A stretch of 64,000 nt of DNA, taken from assembly GCA_019913005.1 (NCBI GenBank), contig JAIOHL010000177.1, positions 1 to 64,000 of the forward strand, given 5' to 3'. The notes beneath the pieces are model-generated. The model was not told where the DNA came from. It did not search any database and was given only the letters and a program-made list of their open reading frames with translations. Made by a program: the position numbers and the translations under genes. This stretch comes from Anaerolineae bacterium. GTDB lineage: Bacteria; Chloroflexota; Anaerolineae; Aggregatilineales; J027. The first letter of the stretch is position 1. Each line of letters opens with the position of its first letter. This document shows, one piece after another, positions 1 through 64,000 of the stretch.

Positions 1-1
1 T

Positions 2-133
2 TGGATGGACAAGTTTCGGGCTTTGTTACTACGTTTTGATCGTTTGGATACGGCCTTTTTAGGTGCTTATCATCTCGCTTTTGCCTTGATTAATCTGCGC
101 CACACCTTTGCTCAACCCAATAAGTTTAAATGA
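2..133 (+). CDS. Transposase C-terminal end (partial, cut by window edge)
   Basis: An open frame enters from the left edge and stops with TGA at 131-133, giving 43 residues. The run DKFRALLLRFDR followed by HLAFALINLRHTF resembles the C-terminal end of IS-encoded DDE transposases (IS5-like), where such a helix follows the catalytic core. Only the tail is visible, so catalytic residues, family and intactness cannot be judged. No terminal inverted repeat was recognised downstream. It implies an insertion sequence to the left of the Clp_N gene. Confidence 0.55.
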   Translation, partial: WMDKFRALLLRFDRLDTAFLGAYHLAFALINLRHTFAQPNKFK

Positions 134-170
134 GTTCTATGGCATAGTATCATCATCTGAGGGAAAGTGT

Positions 171-638
171 ATGTTGAAGCGAAAACCTATAGATCGCTTT
201 ACAGTACCAACAAGAAGAACCCTTTATCTTGCCCAGAAAGAGGCGGAACGACTGAAGCATACTTTCATTGGCCCGGAGCATATCTTAGTCGGCCTTTCCA
301 AAGAGAAAGACGGAACTGCTAATCAAATGCTCATTGAATTGGGATTAGATGAAGAACGTTTGACTGCCCTACTTGAGCAATTTACAGCAGACTATCCAAG
401 TGGGGAAGCCGAATTAGCTCTCTCTAGGCCAACCAAAAAACTACTTGAACACGCGGTTGATGAGGCGAGACGGCAGGATTCGTTTTTTATTGCTACTCCC
501 CACCTTTTGTTAGGAGTCTTACGCGGCAAAGACACTATTGCAATCCAAATGATTAAAAGCGTTGGGCTTGACCCTGTCAAGTTGTGGCAAGATGTGAGGA
601 AGCGTGTGAAAAAGTATCCTACCACTGCACTGCGATAA
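171..638 (+). CDS. Stand-alone Clp_N domain protein
   Basis: This 155-residue protein consists almost only of the double Clp N-terminal repeat, the substrate/adaptor-binding module of ClpA/ClpC. Repeat 1 is around residues 10-75 (LAQKEAERLKHTFIGPEHILVGL) and repeat 2 around 85-150 (ATPHLLLGVLRGKD). There is no AAA+ ATPase domain. I chose the ATG at 171, which follows a GAGGGAAA ribosome-binding site; the in-frame start at 108 would overlap the transposase end. Full-length clpC lies 420 bp downstream on the same strand, so this protein may act as an adaptor, decoy or competitor for ClpC substrates. That role is inferred from the fold and position only. Confidence 0.75.
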   Translation: MLKRKPIDRFTVPTRRTLYLAQKEAERLKHTFIGPEHILVGLSKEKDGTANQMLIELGLDEERLTALLEQFTADYPSGEAELALSRPTKKLLEHAVDEARRQDSFFIATPHLLLGVLRGKDTIAIQMIKSVGLDPVKLWQDVRKRVKKYPTTALR

Positions 639-1056
639 ATAAATGGTTCATGAAGAATTACCTAAGCCTGTTGCTGTCAGTCCCCACTATCCCCTATAAT
701 TGAGATTAGCCGCGCTGTACCTATAAAAATTTTCTCCTCTGAGAAATTCCAATTCTATCTGAACTTCTCCAGCGGGAGAAACGTCTAACGTATGAGCGTG
801 TAGGGATGTTAACAATCCAAATTGGGATGGGGTGGTTTGTACAATAGAAATTTGAAAAAAAGGCGTTAAGGTATGGTTTGCAAGTGACATTCTATCTAGC
901 GTAACGGACTAATTTCCGGTAGAGTTCTGAATAGGGACAGTTCAAATTAGTTGTGCCCTATTGGGCGTTTTGGGTGGTTTGTAAAAGGCCATAGGCTGTT
1001 TCATTCAATGAAGTTATGGCAGTTATTTAAAACATGTCCAAAGGGAGGACAATCCC
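639..1056. other. Intergenic region upstream of clpC, no clear gene
   Basis: The 418-bp gap probably carries the clpC promoter. I found neither a CIRCE element nor the CtsR heptad repeat that regulate clpC in other bacteria, and no convincing -35/-10 pair. A 67-codon minus-strand frame (687-890) has no ribosome-binding site and was not accepted. Confidence 0.5.
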
Positions 1057-3666
1057 ATGGCGGAGCGAAATCAAGGTGGTAACAAAATGGAGCGTTTTAC
1101 TCAGCGTGCTCGCCGGGTGCTGAGTCTGGCCCAAGAAGAGGCCGAACGCTTACAACATAGCTACATCGGAACTGAGCATCTATTGCTCGGTTTAATGCGT
1201 GAAGAGGGTGGGGTTGCGGGTCGTGTTTTGAGTGAACTCGGTCTCGACCAACGTCGTGTGGAAGAACTGATCGAACGCATGACCAGTTCAAATCGCACCA
1301 CTGGCCCTGTTCAAATGGACTTGTCGCCAAGCACTAAAAAAGTGCTGGAATTAGCCGTAGATGAAGCCCGCCGCATGGGTCATCACTATATTGGTACCGA
1401 GCATCTCCTGTTGGGCTTGGTACGCCAACAAGATGGGGTTGCCATTGAAGTGTTGAAGCGCCTCCACATTAACCCTGAAGACGTGCGCCGCCAAACCCGC
1501 CGGATTTTGCAAGAAGACCCTGACCGTAATCGCCGCGAATTTCCGCCGCGTCGGGAAGGTTCTAGCAGTTCGACATCGGCATCGTCGTCAGCCAGTGGCG
1601 GTTCCCCTGAAATCGGGCCGCGTGGATCACGCCCCCGTGAGAAAAAGAGTTCCACCCCGCTAATTGACCAACTCGCCACCGACCTGACCGCCCTTGCCGA
1701 GGATAGCAAACTCGATCCGGTCATCGGACGTGAGATGGAAATTGAGCGTGTGATTCAAATCCTCAGCCGCCGTACCAAGAACAATCCGGCTCTCATCGGC
1801 GAACCCGGTGTGGGTAAAACCGCGATTGTCGAAGGCCTAGCGCAGCGTATTGTAGACCGCGATGCCCCTGCCCCGCTGCTTAATAAGCGCGTTCTTCAAT
1901 TGGATGTCGGCAGTTTGGTGGCAGGCACGATGTATCGCGGCCAGTTTGAGGAACGTCTAAAGCGGGTTGTGGAAGAACTCAAATCCTCCGACAGCATCCT
2001 GTTCATTGACGAAGTGCATATGCTAGTAGGGGCAGGTTCGGCAGGCAGCAGTGTGGACGCCGCCAACATCTTGAAACCCGCTCTGGCTCGTGGTGAACTG
2101 CAATGTATTGGCGCAACGACACTCGACGAATATCGCAAGCACATTGAAAATGATGCCGCATTGGAGCGCCGTTTCCAAAAAGTGCGCGTAGATGAACCCA
2201 CTATTGAACAAACCATCGAAATTCTACGTGGCATCAAGAGCAATTATGAAGAACATCACGACCTTGAAATTTCCAACGAAGCAATTGAGGCAGCCGCCAA
2301 CCTTTCGGCCCGTTATCTGCCAGATCGTTTCCTGCCGGATAAGGCGATTGACCTCATTGACGAAGCCTCCAGCCGGGTACGCATGTACAAGAGTCCCGAC
2401 AGCACCCGCTATCGTAAGACCGAACGTGAACGCCTGAATTTGCTGGACGAGTTGGATGATGTTCAGCGCAATACCGAGGTTGATCCCGCCATTGTCGAAG
2501 ATATGAAGACGCAATTGCGCGAAGTCGAAATCAAGCTCGAAACCTTCCATTCCAGTTGGAACCCCGAAACCCAGAAGCCGCGTCTTAGCTCTGAGGACAT
2601 TGCCGAAGTATTGGGCATGTTGACGGGTATCCCGGTCACCACCATCGCCGAGGAAGAATCTCAGCGGTTGCTGCGCATGGAAGACGCCCTACACCAACGC
2701 ATCATCGGGCAAAACGAAGCGATTACCGCCATTAGTAAAGCTGTGCGTCGTGCCCGTGCTGGCCTTAAAGACCCCCGCCGCCCAATTGGTTCATTCCTGT
2801 TCCTCGGCCCAACTGGGGTCGGCAAGACTGAACTTTCGAAGGCGCTGGCGGAATTCCTGTTTGGTAGCGAGGACGCCCTGATTCAACTCGATATGAGTGA
2901 ATTTATGGAACGCCATACTGTCGCCCGCCTGACAGGTGCGCCTCCCGGCTATGTGGGGTACGAGGATGCCGGCCAGTTGACTGAAGCCATCCGCCGCCGT
3001 CCCTACAGCATTGTGGTGTTTGATGAAATCGAGAAGGCCCACCCTGAAGCCCTGAACATGCTGCTTCAGATTATGGAAGAAGGCCATCTCTCCGATGCAC
3101 GCGGACGCCAAGTAGATTTCCGCAACGCGATTGTGGTGATGACCAGTAATATCGGCGCAGACACCATCAAACGCGGTACAACACTCGGTTTCAGCTTTGA
3201 AAAAGATGAGCAAATGTCGCAGGCCGAAGAATATGAGGAAATGCGCAAGCGTGTTACCGAAGAACTGCGCCGCAATTTCCGCCCCGAATTCCTCAACCGC
3301 TTGGACGGCACGATTGTCTTCCGCTCGCTGACCCGTGAGGAAATCAACGAAATTGTGGAACTACGTCTCCATGAAGTTCGCGCCCGTATGAAGGAACATA
3401 ACCTCGGCCTTGAAGTGACCGATGCTGCCCGTACCTTTATCGGCGACCAAGGGTATGACCCCGAATTTGGGGCACGTCCGCTGCGCCGTGTGGTCACGAA
3501 TTTGGTCGAAGATAAGCTCTCCGACTTCATTCTGATGGGGAACTTTGAACAGGGCAGCACAGTGGTTGTTGACCTCAATGCCGAGACGAAAGAACTTACT
3601 TTCGCCTCGGGTCAGGGTGAAGCGGTGGGCGATGCAGTTGCCCAAGAAGCCGCCCCGATGAACTAA
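1057..3666 (+). CDS. clpC: ATP-dependent Clp protease ATP-binding subunit ClpC
   Basis: AAA+ unfoldase of 869 residues that delivers substrates to the ClpP peptidase in the cytoplasm. Two Clp_N repeats occupy about residues 12-155, followed by a Ser-rich linker (about 165-190). AAA1 has Walker A GEPGVGKT near 248 and Walker [10 protein letters not shown] near 313. A coiled middle region lies about 440-490. AAA2 has Walker A GPTGVGKT at about 584. An LGF tripeptide at 710-712 matches the ClpP-docking loop, so it is ClpC rather than disaggregase ClpB. The ATG at 1057 follows AAAGGGAGG; an internal ATG at 1087 matches where many ClpC proteins begin and is an alternative. A strong terminator follows the stop codon. 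Confidence 0.95.
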
Positions 3667-3691
3667 ACCGTTCACCTGTCAACAAAAATAG

Positions 3692-3725
3692 ACACCCGGT
3701 CTAATAAATAGACTGGGTGTTTTTG
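3692..3725 (+). terminator. Rho-independent terminator of clpC (bidirectional)
   Basis: A 12-bp stem (3692-3703 with 3709-3720, one G-T pair) with a 5-base loop is followed by a T tract. On the minus strand the stem is followed within a few bases by another T run, so it can also end the convergent oxoamine synthase transcript. Confidence 0.9.
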
Positions 3726-3788
3726 ATTCAATAGCAAATTTTTGATGGGCACGGGGCTAAAGCCGCCATACTGAATCTAGGGGAATAT

Positions 3789-4988
3789 TTAGATTACACC
3801 TAAATTCTTGCCGACTTTTTCAAACACGCTGAGGGCTTCTTCAATGTCGGAGGGTGTATGCGCGGCGGTATTCATCACGCGGATGCGGGCTTTACCCTGT
3901 GGCACGGTTGGATAGCCAATCGCCATCGCAAATACGCCATTCTCAAATAACTGGCGACTGAACTGCTGCGCCAATTTCGCTTCACCCAACATGACCGGGA
4001 CAATCGGCGTTTGGGTCTGGCCTGTATCAAAACCGAGGGCTTTCATGCCTTTCTTGAACACATCGGCATTGGCCCACAGTCGCTCAACTAATTCCGTAGA
4101 TTCTTCCAATAGGTCAACCGCTTCCAAACAGGCGGCTGTGTCGGGGACGGTCATGGCGCTGGAAAATAGCAGGGGACGACAACGCTGACGCAGCCAATCA
4201 ATAATCACTTTGCGGCCTGCCACAATCCCACCGACTACCCCGAACGCCTTACTCATCGTGCCGATTTCAATATCCACTTTGCCATGCAGCCCAAAGTGAT
4301 CCACGATCCCTCGTCCGCCTTTACCTAGTACACCCTCGCCATGTGCATCGTCTACCATCAATAGAATGTCAAATTCGCGGGCGATTTCGTAGATGGCAGG
4401 CAGGGGGGCAATGTCGCCATCCATGCTAAATACGCCATCAGTGATAATCATATAACGAGTGTATTCTTTGCTGGCGATGGCCTCTTTGATTTTTTCGCGC
4501 AAATCGGCTGGGTCGTTGTGTTCATACGCGATAATTTGGGCGCGGCTGAGGCGGCAACCATCAATGATGCTGGCGTGATTAAGGCGGTCAGAAAAAATCG
4601 CGTCACCCTTGCTAACCAATGCCGGAATTGCGCCGAGATTCGCTGTGAAACCGCTTTGCAGGGTTAGTACCGCCTCCGCACCTTTGAACTGAGCCAGTCG
4701 TTCCTCTAATTGCACATGCAGGCTGTTTGTTCCGGCAATGGTTCGCACCGCGCCCGGCCCAATCCCATACCGATCAATGGCGTCTTTTGCGGCTTGCACC
4801 AAGCGGGGGTGATTGGCGAGGCCGAGATAATTATTGGCGCAAAAATTGATGACGGGCTTGCCATCCACGACAATGCGTCCACCCATCGCGCTTTCAATCG
4901 TGCGAACAGTGTTAAATAAGCCCAGTTCGCGTAATTCATCGAGTTGCTCCGCCAAAAAAGCGGTTTTGGTATCTACCTGAGTGTCCAT
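3789..4988 (-). CDS. kbl: Alpha-oxoamine synthase, glycine C-acetyltransferase-like
   Basis: PLP-dependent enzyme of about 399 residues, the usual length for glycine C-acetyltransferase (2-amino-3-ketobutyrate CoA ligase), which converts glycine and acetyl-CoA in threonine degradation. Visible motifs are [10 protein letters not shown] near the N terminus, [11 protein letters not shown], the Asp-His pair in VDDAHGEG and the PLP lysine in GTMSKAFG (about residue 246). I chose the ATG at 4988 because AAGGAG lies 9 bases upstream; an upstream ATG at 5018 lacks this. No threonine dehydrogenase gene is adjacent, so the close paralogue BioF (8-amino-7-oxononanoate synthase) or a sphingolipid-type synthase cannot be excluded. 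Confidence 0.85.
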
Positions 4989-5200
4989 CAAGAAAGGCTC
5001 CTTGTAATTGGACTGCATATGGGGTTCTTGCGGATTGATTGTAACGCGAAGCAGAGAAATGTGGTGGTAGGGGGAATTAGCGAATTCATTTTCATGATAT
5101 TACAAAAACGGACGGGCTTCAATTGGCGTCTTTGGCTGATATAGCTCATATCAAAACCGATGTAGCCTATGAGTACGTCATTTTTTCTGGGAGGATAAAT

Positions 5201-5860
5201 ATGAATTTGAATTTGCCGATACTCCATGAGCTTTCTAAATGTAAAAGTATTCTCCTGGCAGGGGCAGGTGGCGGTTTTGATGTTTTCGCAGGACTACCCA
5301 TTTATTTTGAACTGGAAAAGCGTGGTCTCGATGTTCATCTTGCCAACCTTTCCTTTTCGGATATTGCCGGATTAAACGATGGTGAGCAACTAACCGATAC
5401 GCTCGTTGGGGTGAGTGCAGATTTGGAGATTTTTACCGATTACTTCCCCGAATACTATCTCAGTCAATGGTTTTTAGCAGAGCGCAATGAGTACATCACG
5501 ATTTGGTGTTTTGAAAAAACCGGGGCAAGGCCACTTATCAAAAATTACCGTGTATTAGTCGAACATCTAGGTATTGATGCGATTTTGCTGGTAGATGGGG
5601 GGATAGACAGCCTGATGTTTGGCGATGAACCTGAACCGGGCACGATGCTGGAAGATTCGCTATCTATCCTTGCCGTTGACGAATTGCGAATCCTAAAATT
5701 TAGAGGATTAGCTTGTCTGGGTTTGGGCATTGAGCATGAGGTTGGGTATGCCCATCTCTTTGAGAATATCGCCCAACTGACCAAAGACAATGGCTTTAAG
5801 GGGGTCAGCGCACTTTCAAAGACGATGCCATGTTATGTGAAAGTTATGAACGGGCAGTGA
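5201..5860 (+). CDS. DUF1152 protein, N-terminal part (frameshifted gene)
   Basis: This frame encodes the first two thirds of a DUF1152 protein (the family is usually about 310 residues). Recognisable stretches are LLAGAGGGFDVFAGLPIY near the N terminus, YFPEYYLSQW, FEKTGARPL and LVDGGIDSLMFGDE. The N-terminal glycine-rich segment suggests nucleotide binding, but the function is unknown. The ATG at 5201 follows GGGAGGATAAAT. Sense homology switches frame near 5815-5820, where a run of three A's would read through with one extra base; the original frame then stops at 5860. The rest continues in the overlapping frame ending at 6156. It is either a pseudogene or carries a one-base sequence error. 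Confidence 0.7.
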   Translation: MNLNLPILHELSKCKSILLAGAGGGFDVFAGLPIYFELEKRGLDVHLANLSFSDIAGLNDGEQLTDTLVGVSADLEIFTDYFPEYYLSQWFLAERNEYITIWCFEKTGARPLIKNYRVLVEHLGIDAILLVDGGIDSLMFGDEPEPGTMLEDSLSILAVDELRILKFRGLACLGLGIEHEVGYAHLFENIAQLTKDNGFKGVSALSKTMPCYVKVMNGQ

Positions 5861-6156
5861 TGTATACCTTTGACCAGCAACCGGATCACACCAGCGTCAT
5901 TTGTTCCTCGGTGATTTCAGCCGTAAGGGGAGAATATGGGAACTATCATCTCGCCAAACGCACGGAGGAAAGTGTTCTCAATATTTCCCCTTTAATGCCG
6001 ATTTATTGGTTTTTTGACCTTAAAACAGTTGCCAGACGGAACGTATTGCTGCCACAACTTCGCCTGACTTTTACAATTGATGAGGCGTGGCGAGTAATGC
6101 AAAAGGTGCGTGGCGATCTGGCCCTCAGAAAAACCCCGCCATTCCCTTTGCCATAA
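5830..6156 (+). pseudogene. DUF1152 protein, C-terminal part (other frame)
   Basis: Continuation of the DUF1152 gene after the frameshift. It contains the family's C-terminal landmarks, SSVISAVRGEYGNYH and LMPIYWFFDLKTVARR. No ribosome-binding site precedes 5830, so independent translation is unlikely. With one base added near 5818, the two frames join into a protein of about 318 residues, the expected family length. The gene ends 20 bases before the end of the convergent kelch gene. Confidence 0.65.
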
Positions 6157-6176
6157 ACTCGCCAAAAAAGTCACTG

Positions 6177-7121
6177 TTAGGGCCGATAAACGAACACCCG
6201 CCCATCGTTCAAAATCGCGCCCGCTTCTTTGGAGCCGCCCAGCACATAAAGTGCGTTGTCCACACTGGCGATGGGAACGCCATGCAGCGGCACAGGCATT
6301 TGGGTGATGATTTCCCATAGCTCCGTTTCCGGGTCATAGACTTCTACCGTATCAAGGGTTTGGGGGCAATCATCATTTGGGCATACCGCAAAAACCTCAC
6401 CCCCGGCGGCATAAATTTTGCCATCCATAACGGTGGCGTTGAACCCGGCCCGTGCGACATTCAGAGATGGGCCGGTTTCCCATGTCTCCGTTTCGGGGTC
6501 ATAAATCTCAACCGAGTGATATTCGACTCCGGTGCTCCGACCTCCAATGGCCCAGATTTGACCTTCTAGTACAACGGCGGCTAGGTGATCGCGTACTACA
6601 CTTGTTGGGGCTAGGGTCGTCCATTCATCCTGAGCAGGGTCGTAGCGCAGAAGGGGCGGCGCAACCGATTCATCATCCGATACCCCGCCGACAACATAGA
6701 TAAAGTCATCCACCACGACAGCGACACCCGCCGCACGATTTTCCGGCATATCTGTAAGGGCTGTCCATTCATTGGCGGTGGGGTCATAGACAAAAGCGGT
6801 AGATTGGGGTTGCCAGCGTACAAAGCCGCCGAATACGTATATCTTGCCATCATAGGCGGTTGCCATCAAATGGTCACGACCTGCGGGCATGGGTGCGAGC
6901 GTTTCCCATATATCAGTCGCCGTATCATAGACCTCAAACGTATCGAGGCCGCCGAAACCACCGGGAACGTAAATCTTGTCGTCTAATACAGCCGCAGGCA
7001 TTTCGGAGCGGGCAGTGAGCATAGAACGAACTTCTTTCCAGTCCTCTTGCCCATAACTGGGTCGTGGGAAATAGGTCAATACACTTAGGGCGATGATGAA
7101 TAGGAATCGAATTTTCGGCAT
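6177..7121 (-). CDS. Secreted kelch-repeat protein
   Basis: A 314-residue protein with an N-terminal signal peptide (LFIIALSVLTYFPRPSYG) and about six kelch repeats, each with the pattern D-x-I-Y-V-x-GG followed by V-Y-D-P and ET-x-x-W. The repeats form a beta-propeller, normally used for protein or sugar binding outside the cell. A pair of cysteines (CPNDDC) in the fifth repeat may form a disulfide. I chose the ATG at 7121 rather than 7127 because GGAGGG then sits about 6 bases upstream. No enzymatic domain accompanies the propeller, so its partner is unknown. Confidence 0.8.
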   Translation of the reverse strand: MPKIRFLFIIALSVLTYFPRPSYGQEDWKEVRSMLTARSEMPAAVLDDKIYVPGGFGGLDTFEVYDTATDIWETLAPMPAGRDHLMATAYDGKIYVFGGFVRWQPQSTAFVYDPTANEWTALTDMPENRAAGVAVVVDDFIYVVGGVSDDESVAPPLLRYDPAQDEWTTLAPTSVVRDHLAAVVLEGQIWAIGGRSTGVEYHSVEIYDPETETWETGPSLNVARAGFNATVMDGKIYAAGGEVFAVCPNDDCPQTLDTVEVYDPETELWEIITQMPVPLHGVPIASVDNALYVLGGSKEAGAILNDGRVFVYRP

Positions 7122-7201
7122 TGCCATCCCTCCACAAATTTATTCGATATAATCCCCCCATCAATACACATCATATATGCAATTCGGGTTCAGGTGAAAC
7201 G

Positions 7202-7750
7202 ATGTCTAATCCCCAGTCAGATCAATTGATGGCAGCGCTACACAAACATTTATACATCACACAAGCCGATATTGAAGCCAATCGGCGTGGGGTGATTAGT
7301 GAAACGCAAATCGCTCGGATTCGTGGTCAACTGCGCTCGGCTTGGCTGGTGTTGGGATGTTTGATGTTTGCATTACTGGGGCCATTTTTGCTCTTTAGTT
7401 TATTGCTTGGTTGGCAAATTTTCTTGTTTGTGCTGATTGTCGGCCTACTGATCGCCAGTGTCAGTGGTTGGTTTACCACCAAGCAAATTCAGCGGCAGTA
7501 TCAGTTAATCAATGACGAACTATTAAAAGGCGAAATTGCCCATGTCGAAGGGTTTTTGGGGAAAAAAGTCGAAGGCCGCCGGATGGGCCAGTACGTCGGC
7601 ATTGGATCAGAATTTTTTGATGTGCCAAAGGGACTTTTAGAAGCGATTCCCGAAGGTGAAGGTGCGGTAATCTATTATCTGCCGCAGAGCAAGCAGTTGT
7701 TGTCGCTGGAACTGGGTAGTGCGCGGGAAGAAGACACGGTTGAAAACTAG
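7202..7750 (+). CDS. Membrane protein with two transmembrane segments, unknown function
   Basis: A 182-residue protein. A polar N-terminal part (about 1-45) precedes two adjacent hydrophobic helices (LVLGCLMFALLGPFLLFSLLL and IFLFVLIVGLLIASVSGW, about 48-85) and a soluble C-terminal half that may form a small beta-rich domain. The ATG at 7202 follows CAGGTGAAACG; the upstream in-frame start at 7121 would overlap the divergent kelch gene. It is not recognised as a named family. Confidence 0.7.
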   Translation: MSNPQSDQLMAALHKHLYITQADIEANRRGVISETQIARIRGQLRSAWLVLGCLMFALLGPFLLFSLLLGWQIFLFVLIVGLLIASVSGWFTTKQIQRQYQLINDELLKGEIAHVEGFLGKKVEGRRMGQYVGIGSEFFDVPKGLLEAIPEGEGAVIYYLPQSKQLLSLELGSAREEDTVEN

Positions 7751-7927
7751 GTGGTTGGAAAGCGTAGGGAGGTTTCGCCTTCGCACCAACCGCTTCAGGT
7801 TAGCAATCGCCCCGAGGCCAGCCTATAAAGCGTTCTTGGTTCACCTGCGATACCGCGAATTGCTATCCACTCATTCATTTCAAATTTAGTCAAGTAACAT
7901 TTGCCGCCCTGCGCTATACTGAAACAC

Positions 7928-9397
7928 ATGGACAGAATATTCATTTACCCAACTTCCCCGAAAAAACGCACCTCTATCTGGCTGACCCTATTGTTATTGG
8001 CATTGGCCTCAATCGTGGCCGCCTGTGATACCCTTGATCGCATTGGTGAGCGGCCCGATCCCACCCAGACATCCGTCGTTTTTCGCACAGCGACCCCCGG
8101 CGGACGGATTTCGGTTTGGCTTGTCTCTCCCACAGGCCAAGCGATTGCTCAAGTCGGGACACCCAATCCGAATAATCCGGGTGAAATTATTGGACCCGTT
8201 GGGACGGCGACAGCGATTGTGCAAACGTTGGTCGCCGCCACCCAAACTGCCCTTGCCCCTGCGAGTGCCCCAAATTTCCAGCCCAACAATTGCCCGCAAC
8301 CGAGTGGTCGTGTACCCGAACCGCGCCCTTCGTCCTTTGCCGATTTCCCCGCAGCGATTGGAACGTATTTAAGTGATGGCGGCCCAACGGCGGTGATGGA
8401 AAGCGAACTTCGCAATTGGGGAGCAATTACTGGCGCAGGGGGGGTGGTACAGGCGAATACTGATTTGACCGGGGATGGGGTCGAAGAGGTGCTCATCACG
8501 CTCTTTAATCCCTTCACCTATAATCCCGATTCACCATTAAATTCAGGGCAGTTGCTGGTTTATGGCTGTGACAATGGCGGTTATCGCCTGCTATATTCCA
8601 CCCCCAACAGCCCCGGCTTGGCGCTGCCTATTTTGCATCGGGTGGGGGATATGAATGGTGATGTCAAAGCCGAATTGGTTTATGATGTCCAATCCTGCGG
8701 TCAAACTTACTGCACCCGCGAAGGCCAAATTTTGACATGGAATCCCATTACAGGTGCTTTTGAGCCGTTAAATAATGCTCCCATTGTGGCAATCAATGGT
8801 CGGTTGGGGGTACTCGATATTGATGGTGATGGCATCCTTGAACTGACGGCCCGCAGCAATCCGCTCAGTGATAGCGCCTCTGGCCCCACCCGTGCCCAGA
8901 TTGATGTATGGGATTGGACAGGTAAAAACTATATCTTGGCGGTACGTAATGCCGATGAGCCGCGCTATCGTATCCATGCCCTCCACGATGCGGATGCTGC
9001 TTTTGGCGTCAGCAGTTGGCGCACGGCAATCACCAACTACAGCCGTGTCCGCGACGATGAAGCCCTGTTGGCGTGGACACTCCCCGGTGAACGTGAAATG
9101 CTGCGTGCCTATGCCGCGTATAAGATGGTGATTACCTATGCTCGGCTGCGCGAAAATGCACGGGCCGAATCCATCTTGGCAGTCTTGGTCGCGGAAAATC
9201 CAGAGGGAACTCCGGGGGCAGGTTATTCGTATATGGGGTTAGCCTTTATGAATGACTTCCGAGCCAGCAACAACCTGACCACCGCCTGTCAAGTGACGTT
9301 GGGTGCTGCTAATAGCCGACCAGAAGTTGTGACCTTTCTGAATAATTATGGCTATGCCAATCGGGTTTATGCCGTCACGGAACTTTGTCCGTTTTAA
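7928..9397 (+). CDS. Lipoprotein with FG-GAP/VCBS-like repeats
   Basis: A 489-residue protein starting with a lipoprotein signal peptide: a hydrophobic stretch ends in the lipobox IVAAC at about residue 32. A Pro/Thr/Gln-rich linker follows. The central part holds at least three calcium-binding-like repeats of the FG-GAP/VCBS type (DLTGDGVEEV, DMNGDVKAEL, DIDGDGILEL), and the C-terminal part looks helical and TPR-like (AYAAYKMVITYARLRENARAE). It is probably an outer-face sensor or binding lipoprotein. The ATG at 7928 has no good ribosome-binding site, but TATACT lies 8-13 bases upstream, so the transcript could be leaderless. Confidence 0.75.
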   Translation: MDRIFIYPTSPKKRTSIWLTLLLLALASIVAACDTLDRIGERPDPTQTSVVFRTATPGGRISVWLVSPTGQAIAQVGTPNPNNPGEIIGPVGTATAIVQTLVAATQTALAPASAPNFQPNNCPQPSGRVPEPRPSSFADFPAAIGTYLSDGGPTAVMESELRNWGAITGAGGVVQANTDLTGDGVEEVLITLFNPFTYNPDSPLNSGQLLVYGCDNGGYRLLYSTPNSPGLALPILHRVGDMNGDVKAELVYDVQSCGQTYCTREGQILTWNPITGAFEPLNNAPIVAINGRLGVLDIDGDGILELTARSNPLSDSASGPTRAQIDVWDWTGKNYILAVRNADEPRYRIHALHDADAAFGVSSWRTAITNYSRVRDDEALLAWTLPGEREMLRAYAAYKMVITYARLRENARAESILAVLVAENPEGTPGAGYSYMGLAFMNDFRASNNLTTACQVTLGAANSRPEVVTFLNNYGYANRVYAVTELCPF

Positions 9398-9498
9398 TTG
9401 GTAGAATAGCTAACACTCAAGAATTGCGATATTTTGAAAAATCAGCGATGATTTAGCAGAATTTAAAGTTCTAAATAAACGGAGATTATACATAACCC

Positions 9499-10182
9499 AT
9501 GTCTGGGCAATCTTTTCCACCCCCCAATAATCCAAATGACCCATTTGGGCAGCAACAACAACCACAGTTTGGACAGCAGCCACAGCAGCCCTTTGGACAA
9601 CCCCAATTCGGACAGCAGCAGCCTTATGGTTTCGGCCAAGCACCCTACGGCGGTTTTGTGCAAGAAGAACCCAAACGCCGTCGTCGCCGTGGACCGTGCT
9701 GCATTATCCTTGTCCTTGTAGGCGTCTGCCTTCTCTGCTGTGTCGGTGGTGTCGGTGCGTTTGCTTTTGCTTTCCGTCCAGCCGTTCCAGCGCTCCTATG
9801 GATTAGCCTAGCGAACAACGGGGAAGCTGACCAAACAGGTAGCGTCGTTTGCAAAGATTCGCAGGCAGAATTATTCAGCCTTGCCTATCAAGCCGAATAC
9901 GGCAGTGACGTGACCATCAATTTCACCACCTTTAATACCGAAAACGATTCAGTGACTATTGAAGGCGAAATGAAGGGGCCAGCGGGTTCGTGGTCTACCA
10001 CCGACGATCCAGATGGCGATGGCACGGTGGACTATGAGGCAGTCTTTACCGTTAACCGCGATGGCACGCCAAGCTCTTCCGAAAATGAGGCCATTGCTAA
10101 TTTCTTTGGTTGCATTGAAAGCATCAACCAGATTTCGCCAACCTCACCTTTGGGAAGCGGCCTAACACCGTCCGGCAACTGA
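9499..10182 (+). CDS. Single-pass membrane protein with Gln/Pro/Phe-rich cytoplasmic tail
   Basis: A 227-residue protein. Residues 1-55 are a low-complexity tail rich in Q, P, F and G with repeated FGQ units. A basic patch (KRRRRR) precedes one Cys-rich transmembrane helix at about 65-90 (IILVLVGVCLLCCVGGVGA). The C-terminal 130 residues are an exported domain of unknown fold, acidic and Thr/Ser-rich. The basic patch before the helix predicts the N terminus inside. The Q/P-rich tail resembles disordered, self-associating segments. No family was recognised. A terminator follows. Confidence 0.7.
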   Translation: MSGQSFPPPNNPNDPFGQQQQPQFGQQPQQPFGQPQFGQQQPYGFGQAPYGGFVQEEPKRRRRRGPCCIILVLVGVCLLCCVGGVGAFAFAFRPAVPALLWISLANNGEADQTGSVVCKDSQAELFSLAYQAEYGSDVTINFTTFNTENDSVTIEGEMKGPAGSWSTTDDPDGDGTVDYEAVFTVNRDGTPSSSENEAIANFFGCIESINQISPTSPLGSGLTPSGN

Positions 10183-10231
10183 TTTTCTAAGCGGCTTCGC
10201 ATTCGGAGCCCTCCCCTAAATTAGCTGGCAG

Positions 10232-10259
10232 CGGGCCGGACACCACCGGCTCGTTTTTT
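10232..10259 (+). terminator. Rho-independent terminator
   Basis: An 8-bp GC-rich stem (10232-10239 with 10246-10253, one G-T pair) and a 6-base loop are followed by six T's, just after the Gln-rich membrane protein gene. Confidence 0.85.
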
Positions 10260-10292
10260 GCATATAGAATTCACGTCAGGAGTAATATTTCG

Positions 10293-11447
10293 ATGACCGA
10301 TCTACTGAATTATTTCAATCAACGCACCGATGACATGGTAGAAACGCTTCAACATCTGGTGAAGTATGAATCACCGACAGGCAACAAAGAACTGGTTGAC
10401 CAACTCGGTACCTACATGCGCGGCGTTTTGGAAGGACTTGGGGCGGATGTCACCGTCTATCCGCGTGCCGAAGCTGGCGATATTCGGCTGGCGAAATGGA
10501 ACGAGAACGCCCCCGGCAAACCCATCCTCATTTTGGTGCATATTGATACCGTATGGGGTGAAGGCACGCTGGAAAAAGATGTGCTGTTGAAAATTGAAGA
10601 GGGTCGTCTGCATGGGCCGGGCGCACTCGATATGAAGGGTGGTATCACCTGCGCATTAGAAGCGATTCGCGGCTTGCGAAATCTGGGCCAGATGCCGAAC
10701 CGCCCCATCTGGATGCTGGTCACGACGGATGAAGAAACGGGCAGCGCCCACAGCAAAGACCTGATTATGGAAGTGGCCTCACAAACGGGTTTGGTGTTGG
10801 TTACAGAGCCAGCAGGTTCAGCCGAGGCGGTCAAGACCTGTCGCAAAGGGATTTCACGCTATTGGGTACGCTCCATAGGCAAGGCGGCCCATTCCGGCAA
10901 CGCCCCCGAAGCAGGCATCAACGCGATAATTGACAATGCCCATCAAGCCATCCGCCTGCACGAATTGAACGACCTGCCCAATGGCACCTCCGTTTCCGTC
11001 ACGCAAATGAGCGGCGGCACCGCCATGAACGTCATTCCCGCTGAAGCCGAACTGTATATTGATGTGCGCTTCATCAAGTCGAGCGAGGCCCAACGCATTG
11101 ATGATGAGGTCAAGGCGCTTGATCCCGTTGTGCCGGGGGCAAAATTGGAAGTACATGGATTCATTGACCGCCTTCCAATGGAGCGCGATGACAAGATGAT
11201 CGCTGCGTTTGAACAAGCCCAACGTATTGGGGCAAGCATCGGTCTGAAATTTGGCGAAGAATTTTCCGGCGGCGGCTCGGATGGCAATTTTACGGCGGGG
11301 GCTGGTTATACGACCCTTGACGGGCTTGGGCCAGAAGGCAAAGGGATGCACGCCCTCCATGAGCATGTCGTCATTAGCACCCTGCCACGTCGTGCGGCCC
11401 TGATTGCGGCGCTACTGCGGGATTGGAAGATGCCCGACGAAGCATAG
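10293..11447 (+). CDS. M20 family metallopeptidase (carboxypeptidase G2-like)
   Basis: A 384-residue zinc-dependent amidohydrolase of the M20 family (ArgE/DapE/CPG2). Metal ligands and catalytic residues are visible in HIDTVWGEG (about 90), the bridging Asp in GPGALDMKGG (about 115), the catalytic Glu pair in TDEETGS (about 150) and the late metal-binding region GGGSDGNFTAG (about 330). The dimerisation insert lies between about 185 and 300. The ATG at 10293 follows AGGAGT. Such enzymes cleave amino-acid amides, often C-terminal glutamate. The substrate cannot be told from the sequence, and no biosynthetic partners are adjacent. A hairpin terminator follows. Confidence 0.88.
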   Translation: MTDLLNYFNQRTDDMVETLQHLVKYESPTGNKELVDQLGTYMRGVLEGLGADVTVYPRAEAGDIRLAKWNENAPGKPILILVHIDTVWGEGTLEKDVLLKIEEGRLHGPGALDMKGGITCALEAIRGLRNLGQMPNRPIWMLVTTDEETGSAHSKDLIMEVASQTGLVLVTEPAGSAEAVKTCRKGISRYWVRSIGKAAHSGNAPEAGINAIIDNAHQAIRLHELNDLPNGTSVSVTQMSGGTAMNVIPAEAELYIDVRFIKSSEAQRIDDEVKALDPVVPGAKLEVHGFIDRLPMERDDKMIAAFEQAQRIGASIGLKFGEEFSGGGSDGNFTAGAGYTTLDGLGPEGKGMHALHEHVVISTLPRRAALIAALLRDWKMPDEA

Positions 11448-11466
11448 CACAAAAAACATGCCTGCA

Positions 11467-11510
11467 AAAACCGTTTCTTCTGAACATCGGAAGGGGCGGT
11501 TTTATTTTTT
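11467..11510 (+). terminator. Rho-independent terminator of the M20 peptidase gene
   Basis: A long stem of about 15 bp (11467-11481 region pairing with the bases before 11503, several G-T pairs), with AAAACCG opposite CGGTTTT at its base, is followed by ATTTTTT. Confidence 0.75.
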
Positions 11511-11616
11511 GCTGAGTCGCCTTTGGTAAATAATGACTATGCCGGGGGCGGGTGATACGTGCGAAAATGGATAGCCGCATTAGCGATACGTTCAAGATTA
11601 GAGTAGTTGAAGTAGT

Positions 11617-13407
11617 ATGCCTGAATCTACCAATATTCGTCGGGATGTTGACCGACTGCTCAGTTATCCCTACAGTCAGCGCCGCCCTCTCCGCACCGTT
11701 ATTCACCTTGTTCAAGAAGAACGCCGACGGTTGGGGTTGGCGATCATTTGGTATATCATCAAACATAGTGGGGTCTGGGCCATGCCCCTCGTGACGGCCA
11801 GCGTGATTGATGTGGTGGCGAACCATCAACCGATTTCGCGCTTGTGGATTTTTTCAGCCATTTTGCTGTTTATTTTTGTGCAAAACATCCCCACTCACTA
11901 TTTGTTTGTTCTCAACCTCAGCACCGCCACCCGGAATATCGAAACCCGCCTGCGAGCCTCGGTGGCAAGGCGTCTGCAGCAACTTTCCATCCAGTTCTAT
12001 CACCAACAAAGCAGTGGTCGGCTCAATAGCAAAATGCTGCGGGATGTGGAGGTACTGCAACAGACCATCTCATTAGTGTTTCACACCATTCCCGCCGCCA
12101 TCTTTACCCTGATTTTTGCGCTGGTCGTTACGGCTATCCGTGCCCCAGCTTTCTTGATATTTTTCGTTTTGACCGTGCCCGCCGCTGCCCTGCTTATTCA
12201 AAAATTGCGCAATGTCCTAAAACAGCGCAATCGAGAATTCCGCGTCGAGGTCGAGGGCATGTCGTCCAGCCTAATTGAAATGATTCACCTCATCCCCATC
12301 ACCCGCGCACATGGCCTTGAAGAAGAAGAACTACGACGGGTGGAAGAACGCCTATATCGGGTGCGATCAACAGGGATTCGGCTGGATGCGATTAACGCCA
12401 TTTTTGGGGCATCCTCATGGGTGGTGTTTCGTCTGTTTGAACTGCTGTGTTTAGTTACTGCTGCATACATGGCCTATCACAATTATGGCTCGGTCAGTCT
12501 TGGAGATGTCATCATGGTGACGGGCTATTTCACCAGTCTGACCAACGCCGTGATGCAGATTACCAACATTTTGCCAGACATCACACGTGGTTTTGAGTCC
12601 ATCTATTCGTTGGGCGAAATTCTTGAAGCGCCCGATATGGAACACAATGAGGGTAAGCAGGTCGTTCATGGGCTGCATGGACACTTCCGCTTTGAAAATG
12701 TGGACTACGCCTACCCCGACAGTATGGAATATTCGGTCAGGGATATTTCGCTGGAAGTACGACCCGGTGAAACCATCGCAATTGTGGGGCATTCCGGCGC
12801 GGGCAAAACAACCTTGCTCAATCTAGTGATTGGATTTCTACGTCCCAGTGAAGGTCGGATTATCCTTGATGGGCAGGACATGAAAGGGCTAGATTTACGC
12901 ACCTACCGCCGCTTTTTGGCTTTTGTTCCACAAGAAACAGTGCTGTTTGAAGGTACAGTGCGCGATAACATCACCTATGGTATTTCCAAATATGACCCCA
13001 CCCAATTGCAGCAGGTCGTTCACGACGCCAACCTTGCCGAATTTATTGAGAAATTACCGGAGGGGCTAGATACCCTGATCGGTGAAAATGGGGCACGGCT
13101 TTCGGGGGGACAGCGCCAACGGATTGCCATTGCCCGCGCCCTCATCCGCAACCCGCGTGTGCTGGTGTTGGATGAAGCAACCTCCGCGCTGGATACCACC
13201 TCGGAAGCTCTCATCCAAGAAGCCTTACAGCATTTGATGAAAAACCGCACCACATTTGTTGTAGCCCATCGGCTTTCGACGGTGCAAAATGCGGATCGGA
13301 TTATCGTCCTAGAAAATGGGCAGATTGTGGAAGTGGGCAAACATGATGAGCTATTAGCGAAACACGGCGTCTATGCCCAGTTGTATGGACATTATGTACC
13401 CGAATAA
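11617..13407 (+). CDS. ABC exporter, fused permease and ATPase (MDR type)
   Basis: A 596-residue half-transporter that works as a dimer in the inner membrane. The N-terminal ABC transmembrane domain (about 30-320, six helices) is followed by the nucleotide-binding domain. Visible are Walker A GHSGAGKTT (about 393), the Q-loop PQE, signature LSGGQRQR (about 490), Walker B VLVLDEATSALD and the H-loop AHRLST. There is no peptidase domain and no paired second half next door, so it is probably a homodimer exporting lipids, drugs or peptides. The substrate is unknown. The ATG at 11617 has a weak ribosome-binding site. Confidence 0.9.
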   Translation: MPESTNIRRDVDRLLSYPYSQRRPLRTVIHLVQEERRRLGLAIIWYIIKHSGVWAMPLVTASVIDVVANHQPISRLWIFSAILLFIFVQNIPTHYLFVLNLSTATRNIETRLRASVARRLQQLSIQFYHQQSSGRLNSKMLRDVEVLQQTISLVFHTIPAAIFTLIFALVVTAIRAPAFLIFFVLTVPAAALLIQKLRNVLKQRNREFRVEVEGMSSSLIEMIHLIPITRAHGLEEEELRRVEERLYRVRSTGIRLDAINAIFGASSWVVFRLFELLCLVTAAYMAYHNYGSVSLGDVIMVTGYFTSLTNAVMQITNILPDITRGFESIYSLGEILEAPDMEHNEGKQVVHGLHGHFRFENVDYAYPDSMEYSVRDISLEVRPGETIAIVGHSGAGKTTLLNLVIGFLRPSEGRIILDGQDMKGLDLRTYRRFLAFVPQETVLFEGTVRDNITYGISKYDPTQLQQVVHDANLAEFIEKLPEGLDTLIGENGARLSGGQRQRIAIARALIRNPRVLVLDEATSALDTTSEALIQEALQHLMKNRTTFVVAHRLSTVQNADRIIVLENGQIVEVGKHDELLAKHGVYAQLYGHYVPE

Positions 13408-13415
13408 ACTAAACA

Positions 13416-13441
13416 GAGGCGGTCAATGCTCATACCGCCTC
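13416..13441. terminator. Hairpin between convergent genes
   Basis: A perfect 8-bp stem (13416-13423 with 13434-13441) with a 10-base loop lies between the ABC exporter and the convergent rhodanese gene. No T tract follows on either strand, so it is only a possible terminator. Confidence 0.45.
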
Positions 13442-13458
13442 CGTCAAGTCGGCCGTAT

Positions 13459-13938
13459 TTATTCGATGGGATACCCCGCCGAGCGCCATTCGGTGACGCC
13501 GCCCGCCATGCTGGTCACTTTATCAAAACCCGCGTCCAACAAAATGTCACGCCCCTCTTGGCTGCGATTGCCGGAGCGACAGACCACTACAATGTCTTGG
13601 TCTTTGGGTAGTTCATCCACCCGGCTGGCAAGCTGACCGAGGGGGATGAGAGTCGCGCCGGGGATATGGAATTCGTCCCATTCCGACGGCTCGCGCACAT
13701 CCAAGATAAACGCCCCATCATCGCGCATTTCGGCGGCTTCCTTGACTGAGATTTCCCGGTCCAGACTGCCGGATTTGCTGTCATCGCCTAGCAAGACGAC
13801 AGCACCGATAATGACCAATAACAACACCCCGACACCCGGAATGAGCCACTTGGCATTTTTCTGAAAAAAACTTTGTTTGGCAGGACGGCGACTGCGACGA
13901 TGGGCCTGTTGAGCTTGAGTTTTTGTTTTTGAAGCCAT
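13459..13938 (-). CDS. Membrane-anchored rhodanese-like protein
   Basis: A 159-residue protein with a basic N-terminal stretch, one transmembrane helix (LIPGVGVLLLVIIGAVVLL, about 33-53) and an exported rhodanese domain (about 65-155). The active-site loop CRSGNRS carries the catalytic cysteine that would hold a persulfide. It is the last gene of a minus-strand run with DUF302, MBL-rhodanese, TauE-type and rhodanese genes. The start follows GAGGAATAATTGAA, 5 bases after the DUF302 stop. It likely transfers sulfane sulfur on the outer face of the membrane. Confidence 0.85.
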   Translation of the reverse strand: MASKTKTQAQQAHRRSRRPAKQSFFQKNAKWLIPGVGVLLLVIIGAVVLLGDDSKSGSLDREISVKEAAEMRDDGAFILDVREPSEWDEFHIPGATLIPLGQLASRVDELPKDQDIVVVCRSGNRSQEGRDILLDAGFDKVTSMAGGVTEWRSAGYPIE

Positions 13939-13943
13939 TTCAA

Positions 13944-14348
13944 TTATTCCTCTTGTAGGGCATCCATCACTTTTTCAAGGCGCTGACGAGCCTGATCCGC
14001 AATAGGCTGCATCTGCGAATTTTGCACCACACCCAACATTACCAGTGGGTCAATAATTGCCACTTCGGTGACGCCGGGTTCGACTTCCGACAAGGTGACG
14101 TTGCAGGGGAGCAGCAGCCCAACCTCTGGCTCTAGCTCAAGGGCTTGGTGGGCCAAATTGGGATTGCACGCGCCCAATATCTTATAGGGCCGGAAATCCA
14201 CATTCAACTTTTGTTTGAGGGTGTTTTTGACATCAATTTCCGTCAGCACCCCGAACCCCTGTGATTTTAACGCATCTGTGACTTTTGTCTGCGCTGTCAC
14301 AATATCAGTGTGAAGTTGGGTTTTAAACCCCAATGCTGTTTTATCCAT
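13944..14348 (-). CDS. DUF302 domain protein
   Basis: A 134-residue DUF302 protein. Family landmarks are the early region GFGVLTEIDVKNTLKQKL, then YKILGACNPNLAHQAL, GLLLPCNVTL and the C-terminal ALQEE. Two cysteines (in GACNP and LPCNV) are typical of this family, which often neighbours sulfur-metabolism or metal-resistance genes; its function is unknown. The ATG at 14348 starts within 3 bases of the preceding stop, with AGGAGG 13 bases upstream inside the previous gene, so translation is probably coupled. Confidence 0.85.
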   Translation of the reverse strand: MDKTALGFKTQLHTDIVTAQTKVTDALKSQGFGVLTEIDVKNTLKQKLNVDFRPYKILGACNPNLAHQALELEPEVGLLLPCNVTLSEVEPGVTEVAIIDPLVMLGVVQNSQMQPIADQARQRLEKVMDALQEE

Positions 14349-14350
14349 TT

Positions 14351-15757
14351 TTACTGAACGGCCTCCTTCATGCCGCGCTCCAACGGTAGCCCATTTTGCA
14401 TCCAATACATCGTCCCGCCCAAGACGTTGTAGATCGTCTTAAACCCTTTTTTGCCAAATAGGGCAGTGGCCGATTGACTGCGAGTGCCTGTCGCGCAAAT
14501 TACGGCCACTGGATGTTCGGGATCAAGGGTATCAATCAATTTGGTCAATTGACCAAGTGGCATCAACACTGCGCCGGGGACATGACCCTGAGCATATTCC
14601 CACGATTCGCGTACATCCACCACCACAGGCGGTTCGGCGGAATTGAGTAACTCATTCAGTTCGGTGGGTTCAATGTCCTGCACATCACCGCTGGCAATTG
14701 GCAGACCCATCGCTTCCCACGTCGCAAGGCTGTCGGCGAGATACCCGACGACTTCATCAAACCCGACCCGCGCTAGGCTGTAACGTACATGGGCATAATC
14801 TTCAGGATTTTGCAGCAGCAGAATAACAGGCACTTCGGGCGGCAGGGCAAAACCAATACGATTAGACAATTGGTCATCGGCTTCCAAATGCACCGAGCCG
14901 GGGATATGTTTTGCTACGTAGTCGGCTTTGGGACGGGTATCTAACAACGCCGCGCCTTGCTGGAAATAGGGAATGGCATCTTGAATGGAGAGACCTCGCG
15001 CCTGTAATTCACCCAACACACGCGGCCCCTTGCGATTCATGACCTTAATACGGGTGTGATTGGCAGGCTGCTCTGGCAAATTGCTGGTGGCGTAATCCAC
15101 AAATTCGTTTTTCTCACGTGGGGCAAGGGCCGGATTATGGTGTTTTTCGTAACCCATCGAAGTGCTGCGAACCGAACCGATAGATTTGCCACACAGCGAC
15201 CCCGCCCCATGACCGGGATAAATCACCACGCTATCGCTGAGGGTGAAATATTCGTTGTGCAGCGTGTCGTACATCTGCCCCGCTAGACCGCGTGCCGCCT
15301 CAATACCCACCAAGTCGGGCCGACCAATGTCCCCAACAAATAGGGTATCACCAGTTAGCGCCATCCATGCCTCATCCGCACGGGTGGTATCGGCGACCAG
15401 TACGGTAATGCTTTCGGGGGTATGGCCGGGTGTGTGGCGGATATGCAGACGGATATTGCCTAATTCAATCACATCCCCGCCATGTAAGGCTTGATGCTCA
15501 AATTCGGCATTACCTAATTCGTGGACATAGATGGTCGCCCCGGTACGATCCGCCAGTTCGGTGTTGCCGGATACATGATCGGCATGAAGATGGGTTTCGA
15601 TAATGTGGGTGATCTTGAGATTTTTTGATTGGGCGACATCGAGATATTTCTGCACATCGCGGTCAGGGTCAACCACAGCGGCAACCCCATGCGCTTCGCA
15701 GCCTACCAAATAGGAGGCGCAGCCAATACCTTCGATGAAAAATTGTTGGATATACAT
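14351..15757 (-). CDS. Metallo-beta-lactamase fold / double rhodanese fusion, persulfide dioxygenase-like
   Basis: A 468-residue protein. The N-terminal MBL domain (about 1-240) carries HLHADH and HTPGHTPES metal-binding motifs and TGDTLFVGDIGRPDL, as in ETHE1-type persulfide dioxygenases, which oxidise glutathione persulfide to sulfite. Rhodanese domain 1 (about 265-350) is degenerate, with no active-site Cys. Rhodanese domain 2 (about 370-460) has the catalytic loop CATGTRS. I chose the ATG at 15757, preceded by AAGGAA; the longer frame to 15805 lies inside the neighbouring gene. The fusion couples sulfur transfer with oxidation, and the adjacent TauE-type exporter could remove the sulfite produced. 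Confidence 0.88.
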   Translation of the reverse strand: MYIQQFFIEGIGCASYLVGCEAHGVAAVVDPDRDVQKYLDVAQSKNLKITHIIETHLHADHVSGNTELADRTGATIYVHELGNAEFEHQALHGGDVIELGNIRLHIRHTPGHTPESITVLVADTTRADEAWMALTGDTLFVGDIGRPDLVGIEAARGLAGQMYDTLHNEYFTLSDSVVIYPGHGAGSLCGKSIGSVRSTSMGYEKHHNPALAPREKNEFVDYATSNLPEQPANHTRIKVMNRKGPRVLGELQARGLSIQDAIPYFQQGAALLDTRPKADYVAKHIPGSVHLEADDQLSNRIGFALPPEVPVILLLQNPEDYAHVRYSLARVGFDEVVGYLADSLATWEAMGLPIASGDVQDIEPTELNELLNSAEPPVVVDVRESWEYAQGHVPGAVLMPLGQLTKLIDTLDPEHPVAVICATGTRSQSATALFGKKGFKTIYNVLGGTMYWMQNGLPLERGMKEAVQ

Positions 15758-15767
15758 GTGTGATTCC

Positions 15768-16517
15768 TTACAGTAAACTCGGTAGATTGTCGAATAACAG
15801 CACAAGTGCTAGGCCGATAACAAAAAGGGCAAAGGCTTGGCGCAAATGGTCAGCTTTGATGCGATGCGCGAACTTGGCCCCAACGAATGTTCCTGCTAAA
15901 CCCGACGCCATAAAAGTGAGCATCAAGCCTATATCCAATGAGACATGGCCCAAGTGCCCAACAAATCCGGCAAAACTGTTCATGGCGATAACCACCAGCG
16001 ACGTACCCACCGCCTGCTGAAAAGGCAGTCCGATGAGCATGACAAGGGCCGGTACAATCAGAAAGCCGCCGCCGACTCCCAATATCCCCGTTAACAGCCC
16101 AACTACTGCGCCACTCAGCACGATCACCACCCAATTCATCTCTTTTTTTGCGGATGTATTGGGACGGGGTGCAAAGGTCATCAACAGGCCGATGGTGAGC
16201 ATCAAAAAAGCGAAAATCGTGAGGAGTAGCGACTTGGCGAAATGTTCGGAAAGACCCGCCGAAAGATAGGCCATTCCGATGCCAGAACCGCCAAACAGCA
16301 GCGCCACACGCCAATTCATGGTGCCCTGACCGCGATGGAAATAAGCCCCGATAGCGCTGTTCGTGCCGACGACTGCTAGTGAGGTCGTCACCGCGACTTG
16401 GGGCGATTGACCCACCAGATAGACAAGAGCGGGCACGGTCAAAATCGAGCCGCCACCACCTAACAGACCCAACGTCAGCCCGATGACAAAGCCTAATAGC
16501 AGGCCTGTCAGAATCAT
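15768..16517 (-). CDS. TauE/SafE family anion (sulfite) exporter
   Basis: A 249-residue membrane protein of the TauE/SafE (DUF81) family with about eight transmembrane helices. The two family repeats start with GLTLGLLGGGGSILTVPALVYL and GLLTGILGVGGGFLIVPALVML. Family members export sulfite or other sulfur oxyanions. The ATG at 16517 overlaps the stop of the upstream rhodanese gene (ATGA), indicating coupled translation. The gene context supports sulfite or thiosulfate as substrate. Confidence 0.88.
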   Translation of the reverse strand: MILTGLLLGFVIGLTLGLLGGGGSILTVPALVYLVGQSPQVAVTTSLAVVGTNSAIGAYFHRGQGTMNWRVALLFGGSGIGMAYLSAGLSEHFAKSLLLTIFAFLMLTIGLLMTFAPRPNTSAKKEMNWVVIVLSGAVVGLLTGILGVGGGFLIVPALVMLIGLPFQQAVGTSLVVIAMNSFAGFVGHLGHVSLDIGLMLTFMASGLAGTFVGAKFAHRIKADHLRQAFALFVIGLALVLLFDNLPSLL

Positions 16518-16858
16518 CGAGTACCTTTCTTGACCGATAATCCGGCCCGCTGCCATGCTCCCATGCCGCCGCGTAGATTAATCGCGGTATAACCTGCCGC
16601 TCGCAGTTGGCGAACCGCTACCCCACTCCGTGCCCCTGAACGACATACGCACAGAATAGCTTTATCTTTAGGAAGCTCATTCAGGCGTTGATTCAGCTTA
16701 TCAAGCGGAATCAGTTTGGCAGAGGCGATGTGGCCCACTTGAAATTCTGCTGGTTGACGCACGTCCAACACCAGAAATTCCTTGAGACGCGGCTCCGCTT
16801 CTTGGGCTGAAAGTGATGTGGTTGAATTTTGACCGAACAATTTTTTGAATAACTCCAT
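16514..16858 (-). CDS. Single-domain cytoplasmic rhodanese
   Basis: A 114-residue rhodanese. Landmarks are LVLDVRQPAEFQVGHIASA and the catalytic loop CRSGARS (Cys at about 70). There is no signal peptide or membrane segment, so it is cytoplasmic. It is the first gene of the minus-strand sulfur operon (rhodanese, TauE-type, MBL-rhodanese, DUF302, membrane rhodanese), starting after AGGGGGATACCA. It is divergent from the LysR-type gene, whose product probably regulates it. Confidence 0.88.
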   Translation of the reverse strand: MELFKKLFGQNSTTSLSAQEAEPRLKEFLVLDVRQPAEFQVGHIASAKLIPLDKLNQRLNELPKDKAILCVCRSGARSGVAVRQLRAAGYTAINLRGGMGAWQRAGLSVKKGTR

Positions 16859-16939
16859 TGGTATCCCCCTGTATGTGGTGTAACATCATCATCGCTGATT
16901 TTGATTTGGTCAGGCAGAGTGAATAGGTTATCATCTACC

Positions 16940-16954
16940 ATAAGTAAAACTTAT
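16940..16954. promoter_or_regulatory. Palindrome, candidate LysR-type operator
   Basis: A perfect inverted repeat ATAAGT-AAA-ACTTAT contains the T-N11-A signature of LysR-type sites. It lies 14 bases upstream of the LysR-type start and 82 bases from the divergent rhodanese start, placing it well for autoregulation and divergent control. Confidence 0.6.
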
Positions 16955-16967
16955 AACAGGATGCTGG

Positions 16968-17873
16968 ATGCTGGATTTCCATAGACTCGAAATTTTTCAG
17001 GCGGTGGTTGAGACTGGCAGTTTTAGCCTTGCCGCCGAACGTCTATTTCTCACACAAGCCGCTGTCAGTCAGCACATCAAAGAATTAGAAGCCAGTGTCG
17101 GCACAGAATTGTTTGTACGGGGTCGGCGCGGGGTCACGCTTACGCCATCCGGTCAAATCTTGGCGAATTACACCCGCCGTATTTTGGATTTGGTCACCGA
17201 AGCCGCCGTCGCCGTGACTGATGTCGCCCATCTGAAACGGGGTGAGATTCGGTTGGGTGCGACGCCGGGGATTGGAAGCTATGTTTTGCCAATGTGGATG
17301 CAGTCATTTCGCAAGGCCTACCCCCAATTGACCCTCTCACTCACCACTGATGTCACCCAGCGTATTGTCGAACTCTTGCAGCAGGATCGGCTTGACCTCG
17401 CGTTTATCGAAGGTGAGTTGGAAGAAAGGGACTGGCTTGGTTATGTAGCCCTGCAAGAAGTCCAGCAGTATGTGGTGGTGGGTCGAGGACATGCGTGGTG
17501 TATGTTAGAAACCATTCCACTGGAAGCCCTGTATACACAAAAATTTGTGATGCGCTCCAAAGATAGCCAGACCCGACGCTGGCTCGAAAGTCAGTTGGCG
17601 AAACATGGGGTGGTGCCGGAAATCGCCGCCGAATTTGACAGCCCCGAAGCCCTCAAACAAGCCGTCATAGCGGGCATGGGGATCACGATTTTGCCTGATT
17701 ACACTCTACAACTAGAGCTACAGTCGAAGCTGCTGCGTGCCCTGCCATTGGAGGGGGTCTCACTCAATCGGGTGTTGAAACTCATCTGGAATCGGCAAAA
17801 ACCGTTTGGCCCTATCACCATGGCTTTCCTTAAACATCTTGCCGAGCAGTTTCCAGCCCTCCACAATCTATAA
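16968..17873 (+). CDS. LysR-family transcriptional regulator
   Basis: A 301-residue LysR-type regulator. The N-terminal winged HTH (about 3-62) contains FQAVVETGSFSLAAERLFLTQAAVSQHIKELE, and the C-terminal effector-binding domain spans about 90-295. The closest general resemblance is to the CysL/YeiE group, which controls sulfur and sulfite genes. The gene is divergent from the rhodanese/TauE operon and convergent with the YeeE operon, so sulfur metabolism is the likely target. The ATG at 16968 follows AGGATG. Confidence 0.88.
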   Translation: MLDFHRLEIFQAVVETGSFSLAAERLFLTQAAVSQHIKELEASVGTELFVRGRRGVTLTPSGQILANYTRRILDLVTEAAVAVTDVAHLKRGEIRLGATPGIGSYVLPMWMQSFRKAYPQLTLSLTTDVTQRIVELLQQDRLDLAFIEGELEERDWLGYVALQEVQQYVVVGRGHAWCMLETIPLEALYTQKFVMRSKDSQTRRWLESQLAKHGVVPEIAAEFDSPEALKQAVIAGMGITILPDYTLQLELQSKLLRALPLEGVSLNRVLKLIWNRQKPFGPITMAFLKHLAEQFPALHNL

Positions 17874-17904
17874 AAAAGTACGAGAGGGTGCTGTCTCTCG
17901 TACT
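17872..17904 (-). terminator. Rho-independent terminator of the YeeE operon
   Basis: A perfect 9-bp stem (17877-17885 with 17896-17904) with a 10-base loop is followed on the minus strand by six T's. It lies between the convergent LysR-type and YeeE genes. Confidence 0.85.
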
Positions 17905-17939
17905 ACAAAATCGTGTATGTGGTTTAGGCAATTAGAACA

Positions 17940-19169
17940 TTATCCACAGCCGCCGCTCTTGCCGCCGCGTGCTGCTTGCAATTTGACTTTGGAAGTGTAT
18001 TCCAATTGGAACACATCCGGATTGGGGTTCGCCATTGCATAACGGCTGCCCAATGCCGAAGCAAAGGTATAAGCCAGCGTGTCATGGGCATGACTTTCAA
18101 TGAGGCTAGTGGTCTTAAACTCTTCATCGGCAAAGGTAGTAATCCAGTTGTTGATACCGCCTTCCAACACGTAGACGTTGGGAACACTCTCCGACACCAT
18201 TGTCTTCCAAACTTCAGTCGCGGCCTTCTCATCGTTGCCAATCACCATAAAGACCGTGTTGGCAGATTTGGCGCGGAATTCTTTCAGGTGGTCTGGAATC
18301 TCATCAGCGGAGATATTCACCGCGTCCAACAGATGGAACAAGTTAAAATCGGCCTCATCACGCACATCTAGTAAAATCAAATTGATACGGTCATCACGCA
18401 TCAAAGCCAACACTTCACCCGCTTGGATTTGCACATCACGCTTTGCCAACACGGGGGCTTTGTCGTCCTTAATTGTGTTCCAGCGATCTTCGGTATTCGG
18501 CTGACCAATGAACATGACAACCACTGCGCCCGCCAACAGTGTTCCGGCAGCCCCATACCGCCACTTAGGTGCTTTTTTGAGGTCAGCCCCGCCAAAAATA
18601 CGTTCCATTTGTTCGGCAAAGGCGAAGGCCACAAGCGCAAACAGCACCAAAATCACAACCGTCGCACCCGTGCTGATATTCAAAAATTCGGGGATGATAT
18701 AGCGGCCTTCATAGGAGGAATACCAGAAATCCTCAAATGAACCCACTGTTTCACCAAAAAGGAATATCCCGAAGAATGCGCCGATGGCAAAAAATAATCC
18801 ATCCAATCGGCCTGTTGCGGCAGAGACTAACGACGTGCCGGGGCAAAAACCGCCGATGATGAACCCCACCCCCATAATCAACCCGCCGACGATACCGGGC
18901 CAAAGATAGGTGGGGTTGACCCAGACCAGATTAAAGTCGAGCAAGCCGACTGCCGATGCCGCAAATACCAATACCATTGCGACGACGATACCCGTGAACA
19001 TGACCTTCAGAACGGTCATATCGCCTAGATAAAACTGGGCGGCAAGGCGGCGCGAATCGCCAAAGCCAGCGATTTCCAAAACGACGCCAAAGGCAATCCC
19101 AATCGCCAGTGAAACTAAATAGGATTCCCAGTGGCCTAACAAATCTTCAAAATTGAGTGGAAATGGCAT
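17940..19169 (-). CDS. YeeE/YedE transporter with C-terminal rhodanese-like domain
   Basis: A 409-residue fusion. The N-terminal half has about six transmembrane helices of the YeeE/YedE family (thiosulfate/sulfur-compound uptake, TsuA-like), with the conserved-cysteine motif GGFCPGTS near residue 107. The C-terminal part (about 240-350) is a rhodanese fold starting at LILLDVRDEADFNLFH, but the active-site loop reads MVIGNDEKA with no cysteine, so it is probably not a catalytic sulfurtransferase. The protein ends in a Gly-Cys-Gly tail (SGGCG), which might provide a thiol. AGGAGG precedes the start. It pairs with the second YeeE gene 12 bases upstream. Confidence 0.88.
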   Translation of the reverse strand: MPFPLNFEDLLGHWESYLVSLAIGIAFGVVLEIAGFGDSRRLAAQFYLGDMTVLKVMFTGIVVAMVLVFAASAVGLLDFNLVWVNPTYLWPGIVGGLIMGVGFIIGGFCPGTSLVSAATGRLDGLFFAIGAFFGIFLFGETVGSFEDFWYSSYEGRYIIPEFLNISTGATVVILVLFALVAFAFAEQMERIFGGADLKKAPKWRYGAAGTLLAGAVVVMFIGQPNTEDRWNTIKDDKAPVLAKRDVQIQAGEVLALMRDDRINLILLDVRDEADFNLFHLLDAVNISADEIPDHLKEFRAKSANTVFMVIGNDEKAATEVWKTMVSESVPNVYVLEGGINNWITTFADEEFKTTSLIESHAHDTLAYTFASALGSRYAMANPNPDVFQLEYTSKVKLQAARGGKSGGCG

Positions 19170-19181
19170 GGTATTCCTCCT

Positions 19182-19760
19182 TTAGTGCCACAAACGACGG
19201 ACAAAATAGGCAAGGGCATAGCCGCCAGCAAACACGGCGAACATAAAAGCCCAACTCCCCACCGACAACACTGCCCCGCCAGACAAGGCTTGGCCGGAAG
19301 TGCAGCCGCGTGCCATACGTGCGCCATAACCCATAAATGCCCCGCCGATAAACGCCAGCATCCAGCGCATTTTGACCGATACATGCGGCCCTCGATTGGT
19401 TTCGATCTTAAAACGACCATTCAGCCAACCAGAGGTGAACCCGCCGACAATGACCCCAAGCATCACAAACACGACCCAACTATCCATCGGGTTCGTGTCG
19501 CCGCCTGCCATCTCCAACAGATAGGCGGTGCGATCTACGTGATCGGGCACTAATTGATCTTGCCCCCACACCAGAATCCGGTTCATGCCGCCGGACGCAC
19601 CCAACCCATTGCCTGTCAGGAAAAATGACGAGAACAAAACCACGCCAAGCAAAATGCCTGCCAGATAGGGGTTAACATAGGCGCGGGCCTGTCGTTTGAC
19701 CCCAATTGCGGTACGGGCCGGCACCCGCACCCATTTTTTGATTGAACCTTGAACTACCAT
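19182..19760 (-). CDS. YeeE/YedE family membrane protein (second half-size subunit)
   Basis: A 192-residue protein with about four transmembrane segments and the family motif ARGCTSGQALSGG (Cys at about 155), the counterpart of GGFCPGTS in the neighbour. Half-size YeeE proteins encoded in pairs, as here, are common in sulfur-handling bacteria and probably form one pathway for thiosulfate or sulfane sulfur. GGAGA precedes the start. It follows the multiheme cytochrome gene by 17 bases in the same operon. Confidence 0.88.
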   Translation of the reverse strand: MVVQGSIKKWVRVPARTAIGVKRQARAYVNPYLAGILLGVVLFSSFFLTGNGLGASGGMNRILVWGQDQLVPDHVDRTAYLLEMAGGDTNPMDSWVVFVMLGVIVGGFTSGWLNGRFKIETNRGPHVSVKMRWMLAFIGGAFMGYGARMARGCTSGQALSGGAVLSVGSWAFMFAVFAGGYALAYFVRRLWH

Positions 19761-19777
19761 CGTTATTTTTCTCCCGA

Positions 19778-22528
19778 TTAATCCGCCGCCGAAGTTTGGG
19801 CTTCAGGCGTATTGGTCTGTGTTTGATCGTGTGTTTCAACCTCATCCCAACCCATCATCATGCCTTTGATGCCTGCTAATGGGTGATGTCCTGTGGTGGT
19901 CAGATAGACGTGCATCACGATAAAGGTCGCAAACATCCACGCCACCAGTGTATGAATAGGCGCGAGGAATGGCAGACCACCCAAGTCATCCGCAAGTTCG
20001 GGGAAACGTTGTATCCCCCACATCATCGCACCCGTCAAGATTTGCAGTGGCAGCAGCACATTGAGCAGCCCCAAGTAGGTCAATTGTTGCAACGGATTCA
20101 TCTTTTGTTCGGGCGTTTTTTCCATTGGGTGGGGTTCGCCCTTAAAGATGCCGCTTAGATAGAACTTGGCCTGTGCAAAGGCTTGGTCAAAGAAACCGTA
20201 GGGGCGTGGCAAAAATTGGCGAATCTGCCCGCTGGCAAAATGATAGAAGGCCGCCAACGCTGCATTGATGAGCAGAATAATCGCCATGAGGTTGTGAATT
20301 TGGACGACATAGCGGAAACTGAACATGCCAAACTGGTCGGGTTTGTGAATCACCAGACCCGTGAAAATCAGCGTAAAAATGACCGCCGTTTGAAGCCAAT
20401 GCCACTGCCGTTCATAGAGCGAGTACATATAGACCTTATGGAGTTCGGCACTGTGCTTGTGTTGACCCGCCATCTTGCGTGCTGCCCGATAGCGCAGGCC
20501 GCTGTGTGTGAGCACACCCGCGAATACTCCCAAGAACATCGCCAGCCCTAGCCAATCCACCCAACCTGCCCTGTTATGCCCGAAGATATACAAATCGGTC
20601 ACGTCGGTATTGGTCTGAGGTTGATAAAACAGCTTGCCATCTTCTTCCACAAAGTCGCCGCTAAACTTTGCACCGTCGCTTTCATGGAAGGTGGGGGTCG
20701 TGCTGCCGGGGGTGTAATCCGATAAAATCATGGCGGTGTTTACCCGCGAATCATCGGTATGGCAGCTATCGCAGTCCTTTGTGACCCAATCGCCTCCCGC
20801 TACTCCATGATTAATGCTATAAGGTTGGACATCGCCTTCAATACGGGGATTTTCCAGACCCCGCGTCGCTAGCCGTTCCGTAATCAGGGCTTCTTTGGCA
20901 TCACTGTCTATCATTAATTCGGCGTCGGTCACTGTGCCATCACTGTTGGCATCAAACACCGCCAGTACGTCAGCGGCATAATTTTCGCCATCCAGCCAAG
21001 CGGCCTGTAAATCAACCAGTGGGACAGGTTGTGCTGGGTCGCCATAGACCCATAACCATGTCGTCACCAGATTATAGGGAGAGAGGATGGTCGAGCCGTC
21101 AGGGTTGGCATGGGGCAACAGGACTGGTTCAAAGCCATTGATGATTTGATTACCGGAACTGCTGGTATCCATCCCACGACAGGTCAACACGGGTGAACTA
21201 TCGGGTTGAATTACCGTCCAGTCCACTGTTTGCAAAGCCGGGGCATACATCTTGGGGACATGGCAGGTCTCACAGGCCAGCACATCCATATGCCGTTCTT
21301 CATAGGGCAGCCATTCGTGACTGACTTCGGTATCATGGCAGGCTTCGCATGGCTGAATCACATTTTGATAGGCAATTCCGGCGGCATCCGTTTCCGGCTG
21401 TCCATTGGCAAAATCGTGCAAGGGGCGGCGCAGATATTCGGAAATGTCGAGGCGGCGGGGGTCAAATACCAGATGTTCGGGGCTGTCCGAAGCGGCCTCT
21501 TTATAATAGACCGGATTGTTCATAGCATAGTGGCAGTCGGTACATTCGACCACACGCTCGGCATGAATATCCCAAGAACGATTGAGGTCACTCTTATTCG
21601 ACAAATTGAGGCCAGATTTAGAAATCAACTGCGATGAGAATACCTGTCCTGTTCGCAGGGTGGTATTGTTTTGCGAGGCGTCACAGGTGAGGCCTGTCAG
21701 TGGCACTTGATTTTCACCGTGTACCGTCCCATGACACTGACCGCAGTTATCGCTGCGTGGGTCTTGCACCGTGACATATTCGGCCAGCAACTTGCCATCG
21801 ACGTCAAAAGCGTCGGCATTCCAAACCCATTCGCCATCCTGTTCGCTTACAATACCTGTTCCATTCAGGGTGGCGGTGTTGGCCCAACCAAATTCGCCCG
21901 ACTGCAAAGCCACTGTCCGTGCTGTGTTGTCGGGGGTGGCGGTGTGGCAGAGGAAACAGTTCATTTCTTCCATGCCCGACTGTGCCCAATCCCATACCAC
22001 TAATTCCCCAGTGGTTGGGTCAACTGTCGCGTTTTCGGGGGTCAATTCATCGGCGGGGAGGTCAGTCAGTAACCCGCCTGCTCGGCTGTACATGGCTGGC
22101 CCGCCGCCGACATGTCGCACCCCATAGAGCTTGATCCAATCGGGGGTCGTCAGGTCAATCGAAGTATCGCCTGTTGCGGTAAGGGTGCGATACAAAAGCG
22201 GATCCCATTCACCAAAATAGGCCGAGGTGAGTTCCCAATCACGCCTATTACTAGGGGTTTCACCTGCAATCAATTGATCGAGGCCGACTTGGGTATGTCC
22301 GCTGTGCTGCTCGATATATTCGGTGTCGTGACATTGCCCACAGGTTTTGAGGGTCGAGACAGGCTTGCTGGATTCCAAAACATGGTTGCCGTCTGCATCC
22401 AACAGCGCATAGGTCGGGTGCATCGGGATCGGTTCTTGGGCCGCCGCCCCCTGCATCGCCACCAAAACCAAACCTGCCCCGATGAGGATGAGGGCGAAAA
22501 TGAATAGCCGTTTGAAGATTGATTTCAT
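19778..22528 (-). CDS. Seven-heme cytochrome c fused to membrane cytochrome b-like domain
   Basis: A 916-residue protein with a signal peptide (residues 1-32, ending GAAAQ). The exported part (about 35-640) contains seven CxxCH heme c sites (CGQCH twice, CFLCH, CTDCH, CEACH, CETCH, CDSCH) and an EF-hand-like stretch (DANSDGTVTDAEL). The C-terminal 270 residues carry about five transmembrane helices with spaced histidines (LTHSG, QWHWLQ, QIHNL, FYHFA, MHVYL), as in diheme cytochrome b561/formate dehydrogenase gamma-type quinone modules. It likely moves electrons between the quinone pool and the octaheme partner encoded upstream. I chose the ATG at 22528, 10 bases after GAGAGG. Confidence 0.82.
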   Translation of the reverse strand: MKSIFKRLFIFALILIGAGLVLVAMQGAAAQEPIPMHPTYALLDADGNHVLESSKPVSTLKTCGQCHDTEYIEQHSGHTQVGLDQLIAGETPSNRRDWELTSAYFGEWDPLLYRTLTATGDTSIDLTTPDWIKLYGVRHVGGGPAMYSRAGGLLTDLPADELTPENATVDPTTGELVVWDWAQSGMEEMNCFLCHTATPDNTARTVALQSGEFGWANTATLNGTGIVSEQDGEWVWNADAFDVDGKLLAEYVTVQDPRSDNCGQCHGTVHGENQVPLTGLTCDASQNNTTLRTGQVFSSQLISKSGLNLSNKSDLNRSWDIHAERVVECTDCHYAMNNPVYYKEAASDSPEHLVFDPRRLDISEYLRRPLHDFANGQPETDAAGIAYQNVIQPCEACHDTEVSHEWLPYEERHMDVLACETCHVPKMYAPALQTVDWTVIQPDSSPVLTCRGMDTSSSGNQIINGFEPVLLPHANPDGSTILSPYNLVTTWLWVYGDPAQPVPLVDLQAAWLDGENYAADVLAVFDANSDGTVTDAELMIDSDAKEALITERLATRGLENPRIEGDVQPYSINHGVAGGDWVTKDCDSCHTDDSRVNTAMILSDYTPGSTTPTFHESDGAKFSGDFVEEDGKLFYQPQTNTDVTDLYIFGHNRAGWVDWLGLAMFLGVFAGVLTHSGLRYRAARKMAGQHKHSAELHKVYMYSLYERQWHWLQTAVIFTLIFTGLVIHKPDQFGMFSFRYVVQIHNLMAIILLINAALAAFYHFASGQIRQFLPRPYGFFDQAFAQAKFYLSGIFKGEPHPMEKTPEQKMNPLQQLTYLGLLNVLLPLQILTGAMMWGIQRFPELADDLGGLPFLAPIHTLVAWMFATFIVMHVYLTTTGHHPLAGIKGMMMGWDEVETHDQTQTNTPEAQTSAAD

Positions 22529-22544
22529 GATGTTATCGCCTCTC

Positions 22545-23975
22545 CTATTCCGCATCACGCCCGCCCCAAATCATGGGGTCGCCGGGGTAGCCAAGTGCCT
22601 CCCAATCCATGCGCCCATTTTCGCCATGACAATCCACGCATTGCAGCGCATCTTCGGCGGGGGCAACCATGTGGGTCTGAGGCCAATAGCTGGTGGTCGG
22701 GGCAAAGCCATATTGACCACTGTAGGGGATACCTGTGGCGGCTGAACCCTGCTCTAACGCGGAATTCCAATCGAAGGTTGTCCAATAACCCGTCTCACCA
22801 ACCGTCTTGGGCTGCAAGAGGTAGTTGTACAGCGCATCATAGATTTGATTGCCATAGTGAATCTTAAAGGGCCAAATCTTGGCATTGGGGTCGTTGATAT
22901 TGCCCTGTGGGGCATTTAATACGGTTGGCACCGTGGGGTCAATCGGATCGCCCAATAGATAAATACTCTGATTGCCGTTGTACCATGTGTAATCAGGCAC
23001 AATGTTGCTCTCATAGATGAAACTGCCTTTGATCTTCAGGTATTCGTGGGGGTCTTCTTCCAAATCTTGTCCGGCAGTTGACCAGTCCCATGCAATTTTG
23101 GTCGGTTCGCGTCGCGCCCCGGCTGGCACATGGCACGTTTGGCAAGCCACCGCATCCGTATGGGCATTCAGGCGGTCATCTTCATGCACGGCATCTTCAT
23201 GACAATCAGTGCAATAAATCTGATTTGAGTTTTCGAGGCTGAGTGACATTAGGCGTCCGGTGATGTCATGATTTTCAGTTTGGTGACAGTCAATGCAGAT
23301 AAAATCGAGTTTGCCCATGTGGACATCAAGATTTTCGGTGGGAAAATAGAGGCTTTCGTCAAGATCACCGTGTTTGACACCGTTGCCGCCGCCACCATCA
23401 AAATGACAGCCGCCGCAGTTTTCACGGTCAGGGGTGGAGACACTTTGGGCCGCGACCACCAAATCCACGCCCTCAGCGACCTGCCCAGACGAGGCTTTGA
23501 CATAAATACCGGATTGGTCATGGCAGACGAGGCAGTCTACGTTTTCTTGGTTGGTGAAATCAAAACTGGCGTCGCTCCAGCCATACCCCGCATGACAGCG
23601 TGTGCAGCCTGTCCAATTGGATTGGATGCCGATGCAGAAGTTATTAATTGCATTCGCTTTGCCGAGGGCAACAGGTTCATCACGCCCCTCGACTGGTACC
23701 GGGTCCGCCAGCCATGTCCAATGGGTCGTCTGCATGACATCATGGGCCGCGTCTTCGTGACAAGTCAGGCATTCACGGGTAACATCCGAACCCGTTGTAA
23801 ATGGCCCTTTGATGAGTGAGGCATGACTCACCGCCGGATTCCGCTCCGGCACATGATCCCAAGGGTCAGCGTTCGCCTCGGTTTTGGAGTCCGTGAGAAA
23901 CAGCAGACTGGGCACGATTAGAATCAGTCCGGTGACTATCAGGCCGATAGCCCAGACATATTTGAAATGCTTCAT
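22545..23975 (-). CDS. Octaheme cytochrome c, tetrathionate reductase (OTR)-like
   Basis: A 476-residue exported protein with an N-terminal hydrophobic signal (about 8-28) that may remain as an anchor. It contains eight CxxCH motifs (CLTCH, CTRCH, CLVCH, CGGCH, CIDCH, CTDCH, CQTCH, CVDCH), the number and approximate spacing of the octaheme tetrathionate reductase family. OTR enzymes can reduce tetrathionate, nitrite or hydroxylamine in vitro; the physiological substrate is unsettled. Placement beside YeeE, rhodanese and sulfur-oxidation genes favours a sulfur compound here. First structural gene of the operon downstream of the ArsR gene. Confidence 0.85.
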   Translation of the reverse strand: MKHFKYVWAIGLIVTGLILIVPSLLFLTDSKTEANADPWDHVPERNPAVSHASLIKGPFTTGSDVTRECLTCHEDAAHDVMQTTHWTWLADPVPVEGRDEPVALGKANAINNFCIGIQSNWTGCTRCHAGYGWSDASFDFTNQENVDCLVCHDQSGIYVKASSGQVAEGVDLVVAAQSVSTPDRENCGGCHFDGGGGNGVKHGDLDESLYFPTENLDVHMGKLDFICIDCHQTENHDITGRLMSLSLENSNQIYCTDCHEDAVHEDDRLNAHTDAVACQTCHVPAGARREPTKIAWDWSTAGQDLEEDPHEYLKIKGSFIYESNIVPDYTWYNGNQSIYLLGDPIDPTVPTVLNAPQGNINDPNAKIWPFKIHYGNQIYDALYNYLLQPKTVGETGYWTTFDWNSALEQGSAATGIPYSGQYGFAPTTSYWPQTHMVAPAEDALQCVDCHGENGRMDWEALGYPGDPMIWGGRDAE

Positions 23976-24022
23976 CCCTATCTTTATCCCTTCGTGGAGC
24001 AGGGATAAGACAGCGGCGTTCT

Positions 24023-24391
24023 TTATACGGTGATAGTTTCTCCGGTGATCGCCTCGCTTGAATCCTCGTTTGCCAGTAGATTGGATTTATGATCTAACGA
24101 ATCCCGCAAAATCTGGCGCATGGCGTCCAATATTTCAATGATCTTGGGGGTAGATAGACTATAAACAACGGACTGACCTTCGCGTTTGGCTACCACGATT
24201 GACCGATCTCGTAAAACGGTGAGATGCCGAGAAATGGTTGGTTGTGGGGTTGCCAATGCCTCTGTTAATGCCGAGACATTACGTGGTTGCTCGTATAGAG
24301 CATAGAGGATTTGAATGCGTTTGGGATCTCCAACGGCTGTGCAAATATGACTATGGAGGAGGTCTAGCTCATCTAAGGAAGGAATCGCCAC
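24023..24391 (-). CDS. ArsR-family transcriptional regulator
   Basis: A 122-residue winged-HTH repressor of the ArsR/SmtB type, with the recognition helix in ATPQPTISRHLTVLRD (about 47-62) and a beta-wing (VAKREGQSVVYSL). It has only one cysteine (HIC, near residue 17), so it lacks both the metal-binding Cys pair and the two-Cys persulfide switch of SqrR/BigR. The signal is therefore unclear. The start is GTG, with AAGGA 8 bases upstream. It is the first gene of the multiheme/YeeE operon and probably controls that operon and itself through the palindrome just upstream. Confidence 0.88.
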   Translation of the reverse strand: MAIPSLDELDLLHSHICTAVGDPKRIQILYALYEQPRNVSALTEALATPQPTISRHLTVLRDRSIVVAKREGQSVVYSLSTPKIIEILDAMRQILRDSLDHKSNLLANEDSSEAITGETITV

Positions 24392-24407
24392 CAGCTTATC
24401 CTTTGCT

Positions 24408-24425
24408 TATTCGCATATCCGAATA
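24408..24425. promoter_or_regulatory. Inverted repeat, candidate ArsR operator
   Basis: A perfect 6-bp inverted repeat TATTCG-N6-CGAATA lies 17 bases upstream of the ArsR-type start codon, in an AT-rich setting typical of ArsR-family operators. Confidence 0.55.
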
Positions 24426-24570
24426 TATCCATAGTGTATGCTGCGTCCCTCTCCGCACTCAGTAGTTTTTTGCATCAAAATCATGTGCAAAAAATCACAA
24501 TCAATATACTACCACAAAAACGAACACCCCACTGTTGATCGTCATCATTCGCGCCCAAAAGGTACGGTTC

Positions 24571-24603
24571 ATTTTTTTGATATTTTTTTGATATATCCCC
24601 CCG
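24571..24603 (+). promoter_or_regulatory. T-tract region, possible KdpE-binding site of the kdp promoter
   Basis: Two runs of seven T's separated by GATA are followed by GATATATC and six C's. The shape, T-rich followed by a C block, resembles the KdpE box of the E. coli kdpFABC promoter. It lies about 70-100 bases upstream of kdpF. Assigned by resemblance only. Confidence 0.35.
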
Positions 24604-24670
24604 ATATTTTGATCCCTAATTGATGTCCTTTCGCCGACAATAAAATACAAAGGTCAAAGGAGTTATGACG

Positions 24671-24760
24671 ATGGATGGAGAACTGGCTCTCACAGGGGTG
24701 ATTGCGTGTTTGCTGCTAATTTTTCTGGTGTATTCGTTAATTTATCCTGAGAGGTTCTAG
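24671..24760 (+). CDS. kdpF: KdpF, small stabilising subunit of the potassium ATPase
   Basis: A 29-residue single-helix peptide (LTGVIACLLLIFLVYSLIYPERF) ending in the typical PERF tail of KdpF. It stabilises the KdpABC complex in the membrane. I prefer the ATG at 24671, 8 bases after AAAGGAG; the ATG at 24665 is only two bases from that site. The stop lies 3 bases before kdpA. Confidence 0.85.
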   Translation: MDGELALTGVIACLLLIFLVYSLIYPERF

Positions 24761-24763
24761 GCA

Positions 24764-26455
<1,692 letters not shown>

Positions 26456-26477
26456 GAACGAAGGAGCATCAAATCAC

Positions 26478-28589
26478 ATGGCAATCCAAACAAACCTCAA
26501 AGCACGACCTCTATTTGAAAGGGCCATTGTCCGACGGGCGCTCGTAGATGCAGTACACAAACTTAGCCCACGCCAACAGCTAAAAAATCCGGTGATGCTG
26601 GTCGTTGCGGTAGGGGCGGTTATGACAAGCGGCCTGCTTATCCGTGATTTAGTGAAGGGCAGCACCGAGGAATTTGGCTTCAATCTGCAAATTACCCTGT
26701 GGCTTTGGTTCACGGTACTCTTTGCCAATTTCGCCGAAGCAATGGCCGAGGGGCGCGGTAAAGCCCAAGCCGACAGTCTCCGCAAAACCCGCACGCAGAT
26801 GATGGCGCGGCGCTTGCTATCCAATGGCAAAGAGGAACATGTGTCCGCCTCGCAACTTAAAAAAGGTGATTGTGTGGTATGTGAAGCGGGCGACCAGATT
26901 CCGGGAGATGGGGAAGTCATTGAAGGCATCGCCAGCGTGGACGAATCTGCTATTACGGGGGAATCCGCACCTGTAATTCGTGAAAGCGGCGGGGATCGCA
27001 GTGCGGTGACGGGTGGCACGCGGGTGTTAAGTGACCGCATTGTGATTCGCATTACCTCCGAACAAGGCAGCACCTTTTTAGACCGCATGATTGCCCTAGT
27101 AGAAGGCGCGAAACGGCAAAAGACGCCCAACGAAATCGCCCTAACCATTTTGCTATCAGGATTGACGATCATTTTCCTGCTGGCAGTCGTCTCGCTGCGG
27201 GCCTTTGCCGATTACAGTGAAGGTGAATCAGGTATTGCAGAAACCGCAGCTACTGTGCCCGTGTTGATCGCCCTGTTGGTGTGTCTTATCCCAACAACCA
27301 TCGGGGGACTGCTCAGTGCGATTGGCATCAGTGGGATGGATCGAATGATTCAGCGCAATGTGCTGGCGACGAGTGGACGGGCCGTTGAAGCCGCCGGGGA
27401 TATTGATGTGCTACTGCTCGACAAAACAGGCACGATCACTTTAGGCAATCGCATGGCAACCAGCTTTATTCCAGCCACGAATATCCAAGCCCAGCATTTG
27501 GCTGATGCCGCCCAATTATCCTCGCTGGCCGATGAAACACCGGAAGGGCGTAGCATTGTGGTCTTGGCAAAAGAAAAATTTGGACTACGGGGCCGAGAAT
27601 TGCACGATCTCAAAGCCGAGTTTATCCCCTTCACGGCCCAAACCCGCATGAGCGGCGTGGATTTTGCGGCGGTGGATGGACAATCGGCCCGCAGTATTCG
27701 CAAAGGGGCGGCGGACGCGGTACGTAAGCACGTTGAAGCTCTAGGCGGTATCTACCCCCAAGATGTTCAAACCGCAGTGGATACCATCGCCAAAACGGGT
27801 GGGACACCGCTTGTCGTCACCGAAAACAAAGACATTCTAGGGGTCATTGAACTCAAGGATATTGTCAAAGGTGGCATCAAAGAGCGATTTGCCCAACTCC
27901 GCGCGATGGGCATTCGGACAGTCATGATTACGGGCGATAATTCCCTTACAGCCGCTGCCATTGCTGCCGAAGCGGGCGTGGACGACTTTATGGCACAGGC
28001 CACGCCGGAAGACAAATTGAAACGGATTCGCTCCGAACAAGCCTCTGGTCACTTGGTAGCGATGACTGGGGACGGCACGAATGACGCACCAGCACTGGCT
28101 CAAGCCGATGTTGGGGTGGCGATGAACACTGGAACGCAGGCCGCGCGTGAGGCGGGTAACATGGTGGATTTGGACAGCGACCCCACCAAACTGATTGAGG
28201 TCGTCGAAATCGGCAAACAACTGCTGATGACACGTGGCGCACTGACCACATTTAGTATTGCTAACGACGTCGCTAAGTATTTCGCCATTATTCCAGCGCT
28301 GTTTGGAACACTCTATGCGGCACAGGGTGGCGGCAATGGCCCGCTTGCTGACCTCAACATTATGGGACTGGCCTCCCCACAGAGTGCCATCTTGAGTGCA
28401 ATTATCTTCAACGCCCTCATTATCGTAGCCCTGATTCCATTGGCCCTGCGCGGGGTCAGTTATAAACCGATGGGTGCGGCGGCCATTTTGCAGCGTAATC
28501 TTTTGATCTATGGGGTCGGGGGTTTGATCGCGCCATTTATCGGCATCAAACTCATTGACCTCCTCATCGCGGCATTAGGATTGGCTTAA
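26478..28589 (+). CDS. kdpB: Potassium-transporting ATPase subunit B (P-type ATPase)
   Basis: The 703-residue catalytic subunit. Visible are the phosphorylation motif DKTGTITLG (Asp at about 315), the actuator TGESAPV motif, [12 protein letters not shown] in the membrane ion pathway, and the hinge motif [16 protein letters not shown]. About seven transmembrane helices. ATP hydrolysis here drives K+ transfer through KdpA. GAAGGAG precedes the start. Confidence 0.97.
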
Positions 28590-28603
28590 AAGGGAGGTGG
28601 AGC

Positions 28604-28891
28604 ATGTGGCGAGAGCAACTTTTGCCGTATGTTGGCTTATTGCTGGTTGGGGTGTTGGCAACGCTGGTATTGTTCATTCAAGTGTGGCTGCCCTTGTCTG
28701 ATGACCTCCACTTCCTCTTGGAGCTACTCTGGATTGGGGTGGCATTGGGGGGAGTCTTGATCTGGAGTGTATCCCATGCTGACATGCCCCTCCATGCACC
28801 ACCCGATTTCGAAGATTTGCCGCCAGAACTCTATGATGGAGATCGCTATTGGCTGCAAGAGCATTATGATGACCATTGGTACGAAGAATAG
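28604..28891 (+). CDS. Small acidic-tailed membrane protein inside the kdp operon
   Basis: A 95-residue protein with two transmembrane helices (about 7-27 and 37-58) and a cytoplasmic or exported tail of about 35 residues very rich in Asp, Glu, Tyr and Trp (FEDLPPELYDGDRYW, then HYDDHWYEE). It has a strong ribosome-binding site (GGGAGG) and sits between kdpB and kdpC, where the standard operon has nothing. The position suggests an accessory or regulatory subunit of the Kdp complex. No family was recognised. Confidence 0.75.
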   Translation: MWREQLLPYVGLLLVGVLATLVLFIQVWLPLSDDLHFLLELLWIGVALGGVLIWSVSHADMPLHAPPDFEDLPPELYDGDRYWLQEHYDDHWYEE

Positions 28892-28903
28892 GACAAGCCC
28901 AAG

Positions 28904-29473
28904 ATGTTAAAACAACTATATCCAGCACTGGCTATTTTGGCCCTGCTGACGCTGATTACGGGAGTGATTTATCCCCTGACCGTCACCGCCCTAGCCCAAG
29001 TCGTTTTCCCTGAAAAGGCCGATGGGAGTCTGGTAGAGGTTGATGGCACAGCCATCGGCTCATCACTCATTGGGCAGAATATGAATAACGACCCACGCTA
29101 TTTTTGGTCACGCCCATCGGCTGTCGGCTATAACCCACTGCCGTCTGGTGGTAGCAATTTAAGCTCAACCAGTGCCACTTTGGAGGAAGCAGTCGCCCAA
29201 CGTGCCGCTGATTTCCGCACCGCCAATCAATTAGGCGAGGGTACCGATATTCCAGCCGAAATGGTGTTTGCGTCCGGTAGCGGCCTAGACCCCCATATCA
29301 GCCCCGAAGCGGCCCGCCTCCAAATTGACCGTGTGGCGAATGCCCGTAACCTGCCCCGCGAACAGGTGGCGGATTTGGTGGAGGGCTTTGTAGAATCGCC
29401 ACAGTTAGGCTTTCTGGGACAACCGCGTGTCAATGTGCTGCTGCTCAATCTTGCGCTAGATGAATTACAATAA
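28904..29473 (+). CDS. kdpC: Potassium-transporting ATPase subunit C
   Basis: A 189-residue KdpC with one N-terminal transmembrane helix (about 7-29) and an exported domain containing the family segments SLIGQNMNNDPRYFWSRPSA, GSNLSSTS and SGSGLDPHISPEAARLQ, then R-V-A-N-A-R. It supports assembly and K+ affinity of the KdpABC complex. The ribosome-binding site is weak, so translation may be coupled to the small ORF 12 bases upstream. Confidence 0.95.
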   Translation: MLKQLYPALAILALLTLITGVIYPLTVTALAQVVFPEKADGSLVEVDGTAIGSSLIGQNMNNDPRYFWSRPSAVGYNPLPSGGSNLSSTSATLEEAVAQRAADFRTANQLGEGTDIPAEMVFASGSGLDPHISPEAARLQIDRVANARNLPREQVADLVEGFVESPQLGFLGQPRVNVLLLNLALDELQ

Positions 29474-29502
29474 TGGGAATTCACCCATCAAAGGGTAGAT
29501 AT

Positions 29503-32181
29503 ATGGACGAATTCAGACCCGACCCGGACGCGCTGTTGGCAGTCATCCAAAAAGATGAGGCCCGTCAGCAGCGGGGCAAACTCAAAATTTTCTTTGGCAT
29601 GGCGGCAGGTGTCGGCAAAACCTACGCCATGTTGGAATCTGCCCAACAACTGCACCTCAAAGGGGTAGATGTCGTCGTTGGGTATGTCGAGACCCACAAA
29701 CGGGCTGAAACCGAGTTATTGTTGGAAGGGTTGGAAATTGTCCCTCGCCAGCGGGTCGAATATCGCGGCACGTGGATGGAAGAAATGGATACAGATGCGA
29801 TTTTGGCCCGCCGCCCTGAAATCGTGTTGGTGGATGAACTTGCCCATACCAATGCTCCCGGTGTGCGCCACCGCAAGCGTTATCAGGATGTCCAAGAAAT
29901 TTTAGAAGCGGGCATCCACGTCTATACAACAGTCAACGTGCAGCATTTCGCCAGCCGTGCCGATGCCGTTGCTCAAATCACAGGCATCACGGTACATGAA
30001 ACTGTACCCGACTCCGTTTTGGATATGGCGGATGAAATTGAACTGATTGACCTCTCGCCCGAAGAACTCCGCCAACGCCTCCAAGAAGGCAAAGTGTATA
30101 CTGCCGAGCGGGTGGAGACCGCTGCCAATAACTTTTTCCGCATTGGCAACCTCACTGCCTTGCGGGAAATGGCGCTGCGCTTGACCGCCGAACGGGTGGA
30201 TCACCAACTTCAGGATTATATGAATCTCAAACAGATCGCCGGCCCGTGGAAGTCTGGTGAACGTTTGATGGTTGCCATTAGCCCAAGTCCATTTTCCGAG
30301 CAGTTAATTCGCTGGACGCGGCGCATGGCCTATAACTTGGAGGCCCCGTGGTTGGCGGCCTATGTTGAAACACCGCATGAACCGACCCCAGAAGAAAAAC
30401 AGCGTCTTACCAACCATCTGTCGCTGGTACGGAGTTTGGGAGGCGAGGTGGTGGTCGTTTCGGGGGCGGACATCAACGAAGGGCTGCTGCGTTTAGCCCG
30501 CCAGCGCAATGTCACCCAGATCATCGTTGGCAAACCACTGCGTCATCCACTGCAATCCATTTTACGAGGTGGATCGTTGGTGGATCGGTTGATTCGAGCG
30601 AGTGGGGATATTGACATTTATGTCGTCACGGGGGACAAGCCGGAAGGCGGTCACTCCATCCATTTTCCCACTCCAACCTCGCATTCCGTATGGCTCCAAT
30701 ACCTAATCGCAATGGTGATCGTTTCGGCCATTACGGTTTTAGACCTAATCGCCCTGCCCTATATTGGCTATCAAGCCATCGGCCTGCTCGAATTACTAAC
30801 TGTGCTGCTCATCGCCATTTATGTTGGGCGTGGGCCTGCACTTTTGGCAGCGGTCTTAAGTGCCCTCTCGTGGAATTATCTATTTATCAACCCACGCTTT
30901 ACGCTTGAAATTTACAAAGTCGAGGATTCCATTCTGTTTGCCCTATATTTTGCGATTGCCATCTTTACAGGTAACCTGACGGCCCGATTACGCACCCAAG
31001 AGCGCCAAGCCCGCAACAATGCGGATCGCACCGTCGCCCTATATGCCCTTGCCCGCGAAATTGCCGGGGCGGTGAATATGGATGATGTGCTGCAAACCGG
31101 GGTGACACAGCTTGGACAGGTGTTTGATGCCCAAGTAGCGATACTCTTGGCTGAACAAAAAAAGTTAGCCCCCCAGCCCTATCCATCCAGCACCCTCACG
31201 CTCGATGACAAAGAATACAGTGTTGGCTTGTGGGCTTTCGAAAATGGCAAACCCGCTGGGCGATTTACCGATACCCTGCCACTAGCGACGGTTCAATTCA
31301 TTCCACTCAACACCCCCACGCGCACCGTCGGGGTGATTGGTATCCGCACGCGCCAGCAGGAACGGCTCTCCTTTGACCAAGAAGCGCTTTTGGAGACCTT
31401 TATTAATCAGATTGCCCTTGTGATCGAGCGCGAATTGTTAGATGAGGCGGCAGAACAATCGGCGATGTTAAAAGAATCCGAGCGGTTATATACCACCCTG
31501 TTGAATTCCATCTCTCATGAACTGCGTACCCCGATTGCGACTATCAAAGGGGCATCGAGCAGCCTCTTGGCAACCGACGCGAATGGAGAAGCCCGTTTGG
31601 AATTGACCAAAGATATTCAAAGTGCCGCTGATCGCCTGAATCGCTTGGTCGAAAACCTACTGGATATGTCGCGTTTGGAGAGTGGTCGCCTGCAACTCAA
31701 GCAGGAATGGTGTGATATAAGTGACCTGATTGGGGTCGCCGTCAAAAGTATTGATTATTGCAACAGTAGTCACCCGATTCAACTTCATGTACAGCCCGAC
31801 CTGCCCCTTGTGGAAGCCGATTTTGTGTTGATGGAGCAGGTCATTGTCAATCTTTTGGACAATGCGTGCAGCTACACCCCGCCCGGCACACCCATCACCA
31901 TTGAGGCCAAAACCAATAATCAATACTTGGAGGTGACAGTCAGCGATGCGGGCAAAGGGATTCCACCCGACTCGATTGAGCGTATCTTTGAGAAGTTCTA
32001 CCGTTTACCCGGCACGCCAACCGGGGGGACAGGTTTGGGTTTGTCCATTAGTCGCGGGCTGACCGAGGCGCATGGTGGAACGTTGACTGCCGAAAATTTG
32101 CGGGAAGGAGGGGCAAGATTTACACTGCGGTTGCCATTAAACAGTTCACCACCGCCAGTACAGGAGGCCCAGCATGGCTGA
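29503..32181 (+). CDS. kdpD: Sensor histidine kinase KdpD
   Basis: An 892-residue sensor kinase. The N-terminal KdpD domain (about 20-230) has Walker A GMAAGVGKTYAML and VDELAHTNAPG. A universal-stress-protein-like domain (about 245-370) follows, then four transmembrane helices (about 395-500), a GAF-like region (about 520-650), and the HisKA and HATPase domains, with phospho-acceptor His at about 672 (SISHELRTP) and NLLDNA and G-box motifs. It senses potassium limitation and phosphorylates KdpE. I chose the ATG at 29503 after AAAGGGTAG. It overlaps kdpE by 8 bases. Confidence 0.95.
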   Translation: MDEFRPDPDALLAVIQKDEARQQRGKLKIFFGMAAGVGKTYAMLESAQQLHLKGVDVVVGYVETHKRAETELLLEGLEIVPRQRVEYRGTWMEEMDTDAILARRPEIVLVDELAHTNAPGVRHRKRYQDVQEILEAGIHVYTTVNVQHFASRADAVAQITGITVHETVPDSVLDMADEIELIDLSPEELRQRLQEGKVYTAERVETAANNFFRIGNLTALREMALRLTAERVDHQLQDYMNLKQIAGPWKSGERLMVAISPSPFSEQLIRWTRRMAYNLEAPWLAAYVETPHEPTPEEKQRLTNHLSLVRSLGGEVVVVSGADINEGLLRLARQRNVTQIIVGKPLRHPLQSILRGGSLVDRLIRASGDIDIYVVTGDKPEGGHSIHFPTPTSHSVWLQYLIAMVIVSAITVLDLIALPYIGYQAIGLLELLTVLLIAIYVGRGPALLAAVLSALSWNYLFINPRFTLEIYKVEDSILFALYFAIAIFTGNLTARLRTQERQARNNADRTVALYALAREIAGAVNMDDVLQTGVTQLGQVFDAQVAILLAEQKKLAPQPYPSSTLTLDDKEYSVGLWAFENGKPAGRFTDTLPLATVQFIPLNTPTRTVGVIGIRTRQQERLSFDQEALLETFINQIALVIERELLDEAAEQSAMLKESERLYTTLLNSISHELRTPIATIKGASSSLLATDANGEARLELTKDIQSAADRLNRLVENLLDMSRLESGRLQLKQEWCDISDLIGVAVKSIDYCNSSHPIQLHVQPDLPLVEADFVLMEQVIVNLLDNACSYTPPGTPITIEAKTNNQYLEVTVSDAGKGIPPDSIERIFEKFYRLPGTPTGGTGLGLSISRGLTEAHGGTLTAENLREGGARFTLRLPLNSSPPPVQEAQHG

Positions 32182-32860
32182 GGGGGCGCAGATTTTGATA
32201 GTGGATGATGAGCCGCAGATTCGACGGTTTCTGCGCATCAGCCTAGAGGCCAACGGCTATCGTATTCATGAGGCGGCTACTGGACATGATGCCATTCTCA
32301 AAAGTGCCCAACTACGCCCCGATTTGATCATTCTAGATATGGGCCTCCCCGATTTGGACGGGTTAGAGGTGCTTAGGCATCTACGTGAGTGGACAAAAAC
32401 CCCCGTCATTATCCTCTCGGTACGGGACAGCGATCAAGACAAAGTGGATGCGCTGGATGCGGGTGCAGATGATTATTTGACCAAGCCCTTTAGTACGGAT
32501 GAACTGATGGCCCGTATCCGCACTGCCCAACGTCATGCCCAACCCCAACAGGACGAAATAATTTTCACCAGTGGTCGCCTTAAGGTGGATTTATCACGGC
32601 GTGTGGTCACGGTAGATGGTGAACCTATCAAGTTAACCCGCACCGAATATGCCTTGTTGCGGTTGTTGATTCAACATGCGGGGCGAGTGTTGACCCATCA
32701 GCAAATTTTGCGTGAAGTTTGGGGGCCAGAATATGTCCATGAGACCCATTATTTGCGGGTATACTTTGCCCAACTTCGCCAAAAAATTGAAGAAAATCCC
32801 GCCTTACCTGAGATTATTATCACTGAACCGGGGGTTGGCTATCGGTTGGTGCGACTCTAA
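32174..32860 (+). CDS. kdpE: Response regulator KdpE
   Basis: A 228-residue OmpR-class response regulator. The receiver domain (about 5-118) has the acidic pair in VDDEPQIRR, the phospho-acceptor Asp at about 55 (IILDMGLPDLDG), and the Lys in TKPFSTDEL. The C-terminal winged helix (about 130-225) contains LTRTEYALLRLL and GVGYRLV. AGGAGG precedes the start inside the end of kdpD, so the pair is translationally coupled. It should activate the kdp promoter upstream of kdpF. Confidence 0.95.
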   Translation: MAEGAQILIVDDEPQIRRFLRISLEANGYRIHEAATGHDAILKSAQLRPDLIILDMGLPDLDGLEVLRHLREWTKTPVIILSVRDSDQDKVDALDAGADDYLTKPFSTDELMARIRTAQRHAQPQQDEIIFTSGRLKVDLSRRVVTVDGEPIKLTRTEYALLRLLIQHAGRVLTHQQILREVWGPEYVHETHYLRVYFAQLRQKIEENPALPEIIITEPGVGYRLVRL

Positions 32861-32870
32861 TGATTAGGAG

Positions 32871-32906
32871 AAAAAGGTGCGGCGATTTTTTGACATTCGC
32901 CACACC
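32871..32906 (-). terminator. Displaced pdxS terminator at the left element boundary
   Basis: On the minus strand a stem of about 10 bp with one mismatch (32876-32885 with 32897-32906) is followed by five T's. It ends the pdxS 3' fragment of the left direct repeat. A related hairpin with two mismatches sits at the right boundary behind the intact pdxS. Confidence 0.7.
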
Positions 32907-32974
32907 CAAAGTCGCTGGATGTTTTACCAGCCACGTTTCCCAAGCACCAGTGTGTCTGGCGTGACATTAATGCC
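32898..32974. repeat. Left 77-bp direct repeat (candidate attL), pdxS 3' end copy
   Basis: These 77 bases are identical to 54001-54077 in the same orientation. They contain the last 17 codons or so of pdxS (reading [16 protein letters not shown], stop), plus about 26 bases beyond the stop. No pdxS 5' part adjoins this copy: after 32974 the sequences match only through CCATC and then diverge. This is the arrangement left by site-specific integration into a gene end. Confidence 0.9.
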
Positions 32975-33105
32975 CGCCATCTGATTGGTAGACAACTCAT
33001 TCGAGTTATCTATCATTTCGGAGGCAGGATCAATGTCGCAATCACCTCTAGCTAAAGAAAACAGTCTGAGTTTCGCACAATCTCATATTCTGAAATTTGC
33101 CATAG

Positions 33106-33147
33106 GCCGTTTGACCTTGCGTCGCTGCATCGTCAAACGGCTTTTTT
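33106..33147 (+). terminator. Rho-independent terminator/attenuator upstream of parM-like gene
   Basis: A perfect 10-bp stem (33106-33115 with 33132-33141), 16-base loop and six T's lie 44 bases before the parM-like start codon. No convincing gene precedes it inside the element, so it may attenuate the par operon or isolate it from readthrough across the left boundary. Confidence 0.8.
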
Positions 33148-33190
33148 GCATCCAAAAAGTCTGACACCCAATACAATCGAGGAGAAAAAT

Positions 33191-34261
33191 ATGTCCAAGA
33201 ACAGACTTTCAAATGGCAACAATCGTCCAGATGCCTTAACAGGCGTACCCCTTGTAATAGGGCTTGATATCGGCTATGGGGTGGTCAAAGCGGTCACACC
33301 AGATGCCACTATCACTTTCCCATCAGTGATGGGTCACGCCCGCGAGATTAAATTCCGTCAAGATGACATCACTGCGAAATATCCGGGCGATCAGTTGATT
33401 GATGATGAAGGGGCATGGTTTATAGGGGATTTAGCCCTGACCCAACTTCCACCCGGTGAGTTACTTCGCCTGCGTGGTCGGACTGCGAATGAAGCCACTA
33501 TTGGCAATATATTCCGTTTGCGGCTTGCTAAAGCGGTCATCGGAAAATTGCTTATGGGAATGAAGAATGGGGATATTGCCCATATCCGCATCGCAACTGG
33601 TTTACCCGTCGATCACATGCGCGACACCTCGGCTTTGAAAATGGCACTGCTTGGTCAGCATCTCATCAAAACAGACTCATCTGAAGTCATTGCCAATGTT
33701 ACGGAAGTCAGGGTTATGCCACAACCGTATGGCACAATTTACGCTTCTACACTAACGGAAACCGGTGATGTGAATCGCCATCATACCTATACCCGAACGG
33801 GGGTCTGCGATATTGGCACCTATACAGTGGACCTTACCCTTGATGACGATGGGGAGTACATAGACGCTGAAAGTGGCAGCGTTGAAAGTGGTGTTTTTAC
33901 AGCACAAGAACGTATCGCCTCAGCCCTAGAACGTGATTATCGCCAGAAGATGCCCTATAGAGTTATCGAAAGCGTTTTGCGAACAGGCGAGTTTAGGGCT
34001 TTTGGTGAACCAGTGGATTACAGTGCCGAAGTTGAAGAGGCCCTTGCTCCCCTTAGAAGTGCCACCCTTAATCTTTTAGGGGACAAGTGGAAATCGGGGA
34101 CAACGGTTGATGTAATCTTCCTTTCTGGGGGTGGGGCAGAGCTTGTGCGTGAAGTAGTAACAGAGGCTTATCCCCAAACTAGATTGGTTCGAGAGCCACA
34201 ACTTGCCAATGCGCGTGGTTATCTGAACTACGCCCTATTTACAGAACGTCACCCCAGTTAA
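33191..34261 (+). CDS. ParM/StbA-like actin-family plasmid segregation ATPase
   Basis: A 356-residue actin-like ATPase. Phosphate-1 is in IGLDIGYGVVKAV (about 16-28), phosphate-2 in CDIGTYTVDLTL (about 215), and the adenosine motif in VIFLSGGGAELV (about 318). Such proteins polymerise into filaments that push plasmid copies apart. GAGGAG precedes the ATG at 33191. The next gene, 56 bases downstream, looks like its DNA-binding partner. Its presence suggests the element can exist as, or derives from, a low-copy plasmid. Confidence 0.82.
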   Translation: MSKNRLSNGNNRPDALTGVPLVIGLDIGYGVVKAVTPDATITFPSVMGHAREIKFRQDDITAKYPGDQLIDDEGAWFIGDLALTQLPPGELLRLRGRTANEATIGNIFRLRLAKAVIGKLLMGMKNGDIAHIRIATGLPVDHMRDTSALKMALLGQHLIKTDSSEVIANVTEVRVMPQPYGTIYASTLTETGDVNRHHTYTRTGVCDIGTYTVDLTLDDDGEYIDAESGSVESGVFTAQERIASALERDYRQKMPYRVIESVLRTGEFRAFGEPVDYSAEVEEALAPLRSATLNLLGDKWKSGTTVDVIFLSGGGAELVREVVTEAYPQTRLVREPQLANARGYLNYALFTERHPS

Positions 34262-34317
34262 ACAAGGTTGAATGGGAAAATCGTTCAACACGGTTAAATC
34301 CAAAGGAGCAAGTCATT

Positions 34318-34761
34318 ATGCCAATAGCAAATCCGATGGCTCGAACCAGCAAAATCATAGGATTCAAAGCCTTTCATGATTGCGATAGTGATATTTTGGA
34401 ATGGTGGGATTCAATGCCAAATGGCGAACGAAGCCATATCCTACGAACTCTCATTCGGTCTTACCTAACGGGGCAAATTGTGACCCAATCTGTAAAAGAC
34501 GATCCCCTTGCATTCGCAAACAGCGTGCAACTTGCCCAACTACGAACGGAAACCCTGAAGATCCGCGACGCTATGCAGGGAATTCCTAACTATCTCGAAC
34601 AGCTGATAGCCAAATCACAACAGGCACTTTCTCCAGCAGCAAAATTTCAATCTCAACCATTGCAAGCCAATTTCTCAGCTGGGGATGATCTTTCGCAATC
34701 GTCCTTGAGTCACTCGGAAGCAGACCGTCGCGCTGCAAGAATTAAACAGACAAAGTGGTAG
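34318..34761 (+). CDS. ParR-like DNA-binding partner, hypothetical
   Basis: A 147-residue protein. Residues 20-55 (DSDILEWWDSMPNGERSHIL, then RTLIRSYLTG) resemble a ribbon-helix-helix unit as in ParR/StbB adaptors, followed by a helical segment and a polar, Ser/Gln-rich tail. AAAGGAG precedes the start. Position directly after the ParM-like gene supports the role of a centromere-binding adaptor; no direct family match could be made. Confidence 0.6.
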   Translation: MPIANPMARTSKIIGFKAFHDCDSDILEWWDSMPNGERSHILRTLIRSYLTGQIVTQSVKDDPLAFANSVQLAQLRTETLKIRDAMQGIPNYLEQLIAKSQQALSPAAKFQSQPLQANFSAGDDLSQSSLSHSEADRRAARIKQTKW

Positions 34762-34767
34762 AACACG

Positions 34768-35460
34768 ATGCCAAAACCAACGATAATCCCGAACAGGCAC
34801 TATCAAAAACCGAACAAGGGTGGGCAGCGCGGCTTGAAAAAACTGCTGAAATATGTCAGCCACCGGGAATCACCCGACCATCGTCCGCTGCCGCTGGCGG
34901 AGCGCTGGACAGATGTCGGTTTGGGGGCGAACTGGCGTGCGGTGTATGAACACTGCTCCCAACTGGCCGGTCCATATGTACTGGCCCACCATCTGGTCAT
35001 CTCGCCCGCACCGGATCTCATGGCTTTGGTACCAGAAATCCAACGAGCCGAGTTGGTACGGGAAGTCACCGAACGGGTGATTGAGACGTGGCATCTGGAA
35101 CGTGGTTTGGATATCCCTGAGTATTCGTATGTCCTGCATGATCGAGATACCAACGATCAGCGGGGTCTCCAACACTTGCATTCGCATGTTTTTGTGGCAG
35201 GCACGATTGAAAATAGCGCTGGGGAGCGGGAATCCCATCGGGTCAAACGTGAGCAGGTGTGTACCGATCGCGGGGGCTTGCAGCGTTCAGACAATCTCCA
35301 TCACATCGCCCGACAGGAATTTGAGGCCTTGCTGGATCGCACGCTGGGACGCGACTGGCGGCGTCTACGCGAAGTGGAACCAGTCGAACCCCTGCGGGAG
35401 GTGTCGTTGGAGCAGTATCTGGGTCTCGACACACTACCGACGTTGGAGATCGAGCGGTGA
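34768..35460 (+). CDS. Small HUH-type relaxase/mobilisation protein
   Basis: A 230-residue protein with relaxase-like motifs: a possible catalytic Tyr near the N terminus in LKKLLKYVSHRES (about residue 29), HHLVISPAP (about 74), and the HUH metal site in LQHLHSHVFVAG (about 135). The family nicks DNA at oriT or at a rolling-circle origin. It is short compared with conjugative relaxases, and no coupling protein or mating-pore genes are visible, so the element would need a helper for transfer. It begins 6 bases after the ParR-like gene. The sequence just downstream (35461-35773) holds strong dyads that could be its target. Local GC is higher than in the par genes. Confidence 0.65.
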   Translation: MPKPTIIPNRHYQKPNKGGQRGLKKLLKYVSHRESPDHRPLPLAERWTDVGLGANWRAVYEHCSQLAGPYVLAHHLVISPAPDLMALVPEIQRAELVREVTERVIETWHLERGLDIPEYSYVLHDRDTNDQRGLQHLHSHVFVAGTIENSAGERESHRVKREQVCTDRGGLQRSDNLHHIARQEFEALLDRTLGRDWRRLREVEPVEPLREVSLEQYLGLDTLPTLEIER

Positions 35461-35773
35461 GTCCCGGTGTTTTTTTCGAACCGACCCGGTCGGTTGCGCC
35501 TGAGGCGAGCGTCCTCGAGACGCACGCGGTGTCCGGGCCAGTAAACCCCTATGGTGGTTCACCCACTGGGGTGGCGCCCGGACACCCTACCCGATCCGCC
35601 GGATGGGTAGCGAGTTTAATGCCAACTCGCCCCTCACACGCCGGGGGGGCTGGGCACGCCTCGTGGTCGAGTCGTCCGGGGGCACGTGATCCACCCATCG
35701 CCCATGTCTTGCCGCGCTTGGTAAATGGAACGATCAACCCATCCACATCATTTGGAGGTAAAGGAGCAACAGC
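35461..35773. other. Non-coding region with nested inverted repeats, candidate oriT/origin
   Basis: No gene is supported in this 313-bp GC-rich stretch. It contains a palindrome (AACCGAC at 35479-35485, GTCGGTT at 35489-35495) and a larger dyad (35529-35538 with 35576-35585, perfect 10 bp) that encloses a second pairing of CCCC with GGGG. Placement between the relaxase-like gene and an RHH gene suits an origin of transfer or replication. Confidence 0.5.
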
Positions 35774-36184
35774 ATGTCCAACAAGAGCACGCTCATCTAT
35801 GACAATCGTCTGAACATCCAAGTCACCCACGCCATGCACGAGCGGCTGGCGCAACTGGCAACACTACGCGGTGTGTCCAAAGCTGAACTGGCCCGGGAAG
35901 CCCTGCGTGCCTTCATGGATCAACAGGAGGATCTGGTCGGTAGTCGCAAGTTTTTTGCCAAATCCTTCCAGCGCCGCCTGGATCATGTGGATTGGCAGTT
36001 CTCGGTGATGTTTCGGTTGGTGGCACATCTGATGGCGGTGGTTCTCAAAGCCCAAACGGGCAAAAAACCTGCCGAGGAAGACATTATGGGCTACATGCTC
36101 ACCTATGCGATGGCGGATGACTGGCAGTCCCCTTTGCATGAAGCCCATCACAAACGCCAGAAGCACGAACCGCCAGTCGAATAA
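35774..36184 (+). CDS. Ribbon-helix-helix (CopG-like) protein
   Basis: A 136-residue protein. The N-terminal RHH (about 10-55) reads RLNIQVTHAMHERLAQLATL and then GVSKAELAREALRAFM. The C-terminal part is helical and ends in a His/Lys-rich tail. In small mobilisable plasmids an RHH protein next to the relaxase acts as relaxosome accessory (MobC-like) or as copy-number repressor; both fit here. GGAGGTAAAGGAG precedes the start. Confidence 0.75.
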   Translation: MSNKSTLIYDNRLNIQVTHAMHERLAQLATLRGVSKAELAREALRAFMDQQEDLVGSRKFFAKSFQRRLDHVDWQFSVMFRLVAHLMAVVLKAQTGKKPAEEDIMGYMLTYAMADDWQSPLHEAHHKRQKHEPPVE

Positions 36185-36199
36185 CCTACTGGCGGCGCG

Positions 36200-36250
36200 G
36201 CGGGGTGATGTATCCCAATAGTTTGGCAACTTCAGGATACATCATCCCGC
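36200..36250. repeat. 16-bp inverted repeat (stem-loop) before the primase gene
   Basis: Arms at 36200-36215 and 36235-36250 pair over 16 bp with one G-T pair; the loop is 19 bases. No T tract follows, so it is not a standard terminator. It may be an operator for the RHH protein or part of a replication origin. Confidence 0.7.
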
Positions 36251-36326
36251 TGGCCCTGTCCACTTTCCGTTTTACCGCCTGTTTCACTGCGATAGTTCAG
36301 AAGAAAAACGAAGAAGGAGCCTTCCC

Positions 36327-37097
36327 ATGAATACCATGACTCAGCCCGCCATCGTGCAAGCCGCCCAATCCGAAACCCTGTTACAAGCCGCGTTGCGCTA
36401 TGCCGCTCTTGGCTTCAGCATCATTCCCCTCCAAGGCAAACGACCCGCGATCAACTCATGGCTGCCTTACCGCAACCGGGCCGCCAGTCCCGACATCATC
36501 CGGCGCTGGCAGCAGGGAGGGCTGCTGGAGAATATTGGGGTGGTGTGTGGCCCAGTGTCCAAAAATCTGGTGGTGTTGGATTTGGATGGCGAAGACGGGT
36601 ATCCGACCTTTGCCGCGACCTTTCCCCAGTTGGCTGAAACCTATACGGTGGCGACTGGAGGAGGCATTGGACGCCATGTCTACTTTCGACCCACGACCCT
36701 GTCGCCCTCGGTGCGTGCCATGAACACCCCCATTGGGCATGTCGAGCTGCGCGGGGATGGCTATCAGATCGTCCTACCCCCGAGCATCCACCCTGAGACC
36801 CACCAACCCTATCGGGTGTGGCTGCCCCACGACATATTGCAGCCCGCTGATTTGCAGGCTGTGGTGGCATGGGTCGAGGGTTTCCGCCCCAAACCCATGC
36901 CGACCGTCTGGCAGCCGCCCCATCTACCCCCAGTGGCGGTACGACCAGCCTCAATCCGCGTGTCCTCGAAGCGTTGGCTGAATATTTTCGAGCCAAAGGC
37001 TATGGGGTGCATGGGGAGTGGCTGCACGGCCCGTGTGTCTACCCGGAGCGCCATCGGCATGGGGATCAAAATCCGAGCTTCGGCTTCAACACCTTGA
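36327..37097 (+). CDS. Bifunctional primase-polymerase, N-terminal part (frameshifted gene)
   Basis: The first about 200 residues form a prim-pol domain of the kind found in plasmid and phage replication proteins. Visible are GFSIIPLQGKRP near residue 32, the catalytic acidic motif LVVLDLDGEDGYPTF (about 85-100), TGGGIGRHVYFRP (about 112) and VELRGDGYQIVLPPS (about 138). Around 36930-36950 homology leaves this frame: after GFRPKPMP the sequence becomes unlike the family, and the zinc-binding and later domains continue in the frame ending at 37948. GAAGGAG precedes the start. The protein would prime replication of the element if the frames were joined. Confidence 0.75.
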   Translation: MNTMTQPAIVQAAQSETLLQAALRYAALGFSIIPLQGKRPAINSWLPYRNRAASPDIIRRWQQGGLLENIGVVCGPVSKNLVVLDLDGEDGYPTFAATFPQLAETYTVATGGGIGRHVYFRPTTLSPSVRAMNTPIGHVELRGDGYQIVLPPSIHPETHQPYRVWLPHDILQPADLQAVVAWVEGFRPKPMPTVWQPPHLPPVAVRPASIRVSSKRWLNIFEPKAMGCMGSGCTARVSTRSAIGMGIKIRASASTP

Positions 37098-37948
37098 CCG
37101 GTTATGGACATTGTTTTGTGTGTGGAACGCTGTTGGCAAAAGACCTGTGTGCCCAGGTGGGAGTGCATCCAGCCGCGTTGGGTGGTTTATTTGAGTCAAC
37201 CCCACGTCCACTGCGACCCCGGCCCAACCGCCCGTCATCACAGCCGCCACCCACGCCATCTATCACCCCAAACGCTCTCGAACAACCCTCGGCTCCACCG
37301 CCACCCTCTGTTCCACTGTCTGGTGAATCCCTACACGGAGCACTCCCGCGTTGGTTGGAAACCTATGTGCAGTGGGCCAGCGCCGCGGGTAACCAGACGC
37401 CGGTCATCTTCCATCAAGCGGCTGGGTTGTGGTTACTCTCACTTGCCATTGGGCGGCGTCTATTTGGTGAAGCACCTTGGGGTAGCAAGATATTCCCCAA
37501 TCTCTATCTCATGTTCGTGGCTGGCACAACCTACTATCGCAAATCCACCGCCTACAAACTCGCCGAACGCATTGCTCGTGAAGCCATTCCGCATATGCTC
37601 ATGCCCACACCCGGTTCGCCGGAACGCTTTCAGGAGGCGCTGGCCGGCCAACTGCCCAGCAATTTTGACAAACTCACCCCAACCCAGCAGGCCCGGCTGC
37701 GCCAAGCTTTACCTTTTGCTTCCCAGCGCGGTCTGCTCAAGGATGAGGTGGCGGGTTTATTCGGCACCATCAACAAACGCGACTACATGGTCGGTATGAA
37801 AGACCTGCTGATGGAACTCTACGACTGCCCGGATTACTCTGATAAAGAGACTCAAGCCGGGGTGACCATTGTCGAGAACGCCGCTTTGTCTATTTTGGGT
37901 GTGACTACCCCGGCGGGCTTGTCCACCGCTGTAAGTGATGCCGATTGA
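36869..37948 (+). CDS. Replication protein, zinc-binding and helicase-like middle part
   Basis: Continuation of the primase gene in another frame. After about residue 28 it reads VLEALAEYFRAKGYG and then a CHC2-like zinc motif (GPCVYPERHRHGD, HCFVCGTLL, about 50-85). A Pro-rich linker (about 108-150) leads to a DUF3987-like region (LFVAGTTYYRKSTAY replaces a Walker A; RGLLKDEVAGLF). The frame stops at a TGA (37946-37948) within SDAD*LVRF, where the family would have a Trp; the frame then continues open to 38620. There is no ribosome-binding site at 36869, so expression needs a frameshift or the gene is dead. Confidence 0.65.
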   Translation: MGRGFPPQTHADRLAAAPSTPSGGTTSLNPRVLEALAEYFRAKGYGVHGEWLHGPCVYPERHRHGDQNPSFGFNTLTGYGHCFVCGTLLAKDLCAQVGVHPAALGGLFESTPRPLRPRPNRPSSQPPPTPSITPNALEQPSAPPPPSVPLSGESLHGALPRWLETYVQWASAAGNQTPVIFHQAAGLWLLSLAIGRRLFGEAPWGSKIFPNLYLMFVAGTTYYRKSTAYKLAERIAREAIPHMLMPTPGSPERFQEALAGQLPSNFDKLTPTQQARLRQALPFASQRGLLKDEVAGLFGTINKRDYMVGMKDLLMELYDCPDYSDKETQAGVTIVENAALSILGVTTPAGLSTAVSDAD

Positions 37949-37951
37949 CTG

Positions 37952-38620
37952 GTGCGGTTTGCGTTATTGACGCCTGAACCGGATTACACCGAGCGTCAGC
38001 CCTCAGCGACATTCCCTAAACCCCCGGCTTTGTTGGTTGAAGGCCTGCGCCGCCTGCATGAACGGCTGCCGCCACCACAACAAACCGAACATGGTTTGAC
38101 TCCACCTCTCGCCCTTGAGATGCAGGTACAGTGTTGGCCGGAATGCCAAGCCTACTCGGAGCGCCTACGCCGCCACTGTGCCCCCGATCAGGATACCGAA
38201 CTGGATGAGCGCCTTAAGGGTGTCTATGGACGTTTGCACATCCAAGCCTTTAAGTTAGCTACGCTGGTCGCAGCACTGGATTGGATCGAGACCGAGGCCG
38301 CTGTGCCCACCCTGACCGCCACCCATTGGCAGATGGGGGAGACCTTAGCCGAAACATGGCGTTTGAGTGCCCATCGCCTGTTGACCCAGATGGATCGGGG
38401 TGGGGAGGCCATCACCGAACGTCGTCAACAAGATGCGTTACTAAATGCCATTCGACGAGCGGGTGAGGATGGTAGCAACCTGCGCACGCTCTATCGTGCC
38501 CTACACCTCACGGCTCAACGTGCCCGTCAATTGGCCCAAGACCTTGTCCGCGCCGGACTGGTGATGGAGCAGCGGTTAGATGGTGCTGAGTGGTATGTTG
38601 CTGCCGAGCATACCCACTAG
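37952..38620 (+). pseudogene. Replication protein, C-terminal part after in-frame TGA
   Basis: This is the same reading frame as the preceding fragment, separated by one TGA. It encodes the C-terminal helical lid of DUF3987-like replication proteins (RFALLTPEPDYTERQP; LHIQAFKLATLVAALDW) and ends in a winged-helix-like segment (LYRALHLTAQRARQLAQDLVRAGLV). A single G-to-A change (TGG to TGA) would explain the stop. No independent start with a ribosome-binding site is visible. Confidence 0.6.
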
Positions 38621-38651
38621 TCTCTAAATTTAGGTGACAGTGGTGACGCCT

Positions 38652-38709
38652 GTGACAACGTGACAGTGCGACAAAAGTTCCCCATAGCTGTCGCGCTGTC
38701 ACCTGTCAC
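38652..38709. repeat. Long dyad built from GTGACAG heptamers
   Basis: The left arm (38652-38673) and right arm (38689-38709) are nearly perfect reverse complements, differing by one base and a one-base bulge, around a 15-base loop. Each arm contains two GTGACA(G) units plus GCGACA. Further copies of the unit lie at 38634-38640 and, inverted, at 38721-38727. It sits between the convergent replication and kinase genes and may be an iteron-like origin or a strong bidirectional terminator. Confidence 0.75.
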
Positions 38710-38769
38710 CGCTGGCACGCCTGTCACTGTAGATTGAGATATTGAGAACAGCCCCGAGATTTAGAATGG

Positions 38770-41187
38770 TTAGTAGCCATAACATCTCCAATTAAAAGCT
38801 ATAGTAGGACTACTACCTTGAAGTAGTGCAAAGGCAGTTTGCCGATTGTAGGTCGCCCGGCAAATTGCATCTAGTTCGTTTACACCTATTGGTAAAACCG
38901 CATTATTCGACGTGTCCTTACAGAACCACTCTGTCTCTGTGTGGTCGGCGGTATAGCCTAAGCCAGTACAATATCCTTCAATTTGCATATCACCGGGTGA
39001 CAACTGTGCACCTGTCGAGAGGCCGATGCCACCTGTCAACAGTACGCTCCCCGGTGGCACGTTCATTCGGTCTGGTGGAATCAGGAAAGACAGGGGGATT
39101 GCAAAGTCTATTGTGCAGGTATTCTCACCACAGAAGCCAATCATGCGGTTAGCATAATAGACTGCAAAAGGTTGTTCCCAGAAATTTTCCGCTTGGGTAA
39201 GGGCACCTACAACTTCACTGGGGTCGTTACACAAACCCGGTGGCAAATGCGCTTCATCTTTGGTACGAACTACAGCACACTGCCCATTATTTAGCACGGT
39301 AACTTGCCATTGTGCGCCACTCAACTGTCCATTTTGATTGACAAGGCTCAAATGCGCTAATGGTAGTCCTGCCACTGTCAAGTTAAAAACGGCAAGGCTA
39401 TCTTTATCCCGACCAATCATCAGCGCATAACCAATTTGTGGTTCATTTATAGGTTGTTGAGGGGCAAACTCAAGTGAACAGGGGTCCGATTCGCAAAATC
39501 CGACCAGTACCGTATCGTAATAAACCGCAAACGGCTCTTTCCAAAATTCCTTGCCTTCCATCACTACTGGGCTAGCGGCCAAAGCACAATTAACATCTTG
39601 TTGGTTGATGGAATCGGAGGCGCGTTTTACTATCGCAAGGCACTGACCGTTAAATAATGGCGAAATGTCTTGGAATGTAGCCTCAAGATTATTCTTACTA
39701 CTTCGAAATACCAATAAAGCGGGGTTCAGCAGCGTTTGGCTACTATTGGCAATGATTAGACTGTCTTTTTTCCCCTGTGCTATCGTCATAGCGTAATTTC
39801 CAGCAACGGGTGGTATGACCTGTGTGGAAATAGAGACCTCAGAACTCACTGTTACAGGCAGAGTAAGTGTTGGGGCGAGGGTGGGGTCCGGAATTGTGGC
39901 TGCTGCGGAAGTGGTTAGAGTAGGGAATGGTGTGGTGGTTGAAGCAGGTAAAACGGAAGGCTGTCCAACGGCCAGTGTCACAGTGGGAGCAGGCGATCCA
40001 ATAACAGCCTCACTTGGCCTTAGGGATAAGGTTTCAGGATTCTGACCTTGGGATTCGTCAGGTTCTTTTTCACCATCGTTCGTCAGCAATAGAACGAGTC
40101 CGCCAATTAATAAAAGCAATAAAACCACGCCTCCGCTTACTGCCGCCCATATCCACCGCTGATTTAACTTACGGTGTGGCATAGTGGTAGCAGCAGAGGT
40201 GGCTGGAACGGTTGCCAATTTGGGTGGAATTGGTCGCGTTGGGAGTGGTGCGTTTGCAATGGCTGGTGCGGGAGGGAGTGGATTACGTTTAACCTCTAAG
40301 GTGACCGCCTCAAGAATACTCTGACGTACAGCCAAAGTATTCGGCTGAATAGCATGATCAAGCGCAGTTGCTAATGCAGTGCCACTCGGATAGCGATTAA
40401 TAGGTTCTTTTTCCAGTGTTTTCAGGATAACCGCTTCAATCTCCGGTGCGATTTCTGAGCGCAATTGCCGAGGTGACGGCGGCGGCTCGGTCATGTGCAG
40501 CATGGAAATGTCTAGCGGGTTGACGGCATTAAAGGGAACTTGCCCTGTAAACATCTCGTATAAAACGACACCCAATGAATAAAAATCACTTTGCGGGATA
40601 GCCCCCGATGAGGAAATCGCTTGTTCTGGTGAAATATAATGCGGCGAACCAAAAATTTCGCCCTGTGTTCCCACTTCCGTGAGCAGAGCGAGTCCAAAGT
40701 CCGTCAGAAAAGACCGCCCATCTTTGCCAATAAGGATATTATTTGGCTTAACATCTCTGTGAATTACCCCTCGGTTGTGAGCATAATCTAGAGCGGCGCA
40801 TATTTCACGCATGATACGACTGGCATCTTCTGGTGGAATGAATTCATCTTTATGGTGAAATTGTTCCAACAGTGTCGCAAGATCAGCTCCCTCAATGTAT
40901 TGCATCGCCATGTAAAGCAGCCCTTCGGCTTCACCATAGCGATATAAGGTAACGATATTGGGATGCTGCAACTGCCCAATGGCTTGTGCCTCACGTTCAA
41001 ACCGATCAATGTAATCCGCTTCACCACGGAAGGGTTTGTCAATGACTTTAATCGCCACATAACGGCGTACTTTGGTATCCCAAGCGCGGTAGACTCGCGC
41101 CATACCCCCATGCCCCAACAATGTCTCAATCAGGTAATCATCTAGCATTTGCCCCGGCAGGGAATCTGGGATATGCGGTGTTGTCAT
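38770..41187 (-). CDS. Membrane Ser/Thr protein kinase with duplicated extracellular Cys/FW domain
   Basis: An 805-residue Hanks-type kinase. The catalytic domain (about 12-275) has GHGGMARVYRA, VAIKVIDK, HRDVKPNN, DFGLA and SPHYISPEQ. A Pro-rich juxtamembrane stretch precedes one transmembrane helix (about 346-368). The exported part has a Thr/Pro-rich linker and then two copies of a domain with the pattern NGQC, a Cys, FWxxPFAVYY, VGFC or IGFC, and a closing Cys, followed by a third Cys-rich tail. The ATG at 41187 overlaps the stop of the upstream kinase gene (ATGA). It likely senses an external ligand and phosphorylates cytoplasmic targets. Confidence 0.87.
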   Translation of the reverse strand: MTTPHIPDSLPGQMLDDYLIETLLGHGGMARVYRAWDTKVRRYVAIKVIDKPFRGEADYIDRFEREAQAIGQLQHPNIVTLYRYGEAEGLLYMAMQYIEGADLATLLEQFHHKDEFIPPEDASRIMREICAALDYAHNRGVIHRDVKPNNILIGKDGRSFLTDFGLALLTEVGTQGEIFGSPHYISPEQAISSSGAIPQSDFYSLGVVLYEMFTGQVPFNAVNPLDISMLHMTEPPPSPRQLRSEIAPEIEAVILKTLEKEPINRYPSGTALATALDHAIQPNTLAVRQSILEAVTLEVKRNPLPPAPAIANAPLPTRPIPPKLATVPATSAATTMPHRKLNQRWIWAAVSGGVVLLLLLIGGLVLLLTNDGEKEPDESQGQNPETLSLRPSEAVIGSPAPTVTLAVGQPSVLPASTTTPFPTLTTSAAATIPDPTLAPTLTLPVTVSSEVSISTQVIPPVAGNYAMTIAQGKKDSLIIANSSQTLLNPALLVFRSSKNNLEATFQDISPLFNGQCLAIVKRASDSINQQDVNCALAASPVVMEGKEFWKEPFAVYYDTVLVGFCESDPCSLEFAPQQPINEPQIGYALMIGRDKDSLAVFNLTVAGLPLAHLSLVNQNGQLSGAQWQVTVLNNGQCAVVRTKDEAHLPPGLCNDPSEVVGALTQAENFWEQPFAVYYANRMIGFCGENTCTIDFAIPLSFLIPPDRMNVPPGSVLLTGGIGLSTGAQLSPGDMQIEGYCTGLGYTADHTETEWFCKDTSNNAVLPIGVNELDAICRATYNRQTAFALLQGSSPTIAFNWRCYGY

Positions 41188-43022
41188 GGCAAATACACCT
41201 CGCAACGCTCCGCGCTAATTTCACATCGAGCGATTTCTTCTTCATTCCATAAGACACGAAATTGCATACTACTTGGGTCAGGGGTCCAAAATACAAAGCT
41301 GTCTTGTGCCTGTGGGGTGATGCTACTATTGTAACCCCGGCAGTCGCTTGGTCGGAGATACCCCGTTCGCTGCAAAATTTCCATCCGAGCACAATAATTG
41401 GAGTCAATCGTTGGATAGAAACGTGCCAATTGATTACCGTAAAAACGATTCGAAAAGTTACCCTCATTGAGAATGCGCTCGAACCCAAATGAAGTTACCT
41501 GAAGGCTGCCACCTGAGGCATTTAGAATATAAAAACTATCTGCATTATAGAGCAGCACCACACGCCGCCCATTCGGATATTTAATGGTTGGGACGGCAGA
41601 AACACTGAGTTGTTCAATTGTTGGAGTAAGGCTCGTAGTTGCTGTTGGAATAGGCGAATTTGTTGAAGTAGCCGTTGCTGTGAGGGTGGCTGTGGGAGTG
41701 GGAGAAGAAATAGCGGCTGTTTGTATCCCGACTGCACTGACTTCTTCCGTTGGACTTGCAGTAAAGGTTGGTATAGAGGTTGCATTGCCTTGTGGGGCTA
41801 AATCTCCGATAGTAACCGTTATTGAAGCCTCTACGGTTGCCGTAGCACCGACATTTTGTTCTTCCTCATCTCCATCACCGCTCAACAAAACGAATCCTGT
41901 GATGACTAACCCGACAATCAAAACAAATGCTAAACCTGCACCAATCAACCATCCCCATTTTTTGCTAGACGAGGCCATATTCGGAGGGAGGGCTTGTCGG
42001 CTCACTTCTGATGTTTGAAGGCTACGGCGGGTAGGAGGGAGGCCGGGGATTGGGTAAGCAGTCGAAGTTTGGGTTTCTTGGGTATGGCGAGCCAGCCAAT
42101 CTGCAACACTGACCTGTGATAGGGATGTTTGAGGATGGAATTCCATTCCAGCGGGGAGTGGAGGCAGTTCAATGGGGGATGCAAAGGACTGGGTACCAAG
42201 GGCCTTTTCCAGAGCATCCATCAATTCGTACCCTTTTTGATAACGTTCGGCGGGCGATTTGCTCAGGGCTTTAATCAACACTGCTTCTGTCTCTACATTT
42301 AAGGCAGGATTGCGTTCACGTGGCGGTGGAAGCGGCAGAGTTAGATGTTGTAAGGCAACAGCAGTGGGCGAAGGATCATCATACGGAACAGTGCCTGTCA
42401 ACATTTCATACAAGATAATGCCTAACGAATAAAGGTCGGACTGAGGAACGGCATTGCTGGAATTGCGGGCTTGTTCAGGTGCAATGTAGTGAGGCGTGCC
42501 AAATACTTCGCCCATTGTGCCTTGATGAGAGTCTAAGGCGAGGCCAAAATCCATCAATACAATACGATCATCTGTCGCCACCATCACATTTGATGGCTTA
42601 ACGTCGCGGTGAACCACTCCTTTTTGATGGGCATAATCTAATGCGCTGGCGATAGCTCGACCAATCCGTATGACATCCTCTAGAGGCATTAACTCGCCAT
42701 TACGCAAATATCGTGCAAGCAACCCCGCCAAATCGAGACCATCAATATATTCCATCACAAAGTAATAGAAATCGCCTTCGTTATCGGCGTAATAGATTTG
42801 CACGATGTTTTCATGTCGCCATGTGGCAATGGTTCTGGCTTCTTGAACAAAGCGGCGGGCATAAGCAGGATTGCCGCGAAAACTCGCGTCAATGACTTTA
42901 ACCGCGACAGGGCGTTGCAGTTTAACATCTCGTCCATAGTAGACTTGTGCCATGCCGCCCCGTCCAAGCACTCGCTCAATACGAAAATTTGCTACCTGTC
43001 TACCAATTAAAGGGTCGTTCAA
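41184..43022 (-). CDS. Membrane Ser/Thr protein kinase with one extracellular Cys/FW domain
   Basis: A 612-residue kinase closely related to the next gene. The catalytic domain (about 12-275) has GRGGMAQVYYG, VAVKVIDA, HRDVKPSN, DFGLALD and TPHYIAPEQ. The transmembrane helix is at about 355-378, followed by a Thr/Ser/Pro-rich stalk (about 390-480). The C-terminal domain (about 485-612) has Cys-x-Arg-Met, a second Cys, FW, then FRVLWNEEEIARC and a final Cys. The start codon is TTG, 12 bases after the stop of the 813-aa gene, with AGGA upstream. The two kinases and the upstream gene form one operon. Confidence 0.87.
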   Translation of the reverse strand: MNDPLIGRQVANFRIERVLGRGGMAQVYYGRDVKLQRPVAVKVIDASFRGNPAYARRFVQEARTIATWRHENIVQIYYADNEGDFYYFVMEYIDGLDLAGLLARYLRNGELMPLEDVIRIGRAIASALDYAHQKGVVHRDVKPSNVMVATDDRIVLMDFGLALDSHQGTMGEVFGTPHYIAPEQARNSSNAVPQSDLYSLGIILYEMLTGTVPYDDPSPTAVALQHLTLPLPPPRERNPALNVETEAVLIKALSKSPAERYQKGYELMDALEKALGTQSFASPIELPPLPAGMEFHPQTSLSQVSVADWLARHTQETQTSTAYPIPGLPPTRRSLQTSEVSRQALPPNMASSSKKWGWLIGAGLAFVLIVGLVITGFVLLSGDGDEEEQNVGATATVEASITVTIGDLAPQGNATSIPTFTASPTEEVSAVGIQTAAISSPTPTATLTATATSTNSPIPTATTSLTPTIEQLSVSAVPTIKYPNGRRVVLLYNADSFYILNASGGSLQVTSFGFERILNEGNFSNRFYGNQLARFYPTIDSNYCARMEILQRTGYLRPSDCRGYNSSITPQAQDSFVFWTPDPSSMQFRVLWNEEEIARCEISAERCEVYLP

Positions 43023-43034
43023 TGGGTGCTAATC

Positions 43035-45476
43035 CTATCTTTGAATGCGTGTTTCGCGGCTCGTGAGCGTGATTCGGCGTAAATCGTCAACATAGTGATT
43101 CAAGCCCATCGCATAGCTCTCAAGGTAATCCTGCGTGATACGTTGAGCGAGTTCAGGACATCCTGCGGCCTGCAAAATCCCAACATGCGCCCGAAAATCA
43201 CGCAATGATAAACGCATGACGCCATTGGCATCAGTAATCACCCCCCAGACCAACAATTTTTTGTCGTTGTCGTCTTTCGCACTGATAAACCGCGTCAGAG
43301 TGCTGGATTTTACAACTGCCCCGACGTTTGAAAATACCTCCCGCCCTTTAATAAGATCATTCAGCATATCAAACCGCCCCGGAACCTCATCTAGTAATCG
43401 TTGTAAAGGGGTCGGAATATGGGCGAGGAGCTTGATAGTACCAACACTCATGCTCTCCCCTTCAATGGCAATTTTTTTAGCACGGCCCAAGATTTCACCA
43501 AACCCTGCCAGCATCGCCAAATATTGCCGCTGTAAGTCATCAAATCGCTGATAATAAGGGGCGCGGTCTCCAGTGGCGCTTTCGTAAGCATTTAGTGCGC
43601 CAATCACCTCATCATGCAGTCCCATAAAATCCAATTCTGCAAGTGGCACTTCAAATGTCATTGGGTGAAGGCGATCACGTGGGGATCGTGGGCTGGCATC
43701 AATTGGAATGAGAATAACCGGATTTTGCCTCTCATTGATGACCTCCAAAACCCTTTTCATGTCTCTGATACGGGGACTTAGCTCCTCTAGTTGGCCGATT
43801 AGGGTAGACGACGGTTCGTAAGTCATGCTATGTAAGGCGCGGTACAAAATCAGCAGATCATTGACAGTTAGTTGAATGAGATCACTGCGCTGTTTGAATA
43901 AATTACGCAGCGACAGAATGGGTCTCAATTTGATGCTATCCGTTTCTGCATTGGACTCTGGCATCACATGCGGCTGATTCTCAATCAGTCTTCTGTCGGC
44001 AGTGGTGAGGTGAAATGGCAAAGACATTGGTTGTGTTTGCTTGGGTTGTGCAGGAGGCAAATTCAACAAATAGACTGCCCATGACAATGCCTCATTCGTC
44101 ATTATTTCCGCCAACGCCGATCCCCACGCGCCATCAAAAAAGATGTGTGATTGGTCAAACACCATCGTCTCACCTGTATCAAAAATAGTGAGGGCATGAT
44201 CCCCAACTCCGCGTTCGGCTTGTCGGACTTGACTTAGAGGAAGATTTCGAGGGCGGCGATCAAGGTTAATAAGTATGGGTGCAAAACGCAGTGTTTCGAG
44301 TGCTTGCTGGAACTCCTTACTTAATTTGGAACGGAGGCCACCCAAAACCGGACGCTTGATACTTGCTAGGTACGATAAGCCATCTGATGTGCCGTTCGTT
44401 GGCTGTGATAGTATCGTTGCCATGTGCCTCCGGACATGATGGACATCCGCGACTTGTGCCGTACCTGCTTGGCAAACTGGCAGTAGGTAGTAAAAGCCAC
44501 GATAAATTACCCCAATAGCAACCTCCTCAAGTCGAATTGGTGTCCGCTTTTCACCATATGCCGTCGGTTCCAAATAGGCCAATATGGAGAGTTGCCGCTG
44601 GTAGTCGGCCAGAGATTCATTCTCTACAACTTTAATACACTGTTCGAGTTCATGCTTTAGTGTGCCATCCAGAGGCTCGATTATCTTGGCCCAAAATTGG
44701 TCAAATTTGTGGCGGCGATATTGGGGGTAGTCTTCAACTGAGGTAGCATCCCGCCCTCTCCCATAGGGCCGCTGTTTTTCCCATTCACTATATACCCGTT
44801 TGTAACGGGCGGCATCCGGCAGATCGGTGGTCAAGTTTTGCAGGATGGAGGTATAGATGCGCTCACGCCATTCATTTTCCAACAATCGAGGATATTGATG
44901 GAGGGTATAAATCGCGGTCATGGCCCATGCAGTCGCCCGATCAACCAAAGATAGATCAATCTTATGCTGCTTGAGCGCGGTATCAAAACCATGTGTCTCG
45001 TTGGCATGGCGGGCCGTGTCTTCACGTAAGGCATAATCCAGATAGAACTGCCATGTCCCTTCTGGAAAAGATTCTTCCGGGTCTTTTCCAGCCAACTTCA
45101 GCAGATTCTGATACCCCCAAATGACGGCGGCTGGCCCCGCAAAAAAAGCCCCATACACGACTTTATCTAAAGTTTGTTCCACCCCTCTAAATAACAGATT
45201 GATGTCGCGCTGGACGTTTTGTAAGGGTAATCGGCGGCTCGGTAAACGGGCGAGGCCACTTAGAATCACGCCCGGTACATTGCCTGCTGGCACAACCTGC
45301 GCTACCAAGTCCGCTACTGCATCAATTTCCGGCAGCGACAGTTGAGAGAGTTCACGGACAGCCGATTCACGCGCAATCGTTTTTAGATTTTGGCTCGTTT
45401 TGATTGAGGCTTGGGTAAAAGTAGCCTGTAAGTCCATGAGAGTTTGGCGGCTCCCTAGAGATTGGTGATGCTTCAT
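43035..45476 (-). CDS. Large protein of unknown function, first gene of kinase operon
   Basis: An 813-residue, mainly helical, soluble protein with no signal peptide. A short hydrophobic stretch (VYGAFFAGPAAVIWGYQNLL) lies around residue 110. The middle part (about 430-480: LDRRPRNLPLSQ, then IFDTGETMVFDQSHIFFDG) loosely recalls the substrate-binding region of carnitine/choline acyltransferases, but the catalytic HxxxD motif was not found, so this is not assigned. Both downstream genes are Ser/Thr kinases, suggesting it is a phosphorylation substrate or scaffold. It is divergent from the ECF sigma operon. Confidence 0.7.
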   Translation of the reverse strand: MKHHQSLGSRQTLMDLQATFTQASIKTSQNLKTIARESAVRELSQLSLPEIDAVADLVAQVVPAGNVPGVILSGLARLPSRRLPLQNVQRDINLLFRGVEQTLDKVVYGAFFAGPAAVIWGYQNLLKLAGKDPEESFPEGTWQFYLDYALREDTARHANETHGFDTALKQHKIDLSLVDRATAWAMTAIYTLHQYPRLLENEWRERIYTSILQNLTTDLPDAARYKRVYSEWEKQRPYGRGRDATSVEDYPQYRRHKFDQFWAKIIEPLDGTLKHELEQCIKVVENESLADYQRQLSILAYLEPTAYGEKRTPIRLEEVAIGVIYRGFYYLLPVCQAGTAQVADVHHVRRHMATILSQPTNGTSDGLSYLASIKRPVLGGLRSKLSKEFQQALETLRFAPILINLDRRPRNLPLSQVRQAERGVGDHALTIFDTGETMVFDQSHIFFDGAWGSALAEIMTNEALSWAVYLLNLPPAQPKQTQPMSLPFHLTTADRRLIENQPHVMPESNAETDSIKLRPILSLRNLFKQRSDLIQLTVNDLLILYRALHSMTYEPSSTLIGQLEELSPRIRDMKRVLEVINERQNPVILIPIDASPRSPRDRLHPMTFEVPLAELDFMGLHDEVIGALNAYESATGDRAPYYQRFDDLQRQYLAMLAGFGEILGRAKKIAIEGESMSVGTIKLLAHIPTPLQRLLDEVPGRFDMLNDLIKGREVFSNVGAVVKSSTLTRFISAKDDNDKKLLVWGVITDANGVMRLSLRDFRAHVGILQAAGCPELAQRITQDYLESYAMGLNHYVDDLRRITLTSRETRIQR

Positions 45477-45689
45477 TACAGATTATAGCGAAGGTGGATA
45501 AATTTGCTGGCTAGATGGGGCTTGAGGCCGTTAGATTCAGGCCCAACCCAATGATGGGCTTATGTGCAAATTGACATCTTAACAAAATGCTGACAATTCC
45601 ACTGTAATGTTTGAGGTGTAAACGCGGTTTACCTTATGTCGAGACCCGAATTCTGTCGGGTATTAAAAATTGAAAGGGATTTGCCGCAT

Positions 45690-46910
45690 ATGAACACACC
45701 ATCCTCTTTTCGACGCATCGGCATCCTAAGTTTGATCTTATCAGCCCTTATTTTTGGTTCATTGCTTGTTACCCATTATGCGACAGCCCAAGACCCACAA
45801 AACGGCACTCCAGTAGACTTTGTGGGGACAATTGACTCGCTTACCACAAATACTGTGGTGATTGATGGCATCTCAGTGGATATTGCCAATGTGCAAATTA
45901 CCTCGACCCTGCAAGTCGGTATGACCATCCGCGTACAAGGGGTGCAAGTTCAGGCGAACCTTGTGGTTGCCCAAAGTATCACCATCATTATTACTTCGCA
46001 GACCACGCCAATCCCAACCTCGACCACGACGATAGGACTACCTCCCAGTAATGGTGATGATGACGATGGTAATGGCGACAGAGAGCAATGCCCTAAAACG
46101 CAAGGCTATTGGAAAAATCATGGGGCAATTTGGCCCGTAACATCACTGACCCTCGGCAGCCAAACCTATAGTCAAGCGGAACTATTGGCACTGCTTAATA
46201 TGGAAGTCTCAAGTGATGCCAGTCTCAATCTCGCTCATCAATTGATTGCTGCCAAATTGAATGTGGCGCAGGGTTTTGGTGCTGATCAGGTGAGTGCGAC
46301 CATTGCTCAGATGGATAGCATCTTAGCGGGCTATCCGGGTAGATTACCCTATGGTGTTGCTCCATCATCCCCCGAAGGGCAAGTAATGGTTACAGGTGCA
46401 GGCATTTTGGATATCTATAATAATGGGCGGCTTGGCGGCTGTTTAAATACACCCACGCCCACCTCGACAGGGACACAAACCGTAACAGCCACCCCCAGCG
46501 GCACGCCTGCAACCGCCACCCCGACTTCTATAGGCACGCTTCCGCCTATTGTCGTTGTTGAAGGTATTGTGACGATTATTAACGTCAATGTGATCGTCAT
46601 TAACAACCTGACCATTCAGTTAGATGCCAATAATCCGCTGTCCGCCGCAGTCCAGATCGGCGACATGCTGCATCTTGAAGGCGACCTCACGGTAGCCAGC
46701 AATAACACCGTTGTCATCATTGCGGTGGTCATCGTTTTTGTAGACGTAGATGTCTTCGTTTTGGACGATGACTTCTTCCGCGATGACTCCGATTGTAGCA
46801 ACCCACCGCCACCTTGGGCACCCGCGCATGGATGGCGTGCCCGCTGTGAAGGCGGAGGGGGTGATGATGACGGTATGGGTGACGATGATGGTATGGGTAT
46901 GGGCGATTGA
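45690..46910 (+). CDS. Secreted protein with DUF5666-like and QGYWKNH domains
   Basis: A 406-residue exported protein with a signal peptide (LSLILSALIFGSLLVTHYATAQ). Residues about 35-105 form a DUF5666-like beta domain (VGTIDSLTTNTVVIDGI). The middle part (about 130-250) carries the CPKTQGYWKNHGAIWPV domain common in exported proteins of Gram-positive-like and Chloroflexota bacteria. After a Thr/Pro linker a second beta domain ends with WAPAHGWRARCEGG and an Asp/Gly/Met-rich tail. A very similar C-terminal module is present in the product of 49518-50357. Start chosen at the ATG at 45690. Confidence 0.75.
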   Translation: MNTPSSFRRIGILSLILSALIFGSLLVTHYATAQDPQNGTPVDFVGTIDSLTTNTVVIDGISVDIANVQITSTLQVGMTIRVQGVQVQANLVVAQSITIIITSQTTPIPTSTTTIGLPPSNGDDDDGNGDREQCPKTQGYWKNHGAIWPVTSLTLGSQTYSQAELLALLNMEVSSDASLNLAHQLIAAKLNVAQGFGADQVSATIAQMDSILAGYPGRLPYGVAPSSPEGQVMVTGAGILDIYNNGRLGGCLNTPTPTSTGTQTVTATPSGTPATATPTSIGTLPPIVVVEGIVTIINVNVIVINNLTIQLDANNPLSAAVQIGDMLHLEGDLTVASNNTVVIIAVVIVFVDVDVFVLDDDFFRDDSDCSNPPPPWAPAHGWRARCEGGGGDDDGMGDDDGMGMGD

Positions 46911-48436
46911 TGACAACTAGGCCAATACAAAGTATATCAACAGAGTTTTCCATCAAGGGCTATCTGGCTTCGCGCCGGATGGCCTTTGCCCCTTTGATTT
47001 TGATATTTTTCAGTGGCATGAATCTTATTTTGATACAGTGGGTTTTGGTGCGGGAACTCACCGCGCTTTTGTTTGGTACCGAATTGGTTATCTTGCTAGT
47101 GAGCGCCGCTTATTTTCTGGGGATTTCGGTGGGGTATGTACTATCAAAACCCATTCACCTGAATCATTTAAAGCCGCTGGCAGTCCTGACCCTGATCGTG
47201 CATTTAACCCTGCCCATCTGGTTTAGATTAATGGTGACTGGGCTGGATGGGGTGGGAGCCTATCCAGTCGCGTTTGTGCTGCTGCCTTTGCTGACGCCCT
47301 TTGTTGTCTCGGCTTTCTACAGCATCTTTTTACCGCTGTTGATAGATCATCAATCGGGCAGTTTAACCGAACTCTACAGCCTCGAATTGGTGGGGTCGGT
47401 CTGTGGTGTTGCGATATTGGTAATGCTGGGTGGGCTTGGATTACAGACCGTTTATATCCTGTACGGCGCGGGCCTCTTGGCAATCCTCGCGGCACTAAAG
47501 ATCAAGCGAACTTGGCTGGCCTTCATGACCGTTGCGGCGGGTCTCTGGTTAGTGGTTCTGCCAACATTAAACACATGGAGCAATACCCTTTGGTATGTTC
47601 AGTTACGGAATTTGCCAGCGGGAAGCAAAACATTATTTTCCGGCTACAGTGCCTATCAAAAAGTGGATGTCCTCGAAACACCCTATGGAAAGCATTATCT
47701 CTATTTAGACGGCCTCGAACATTTCGGCTCGTATAGCGGCGAGCGATTAAATGTGGTCATGGGCCAAATTCCAGCCGCTTTGTTACAGCCCCCAAATGCC
47801 CTCGTGGTCGGGGCAGGCTCGATGCAGATGGAAGCCCTCATTGCCGAACACACTGGATACGTCACGACGGTAGAGCTAGACCCGATGGTGGGGGAGGTCA
47901 GCCAACGCTATTTTACGCGCTATAACCACATGGATACCCTAACCAATCATCGCCTTATCATTGATGACGCCAAACATTTTTTGGCAAATACCCATGCCCG
48001 CTATGACCTAGTCGCAACCGATGTACCAGCGGCTTTTTCGATTCAAACCGCTACCCTCTATTCCGAATCATTTTATCAATCTATTGCCGACCATTTAACT
48101 CCTCAAGGTGTTTTAGTGGTGGGATTAACCAGCACCTTCGCGCCGGATGATTTAGTCTCTCGGCGGATTGCAGCGTCGCTGTTAGTTGTTTTTGATGAGG
48201 TCATGGTCATTACGGCTCCTTCGGCGGGGTGGAGTTTTGCCTACGCCAGCAACGACATGCCGTTTGGCCGCGCTGAGGTTGAGACAGCATTGCAGGCCCG
48301 GTATGAAACGGGTTACGTGATTTATGATACCCTTGCTGTAGAAACCGTCGTGGGCGATGCCAAACCTATTACCCTCGATTCAATGAATATTGTACTGAGG
48401 GTCAGTTTTGACCGAATCAAAAGCCGTTTTGAGTAG
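46910..48436 (+). CDS. Membrane spermidine-synthase-like protein
   Basis: A 508-residue protein. The N-terminal half (about 25-225) has around seven transmembrane helices. The C-terminal half (about 240-480) is a spermidine synthase/SAM-binding Rossmann domain with YLDGLEHF, ALVVGAGSMQMEALIAE, VTTVELDPMVGEVS and YDLVATDVPA. Polyamine-synthase-like membrane proteins of this layout are common in bacteria, usually with unknown substrate. The ATG at 46910 overlaps the preceding stop by one base (TGATG), indicating coupling with the secreted-protein gene. Confidence 0.82.
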   Translation: MTTRPIQSISTEFSIKGYLASRRMAFAPLILIFFSGMNLILIQWVLVRELTALLFGTELVILLVSAAYFLGISVGYVLSKPIHLNHLKPLAVLTLIVHLTLPIWFRLMVTGLDGVGAYPVAFVLLPLLTPFVVSAFYSIFLPLLIDHQSGSLTELYSLELVGSVCGVAILVMLGGLGLQTVYILYGAGLLAILAALKIKRTWLAFMTVAAGLWLVVLPTLNTWSNTLWYVQLRNLPAGSKTLFSGYSAYQKVDVLETPYGKHYLYLDGLEHFGSYSGERLNVVMGQIPAALLQPPNALVVGAGSMQMEALIAEHTGYVTTVELDPMVGEVSQRYFTRYNHMDTLTNHRLIIDDAKHFLANTHARYDLVATDVPAAFSIQTATLYSESFYQSIADHLTPQGVLVVGLTSTFAPDDLVSRRIAASLLVVFDEVMVITAPSAGWSFAYASNDMPFGRAEVETALQARYETGYVIYDTLAVETVVGDAKPITLDSMNIVLRVSFDRIKSRFE

Positions 48437-48443
48437 CAACAAA

Positions 48444-48977
48444 ATGTCTAATTCTCAATTGCTGCATCGTGTTTATCCTCTGCTAGTCGGGTTATTCCTC
48501 GGCTTTATCCAAACGGGATTGTTTTTTCAACTGAGTTTTACATTTTCGTCGAGTTTTCGCACCTACGTCATGATGGTCATATGCTGGTTAGTGGGCAGTG
48601 TTTTGGGATTAAGAGTTGCCACCAAATGGGCTGTTCCAACAAATGGCTTTCTTCTGATCGCGCTGTTGGCTTATGGAATCAGTAGTGTGGCCTTGCACCT
48701 AAGGCCATTTGAAACCACATTCGGCATACTATATGCTCTCCTCATCATTCTCATGGGCATCTATCCCGGCGTATTTTTCGCCCGCATGAGTTCCATTTAT
48801 CAAGCCCGCCGGTTGTTTTTTCAAGAAAATAATGGTTTTATCATTGGATTAGTTGGTGCGACCTTATTATTTATGCTGGTGGGTCGTTTAGGAATCTGGG
48901 TAAGTCCAGTGTTGGTCGCTGGTTTGGTAACACTTTCGGGGATGTATGGCAACCAATACGACATCCACCCTGCTTGA
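48444..48977 (+). CDS. Multi-pass membrane protein, unknown function
   Basis: A 177-residue protein with about five or six transmembrane helices and no recognisable motif. It may complement the membrane part of the spermidine-synthase-like protein encoded just upstream, since larger members of that family have additional N- or C-terminal helices. The start is uncertain: the ATG at 48444 lies 7 bases after the previous stop but lacks a good ribosome-binding site, and a TTG at 48408 would overlap the previous gene. Confidence 0.6.
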   Translation: MSNSQLLHRVYPLLVGLFLGFIQTGLFFQLSFTFSSSFRTYVMMVICWLVGSVLGLRVATKWAVPTNGFLLIALLAYGISSVALHLRPFETTFGILYALLIILMGIYPGVFFARMSSIYQARRLFFQENNGFIIGLVGATLLFMLVGRLGIWVSPVLVAGLVTLSGMYGNQYDIHPA

Positions 48978-49521
48978 GGGGGCACGGCGACGCGAACCCG
49001 ATGCGGTAGCCGAACTCTATCGCCTCTATGTTCAGTCCATCGCACGATATATTGGCTATCGTATTCCGGATGCCACCGTCGTTGAAGACCTGACAGCCGA
49101 GGTGTTTTTGCGTATGGTGGAGGCTCTCCCGCGTTATCGGCCTACCGGAGCGCCATTTGAGGCATGGCTCTATCGCATCGCCGCAGCACAGGTAGCAAAT
49201 TACTATCGGCATCACCAGCGCCATCCGCAGGCCAGCTTACATGAAGCGATAGGTAGCGAAAGCACCCCTGTGGAGTTTAATGTGCAAAAGCAACAAGAAA
49301 TTCACGAACTACAGTCGGCCTTAACCAATTTGAGCGACGAGCAGCGGACGATTTTGTTTCTACGTTTTGTCGAGCGCAAAAGCCATCAAGAAACCGCCCA
49401 TCTGCTTGGTAAAACAGTTGAGTCTATTGCGACAACCCAACATCGTGCCCTCAAGCAACTTGCTAAAATCCTCGGTGCCGAAAAAACTGAGTCTCCATCT
49501 TTATCTGGAGGGGCATCATGA
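48946..49521 (+). CDS. ECF-type RNA polymerase sigma factor
   Basis: A 191-residue extracytoplasmic-function sigma factor. Region 2 (about 10-85) contains VAELYRLYVQSIARYIGYRI, then DLTAEVFLRMVEALPRY and FEAWLYRIAAAQVANYYR. Region 4 (about 120-180) contains LSDEQRTILFLRFVERKSHQE and the HTH LLGKTVESIATTQHRALKQL. It overlaps the preceding gene by 32 bases and the next gene by 4 bases (ATGA). It should direct transcription of a regulon that may include this operon. Confidence 0.9.
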   Translation: MATNTTSTLLEGARRREPDAVAELYRLYVQSIARYIGYRIPDATVVEDLTAEVFLRMVEALPRYRPTGAPFEAWLYRIAAAQVANYYRHHQRHPQASLHEAIGSESTPVEFNVQKQQEIHELQSALTNLSDEQRTILFLRFVERKSHQETAHLLGKTVESIATTQHRALKQLAKILGAEKTESPSLSGGAS

Positions 49522-50357
49522 CAATACCACCTGATGATCCCTTTGATTTGATAGGGCGCTTGGACGAACTTATTCCGCCCAATCAAGCGGGTGCTGTTTC
49601 TCAAAACAATGACCCTCTGATTGAAATTGCCCGACGCATTACTGAACTACCCCGACTGACGTTGCCTGAGTCTTCGGTTGCCAGTATTGAGGCGCGTCTA
49701 CGGGATGCTGCTCTGACTCTGGGTACACCTAGACCTCGCCTGTCGCGTTGGGGTAGACGTCATATTTTATTATCCACTGCAACAGTGATGCTGGTAACGG
49801 CTCTATTATGGGTCATTTTTGATACCGATCCTGACGACAACACCAACCTACCGATTTCCACAGATACTCCGACTTTAACCGCTACTGCGACGGTCACAGC
49901 TTCTAGCACTGTTACCCCAACACCCACCTTTACCCCCTCTTTGACGAGTACAGCCTCCGTTACACCGCCCCCTACGATCACGCCGACGCCCGCGCCAGTA
50001 GGTACACTGGTGATTGAAGGGCCAGTTGAGGTAGTTGATGGCACAACGGTGGTCATTTATGATATTTTGGTTCAACTTGACCCCCATGACCCCCTCACGC
50101 CAAGTATCCGAGTCGGCGATTTGCTGCATGTGGAAGGTGAAATCGGTGTTGTCGGGAATAGAATTGTTGTGTTGGCAACGGTCACGGTACTAATAGAGGT
50201 TGAGGTCTACATCAGCGACAGTGGTGAAATCTTCCGTGATGATGCCCCATGCGATACACCACCTCCTGCTTGGGCACCGGCCTATAGGTGGCGTGCCCGC
50301 TGTGAAGGAGGACAACCCCCTTCTGAAGGCATGGGCATGGGTGACAATGATGATTAA
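49518..50357 (+). CDS. Probable anti-sigma factor with exported WRARCEGG domain
   Basis: A 279-residue single-pass membrane protein. The cytoplasmic part (1-85) is short and acidic, with a candidate sigma-binding helix region. The transmembrane helix (ILLSTATVMLVTALLWVIF) is at about 91-109. A Thr/Pro-rich stalk leads to an exported beta domain (about 155-260: VIEGPVEVVDGTTVVIYDIL, then VGDLLHVEGEI) ending PAWAPAYRWRARCEGG and a Gly/Met/Asp tail. Position immediately after the ECF sigma gene with an ATGA overlap is the classic anti-sigma arrangement; no zinc-binding HxxxCxxC motif is seen, so the assignment rests on context. Confidence 0.7.
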   Translation: MTIPPDDPFDLIGRLDELIPPNQAGAVSQNNDPLIEIARRITELPRLTLPESSVASIEARLRDAALTLGTPRPRLSRWGRRHILLSTATVMLVTALLWVIFDTDPDDNTNLPISTDTPTLTATATVTASSTVTPTPTFTPSLTSTASVTPPPTITPTPAPVGTLVIEGPVEVVDGTTVVIYDILVQLDPHDPLTPSIRVGDLLHVEGEIGVVGNRIVVLATVTVLIEVEVYISDSGEIFRDDAPCDTPPPAWAPAYRWRARCEGGQPPSEGMGMGDNDD

Positions 50358-50370
50358 AAAGAGGACAGCC

Positions 50371-51483
50371 ATGACACACTTGAAACACTGCGGCAGCTTG
50401 GCTCTCTTGGTAATGTTAACTATGTTTCTGTTGAATCCATCTATCCCATTGCGGGCACAGGATGGCACAAATCCTCCTCCGCAACCGGGGCTTGTGCCCG
50501 ACTTGACAGGGTTGAATTCCGCCCAAGCAGCAGCCCAGTTAAATCGCAATAGCCTTGTGTTGGGGAACGTTTTCACAGTGAATTGGACAGCCACTTCACC
50601 CATTCCCCCCAATCTTATTGGCCCCGGCGGTCAATCCGTAACTCCCGGTCAAGTGCTGCCACTGGGCACACCTGTAGATATAGCCATCTCGCGTACACCC
50701 AATGCAGCACTAGTTTACGATGACAACGACATTACCTTGATTAATTATGCGGGTGTCCCCCTCGACATCGGTAATGTGAGTTTCTCCAATCTTGATGGAC
50801 CCTCTATTGCTTCGTTTGCGGCGAATCGCTGGGGATCGAGCCTGCGTGAGAATCGCTGTATGCAATTATGGTCGGTGGGGCGAAATGGGCCAAAAGCTGT
50901 AGAGGGCTGTCAGTTTATTCAGGGATGGTTGACCACGACCAATGTAGCTGAACATTTTTGGACAGGCAACAATGGCGCAACCCAATTTCAGGTCGTGCAA
51001 AACAACCTACTGATGGGCGTATGCGTGATCGCAGCACAAAGATGTGACTTTCATTTGGAGGCAGCCGGAACGCCAAGCGATGAGGTCAATTATATCTATC
51101 TGGCCTATACCACTGACCGCTTGATTATCATGAACAATTCGTCTGACCAATGGATGCCGCTGGTGGGAACAGTCCTAGTCAATAATGTGGTGGCGCAGCC
51201 CGGTGTTCCACTAGCGATTGGCGACCCGACCCTCTATGGCAATCCGGTGGTCTATGGTCGCATTGATCGTCTTGCTCCCAGTCAGTGTCTCTATTTCACC
51301 AATGGCACTCCGGCTGACCCAAACACCCCTCAGCCGTGTGATGTCCTGACGCGCCTAGACCTCGCCCCTAATACCATTTTTTGGGCAGCGGCTTTTGAAA
51401 TTGACGCCGTGACTCGTGACCGCAATAGCACCTGCCCAGCGGCGACCCCCGGACGGTTGACCATCTGTGCTATGCCGCGCTAG
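50371..51483 (+). CDS. Secreted PASTA-domain protein with Cys/FW domain
   Basis: A 370-residue exported protein. The signal peptide covers residues 1-30 (LALLVMLTMFLLNPSIPLRAQ). A PASTA-like domain (about 38-108: VPDLTGLNSAQAAAQLNRNS, VTPGQVLPLGTPVDIAIS) follows, which in kinases binds peptidoglycan fragments. Residues about 120-230 carry the Cys/FW domain shared with both kinases (NRCMQLW, a Cys, FWTGNN, FQVVQNN, GVC, RCDFHL). The C-terminal part has a further pair of cysteines. GAGGACAGCC precedes the ATG at 50371. It may present or compete for the same ligand as the kinases. Confidence 0.8.
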   Translation: MTHLKHCGSLALLVMLTMFLLNPSIPLRAQDGTNPPPQPGLVPDLTGLNSAQAAAQLNRNSLVLGNVFTVNWTATSPIPPNLIGPGGQSVTPGQVLPLGTPVDIAISRTPNAALVYDDNDITLINYAGVPLDIGNVSFSNLDGPSIASFAANRWGSSLRENRCMQLWSVGRNGPKAVEGCQFIQGWLTTTNVAEHFWTGNNGATQFQVVQNNLLMGVCVIAAQRCDFHLEAAGTPSDEVNYIYLAYTTDRLIIMNNSSDQWMPLVGTVLVNNVVAQPGVPLAIGDPTLYGNPVVYGRIDRLAPSQCLYFTNGTPADPNTPQPCDVLTRLDLAPNTIFWAAAFEIDAVTRDRNSTCPAATPGRLTICAMPR

Positions 51484-51587
51484 AAAAAATCTGTGGCATG
51501 GCGGTATGTTGAACAGACCTGTCATCGCTACAAACGTTTTTCTTTGGGTATCGTCATTTTTGAAGCCGCGATTCAAGTGCTGCATTT

Positions 51588-51606
51588 AAGCCCTAACGGG
51601 CTTTTT
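51588..51606 (+). terminator. Rho-independent terminator of the ECF sigma operon
   Basis: AAGCCC-TAAC-GGGCTT (51588-51603) is followed by TTT, 105 bases after the PASTA gene. The stem is short but GC-rich. Confidence 0.7.
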
Positions 51607-51641
51607 CGGGTGAAAATTTTGCATGGTGTTTCACAAATTTG

Positions 51642-51673
51642 CAAATATTGGCGGGCTAGACTACCAATATTTG
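51642..51673. repeat. Perfect 10-bp inverted repeat upstream of the recombinase module
   Basis: CAAATATTGG and CCAATATTTG are separated by 12 bases. The dyad is 70 bases upstream of the small RHH gene. It could be an operator for that protein or a recombinase-related site. Confidence 0.7.
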
Positions 51674-51742
51674 AGGGGGTATAGAAGTTTGTGCGAGTAA
51701 GCTCCTTTGTAGAACAAATAAAACAACGCAGAGGAGCTTGTA

Positions 51743-51952
51743 ATGAACCACCAAAACCCACTCAGTCTCCCCAAACCACTTGCGAAGCGTAACACTTCAC
51801 TCAATATACGTTTGACCACAGAAGAAAAACAATGGATCGAGGGATTAGCCGCTGCTTTAAATGTGGCTCCTTCTACTCTCGCCCGACATTTCGTTATTCA
51901 AGCAGTACGTTTCCATCTGGCTCGCAAGTCAACTGAAAATAGCAATGGCTAG
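51743..51952 (+). CDS. Small ribbon-helix-helix DNA-binding protein
   Basis: A 69-residue protein. The N-terminal part is basic; NTSLNIRLTTEEKQWIEGLAA followed by LNVAPSTLARHFVIQAVRFHL has the strand-helix-helix pattern of Arc/CopG-type proteins. GAGGAG lies 9 bases upstream. It overlaps the next small gene and lies 360 bases before the serine recombinase gene, so it may regulate the recombination module or serve as a directionality factor. Confidence 0.7.
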   Translation: MNHQNPLSLPKPLAKRNTSLNIRLTTEEKQWIEGLAAALNVAPSTLARHFVIQAVRFHLARKSTENSNG

Positions 51953-52187
51953 TCATTTAGCAGATTTTCCCAATGAACAGTCTCAGGTCAAACAGGCTGA
52001 AATCTCTATGGAATCGCTGTTATCTCGCCTTCATCCCGATTTTCAGTCCAGTTTTGTACCTCTTCCCCCAACCGATGTTGCGCTGGATGCCGAGCAATTG
52101 AAATCTTTCTTTGGTGGGGATATTAGAGCAGCACATGAGCTAATACGTCTCGCCCGAACGATTGTCGAAACTCGTATGGTGGATTGA
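51945..52187 (+). CDS. Small protein of the recombinase module, unknown function
   Basis: An 80-residue acidic, helical protein starting at an ATG that overlaps the stop region of the RHH gene. No domain was recognised (ESLLSRLHPDFQSSFVPL; LKSFFGGDIRAAHELIRLAR). Overlap and small size suggest co-translation with the RHH protein. It is either a recombination accessory factor or an uncharacterised regulator. Local base composition is AT-richer than the cargo. Confidence 0.55.
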   Translation: MASHLADFPNEQSQVKQAEISMESLLSRLHPDFQSSFVPLPPTDVALDAEQLKSFFGGDIRAAHELIRLARTIVETRMVD

Positions 52188-52311
52188 AAAAAAGATTGCG
52201 ATATTCGGGCAAGTTCATTAGGCTCATACGTATCTGCAATCTAGCGAAAGGAGGTTCCGCAGCTGAAGTCTTTGGTTCATTCGTTCAGGATAAAAGAAAG
52301 AGAGACCCCAA

Positions 52312-53901
52312 ATGGTTCGAGCAGTTATATGGTGTGCAGTATCGTCTCATGCCCAACATCAACCGGACAAAATAAGTTTACCACAGCAAGAGGCTGATGC
52401 TCGTGCGGTTGCTGAGATTAATGGGTGGGATATTGTAGATTTGATGATGGTGTCGGGGCATAGTCGGCGTTACATTGATTTCCATGAATTAGCAGATCAT
52501 GCCGCAAAAGAAGGTGTAAATGCGTTCTACAAGCTTCAAAACCACTGGGAAAATCGGGACTTTGATATTCTCATCGTCCGTGATGGTGATAGGTTTGCTC
52601 GCACTCAAGCACTCCATGCTTATATCACAGAACGCACCATTGCAATTGGTGCTCGGATTTACTCTTTACATGATGGTTGGATTGACGATACCAATTATCG
52701 TCTATGGATTGCGATGTCAGGTTATAAATCTGCAGGAGATATTGATCGGCTAATTAAGCAGCGGGATTCCGCGATGACTGGCCGTGCCAAACGAGGACTT
52801 CCAGTTAGTAGTCGGATCCCAATTTCTCATAAACTCATCCGAGATCAAGTGACAGGCAAGGCCCTACGTCTTGAAGTCAATGAAGATCTAAGCCGCTTAT
52901 GGGATGATTTAGCAATACTCATAGTTGAGGGGGTCGCATGGGAAAAAATCGAGTATGAACTCTTTCACCGTTTTGGTCACATAGATCTGAATGGCGACCC
53001 CTACTATCCAGGCTTCATGTACAAACTTATCATGAAGCCATGTTTTTGGGGACACATCGCACGCTATCACCATAGCGCAAGGAGTAAGAATGGTTATCGA
53101 CTAGGATCGTGGATCTACGAAATTGGTGAACCTGTTCCTGAAGGCGCACTGGTTTTTAGAAATACCCACCCAGCGGTATGGACAGGCGATACAGCCGATT
53201 TTGTCAAAGCGGAATTACTGCGGAGGTCGAATGCGGTTCGTGGCAACGCCGATCCACAGTTTACCCATCGCTTTAGCGGACTTGGTATATGCGCCGAATG
53301 CGGGAGCTTCTTATCAACCTTTGTAAAAAAGGATTATCGTGGGTTAATCTGCCCTGCGGCAAAATCGAAGTCTTTGCGGTTACCAAAGTGTAGCAATGGG
53401 AAAGTCATCAACGAGAAAAAGGTCATCGCTTTGATGAACGCCTATCTACATCAGATGATTCAGCATGATACAACCAACGTCTTCGATTCCTTAGCCGATG
53501 ACCGTAAAAAACTAGATAGTCGTATCGAAGTCTTGACCACTGAAATAGAAAAGGAGGAGTTACATGCCAAAATGCTCATTCGTGATCGATTAACTGTTGG
53601 AGACGAGATCCGTCATCTTTACGACGAAGAAATGACGCAAATCAATATGCGACTAAAAAGCATGAAGGCAACCAGTACGATGCTCAAGACTCAATTACAG
53701 AGTCTCCAAAGAGAAACTACGTCGCAGCATACAACGCTAGGGGAATTAGCTGAACTCACACTCGAAGCCTTTTGGCAACAAGAAAGTCGGCTCATCAATC
53801 AGGTGCTCCATCGCCTTATGGGGAAAAATCGATTGCTTTTGCTACAAGGTCAAATTATTGGAGTAGTTGAAGTCAATCGTCGGCAACGCAGCCATACTTA
53901 G
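52312..53901 (+). CDS. Large serine recombinase (integrase)
   Basis: A 529-residue site-specific recombinase. The resolvase catalytic domain (about 1-140) has the Ser in AVSSHAQ (about residue 9-10) and the Arg-rich region RDGDRFART. A recombinase domain (about 150-310) follows. A zinc-ribbon domain has CAECG near 327 and a second Cys pair about 30-40 residues on (LICPAAK, LPKC). A coiled coil spans about 385-470. Large serine recombinases integrate phages and mobile elements between unlike att sites. The gene ends 100 bp before the right 77-bp repeat, the expected place for the element's integrase. The ribosome-binding site is weak (AGAGAG). Confidence 0.88.
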   Translation: MVRAVIWCAVSSHAQHQPDKISLPQQEADARAVAEINGWDIVDLMMVSGHSRRYIDFHELADHAAKEGVNAFYKLQNHWENRDFDILIVRDGDRFARTQALHAYITERTIAIGARIYSLHDGWIDDTNYRLWIAMSGYKSAGDIDRLIKQRDSAMTGRAKRGLPVSSRIPISHKLIRDQVTGKALRLEVNEDLSRLWDDLAILIVEGVAWEKIEYELFHRFGHIDLNGDPYYPGFMYKLIMKPCFWGHIARYHHSARSKNGYRLGSWIYEIGEPVPEGALVFRNTHPAVWTGDTADFVKAELLRRSNAVRGNADPQFTHRFSGLGICAECGSFLSTFVKKDYRGLICPAAKSKSLRLPKCSNGKVINEKKVIALMNAYLHQMIQHDTTNVFDSLADDRKKLDSRIEVLTTEIEKEELHAKMLIRDRLTVGDEIRHLYDEEMTQINMRLKSMKATSTMLKTQLQSLQRETTSQHTTLGELAELTLEAFWQQESRLINQVLHRLMGKNRLLLLQGQIIGVVEVNRRQRSHT

Positions 53902-53978
53902 GGCAAGATTTTTTACGGCAATTATTTTAGATTATGAATTTGTGATTTGAATCAGAAACTGTACAATTAGATATAGGG

Positions 53979-54009
53979 AAAGGTGCAGCGGAAATTACTC
54001 CGCCACACC
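53979..54009 (-). terminator. pdxS terminator at the right element boundary
   Basis: On the minus strand GGTG-TG-GCGGA pairs with TCCGC-TG-CACC around a 6-base loop (53982-54009) and is followed by TTTCCC. It is a variant of the hairpin at the left boundary. Confidence 0.6.
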
Positions 54010-54077
54010 CAAAGTCGCTGGATGTTTTACCAGCCACGTTTCCCAAGCACCAGTGTGTCTGGCGTGACATTAATGCC
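54001..54077. repeat. Right 77-bp direct repeat (candidate attR) inside the pdxS 3' end
   Basis: Identical over 77 bases to 32898-32974. The repeat covers the pdxS stop codon (54027-54029) and the last 16-17 codons, so the gene stays complete after integration. Upstream of 54001 the sequence belongs to the element; beyond 54077 it is pdxS. Confidence 0.9.
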
Positions 54078-54932
54078 GACCATCGCCTCACCCAACCCCC
54101 GGCTGACCTTCGCAATAATATCCGGGTCGTTGTAATGGGTGGTCGCTTCAACAATCGCTTTGGCACGTTTGGCGGGGTCGCCGCTTTTGAAAATGCCGCT
54201 GCCAACAAACACCCCATCCACGCCAATTTGCATGAGCAGGGCGGCATCCGCAGGCGTCGCAATTCCACCTGCCGCGAAATTCACCACAGGTAATTTACCT
54301 GTCTCCGCCACTTCGACCACCAAATGATAGGGTGCCCCGATATTTTTGGCATAGGTCATGAGTTCTTCGGGGGGCATATTTTGTAGGCGGCGGATTTCCC
54401 CTAGCACAGCACGAGCATGACGGACGGCTTCGACCACATCCCCAGTCCCTGCTTCACCTTTGGTACGCATCATCGCCGCACCCTCACCAATGCGACGCAG
54501 CGCCTCGCCTAAATTACGGCAACCACAGACAAAGGGGATTTTGAAGGCGTGTTTGTTGACATGATACTCCTCATCGGCGGGGGTCAATACTTCGCTTTCG
54601 TCAATGTAATCCACCCCAATGGCTTCCAAAACTTGGGCTTCCACAAAATGCCCGATACGGCACTTCGCCATGACAGGGATGGTCACAGCGTTAATAATCC
54701 CTTCAATCATATCGGGGTCGGACATACGGGCAACACCCCCTTGTACCCGAATATCAGCCGGAACCCGTTCGAGTGCCATGACCGCAGCGGCCCCGGCATC
54801 TTCCGCGATTTTGGCGTGCTCTGGCGTGACCACATCCATAATCACCCCACCCTTGAGCATTTGGGCAAGTCCGCGCTTGACTGTCTCGGTGCCTTTTTGC
54901 ACCCCATTGCCGGAATGACCATTGGTAGACAT
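54027..54932 (-). CDS. pdxS: Pyridoxal 5'-phosphate synthase subunit PdxS
   Basis: A 301-residue lyase subunit that makes pyridoxal 5'-phosphate from ribose 5-phosphate, glyceraldehyde 3-phosphate and ammonia supplied by PdxT. Visible are [30 protein letters not shown], the catalytic lysine regions ([27 protein letters not shown]) and the phosphate-binding [15 protein letters not shown] and [14 protein letters not shown] precedes the start. pdxT is not adjacent. The last codons lie in the 77-bp repeat and are probably supplied by the mobile element. Confidence 0.96.
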
Positions 54933-55278
54933 TGAAAACCTCTCCTTAATATCCGAACCCTAATTTGCTGCCATGCAAATCCACCAGTGGATTAAAATTT
55001 GGCCTTGAGTAACTTTTTTATAAACAAGGCAGCGTAAACACCTTCAATATTTTAATATAGAGCTATTTTTGCTGAGAAAAGTTCGGCGAATTTGATTGTA
55101 GAGCTACATTTCAAAATCACTATTATTATACACTATCCCATTCACAAAATGATTGGTCAGAATTGCTCATTTTAAGCGAATTAGGGGGATAATTCATACC
55201 TTGCCGCTTCTATAAGACGCACTATAATCTAAAGCGTCGTAAAAAAGTAATTAATTAAATAGTCAAGGAGCTTTGACA
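54933..55278. other. AT-rich intergenic region between divergent pdxS and BMP genes
   Basis: The 346-bp gap holds no supported gene. It contains the promoter of the BMP gene at its right end; the remaining AT-rich part probably carries the pdxS promoter, which I could not place exactly. Confidence 0.5.
55201..55238 (+). promoter_or_regulatory. Sigma-70-type promoter of the BMP gene with overlapping dyad
   Basis: A -35 box TTGCCG (55201-55206) and a perfect -10 box TATAAT (55223-55228) are 16 bases apart. An inverted repeat GACGC (55216-55220) / GCGTC (55234-55238) brackets the -10 box and may be an operator. The ATG lies 51 bases downstream of the -10 box. Confidence 0.7.
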
Positions 55279-57282
55279 ATGCGACGCTTTTTCTCTAGTG
55301 TAATTGCTGTCACGCTTGTGATAGCCATTGCAGTAATCGGCCTTACCCCAACGTTTGCTGCCGATGATAGTACCCTGAATTCGCGCACAGCCCGTCAAGC
55401 CCCGCTCAAAATTGGTCTTGTGACCGACGTAGGGCAGGTAGACGATGGTAGTTTTAATGAAAGTGCGTGGAATGGCGTGCAAATGGCTGGTGAAGAACTC
55501 GGCGCTGAGTTTGATTACATCGAAACCCAAGATGCCGCCGATTATGCCACCAACATCGCCGAATTTGCTGACAATGGTTACAACGTGATCGTGACTGTCG
55601 GTTTCGCCCTCACACAGGCAACCGTTGAAGCCGCCGCCAACTATCCCGATGTTCATTTCATCGGTGTTGACCAATTCCAAGGTGAAGCGGTTCCTAATGT
55701 GACTGGTCTAATCTTCCCCGAAGATAAATCCGGTTTCCTCGCTGGTGTGCTGGCTGCCGGCCTTACTCAATCCGGTACGATTGCCGCCGTACTGGGCACC
55801 GACCAAGTTCCCCCAGTCGTGGCTTTCAATGAAGGCTATCGCTCTGGCGCGGAATGGGGTGCTGAACAACTCGGCAAAGAACTCAGCATCATCAGCACTT
55901 ATCACCCCGGTGGTTTAGATGTGGCGTTCACTGACCCCGCGTGGGGTGCTGCGACGGCCCGTCAGGCCCTTGATCAGGGTGCAGACGTGGTATTTGCCGC
56001 TGGTGGTAAGACCGGTAATGGTGGCTTGATTGAAGTCGCTGGTGCTGTCACCGCTCCCGGTGAAGTGCCCTTCTGCATCGGCGTTGACACCGACCAGTGG
56101 CTAACTGTACCCGAAGCGCACCCGTGCCTCGTTTCCAGCGCCACCAAACTGATTGATGTCAGTCTTGTGACTCTCATCAAAGCCTATGCTGAAGGTGCAA
56201 TCCCCAGCGGCAACTATCTTGGCGAAGTTGGCCTCGCGGACTTCCATGACCTCGCGGCTTCGGTTCCGGCTGAAGTGCAGGCGTTGATTAAACAAGCCGA
56301 AAATGGTCTGCGGACTGGCGCGGTTTTGACCTGCTATGGCCTCGATCTAAGTGAACTGAGCATTGGTCTGGTTACAGACGTGGGTCAGGTAGACGATGGC
56401 AGCTTCAATGAAAGCTCATGGAACGGCGTGCTGGCGGTTAGCCGCTGCGGTGCCACCGTTGACTTCATCGAAACCCAAGATGCCGCCGACTATGCGACCA
56501 ACATTGCTGAATTTGCCGAACAAGGCGTGGACATCATCGTGACCGTTGGCTTCGCTCTCGGTCAGGCAACTGCCGAAGCCGCTGCTTCCTATCCCGACAT
56601 CCGTTTTATCGGCGTTGACCAATTCCAAGGCGCAGTTACCCCCGGCGTCACGGGCCTCATTTTCCCTGAAGATCAGGCGGGTTATCTGGCGGGTGTTTTG
56701 GCTGCTCGTCTAAACCAGACTGGCACGATTGCGGCGGTTTTGGGGACTGACCAAGTTCCACCCGTTGTCGCGTTCGCTGAGGGCTATCGCCTCGGTGCGT
56801 TGGCAACCAACCCCGACATCAACGTCCTGCTGACTTACCATCCGGGTGGTTTAGATGTGGCGTTCACTGACCCCGCGTGGGGTGCTGCGACGGCCCGCCA
56901 AGCGCTCGATCAAGGTGCGGACGTGGTATTTGCCGCTGGCGGTAAGACCGGTAATGGCGGCTTGATTGAGGTCGCTGGTGCGGTTTCCACCCCCGGTGGC
57001 GCTCCCTTCTGCATTGGTGTAGACACGGATCAATGGTATACCGTGCCTGAAGCTCATTCCTGCTTGATTTCCAGCGCGATGAAGCTGTTGGATGCTGGCG
57101 TGGCGACCCTAATTCTCCAATTTGCCAACGGCACCATTGCGGACGGCAACTTTGTGGGTCAGGTGGGTCTCGCGCCCTTCCACGATCTGGCTGGTTCCGT
57201 TGCCCCCGAAGTGCAGGCTGAACTGGAACAACTGGCGATTGATCTGGCCGCTGGTGAAGTGACGACTGGCTACGGTAGCTAA
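55279..57282 (+). CDS. Tandemly duplicated BMP-family substrate-binding protein
   Basis: A 667-residue exported protein made of two fused BMP/PnrA-type (basic membrane protein, nucleoside-binding) domains. The signal peptide is residues 1-28 (ending PTFAA). Domain 1 (about 45-345) and domain 2 (about 357-660) both start IGLVTDVGQVDDGSFNES and share VTVGFAL, FIGVDQFQGE/A, GLIFPED, AAVLGTDQVPPVVAF and GADVVFAAGGKTGNGGLIE. The period is about 312 residues. A single BMP domain is the normal length. No ABC transporter genes lie next to it. There is no lipobox Cys, so it is probably a soluble or surface-released binder. AAGGAG precedes the ATG at 55279. Confidence 0.88.
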   Translation: MRRFFSSVIAVTLVIAIAVIGLTPTFAADDSTLNSRTARQAPLKIGLVTDVGQVDDGSFNESAWNGVQMAGEELGAEFDYIETQDAADYATNIAEFADNGYNVIVTVGFALTQATVEAAANYPDVHFIGVDQFQGEAVPNVTGLIFPEDKSGFLAGVLAAGLTQSGTIAAVLGTDQVPPVVAFNEGYRSGAEWGAEQLGKELSIISTYHPGGLDVAFTDPAWGAATARQALDQGADVVFAAGGKTGNGGLIEVAGAVTAPGEVPFCIGVDTDQWLTVPEAHPCLVSSATKLIDVSLVTLIKAYAEGAIPSGNYLGEVGLADFHDLAASVPAEVQALIKQAENGLRTGAVLTCYGLDLSELSIGLVTDVGQVDDGSFNESSWNGVLAVSRCGATVDFIETQDAADYATNIAEFAEQGVDIIVTVGFALGQATAEAAASYPDIRFIGVDQFQGAVTPGVTGLIFPEDQAGYLAGVLAARLNQTGTIAAVLGTDQVPPVVAFAEGYRLGALATNPDINVLLTYHPGGLDVAFTDPAWGAATARQALDQGADVVFAAGGKTGNGGLIEVAGAVSTPGGAPFCIGVDTDQWYTVPEAHSCLISSAMKLLDAGVATLILQFANGTIADGNFVGQVGLAPFHDLAGSVAPEVQAELEQLAIDLAAGEVTTGYGS

Positions 57283-57320
57283 AAATAACTGGACGGGTGA
57301 TAGCCCATCCGTTTTTCAAG

Positions 57321-57348
57321 AGAGTCGGCCTGATGGTCGGCTCTTTTT
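57321..57348 (+). terminator. Rho-independent terminator of the BMP gene
   Basis: A 10-bp stem (57321-57330 with 57335-57344, two G-T pairs), tetraloop TGAT and a T tract. A weaker hairpin with T's at about 57289-57315 precedes it, making a tandem terminator. Confidence 0.9.
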
Positions 57349-57433
57349 GTATCATTTCAATGGTTTTCAGAAATAAAAACCTGCTCAATCCCATTGGGTG
57401 AGCAGGTAGAATAGTTTTTGATGTTACAAAAAG

Positions 57434-57475
57434 TCGGGGTGCGCGGGATCGAACCGCGGACCTCTGCGTCGCCAA
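57434..57475 (-). other. tRNA-Pro-like 3' half (attachment-site remnant)
   Basis: Read on the minus strand this contains the 3' anticodon-stem strand CGCAG, a 5-base variable loop, a perfect T arm (CGCGG-TTCGATC-CCGCG), the acceptor strand CACCCCG and discriminator A, the 3' end typical of tRNA-Pro. No 5' half (expected to begin CGGGGTG) is present upstream on that strand, and the anticodon loop reads TTGGCGA. It is the duplicated tRNA 3' end left by an integrating element; the integrase remnant begins 14 bases away. Confidence 0.7.
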
Positions 57476-57489
57476 GACACCCTGATAGG

Positions 57490-57702
57490 TTATCGTGCCT
57501 TTCGGATAGGGATGATTTTTGAGGGTTGGATGTCATCCTCCTCAGGTTTCACCACTAGCTCGCGGATGGCTTGCTCGGCATGTTCGTAATCATTGGGCCA
57601 ATAGTTCTCCATCGTGGTCATGGGGTTTTCATGGCCGAGAGCTGGGCCACAACAGTGACCGCGCCCCGTGCATCTGCCGACTGGAATCCATTCCGGTGTC
57701 AC
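57490..57702 (-). pseudogene. Tyrosine recombinase (integrase) C-terminal remnant
   Basis: About 40 recognisable residues, LGHENPMTTMENYWPNDYEHAEQAIREL after a few unrelated ones, match the end of phage-type integrases: the LGH with catalytic His and the catalytic Tyr of ENYW. The sequence upstream of LGH changes frame (a VVAQ-like helix appears in another frame), so the N-terminal part is lost or shifted. The stop is 14 bases from the tRNA 3' half, the usual integrase/att arrangement. The island to the right therefore entered by tRNA integration but has lost its integrase. Confidence 0.7.
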
Positions 57703-57765
57703 AGGCTATGAGATCGCAAGCTGCGGATTTCCGTAGTATAAGACGCACGCCGAATCACCTGACTG

Positions 57766-58454
57766 ATGGACGCGGCCAATAGCGGGCCGTTATCGCCGCA
57801 AGCCACCCACCGAGAAACAACACGCGGCACAGGCCAAGCGCAAAGCGGATGAACTCAAGGCGCGTACCTGTACCCGTGCGGAGACGTTCAGTATTTCAAG
57901 CGCGACCTGAGTGCTGGATTGTGTGAGTTTTGCTGGTTAGGGGTCAAGACAGCGGAGTGGGCCAAGCGGGTGCTGGCGGACGGCTGTGTCATCTTGGACA
58001 TGGAAACCACTGGGTTGTACGACGCCGAGCCAGTCGAGATTGCCGTCCTAGACCACACCGGGGCGCATGGTCGAGCCTGATCCTGACACAGGCGTTGCAG
58101 CAGTCTATATTCATAGTATCCGGCCCGAAGATTTGGCGAATGCGTCGTCCTTCGGTGAGATTTACCCGGCACTTTATGAGGCGCTGCATGGCAAACATGT
58201 GGTGATCTACAACAAGGCTTTTGATCTTCCCATCCTCCGGGCCACCCGAAAGGAATGGGACTGTGCGCCGTTTGAATTTGAGAAGTCGTCGTGCGCGATG
58301 CGGTGGTATGCCCAGTTTTGCGGGGATTGAAGTGATTACTGGGGGTCGTATCGGTGGCAGCCGCGCCGGGTGGTGACCACTTGGCGCAGGGGATGCACGG
58401 GCGACGTTGGAAGTGCTGCGCGAGATGGTGGCGAGTTTGATCCAAGCGGAATAG
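57766..58454 (+). pseudogene. Zinc-ribbon DnaQ-like 3'-5' exonuclease, frameshifted pseudogene
   Basis: Homology can be followed through at least three frames. It starts with a basic N terminus (GRYRRKPPTEKQ) and a zinc ribbon (CTR-C, CEFC). Motif Exo I is VILDMETTGLYDAEPVEIAVLD (near 57990-58050). After a shift near 58060 comes HSIRPEDL with Exo II NKAFDLPIL (near 58210-58230). After a stop at 58330 comes the Exo III-like segment GDARATLEVLREM. Single-base changes near 57768, 57877 and 58060 and a further disruption around 58330 would restore the frame. It is a decayed phage or plasmid nuclease. Confidence 0.65.
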
Positions 58455-58476
58455 CCCAGAGGCGCGGAAAGATCTT

Positions 58477-58620
58477 GTGTTGATTTGCAAGGCGTGTCGT
58501 CAGCCCATGACTAAGGCATTTGTTGAACCTCACTCCGAGCAGGCCAAGACCCACGGCAGGGGTAGGCAAAAAACCTATCGGATGGCCTTCTTTTGCATTT
58601 ACGGTCAAGCGCTGCCAATT
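58477..58620 (+). pseudogene. Small cysteine-containing ORF, 3' truncated at module junction
   Basis: A TTG-started frame reads LICKACRQPMTKAFVEPHSE and then KTYRMAFFCIYGQ, a Cys-x-x-Cys segment plus a later Cys as in small zinc-ribbon proteins. The recognisable part ends about where the convergent NTPase gene begins at 58619; beyond that the frame only mirrors the other strand. It is probably the 5' part of an older island gene cut when the NTPase module arrived. Confidence 0.4.
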
Positions 58621-61600
58621 ACAAAATTTCATCACCATAGACCAAATTACCAACATAGACCGTACAGGCATACAACCACTTTTCGAAATCGGGAATTTCA
58701 ATGGCTTTGAGAAACCCCCAAGCTAAAATCTTTTGTGAGATGAACATATTTCTGTTTTTGAGAGCAGCCACGACAAACAGAATCGCAGCAACGCCAAATA
58801 TGACATCAAAATTCTCCTGTCGTTTGGCAGAACCCAGACGTTGCCTTACTTTTAGTGGAATCTCGTCATCTCGCTGGATTTGAGCCACGAGTTGGTCATA
58901 GTGCTCCCCTAAATTAGTCGTATAGAGTAATATTCCATCGGTCAGCAAGTTCCAAAGCGCATCCCTACGTGGATTCTCTAGTTGATTCAGGTAAGGTTTC
59001 ATGGTCTGTATTGCTGTATAAATTCCCTCAGCGCTTTCTTTAGGAAGAATCATGTCGGCTAGCCGACTCGGCAATTGTGCAAGTCGACTGTCCTCTTGGC
59101 GCTTTAGGAATAGCTCTGTTAGCCTTTTTACCTGCTCGATACCCAAATCTAAAAACCCAAAAGCAAAAGCGCTCACCATACTGGCGGGCAGAACTGCATT
59201 CCGTAATGAAGAACCTGTGCTCAATTTTGAGACACCCCAATAACGTTCTTCATGTAAAAACTCTGTATCCATAATCTCCAGTACGACTGACTGGAGTGCA
59301 TCCCGGTCTATTTGCCCTCTAAAATTGATAATATTGCCAAAAGGCACGGTCATCATAACCGCCCATAAGCTCGCGGTAGGGATTTTGGGGTCAGTGGTTG
59401 GTTGATATAAATCGTCGAATCGATGTTGAAGCTTGTTTAAAGCGTGCGTGGTCGCTATTGGGTCATTAAAAAAGTGGGATGCCATCCCAATGAGAGCTAG
59501 GCCAATCGTCAAAAAATCATTGTAACCCTCGGCAGCTAACTTGTGTATGTAATCAGCAAATAGATCGACTTTTGTCGGTGCAAAACCAGCCGCCGCATCG
59601 ATATGCTTGAGTAGATAATCAAAAATTTCCTCACGGCCTTTTGCGCTCGTAAAGGCATATTCAAAATCTTCAAAATCAAAAAATATCTCACCCGTTGCTC
59701 CGCCAGCACTTCGAATAATAACCCGTATCCGTTTCACCAACAGGCGTAATATCAACCTACGTAAGGCACGAAGGCCTAGTTCTATGGGGCGCACATTGCT
59801 GACAAGCATCAACCGGTTGATAACTTGTCTCCATAGATTTTGGAGTAGAGGAATAACCTGTGTTTTGTCGCCTTCAAACCAGTAGTCAAACAACAAGAGC
59901 AAAAAGGAGCACCGAATGAACGTTTCGATATCCTGCTGGAAAGTGCGCACATGCCACAGTCGGATACGGTCAGCCAGATTCGTGATTAAGTTGGCAGCGA
60001 TTTGATGATCTTGTTTCCAAATCAGCTGAATATCCTGTACAACCAAATAACGCACCGTATCGCGGGGGTCGCGCAAGGCGAGGTTCAGGATATCTTCGAT
60101 TTTACAGTTGACGGCCAAATTCGCGGCCAGACGCGGGGCTAGGCTACTATGCTCATTCGAAGCGAACCACTTCAGCAGTACAGCATGGATTTGAGCCTTA
60201 TGAGTTGCATACTGCTGCGATAAAATACTCGAAAGCAATTCATATTGCATCGTGTCGTTGGTATAGCCTAGCGATTCAATTAAAGTATATTCCCCTTGCT
60301 TGAGCAGATCGACCAACAGGTTGCTCATACTTCCCCATAAAAATGGGGCTTCATTTAGGTATCGCATGTGCAGTCTGAAAAATGCCTGTCGATCCGCAGC
60401 AGTTTTGTATTGGTCAAACAGGTATTTACCAACAAAATAGTCGTAGAAATACTCGTAATGAAAACGGAGTTCATATCGGCTTGGCACACCAATAAATGCA
60501 AGCCAGCCCGTGCGCATTAGGCGTTGGACACGCGCATTTACGGTGGTCCCGTCTGTGTATTCAGTGGAGTCAATCACCAAAGCATCTAGGCTCCGATTGA
60601 CATCGACGTCTTCTACCCAAACACTCTGCAGCGTACTCTTGCTAAGTCCAGCACGTGGGAGTTTCCCTTCTGGCAAAAACTGCGGCACGATCCATTTCTG
60701 GAGAAACTCGAAATCCTCATGATAAAGATTGACCTCTTGATTGCTGATAAGGCCTTCAATAAGGCGTTCAATAATTTCGTCCGAACGCATCTCTTTAGGA
60801 ATTGGTTTGCCCTCAAAAGCCTGACACGTAAACCGCATCAACAAGGGTTCTTGCATTGCTCGCTGTAATGACTTATCCAAGTGCTCCAAGTCGGGTTCTG
60901 TTATCCGATAGTAGGCTGCATATTTGTCAAAGGCACGCACCAACTCACTCCCCTGATAAGGGGTCATGACGAAACTATCGTTTTCTGCCTTAATGAGGGT
61001 GTTATCTAAACCCTCTGGGAGGTGGGTCATGTAGTTATAACTCTTAAAACGCAGTTGGAGCACCTTGCTTTTGGCGTGCGTCCAAACCTGCGGACGAGTT
61101 GTCACCACCATGCGAATCGGCCCACCTACCGGAAACTCCAAAGCTAAATCGTTGACGCGATTGAATACCTGTAATGGATGATTGTTCTCATTCAAGCCGT
61201 CGATCAACAACACCAAGCGTTTATCCGCAAGGTGGGTAGTCAATATTTCACGAAGGAATCGGAGTGCTTGTGTCTCATCTTCCGATGCCGGGTTAAAATT
61301 AAATACTGGGTCCCATGCTGACAAAATGGTCTCGGCTAAACTGAGGTCAGGTTTCAAAATCGCGCCATCGAGCCACAACGTGATGGATTGCGAGTCGTGC
61401 TTGAGTACCGTTCGATAGTAATGGTAGATTAAGTTGGTCTTGCCCACGCCTGCATTTCCGGAAATTACCATGATTGGCTCTTTGGTATTCAGGAAGCTGT
61501 CTAAGAGCTGATTGAATTCATCTCTTTCGATGTAGGCTTGTTCGATATACTTCCCGGCAGCCGTCATGGTCTGTCGCTCAGTATATTCCTCACAGGCCAA

Positions 61601-62557
61601 GCGTAAATTCAATTCATTAATTGGACGTACTGCGGTTAGCGCCTGTTGTTTTCTTGCCAACTCGTGGTCATATAAATGCCGGAACATCGCAACCAAATCG
61701 CCTGAAACAGCCTTTGCCTCATTGGTTGCCAGCATAAAGTAGACAATCTCATCGTCTTCAACGTCTTCCGTATCTTTATCTCTAAATTCCTCATATACAC
61801 CTGTGTCGTCGCGGTAACGATCTCCGAGACGGCGCAGGTAATCGCCACTGATGATTAACGGATGTAACTCTAGGAGTCGGTTCTGTCTATCTCGAACATA
61901 GAAGTGGCCTAGTTCAAGGCGGCTCATCGTATCGAGTGAAATATCTTCAAGCCTTGGGTGTCGGATGCTCTTTTCTTGTCCTTTGTACACCTCTACTGTC
62001 AATCGGTTACCTTGGATCTCGTGGAGATACCATAATTCATAATGACGCAGAAAAACGAATTGTTCTAGGACACGGCGAAGCATTCTCTGTAATTCATCGG
62101 CTGCTGCTTCTAGGTCAATGCGTTTATCCTGTACATCATTGCTAAACCGCGCCATTTCAAGTAGCAATTGCCAAGTCTCTTGTTTGGGCGTGGCTTCGGC
62201 TTCATTTGTATCCCAATAAAGATCATAAAGTTCTGGCACAAACAAAAGGTCTTTGCGATTTTGATAGGCCTGCAAGGTCTTTTGGAGGAGATCAGCCCAA
62301 TACTTGGTGCGGGGTGTTTTGAGATAGTCTTGAATTCCTTTATTCAACTGCTCATTGTTGATGACTTCGGGCGGCTCGGCTAAATAACGCATGATGGCTG
62401 CAAAAGCAATCGCTCGAATGGTGAAATGGAAGGTCTGGACACATTCTAGACTGCGGGCACGAGCATCTTCAGTCGTCAATAAATGTTGATAGGCTAAGGC
62501 GATGGGATAAGGAAATTCTCGGAGAATAATTTCGTCAATATTCGTCAAGGAGTTCAT
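58619..62557 (-). CDS. STAND/NACHT-type NTPase, putative defence protein
   Basis: A 1312-residue multidomain protein. The N-terminal helical domain (about 1-190) and a small beta-rich region (about 190-260) precede the NTPase: Walker A MVISGNAGVGKTNLIYHY (about 363-380), Walker B LVLLIDGLNENN (about 445) and a sensor-like VVTTRPQVW (about 480), as in NACHT/STAND ATPases. A winged-helix-like part and a long alpha-helical repeat region (about 640-1230) follow, probably the sensor arm. The C terminus has one or two hydrophobic segments (VIFGVAAILFVVAAL) that could be membrane-active. It is divergent from the TIR-FGE gene across 271 bp, suggesting one two-gene system. The first ATG is used; the ribosome-binding site is AAGGAC-like. 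Confidence 0.82.
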   Translation of the reverse strand: MNSLTNIDEIILREFPYPIALAYQHLLTTEDARARSLECVQTFHFTIRAIAFAAIMRYLAEPPEVINNEQLNKGIQDYLKTPRTKYWADLLQKTLQAYQNRKDLLFVPELYDLYWDTNEAEATPKQETWQLLLEMARFSNDVQDKRIDLEAAADELQRMLRRVLEQFVFLRHYELWYLHEIQGNRLTVEVYKGQEKSIRHPRLEDISLDTMSRLELGHFYVRDRQNRLLELHPLIISGDYLRRLGDRYRDDTGVYEEFRDKDTEDVEDDEIVYFMLATNEAKAVSGDLVAMFRHLYDHELARKQQALTAVRPINELNLRLACEEYTERQTMTAAGKYIEQAYIERDEFNQLLDSFLNTKEPIMVISGNAGVGKTNLIYHYYRTVLKHDSQSITLWLDGAILKPDLSLAETILSAWDPVFNFNPASEDETQALRFLREILTTHLADKRLVLLIDGLNENNHPLQVFNRVNDLALEFPVGGPIRMVVTTRPQVWTHAKSKVLQLRFKSYNYMTHLPEGLDNTLIKAENDSFVMTPYQGSELVRAFDKYAAYYRITEPDLEHLDKSLQRAMQEPLLMRFTCQAFEGKPIPKEMRSDEIIERLIEGLISNQEVNLYHEDFEFLQKWIVPQFLPEGKLPRAGLSKSTLQSVWVEDVDVNRSLDALVIDSTEYTDGTTVNARVQRLMRTGWLAFIGVPSRYELRFHYEYFYDYFVGKYLFDQYKTAADRQAFFRLHMRYLNEAPFLWGSMSNLLVDLLKQGEYTLIESLGYTNDTMQYELLSSILSQQYATHKAQIHAVLLKWFASNEHSSLAPRLAANLAVNCKIEDILNLALRDPRDTVRYLVVQDIQLIWKQDHQIAANLITNLADRIRLWHVRTFQQDIETFIRCSFLLLLFDYWFEGDKTQVIPLLQNLWRQVINRLMLVSNVRPIELGLRALRRLILRLLVKRIRVIIRSAGGATGEIFFDFEDFEYAFTSAKGREEIFDYLLKHIDAAAGFAPTKVDLFADYIHKLAAEGYNDFLTIGLALIGMASHFFNDPIATTHALNKLQHRFDDLYQPTTDPKIPTASLWAVMMTVPFGNIINFRGQIDRDALQSVVLEIMDTEFLHEERYWGVSKLSTGSSLRNAVLPASMVSAFAFGFLDLGIEQVKRLTELFLKRQEDSRLAQLPSRLADMILPKESAEGIYTAIQTMKPYLNQLENPRRDALWNLLTDGILLYTTNLGEHYDQLVAQIQRDDEIPLKVRQRLGSAKRQENFDVIFGVAAILFVVAALKNRNMFISQKILAWGFLKAIEIPDFEKWLYACTVYVGNLVYGDEIL

Positions 62558-62828
62558 ATAAAGTCCTTCCCAAAAAAATGTTTTTCCAGAAGGCTATTTG
62601 TTTGAGTATAACGCATTGTTACAGGATGGGGTTTCTGACTTTTTGTTAGTTTTGTGGGTATGGTATTAAAATTACCTATGTAATCGAGCGAAGAATTTGA
62701 CAGTAGTTTGTGATCAATCCTAAAGATAGTGAACTCCATCACAGTTTTGCTGTACTTTACCGCACAGTTGAATTCACTGACCATCTTATTTCTTCTCTCG
62801 ATTGTGCTGTATCAGCGAGGAGATAGTT

Positions 62829-64000
62829 ATGATGGATTTGGAAAGTGTCTTTTTCAGTTACAGCCGCGCTGATCAAGCGATTGTTCAGCAATTCTACAGG
62901 GACCTGAAATTACATGGGATGCCGTCCATTTGGATGGATCTTGAAGAGATCGAAACTGGCGATAAATGGTGGATGCAAATTGAAACGGCTATTCATCAAT
63001 CCAAAGCGTTGATTTTGTTCGCCAGTCACCCATCCCTCATGTCTGCTCCGGTGGAAAAAGAATACTCCCTTGCTCACCATCTAGGGAAACCCATCATTGT
63101 GGTCATCCTCGATGATGTCGAGATAAGCCTCCTCCCAGAAATTTTGCAAGAATATGACATCAAGCTGAATGTTCGATGGGACGGCTATCCCACAACATTG
63201 AAAAAACTCGTCAAAGTATCTTCTTTACCGCGCTCCTACACCTTGCCACGCGAATTTAAATATGTGCCGGGTGGTACATTCACGATGGGGGCACCCACCG
63301 AAGAGCATGTTGTCTCGATTGAAGGTTTTTGGATGGCCCAAAACTCAGTCAGTGTAGCCGAATATGCCACATTCATCCGATCTGGGGGATATGACCAAGA
63401 TACCTTTTGGATCGAGGGTTCTCACGCATTAGCCGAGAACCATGTTCCCCGTTGGTTTTCTACCCTTGATCACTTCGAAGAATTTGCGCTCGATAAACCA
63501 TCACAGCCTATGCGGGGTGTGGCGTGGTATGAAGCAATGGCCTATTGTAAGTGGCTGTCGGTGATATCTGATCACCCATTTATTCTGCCGACCGAAGCAC
63601 AGTGGGAAAAAGCTGCCCGAGGCACTGACAAAAGACGATGGGCATTCGGGGATCATTGGAACGCTTCGTGTGCAGATGTAAAAATCGGTTCCACGCCTAA
63701 TTTAGAACCCAAGGACTGTGGTATCGCTGGTAGTGAAAGTTTCTTTGGATGCCAAGATATGGTGGGCCAAGTTTGGAACTGGACTCTATCAATCGAACTA
63801 CCGCTACCCTATATTCCAGATGGATCAAGAGAAGCGCTCATGCCGCAGGACTTTAAGGAACCACGCATTATTCGAGGAGGAAGCTGGCTTCGCCCGGTTG
63901 AAAAGGCTTATACCTATCATCGTGAAAGCCAGTTTCCATTGCCTGACTACTACCGACATGAAATCGGTTTTCGCTTGGTGACTCTACAAGACCCAGTTTA
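62829..64000 (+). CDS. TIR domain fused to FGE-sulfatase (SUMF1) domain, 3' end outside window
   Basis: The frame is open from the ATG at 62829 (after AGGAG) to the window end, about 390 residues. The TIR domain (about 5-135) has VFFSYSRADQAIVQQFY, GMPSIWMDLEEIETGDKWW and ALILFASHPSLMSAPVEKEY, where the Glu of VEKEY is the likely NADase residue. A formylglycine-generating-enzyme-like domain (about 148-388) has VPGGTFTMGAP, the GVAWYEAMAYCKWLS segment, LPTEAQWEKAARG, and RIIRGGSWLRP ... EIGFRLV. The Cys pair needed for FGE catalysis is not present where expected, so this fold is probably a recognition module. TIR enzymes in defence systems deplete NAD+ or make signal nucleotides. Confidence 0.85.
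   Translation, partial: MMDLESVFFSYSRADQAIVQQFYRDLKLHGMPSIWMDLEEIETGDKWWMQIETAIHQSKALILFASHPSLMSAPVEKEYSLAHHLGKPIIVVILDDVEISLLPEILQEYDIKLNVRWDGYPTTLKKLVKVSSLPRSYTLPREFKYVPGGTFTMGAPTEEHVVSIEGFWMAQNSVSVAEYATFIRSGGYDQDTFWIEGSHALAENHVPRWFSTLDHFEEFALDKPSQPMRGVAWYEAMAYCKWLSVISDHPFILPTEAQWEKAARGTDKRRWAFGDHWNASCADVKIGSTPNLEPKDCGIAGSESFFGCQDMVGQVWNWTLSIELPLPYIPDGSREALMPQDFKEPRIIRGGSWLRPVEKAYTYHRESQFPLPDYYRHEIGFRLVTLQDPV

Follow-up and report, generated by a model that had tools for sequence, protein, structure and literature searches.

The window, the 64,000-nucleotide stretch of Anaerolineae DNA analyzed here, encodes a single protein in which a heptaheme cytochrome c is joined to a cytochrome b, and the heptaheme domain of this protein is a relative of the octaheme tetrathionate-reductase-family cytochromes (OTR) with the same fold. 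A true OTR is encoded next to it. The combination of an MmcA-like OTR relative carried on a cytochrome b, beside a true OTR and within a sulfur-uptake cassette, looks new. An earlier sequence-only reading had recognized the fusion and the adjoining octaheme protein; it missed the OTR likeness of the heptaheme domain, the conserved sulfur cassette that contains the pair, and the separate genes that encode the two halves in Planctomycetota.

Architecture of the fusion protein

The fusion is encoded by an ATG-started open reading frame with seven CXXCH motifs (Table 1). A count of the CX3CH spacing in the fusion ORFs gave none. Cytochrome c maturation genes are present in the genome.

Between hemes 6 and 7 lies an insert with the sequence DANSDGTVTDAEL (residues 526–538) that resembles an EF-hand calcium loop. 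Counting the window, 43 of 44 homologues (all but L101) have the loop pattern at this place, versus 37 of 8800 shuffled segments. The window protein falls below the Pfam EF-hand cut-off (12.2 vs 25.9 bits), and 9 of 36 homologues have an EF-hand_5 match.

C-terminal to the heme domain, the structural model contains five helices that form a PhsC/FdnI-type cytochrome b. The first helix carries an H-x-x-hydrophobic-R motif (His675), which also occurs in TM1 of PhsC and in the helix at the C terminus of membrane-type OTRs. The membrane part reaches Ni_hydr_CYTB (PF01292) with 78.7 bits (gathering cut-off 30.1), and its core aligns best in structure with FdnI of formate dehydrogenase N. His710, His745, His859 and His873 are the candidate b-heme ligands. 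The earlier claim that an exported seven-heme domain, an EF-loop insert and a quinone-type diheme cytochrome b share one chain is supported.

Table 1. Coordinates of the fusion gene, its parts and its neighbors in the window.
Feature	Position	Strand	Basis
YedE/PmpB-like half transporter (N-terminal half of PF04143) with degenerate rhodanese and C-terminal GGCG tail	17940..19169	-	
YeeE/PmpA-like half transporter (PF04143, C-terminal half) with a conserved Cys153	19182..19760	-	Pfam
Heptaheme cytochrome c–cytochrome b fusion	19778..22528	-	916 aa; coordinates include stop
Four-helix diheme cytochrome b core (residues 695–900)	19829..20446	-	Pfam; FdnI 1kqf_C, Z 13.5
First membrane helix (residues 655–686), H-x-x-hydrophobic-R motif, His675	20471..20566	-	Model and motif comparison
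Heptaheme domain (about residues 36–600), OTR fold	20729..22423	-	hhalign, Foldseek, VIA vs OTR
Heme 7, CDSCH (residues 586–590)	20759..20773	-	= OTR heme 8
Predicted EF-hand-type calcium loop DANSDGTVTDAE (residues 526–537)	20918..20953	-	Loop pattern and alignment
Heme 6, CETCH (residues 419–423)	21260..21274	-	= OTR heme 7
Heme 5, CEACH (residues 394–398)	21335..21349	-	= OTR heme 6
Heme 4, CTDCH (residues 329–333)	21530..21544	-	= OTR heme 5
Heme 3, CGQCH (residues 262–266)	21731..21745	-	= OTR heme 4
Heme 2, CFLCH (residues 191–195)	21944..21958	-	Best match = OTR heme 3
Heme 1, CGQCH (residues 63–67)	22328..22342	-	= OTR heme 1
Signal peptide-like N terminus (residues 1–31)	22436..22528	-	Hydrophobic segment by eye; model helix 2–25
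OTR, octaheme tetrathionate-reductase-family cytochrome, 476 aa	22545..23975	-	TIGR04315; 1SP3 E 6.5e-149
ArsR-family regulator, one conserved Cys17, first cassette gene	24023..24391	-	

The heptaheme domain as an OTR relative

Because a VIA search with the whole model returned mostly membrane folds, the heptaheme part was folded alone. Its model, which like that of the whole protein has pLDDT below 50 across hemes 4–6, found the OTR structure 1SP3 in Foldseek (E 4.5e-6) as the only match at E ≤ 0.001, the next being at 2.2. In VIA, 1SP3 alone among 118 aligned chains reached Z ≥ 2 (Z 8.0, 325/436 aligned, rmsd 4.6). Profile comparison by hhalign agrees (prob 99.3, E 5.9e-21), and all 36 scanned fusion members match both TIGR04314 (MmcA) and TIGR04315 (OTR) at E ≤ 0.1. 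The protein is nonetheless a full member of neither family: for OTR it has seven hemes rather than eight and scores 30.9 bits (cut-off 375), and for MmcA it scores 29.8 bits (cut-off 250). The neighboring octaheme protein noticed earlier is, by comparison, a full OTR, with eight CXXCH motifs, the conserved Lys after heme 3 and 578 bits for TIGR04315.

Colinear matching of the hemes gave its top score with OTR heme 2 left unpaired for all three window sizes tried, a score reached by 20 of 5040 permuted heme orders; this assignment beats the one that leaves heme 1 unpaired by just 1–3 score units. Several flanking histidines are conserved between the fusion and OTR (H37/H78 = H51/H85, H322 = H219, H413 = H272 and H574 = H435, respectively). 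Judged from these alignments, the heme most likely lost from the heptaheme domain is OTR heme 2, the catalytic, Lys-ligated heme. The conserved Lys after heme 3 in OTR, K160, is kept in 93% of 30 OTRs.

In a tree of the shared region only, a very long branch (100/100 support, bootstrap not settled) separates the heptaheme from the OTR sequences. The length of this branch rules out a recent duplication of the neighboring OTR.

Distribution and genomic context

A search for the same fusion elsewhere, as the earlier reading had proposed, recovered the single-chain form with exactly seven CXXCH motifs at 44 loci in addition to the window. The survey sampled Chloroflexota and Planctomycetota, and no absence elsewhere is claimed. 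Two further loci (L026 and L027) are truncated by contig ends. The latter, a 3.2 kb contig labeled Planctomycetota, groups with Chloroflexota OTRs and is probably mis-binned, so it was not used as evidence for Planctomycetota.

This recurrence at the window and 44 further loci excludes an assembly error, the objection that the sequence-only reading had raised against itself, and the frame is genuine. The broader notion of an assembly or annotation artifact joining two genes could draw on five Planctomycetota loci in which the heptaheme protein, with a single membrane helix, has a gene of its own beside that for the cytochrome b, within the same cassette. Against it, the frame is unbroken in 43 of the 44 other loci, and the exception (L043) is a frameshift that removes the last part; we therefore give this explanation practically no credence. 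In loci where a lone cytochrome b comes after OTR and the heptaheme is absent, OTR itself ends in the His helix seen as first membrane helix of the fusion (8/8), so the heptaheme sits where OTR sits in those loci.

Gene order is kept across loci as (ArsR-)OTR-fusion-YeeE-YedE/rhodanese. The OTR lies directly upstream on the same strand in 43/43 fused loci that reach that far (window not counted; L117 begins at a contig edge and is outside the count), and YeeE and YedE follow downstream in 43/43 (L116, which terminates at a contig edge, is outside this count). The five conserved genes include no nitrogen gene, no porin and no surface cytochrome. Genes for a persulfide dioxygenase-like protein and TauE lie nearby, downstream, in only 4 genomes, all from the window's genus. 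A literature search limited to open-licence papers found no description of this cassette.

A possible electron relay to OTR

On balance, we favor a role for the fusion as a membrane-bound, non-catalytic electron relay from the quinone pool to the OTR encoded upstream. Quinone chemistry would take place at the PhsC/FdnI-type diheme cytochrome b, from whose two b hemes electrons would pass to the periplasmic heptaheme domain, which is MmcA-like in most likely having lost heme 2, and on to the true OTR with its eight hemes. As the net reaction, tetrathionate or a similar polythionate would most likely be reduced with quinol as the electron donor. The product, thiosulfate or sulfane sulfur, could then be imported by the adjacent PmpA/PmpB-like transporter, with the ArsR protein presumably controlling the cassette. 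The loss of precisely heme 2, contact between fusion and OTR, the direction of electron flow and the substrate are what we infer here. It counts against the proposal that the function of OTR in cells is described as cryptic (PMC11024163), as do the small margin of the heme-2 assignment and the low pLDDT across hemes 4–6.

Electrons may also flow the opposite way, with OTR or another periplasmic step oxidizing a sulfur compound and the fusion reducing quinone in an energy-conserving, FdnI-like loop. In FdnI, the site of quinone reaction lies close to the inner b heme. If the same holds for the fusion, quinol-driven tetrathionate reduction would oppose the proton motive force, which favors this opposite direction, as does the best structural alignment of the cytochrome b core, with FdnI. 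The importer and ArsR regulator of the cassette resemble the SoxT/SoxR pair of a sulfur oxidizer (PMC11582611), and the persulfide dioxygenase-like and TauE genes mentioned above would also suit oxidation. These genes are, however, limited to four genomes, and the characterized OTR is a reductase (PMC4484225), so we regard oxidation as unlikely, though a serious competitor. Less probable still is that OTR serves in nitrite or hydroxylamine reduction with the fusion as a quinol dehydrogenase replacing CymA or NrfH. While the Shewanella OTR reduces both compounds and interacts with STC, which is fed by CymA (PMC4484225), the genome has its own NrfA (486.7 bits) and would not need this OTR for nitrite reduction, and the genes conserved alongside it encode sulfur transport proteins. 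We think it more doubtful again that the fusion works like CbcL, oxidizing quinol for extracellular electron transfer, and that OTR is a periplasmic relay. The domain order is that of CbcL (PMC9129911, PMC6295460) and a weak stretch is shared with PDB 28pb, but the heptaheme fold is that of OTR, no porin or surface cytochrome is among the conserved genes, and a 2018 survey reports no CbcL homologue in Chloroflexi (PMC6295460).

Building on the relay to OTR, we tentatively suggest a wider picture, one that may well prove wrong. A catalytically silenced OTR relative, a bacterial counterpart of MmcA, would have moved into the membrane position on a PhsC-type cytochrome b and, together with a true OTR, would form a dedicated wire with 15 c-type and 2 b-type hemes. 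The wire would belong to a previously unrecognized Chloroflexota/Planctomycetota module that links polythionate redox reactions outside the cytoplasm to the import of sulfur through a split transporter with a GGCG sulfur-carrier tail. If true, OTR, whose cellular role is disputed, would have a physical partner to supply its electrons and a sulfur-related setting in Chloroflexota and Planctomycetota that are uncultured, and an enzyme fold would appear to have become a heme wire through loss of its catalytic heme in bacteria and methanogens alike. Since relay and membrane module are one protein, the path from quinone to OTR should be easy to test.

Comparison with known systems

Like OTR (TIGR04315; 1SP3) in its fold, the heptaheme domain also follows the OTR heme order, at least for hemes 4–8; it differs in its heme number, the most likely absence of catalytic heme 2, the EF-loop insert and the attached cytochrome b. 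The membrane part resembles PhsC, the thiosulfate reductase cytochrome b, in its five-helix module, first-helix motif and four histidines, but its score of 126.8 (NF011582) is short of the PhsC cut-off of 204. The partner of PhsC is a molybdoenzyme.

MmcA of Methanosarcina, also a heptaheme relative of OTR, lacks heme 2 together with its Lys; the protein has been described as conducting electrons and interacting with methanophenazine, a quinone analogue (PMC11024163). The best heme matching of the fusion likewise omits OTR heme 2, by a small margin. MmcA has two non-canonical CX3CH/CX4CH motifs and an rnf operon. The fusion ORFs contain no CX3CH, and the protein is bacterial, with seven canonical CXXCH motifs, an attached cytochrome b and a sulfur cassette in place of rnf.

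The two downstream genes correspond to PmpA and PmpB as C- and N-terminal PF04143 halves with one conserved Cys per transporter part; the halves here are longer than the roughly 130-residue PmpA/PmpB (PMC11582611), and the N-half protein bears a degenerate rhodanese and the GGCG tail.

The sequence-only reading had held that multiheme partners are usually separate from their cytochrome b, which is only partly so. Separate pairs of OTR and cytochrome b are known from Thermosulfurimonas dismutans (TDIS_1882/1883; PMC4911364) and were seen on Photobacterium and Paracoccus plasmids. Like the present cassette they are OTR operons with a dedicated cytochrome b; unlike it, they have no heptaheme protein, and in the loci seen the OTR itself bears the anchoring helix. 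One-chain multiheme c–diheme b quinone oxidoreductases are also known, however, as CbcL, MtrH and MtoC, which are reported from 15 phyla with 3–23 CXXCH motifs (PMC6295460, PMC9129911) and have six helices except for five in four and four in one of 138 homologues (PMC6295460). Compared by description, these proteins share with the fusion an N-terminal multiheme c and a C-terminal diheme b in one chain, and differ from it in heme count; they mostly have six helices, while the model of the fusion shows five after the heme domain.

A conserved fusion within an OTR cassette

The fusion opens with a signal-like N-terminal segment, bears seven CXXCH heme motifs and an EF-type loop (residues 526–537), and ends in a cytochrome b that matches PF01292 at 78.7 bits. 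Because it and its same-strand neighbors are separated by gaps of only 12–47 bases (ArsR to the octaheme tetrathionate-reductase-family protein OTR, 47; OTR to fusion, 16; fusion to YeeE, 17; YeeE to YedE, 12; calculated from coordinates), we read the five genes as one operon.

Coordinates of the fusion, its operon neighbors and flanking genes
Feature	Position	Strand	Description
ArsR	24023–24391	-	neighbor
OTR	22545–23975	-	neighbor
Fusion	19778–22528	-	ORF, 916 residues
YeeE	19182–19760	-	neighbor
YedE-rhodanese	17940–19169	-	neighbor
Set behind the cassette	13944–17873		DUF302, MBL-fold/rhodanese (persulfide-dioxygenase-like), TauE, opposite-strand LysR
Frames presumed to be a kdp potassium-transport operon	24764–32860	+	

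A protein search matched 18 of 61 genomes (its own and relatives, E ≤ 1e-10), a count that takes in cytochrome-b-only matches, and 33 of 154 within the order (E ≤ 1e-60). Among 301 genomes sampled across the phylum, 13 encode a TIGR04315 (OTR) protein at E ≤ 1e-50; in all 12 that exceed the family cut-off (the window and 11 others) the fusion adjoins OTR, while the thirteenth (L053, ten CXXCH) has no adjoining fusion. The sequence-only reading of a single-chain fusion next to an octaheme protein proved sound; 44 further fused loci, each with exactly seven CXXCH (one, L043, frameshifted close to its end), form a conserved family. OTR lies directly upstream in 43/43 of these loci whose contig suffices, and YeeE and YedE lie downstream in 43/43. 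Together with the conserved gene order, the additional loci rule out an assembly artefact, which that reading had named as its possible undoing. ArsR precedes OTR in 21 loci and follows YedE in 2; of the 21 in which it was not seen, 17 are short stretches ending before its place.

Several features of these loci were noted in passing. The rhodanese active-site loop of YedE-rhodanese lacks Cys in 29 aligned sequences; its C-terminal end, GGCG (GGCGG in the Planctomycetota locus L101), retains its Cys in 29/29 and is a possible sulfur carrier, judging from sequence. ArsR has a single conserved Cys, Cys17 (24/24), whereas the known sulfane-sulfur sensing repressors have two. The set behind the cassette occurs in the window's genus (the window and L054–L056) and not in the other cassette loci of the phylum sample. 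In L028 a 774-residue ORF opposite the cassette (1667–3988, minus strand) carries 15 CXXCH and an OTR-like part.

The heptaheme domain resembles OTR, probably without its catalytic heme

Profile alignment placed hemes 3–7 of the heptaheme domain over OTR hemes 4–8 (hhalign probability 99.3, E 5.9e-21; second pair of alignments, E 2.8e-18). Modeled alone (pLDDT 76.8, pTM 0.76), the domain had one Foldseek match below 0.001, the OTR structure 1SP3 (4.5e-6; next 2.2), which was also the only one of 118 chains to reach Z ≥ 2 (Z 8.0, rmsd 4.6, 325/436); a Z of 8 is middling on its scale, yet this alignment is unrivaled and covers residues 34–655. All 36 members scanned matched both TIGR04314, the family of the archaeal heptaheme OTR relative MmcA, and TIGR04315, with best E values of 1e-19 and 3e-12, respectively; the window member scored far under both cut-offs.

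Colinear pairing of heme motifs, with their surroundings scored, left OTR heme 2 unpaired as the best solution at all three scoring sizes (best versus runner-up, 13.6 vs 10.7, 9.1 vs 7.1 and −19.8 vs −20.9), and 20 of 5040 permuted heme orders reached the best score at the middle size. The advantage over omitting heme 1 is small; nevertheless, we equate heme 1 with OTR heme 1 because invariant His37 and His78 flank it as OTR His51 and His85 flank theirs. OTR heme 2 is described as the catalytic, Lys-ligated heme, also absent from MmcA (PMC11024163). Outside CXXCH, eight His positions each show at least 95% conservation across 44 heptaheme sequences, which would be enough for seven bis-His hemes. 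The EF-loop pattern, between hemes 6 and 7, occurs in 43/44 sequences, among them four of five split Planctomycetota rows, against 37/8800 shuffles; its plain reading is a putative structural calcium site.

The membrane module

The fusion model contains five helices (655–686, 704–728, 738–766, 812–841 and 851–878), and its four-helix core aligns with the formate dehydrogenase N cytochrome b FdnI at Z 13.5 (1kqf_C; 184 residues aligned, rmsd 3.2) and with the cytochrome b of hydrogenase-1 at Z 9.4 (4gd3). Every fused, split, OTR-linked and PhsC (thiosulfate reductase cytochrome b) row retains His710, 745, 859 and 873, and the 14-residue His859–His873 spacing is compatible with diheme ligation as in FdnI. 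An H-x-x-hydrophobic-R motif marks the first helix of 42/42 heptaheme sequences (two of 44 were too short), both PhsC rows and the C-terminal helix of the 8 OTRs preceding a stand-alone cytochrome b. In this cassette the heptaheme therefore carries the anchoring helix that OTR has elsewhere.

A split counterpart in Planctomycetota

OTR occurs in 15/294 Planctomycetota genomes (E ≤ 1e-50), and we examined 16 stretches from this phylum; the locus of genome G360 itself is L027. The sequence-only reading had proposed a search for the same fusion in other phyla; here the same cassette was found with the halves as separate genes. In five stretches (L100, L101, L102, L111 and L112) a heptaheme that carries a single C-terminal helix follows OTR, and cytochrome b, YeeE and YedE come next in that order; the border between the split genes lies near residue 690 of the fusion. 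Contigs end inside the heptaheme in L113 and L099 and right after OTR in L103; in L106 cytochrome b accompanies OTR but the heptaheme is missing, and the seven others have neither beside OTR. In the OTR tree, fused and split cassette OTRs group at 99/96, and OTRs with their own C-terminal helix at 98/96, in a group that L098 also joins; the cytochrome b tree joins fused and split rows with moderate support (92/79; fused rows 84/86). Another kind of OTR-membrane fusion is encoded at L104:1183–4419 and L110:5545–8886, where ORFs of 1079 and 1114 residues with 13 CXXCH combine an OTR part with roughly ten hydrophobic segments.

Electron path and direction

From this anatomy, electrons would be ordered along quinone, b hemes, heptaheme and OTR. 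Where the heptaheme is missing, OTR itself would sit on cytochrome b. Because the heptaheme appears to hold that seat in the cassette, and fused-cassette OTRs have 28–46 residues after the start of the last heme motif and no hydrophobic helix, we infer that the heptaheme is a relay.

The conserved company of OTR and the fusion is ArsR and a split transporter of the PmpA/PmpB kind (PMC11582611), which would carry thiosulfate or sulfur. OTRs are reported to reduce tetrathionate, nitrite and hydroxylamine (PMC4484225; PMC11024163). Nitrite reduction by the cassette OTR is a weakened reading because the same genome already encodes NrfA (486.7 bits). As for direction, a proton gradient leaves little driving force for oxidizing quinol at an inner-side site to supply tetrathionate reduction, which favors running the same relay oxidatively; however, the thiosulfate reductase Phs is a precedent for gradient-driven reduction. 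We therefore place the reductive direction above the oxidative one, but only moderately.

Comparison with known systems

The suggestion of an unprecedented architecture was too strong, since CbcL/MtrH/MtoC proteins already join multiheme c and diheme b in one chain, with 138 homologues in 15 phyla and, in that 2018 survey as available, zero counted in Chloroflexi (PMC6295460). CbcL itself carries nine c hemes together with six helices (PMC9129911). OTR has been reported near a cytochrome b in T. dismutans (TDIS_1882/1883; PMC4911364), close to a hydrogenase in Caldithrix (PMC5317091), and in 73 sediment genomes spanning 14 phyla (PMC9040765). YeeE has been linked to sulfur oxidation or disproportionation, the octaheme protein going unmentioned in the accessible portions (PMC13047784, PMC12545173). 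Nor is the fusion described in the available text of PMC13188914, PMC11237559, PMC11879220 and PMC10734462, and searches of open-licence papers found no description of the cassette. The novel part, worth testing, is a heptaheme relative of OTR that resembles MmcA, sits on a PhsC-type cytochrome b and has a true OTR and a sulfur importer as its neighbors.

Follow-up and report, generated by a model that had tools for sequence, protein, structure and literature searches.

At the end of a 64,000-nucleotide stretch of Anaerolineae DNA (contig JAIOHL010000177.1; hereafter the window), a gene for a large STAND-type NTPase faces a gene for a TIR protein fused to an FGE-sulfatase domain, and an original prediction made from the letters alone proposed that the two form an undescribed defence system. 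The question raised by this locus is whether the pair is a fixed two-gene system, and if not, what joins its two members.

Layout and genomic setting of the locus

The predicted ORFs, with their coordinates, their lengths and the gap between them, all proved correct (Table 1). The stop codon of the TIR-FGE gene, at contig position 64016, lies 16 nt outside the window, and its best start is preceded by an AGGAG a few bases 5' of the ATG. Good Shine-Dalgarno sequences for both genes are present in the gap, where a promoter scan gave sites at chance level and none in excess. A 76-aa ORF on the minus strand (62554-62784), which overlaps the NTPase start as ATGA, was rejected as a gene, its G+C content of 35.5% and flat codon positions giving it the look of A+T-rich non-coding DNA.

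Table 1. Features of the island and of the divergent gene pair, in window coordinates unless stated
Feature	Position	Strand	Remarks
tRNA-Pro 3' fragment, left attachment boundary of the island	57429..57479	-	90% identical to the intact tRNA-Pro(TGG) of G000:C48
Putative tyrosine-recombinase C-terminal remnant	57490..57702	-	motif GHENPMTTMENYW beside the tRNA fragment
Decayed DnaQ-type exonuclease gene	57888..58330	+	frame broken; RNase_T 5.6e-5 on fragment 58067-58330
STAND/NACHT-like NTPase, 1312 aa	58619..62557	-	ORF intact
Divergent intergenic region, 271 bp	62558..62828		36.5% G+C
TIR-FGE protein, 395 aa	62829..64000 in the window; stop at contig 64016	+	ORF intact
Codon of putative catalytic Glu78 (PVEKEY), TIR domain	63060..63062	+	aligned with the SARM1 VHKE glutamate

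Both genes lie within a strain-specific island of 7.3 kb (about 57480-64752) that is missing from four congeners, and neither gene is present in the corresponding regions of those genomes. To the left of the island a gene for a PnrA-like protein is present in all four at 86-96% identity, and to the right the four align again from 64752 on. At the left site the tRNA-Pro(TGG) of congener G303 is intact, and the synteny of G303 with the window ends at 57479, inside that tRNA; in the same genome as the window (7.6 Mb, 365 contigs, 96% complete) an intact tRNA-Pro followed by tRNA-Gly is found on contig C48, in the order seen in G303. A tRNA 3' fragment at a boundary is the usual result of integration into the 3' end of a tRNA gene. 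The description of the locus as a tRNA-marked island therefore stands by virtue of the fragment at its left edge, though no whole tRNA gene was found in the window, and that of its neighbours as decayed phage genes is fair, given the broken RNase_T exonuclease and the putative integrase remnant, for which there was no Pfam match. On the right, the congener alignment resumes at a position that in G304 is some 120 kb away from the tRNA site, and on contig C292 the sequence from the other side of that distant place runs into a 3' fragment resembling tRNA-Pro and what seems to be a tyrosine recombinase. The simplest reading is that these are two element ends with an inversion between them; misassembly may be the cause instead.

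The G+C content of the two genes is 45-47%, against 52-57% in both flanks and in the adjoining decayed pieces, and because of this difference, to which the still lower value of the gap adds, the pair looks like a discrete unit whose members were acquired together. Just downstream of the pair is a third conflict-type gene, which is decayed and which we tentatively read as a DUF4062-type remnant from a sub-threshold Pfam match (E 0.23) and its likeness to a plasmid protein annotated SUMF1/FGE. Taken together, horizontal acquisition of the locus within an island is well supported.

The NTPase is the first member of an apparently uncatalogued family

The NTPase consists of an N-terminal domain (residues 1-335), an NTPase region (about 340-640) and a long helical C-terminal region. 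It has the features expected of the predicted STAND/NACHT-type protein, namely a P-loop GxxGxGKT (GNAGVGKT at 367), a Walker B hhhhDxhNE (LVLLIDGLNEN at 448) and a NACHT-like arginine motif (VVTTRPQ at 484), together with the helical C-terminal region, and Pfam matches it weakly as AAA_16/NACHT-like, below the curated cut-offs. The hydrophobic C terminus that had also been noted amounts to a single hydrophobic stretch near residue 1248. No Pfam, NCBIfam or PADLOC family includes the protein: it scores 20.4 bits against NCBIfam Avs2 (cut-off 1000) and 14 bits against Avs4 (cut-off 1500), and the PADLOC Avs2 profile touches the NTPase region only, with an E value of 1.6e-6 (6.5e-12 in the homologue L197). 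Within residues 1-335 no known effector domain was detected by Pfam, PADLOC or NCBIfam, and a single-sequence structure model of this part was uninformative (pLDDT 39).

Profile searches recovered four full-length homologues, all from Chloroflexota and at 21-24% identity to the window protein. L153, from a different class of the phylum (24%), was found with a profile of the N-terminal domain, and L195, L196 and L197, all from the class of the window itself, as well as the partial L198, with a profile of both proteins. All five full-length proteins can be aligned over their whole length and keep the STAND motifs throughout, and two of them, L153 and L196 (35.5 bits each), pass the NACHT cut-off of Pfam, suggesting that the window NTPase is the founding member of a five-protein family that has so far escaped the catalogues. 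Close relatives were found neither among the genomes sampled from the phylum and order nor in plasmids; an exact-peptide scan that covered 84,980 species with one genome apiece likewise gave none, a result that bears on close relatives only, and the plasmid, phage and viral collections held no relatives of the family. Earlier Chloroflexota matches, mostly of a kinase-NACHT type and similar over the NTPase only (25-28%), were put down to general STAND relatedness, and no TIR-FGE or NTPase-family genes were found beside them.

The N-terminal domain also occurs outside STAND proteins, with cNMP-binding domains (L155, L156), with TPR and zinc ribbons (L093) and with other tails (L154, L203, L204). 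When eleven copies were aligned, a YRN(K/R)...HG motif proved to be present in all six non-STAND copies and in none of the five that are fused to a STAND NTPase. The RN...HG pattern is the signature of HEPN RNases, and we infer that the domain is a member of this group, although Pfam detected HEPN in none of the copies scanned. Since the motif has been lost from every STAND copy, a docking role for the fused domain would be favoured over that of an effector.

The TIR-FGE protein pairs a predicted NADase with an FGE fold that lacks the FGE cysteines

The predicted fusion was recovered with strong Pfam matches to TIR_2 (3.7e-18) and FGE-sulfatase (1.2e-35), which place the TIR domain at residues 1-128 and a domain of the FGE/C-type-lectin fold at about 137-390. 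The glutamate on which TIR catalysis depends is kept and not lost: Glu78 aligns with that of SARM1 and is unchanged in each of three further TIR-FGE proteins, so that the domain is probably of the NADase type and is predicted to cleave NAD+. An AlphaFold model (12 sequences, pLDDT 70.5) matched SPARTA TIR domains with Z scores of 13.4-13.7, the only TIR structures among the VIA-align matches listed, and FGE-fold structures, including the Treponema variable protein TvpA, with Z scores of 21-22. The cysteines of the protein are at 240, 281, 297 and 308 only, with none after RGGSW; because none lies beyond residue 308, the FGE active-site pair is absent, and by its residues the domain is unlikely to be a formylglycine-generating enzyme.

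A possible exchange of the effector gene beside the NTPase among homologues

No TIR-FGE gene was found beside any of the four full-length NTPase homologues. What three of them have instead is a different gene upstream on the same strand (the corresponding flank of L195 is a contig end). In L153 this is the gene of a 264-aa TIR protein, 73 bp away (TIR_2 7.5e-9; PADLOC ThsB 6.5e-39), which retains a catalytic-type glutamate. In L196 it is the gene of a 308-aa CHAT protein, 71 bp away (CHAT 2.6e-10), which keeps both catalytic motifs, HFAGHG with the histidine and LNAC with the cysteine. In L197 it is the gene of a 212-aa protein, 352 bp away, with a winged-helix-like N-terminal part, a moderately hydrophobic C-terminal stretch, no recognised effector and no Pfam match; a type I R-M system (HsdM and HsdR) lies 3-7 kb from this locus. 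Clear effector-type neighbours are thus present at two of the three readable upstream flanks, and upstream of the partial L198 no effector gene was found. In a pairwise comparison (E 0.006) the C-terminal part of the L196 CHAT protein matches the start of the L197 protein, its N-terminal part, at 28% over 81 aa, and by eye only, the C terminus of the L153 TIR protein is similar to these winged-helix-like parts; the window TIR-FGE protein has no such part. Directly downstream of L195 (7 bp), L196 (overlapping) and L197 (12 bp) is a hydrolase-like gene, an alpha/beta hydrolase by Pfam at L196 and L197 and by eye only at L195, which is missing at the window locus. Among these loci, that of the window is also the only one in which the partner is divergent and not co-directional.

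The exact pair of TIR-FGE and NTPase therefore does not appear to be conserved, and the fixed two-gene system of the original prediction did not hold up: homologues of each gene are found without the other, TIR-FGE fusions occurring in three other Anaerolineae (L106, L108, L113) that have no relevant STAND neighbour. A looser form of the pairing does survive in the TIR gene next to L153 and the CHAT gene next to L196, and suggests a wider theme in which a STAND protein of this family is accompanied by an exchangeable neighbouring effector. With three readable upstream flanks and the partial L198, this theme rests on a small sample of neighbours.

A recruitment model and its alternatives

A role of the locus in defence or conflict, as predicted, is well supported. 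As to how it works, we lean, with a confidence that stops just short of even, toward a horizontally acquired anti-invader module, possibly acting by abortive infection, in which a STAND switch recruits or triggers a neighbouring effector. The long helical C-terminal region of the NTPase would sense a trigger derived from the invader, and ATP binding would drive assembly; the N-terminal domain, having lost its HEPN-like RN...HG, would serve as a docking platform and not as an effector. The killing enzyme would then come in trans from the adjoining gene, which encodes TIR-FGE here and, at other loci, either a TIR similar to ThsB or a protein of the CHAT protease type. Clustering would activate the TIR domain, leading to NAD+ cleavage and to arrest of the infected cell, and the FGE domain, as a binding module of the C-type-lectin fold, may have as its target either the invader or the assembled STAND protein. 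Throughout, joint action is something we infer from neighbourhood. Weighing against this model are the few neighbours on which it draws, the solitary TIR-FGE proteins, and the ways in which the window pair departs from the homologous loci, in its divergent order, in a partner with no winged-helix-like part and in the missing downstream hydrolase-like gene.

The most serious competing explanation, which we think possible yet somewhat doubtful, is that the island has gathered two defence genes that act independently of each other, one for a TIR-FGE protein complete in itself, whose FGE domain senses and whose TIR domain kills, and one for a self-contained Avs-like STAND protein with an unrecognised N-terminal effector, placed divergently by accident. 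The solitary TIR-FGE fusions described above are consistent with it, as is L116, where TIR, NACHT and FGE are combined within one chain, and so is the absence of TIR-FGE beside every NTPase homologue. The third, decayed conflict gene just downstream of the pair points the same way, since it implies that the island collects such genes. Moreover, we found no adaptor shared by the NTPase and TIR-FGE proteins: blastp within the window at E<=1 gave no similarity between STAND protein and partner, and in L153 and L197 the same comparison gave short chance-level matches only. Against accidental placement, however, stand the effector-type genes that adjoin two of the three homologues with a readable flank, the low-G+C unit that the pair seems to form, and the fact that no STAND copy has kept the HEPN-like motif, which argues against an autonomous N-terminal RNase.

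In Thoeris, ThsB supplies a messenger that ThsA reads, and a relay of this kind, in which the TIR domain makes a cyclic ADP-ribose-type messenger read by the STAND protein or by another effector, would agree with the ThsB match of the TIR protein beside L153 and with the weak one of the window TIR (1.2e-5). We nevertheless consider it improbable, given that the island showed no recognisable ThsA, SIR2 or SLOG gene, that the NTPase gave no match to a known messenger-binding domain in Pfam or PADLOC, and that at L196 CHAT takes the place of TIR. An equally slim chance attaches to a non-defence role, either in the signalling or the programmed death of a Chloroflexota lineage that is filamentous and multicellular, or as island cargo now functionless: the surrounding element is decayed and multicellular bacteria are enriched for FGS, TIR and STAND domains (PMC7159879, PMC8195603), but the locus is patchy across families, missing from congeners and inserted as an island, and both frames are intact over 5.1 kb where the neighbouring genes are broken.

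The recruitment reading can be extended, at a level that we regard as rather unlikely, to an NLR-like bacterial family whose STAND proteins carry a docking domain only, derived from a HEPN-like ancestor, and whose effectors (TIR, TIR-lectin, CHAT, perhaps hydrolases) are swapped as neighbours. In most of the studied bacterial STAND receptors the executioner is fused at the N terminus, and APAF-1 with the caspases is a receptor that recruits separate executioners. If true, a STAND family with a motif-less fused domain and a TIR or CHAT protein encoded alongside would be the bacterial counterpart of APAF-1 and the caspases, and would offer a simple two-gene test of recruitment.

Relation to described systems

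Conflict systems of FGS (FGE-fold), STAND and TIR domains have been described by Kaur, Burroughs, Iyer and Aravind, with neighbourhoods in which a STAND-FGS protein stands beside a TIR protein and with FGS proposed as an intracellular sensor of invaders (PMC7159879, PMC8195603). The three ingredients are common to those systems and to our locus. However, theirs have FGS on the STAND protein where ours has it on the TIR protein, theirs share an adaptor (bDLD3 or EAD) between the partners where we found none, and the STAND protein here has a different N-terminal domain and appears to come from a family that is in no catalogue. Because combinations of FGS, STAND and TIR had been described (PMC8195603), the claim of an undescribed system narrows to the NTPase family and the wiring, and we found no published description of the TIR-FGE/STAND arrangement in the open-licence literature. 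As far as our tools show, the novelty lies in the NTPase family, in an FGS domain carried by TIR rather than by STAND, and in one STAND family having TIR-FGE, TIR or CHAT as interchangeable neighbours.

Similar to Avs2, Avs4 and bacterial NACHT proteins, the window protein is a STAND NTPase of large size whose C-terminal region is long and helical; no fused nuclease or other known effector was recognised in it by the domain profiles, and it is the adjoining genes that look like effectors. With Thoeris the locus has in common a TIR protein within a two-gene unit, the L153 neighbour being ThsB-like, but a STAND partner replaces ThsA, no gene for which was recognised between 57 and 65.7 kb. The TIR fold also recalls SPARTA (TIR-APAZ with a short pAgo), of which neither APAZ nor pAgo is present here.

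Lastly, FGE/CLec targets diversified by DGRs, such as TvpA, have this fold, and multicellular bacteria couple it to TIR or STAND (PMC10907252). We rejected the TIR-FGE gene as a present target of this kind: a search of its genome, 96% complete in 365 contigs, gave only the gene itself and no template repeat, and no RT is nearby, a DGR-like RT (IGNLTSQ) being found elsewhere, on contig C69. The protein thus raises the question of what ligand an undiversified module of this fold would bind; with the DGR targets it shares both the FGE/C-type-lectin fold and the conserved RGGSW...GFR C terminus (PMC10907252).

Neighbours of the NTPase homologues and right end of the island

A hydrolase-like gene lies directly downstream of the NTPase homologue in all three of the distant Chloroflexota loci L195, L196 and L197, at 7 bp in L195, with an 11-bp overlap in L196 and at 12 bp in L197, and may be an additional effector or a conserved operon partner. 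At a further homologue locus, L153, where a TIR gene adjoins the distant NTPase homologue, an RRXRR-HNH protein (IscB-like; 12407-13696) is encoded about 230 bp upstream of that TIR gene. Two non-STAND copies of the N-terminal domain family, L155 (G097) and L156 (G065), are joined to a cyclic-nucleotide-binding domain, have an intact YRN...KHG motif and may be cNMP-controlled HEPN-like proteins.

The island's right end carries a DUF4062-like remnant, whose match to DUF4062 in Pfam is sub-threshold (E 0.23). A Candidatus Chlorohelix plasmid encodes a protein with SUMF1/FGE annotation whose N terminus is 48% identical to the remnant. Since a published report describes DUF4062 as a TIR-like NADase (PMC13174449), a further effector-FGE gene may once have been part of the island. 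The island junctions are consistent with two integrations at tRNA-Pro-like sites together with an inversion of about 120 kb relative to the congener G304, and misassembly may also lie behind them.

Other mobile and conserved genes

The plasmid-like block is probably a second integrated element; it encodes a Prim-Pol (PF09250, 2e-26), a MarR-like helix-turn-helix protein and, judged by eye, ParM-like and mobilisation-like genes. The DNA around the serine recombinase gene is low in G+C and falls outside the congener alignments. The PnrA-like gene is kept in congeners, and its product is a single chain of two tandem copies with about 72% DNA identity between them.

Features of the window and of the same genome (G000)
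Feature	Location	Remark
DUF4062-like gene remnant	C77 64237-64752 (L002:7237-7752)	frame-broken; just past window right edge
Island junctions	C77 57480 and 64752; C48:1807; C292:5751	
Plasmid-like gene block	window 33146-38620	
Large serine recombinase (Resolvase, zinc-ribbon recombinase)	window 52312-53901	left of island
PnrA-like (Bmp) substrate-binding protein	window 55273-57282	
Reverse transcriptase	C69:41634-42338 (L040)	DGR-type motif IGNLTSQ and YMDD
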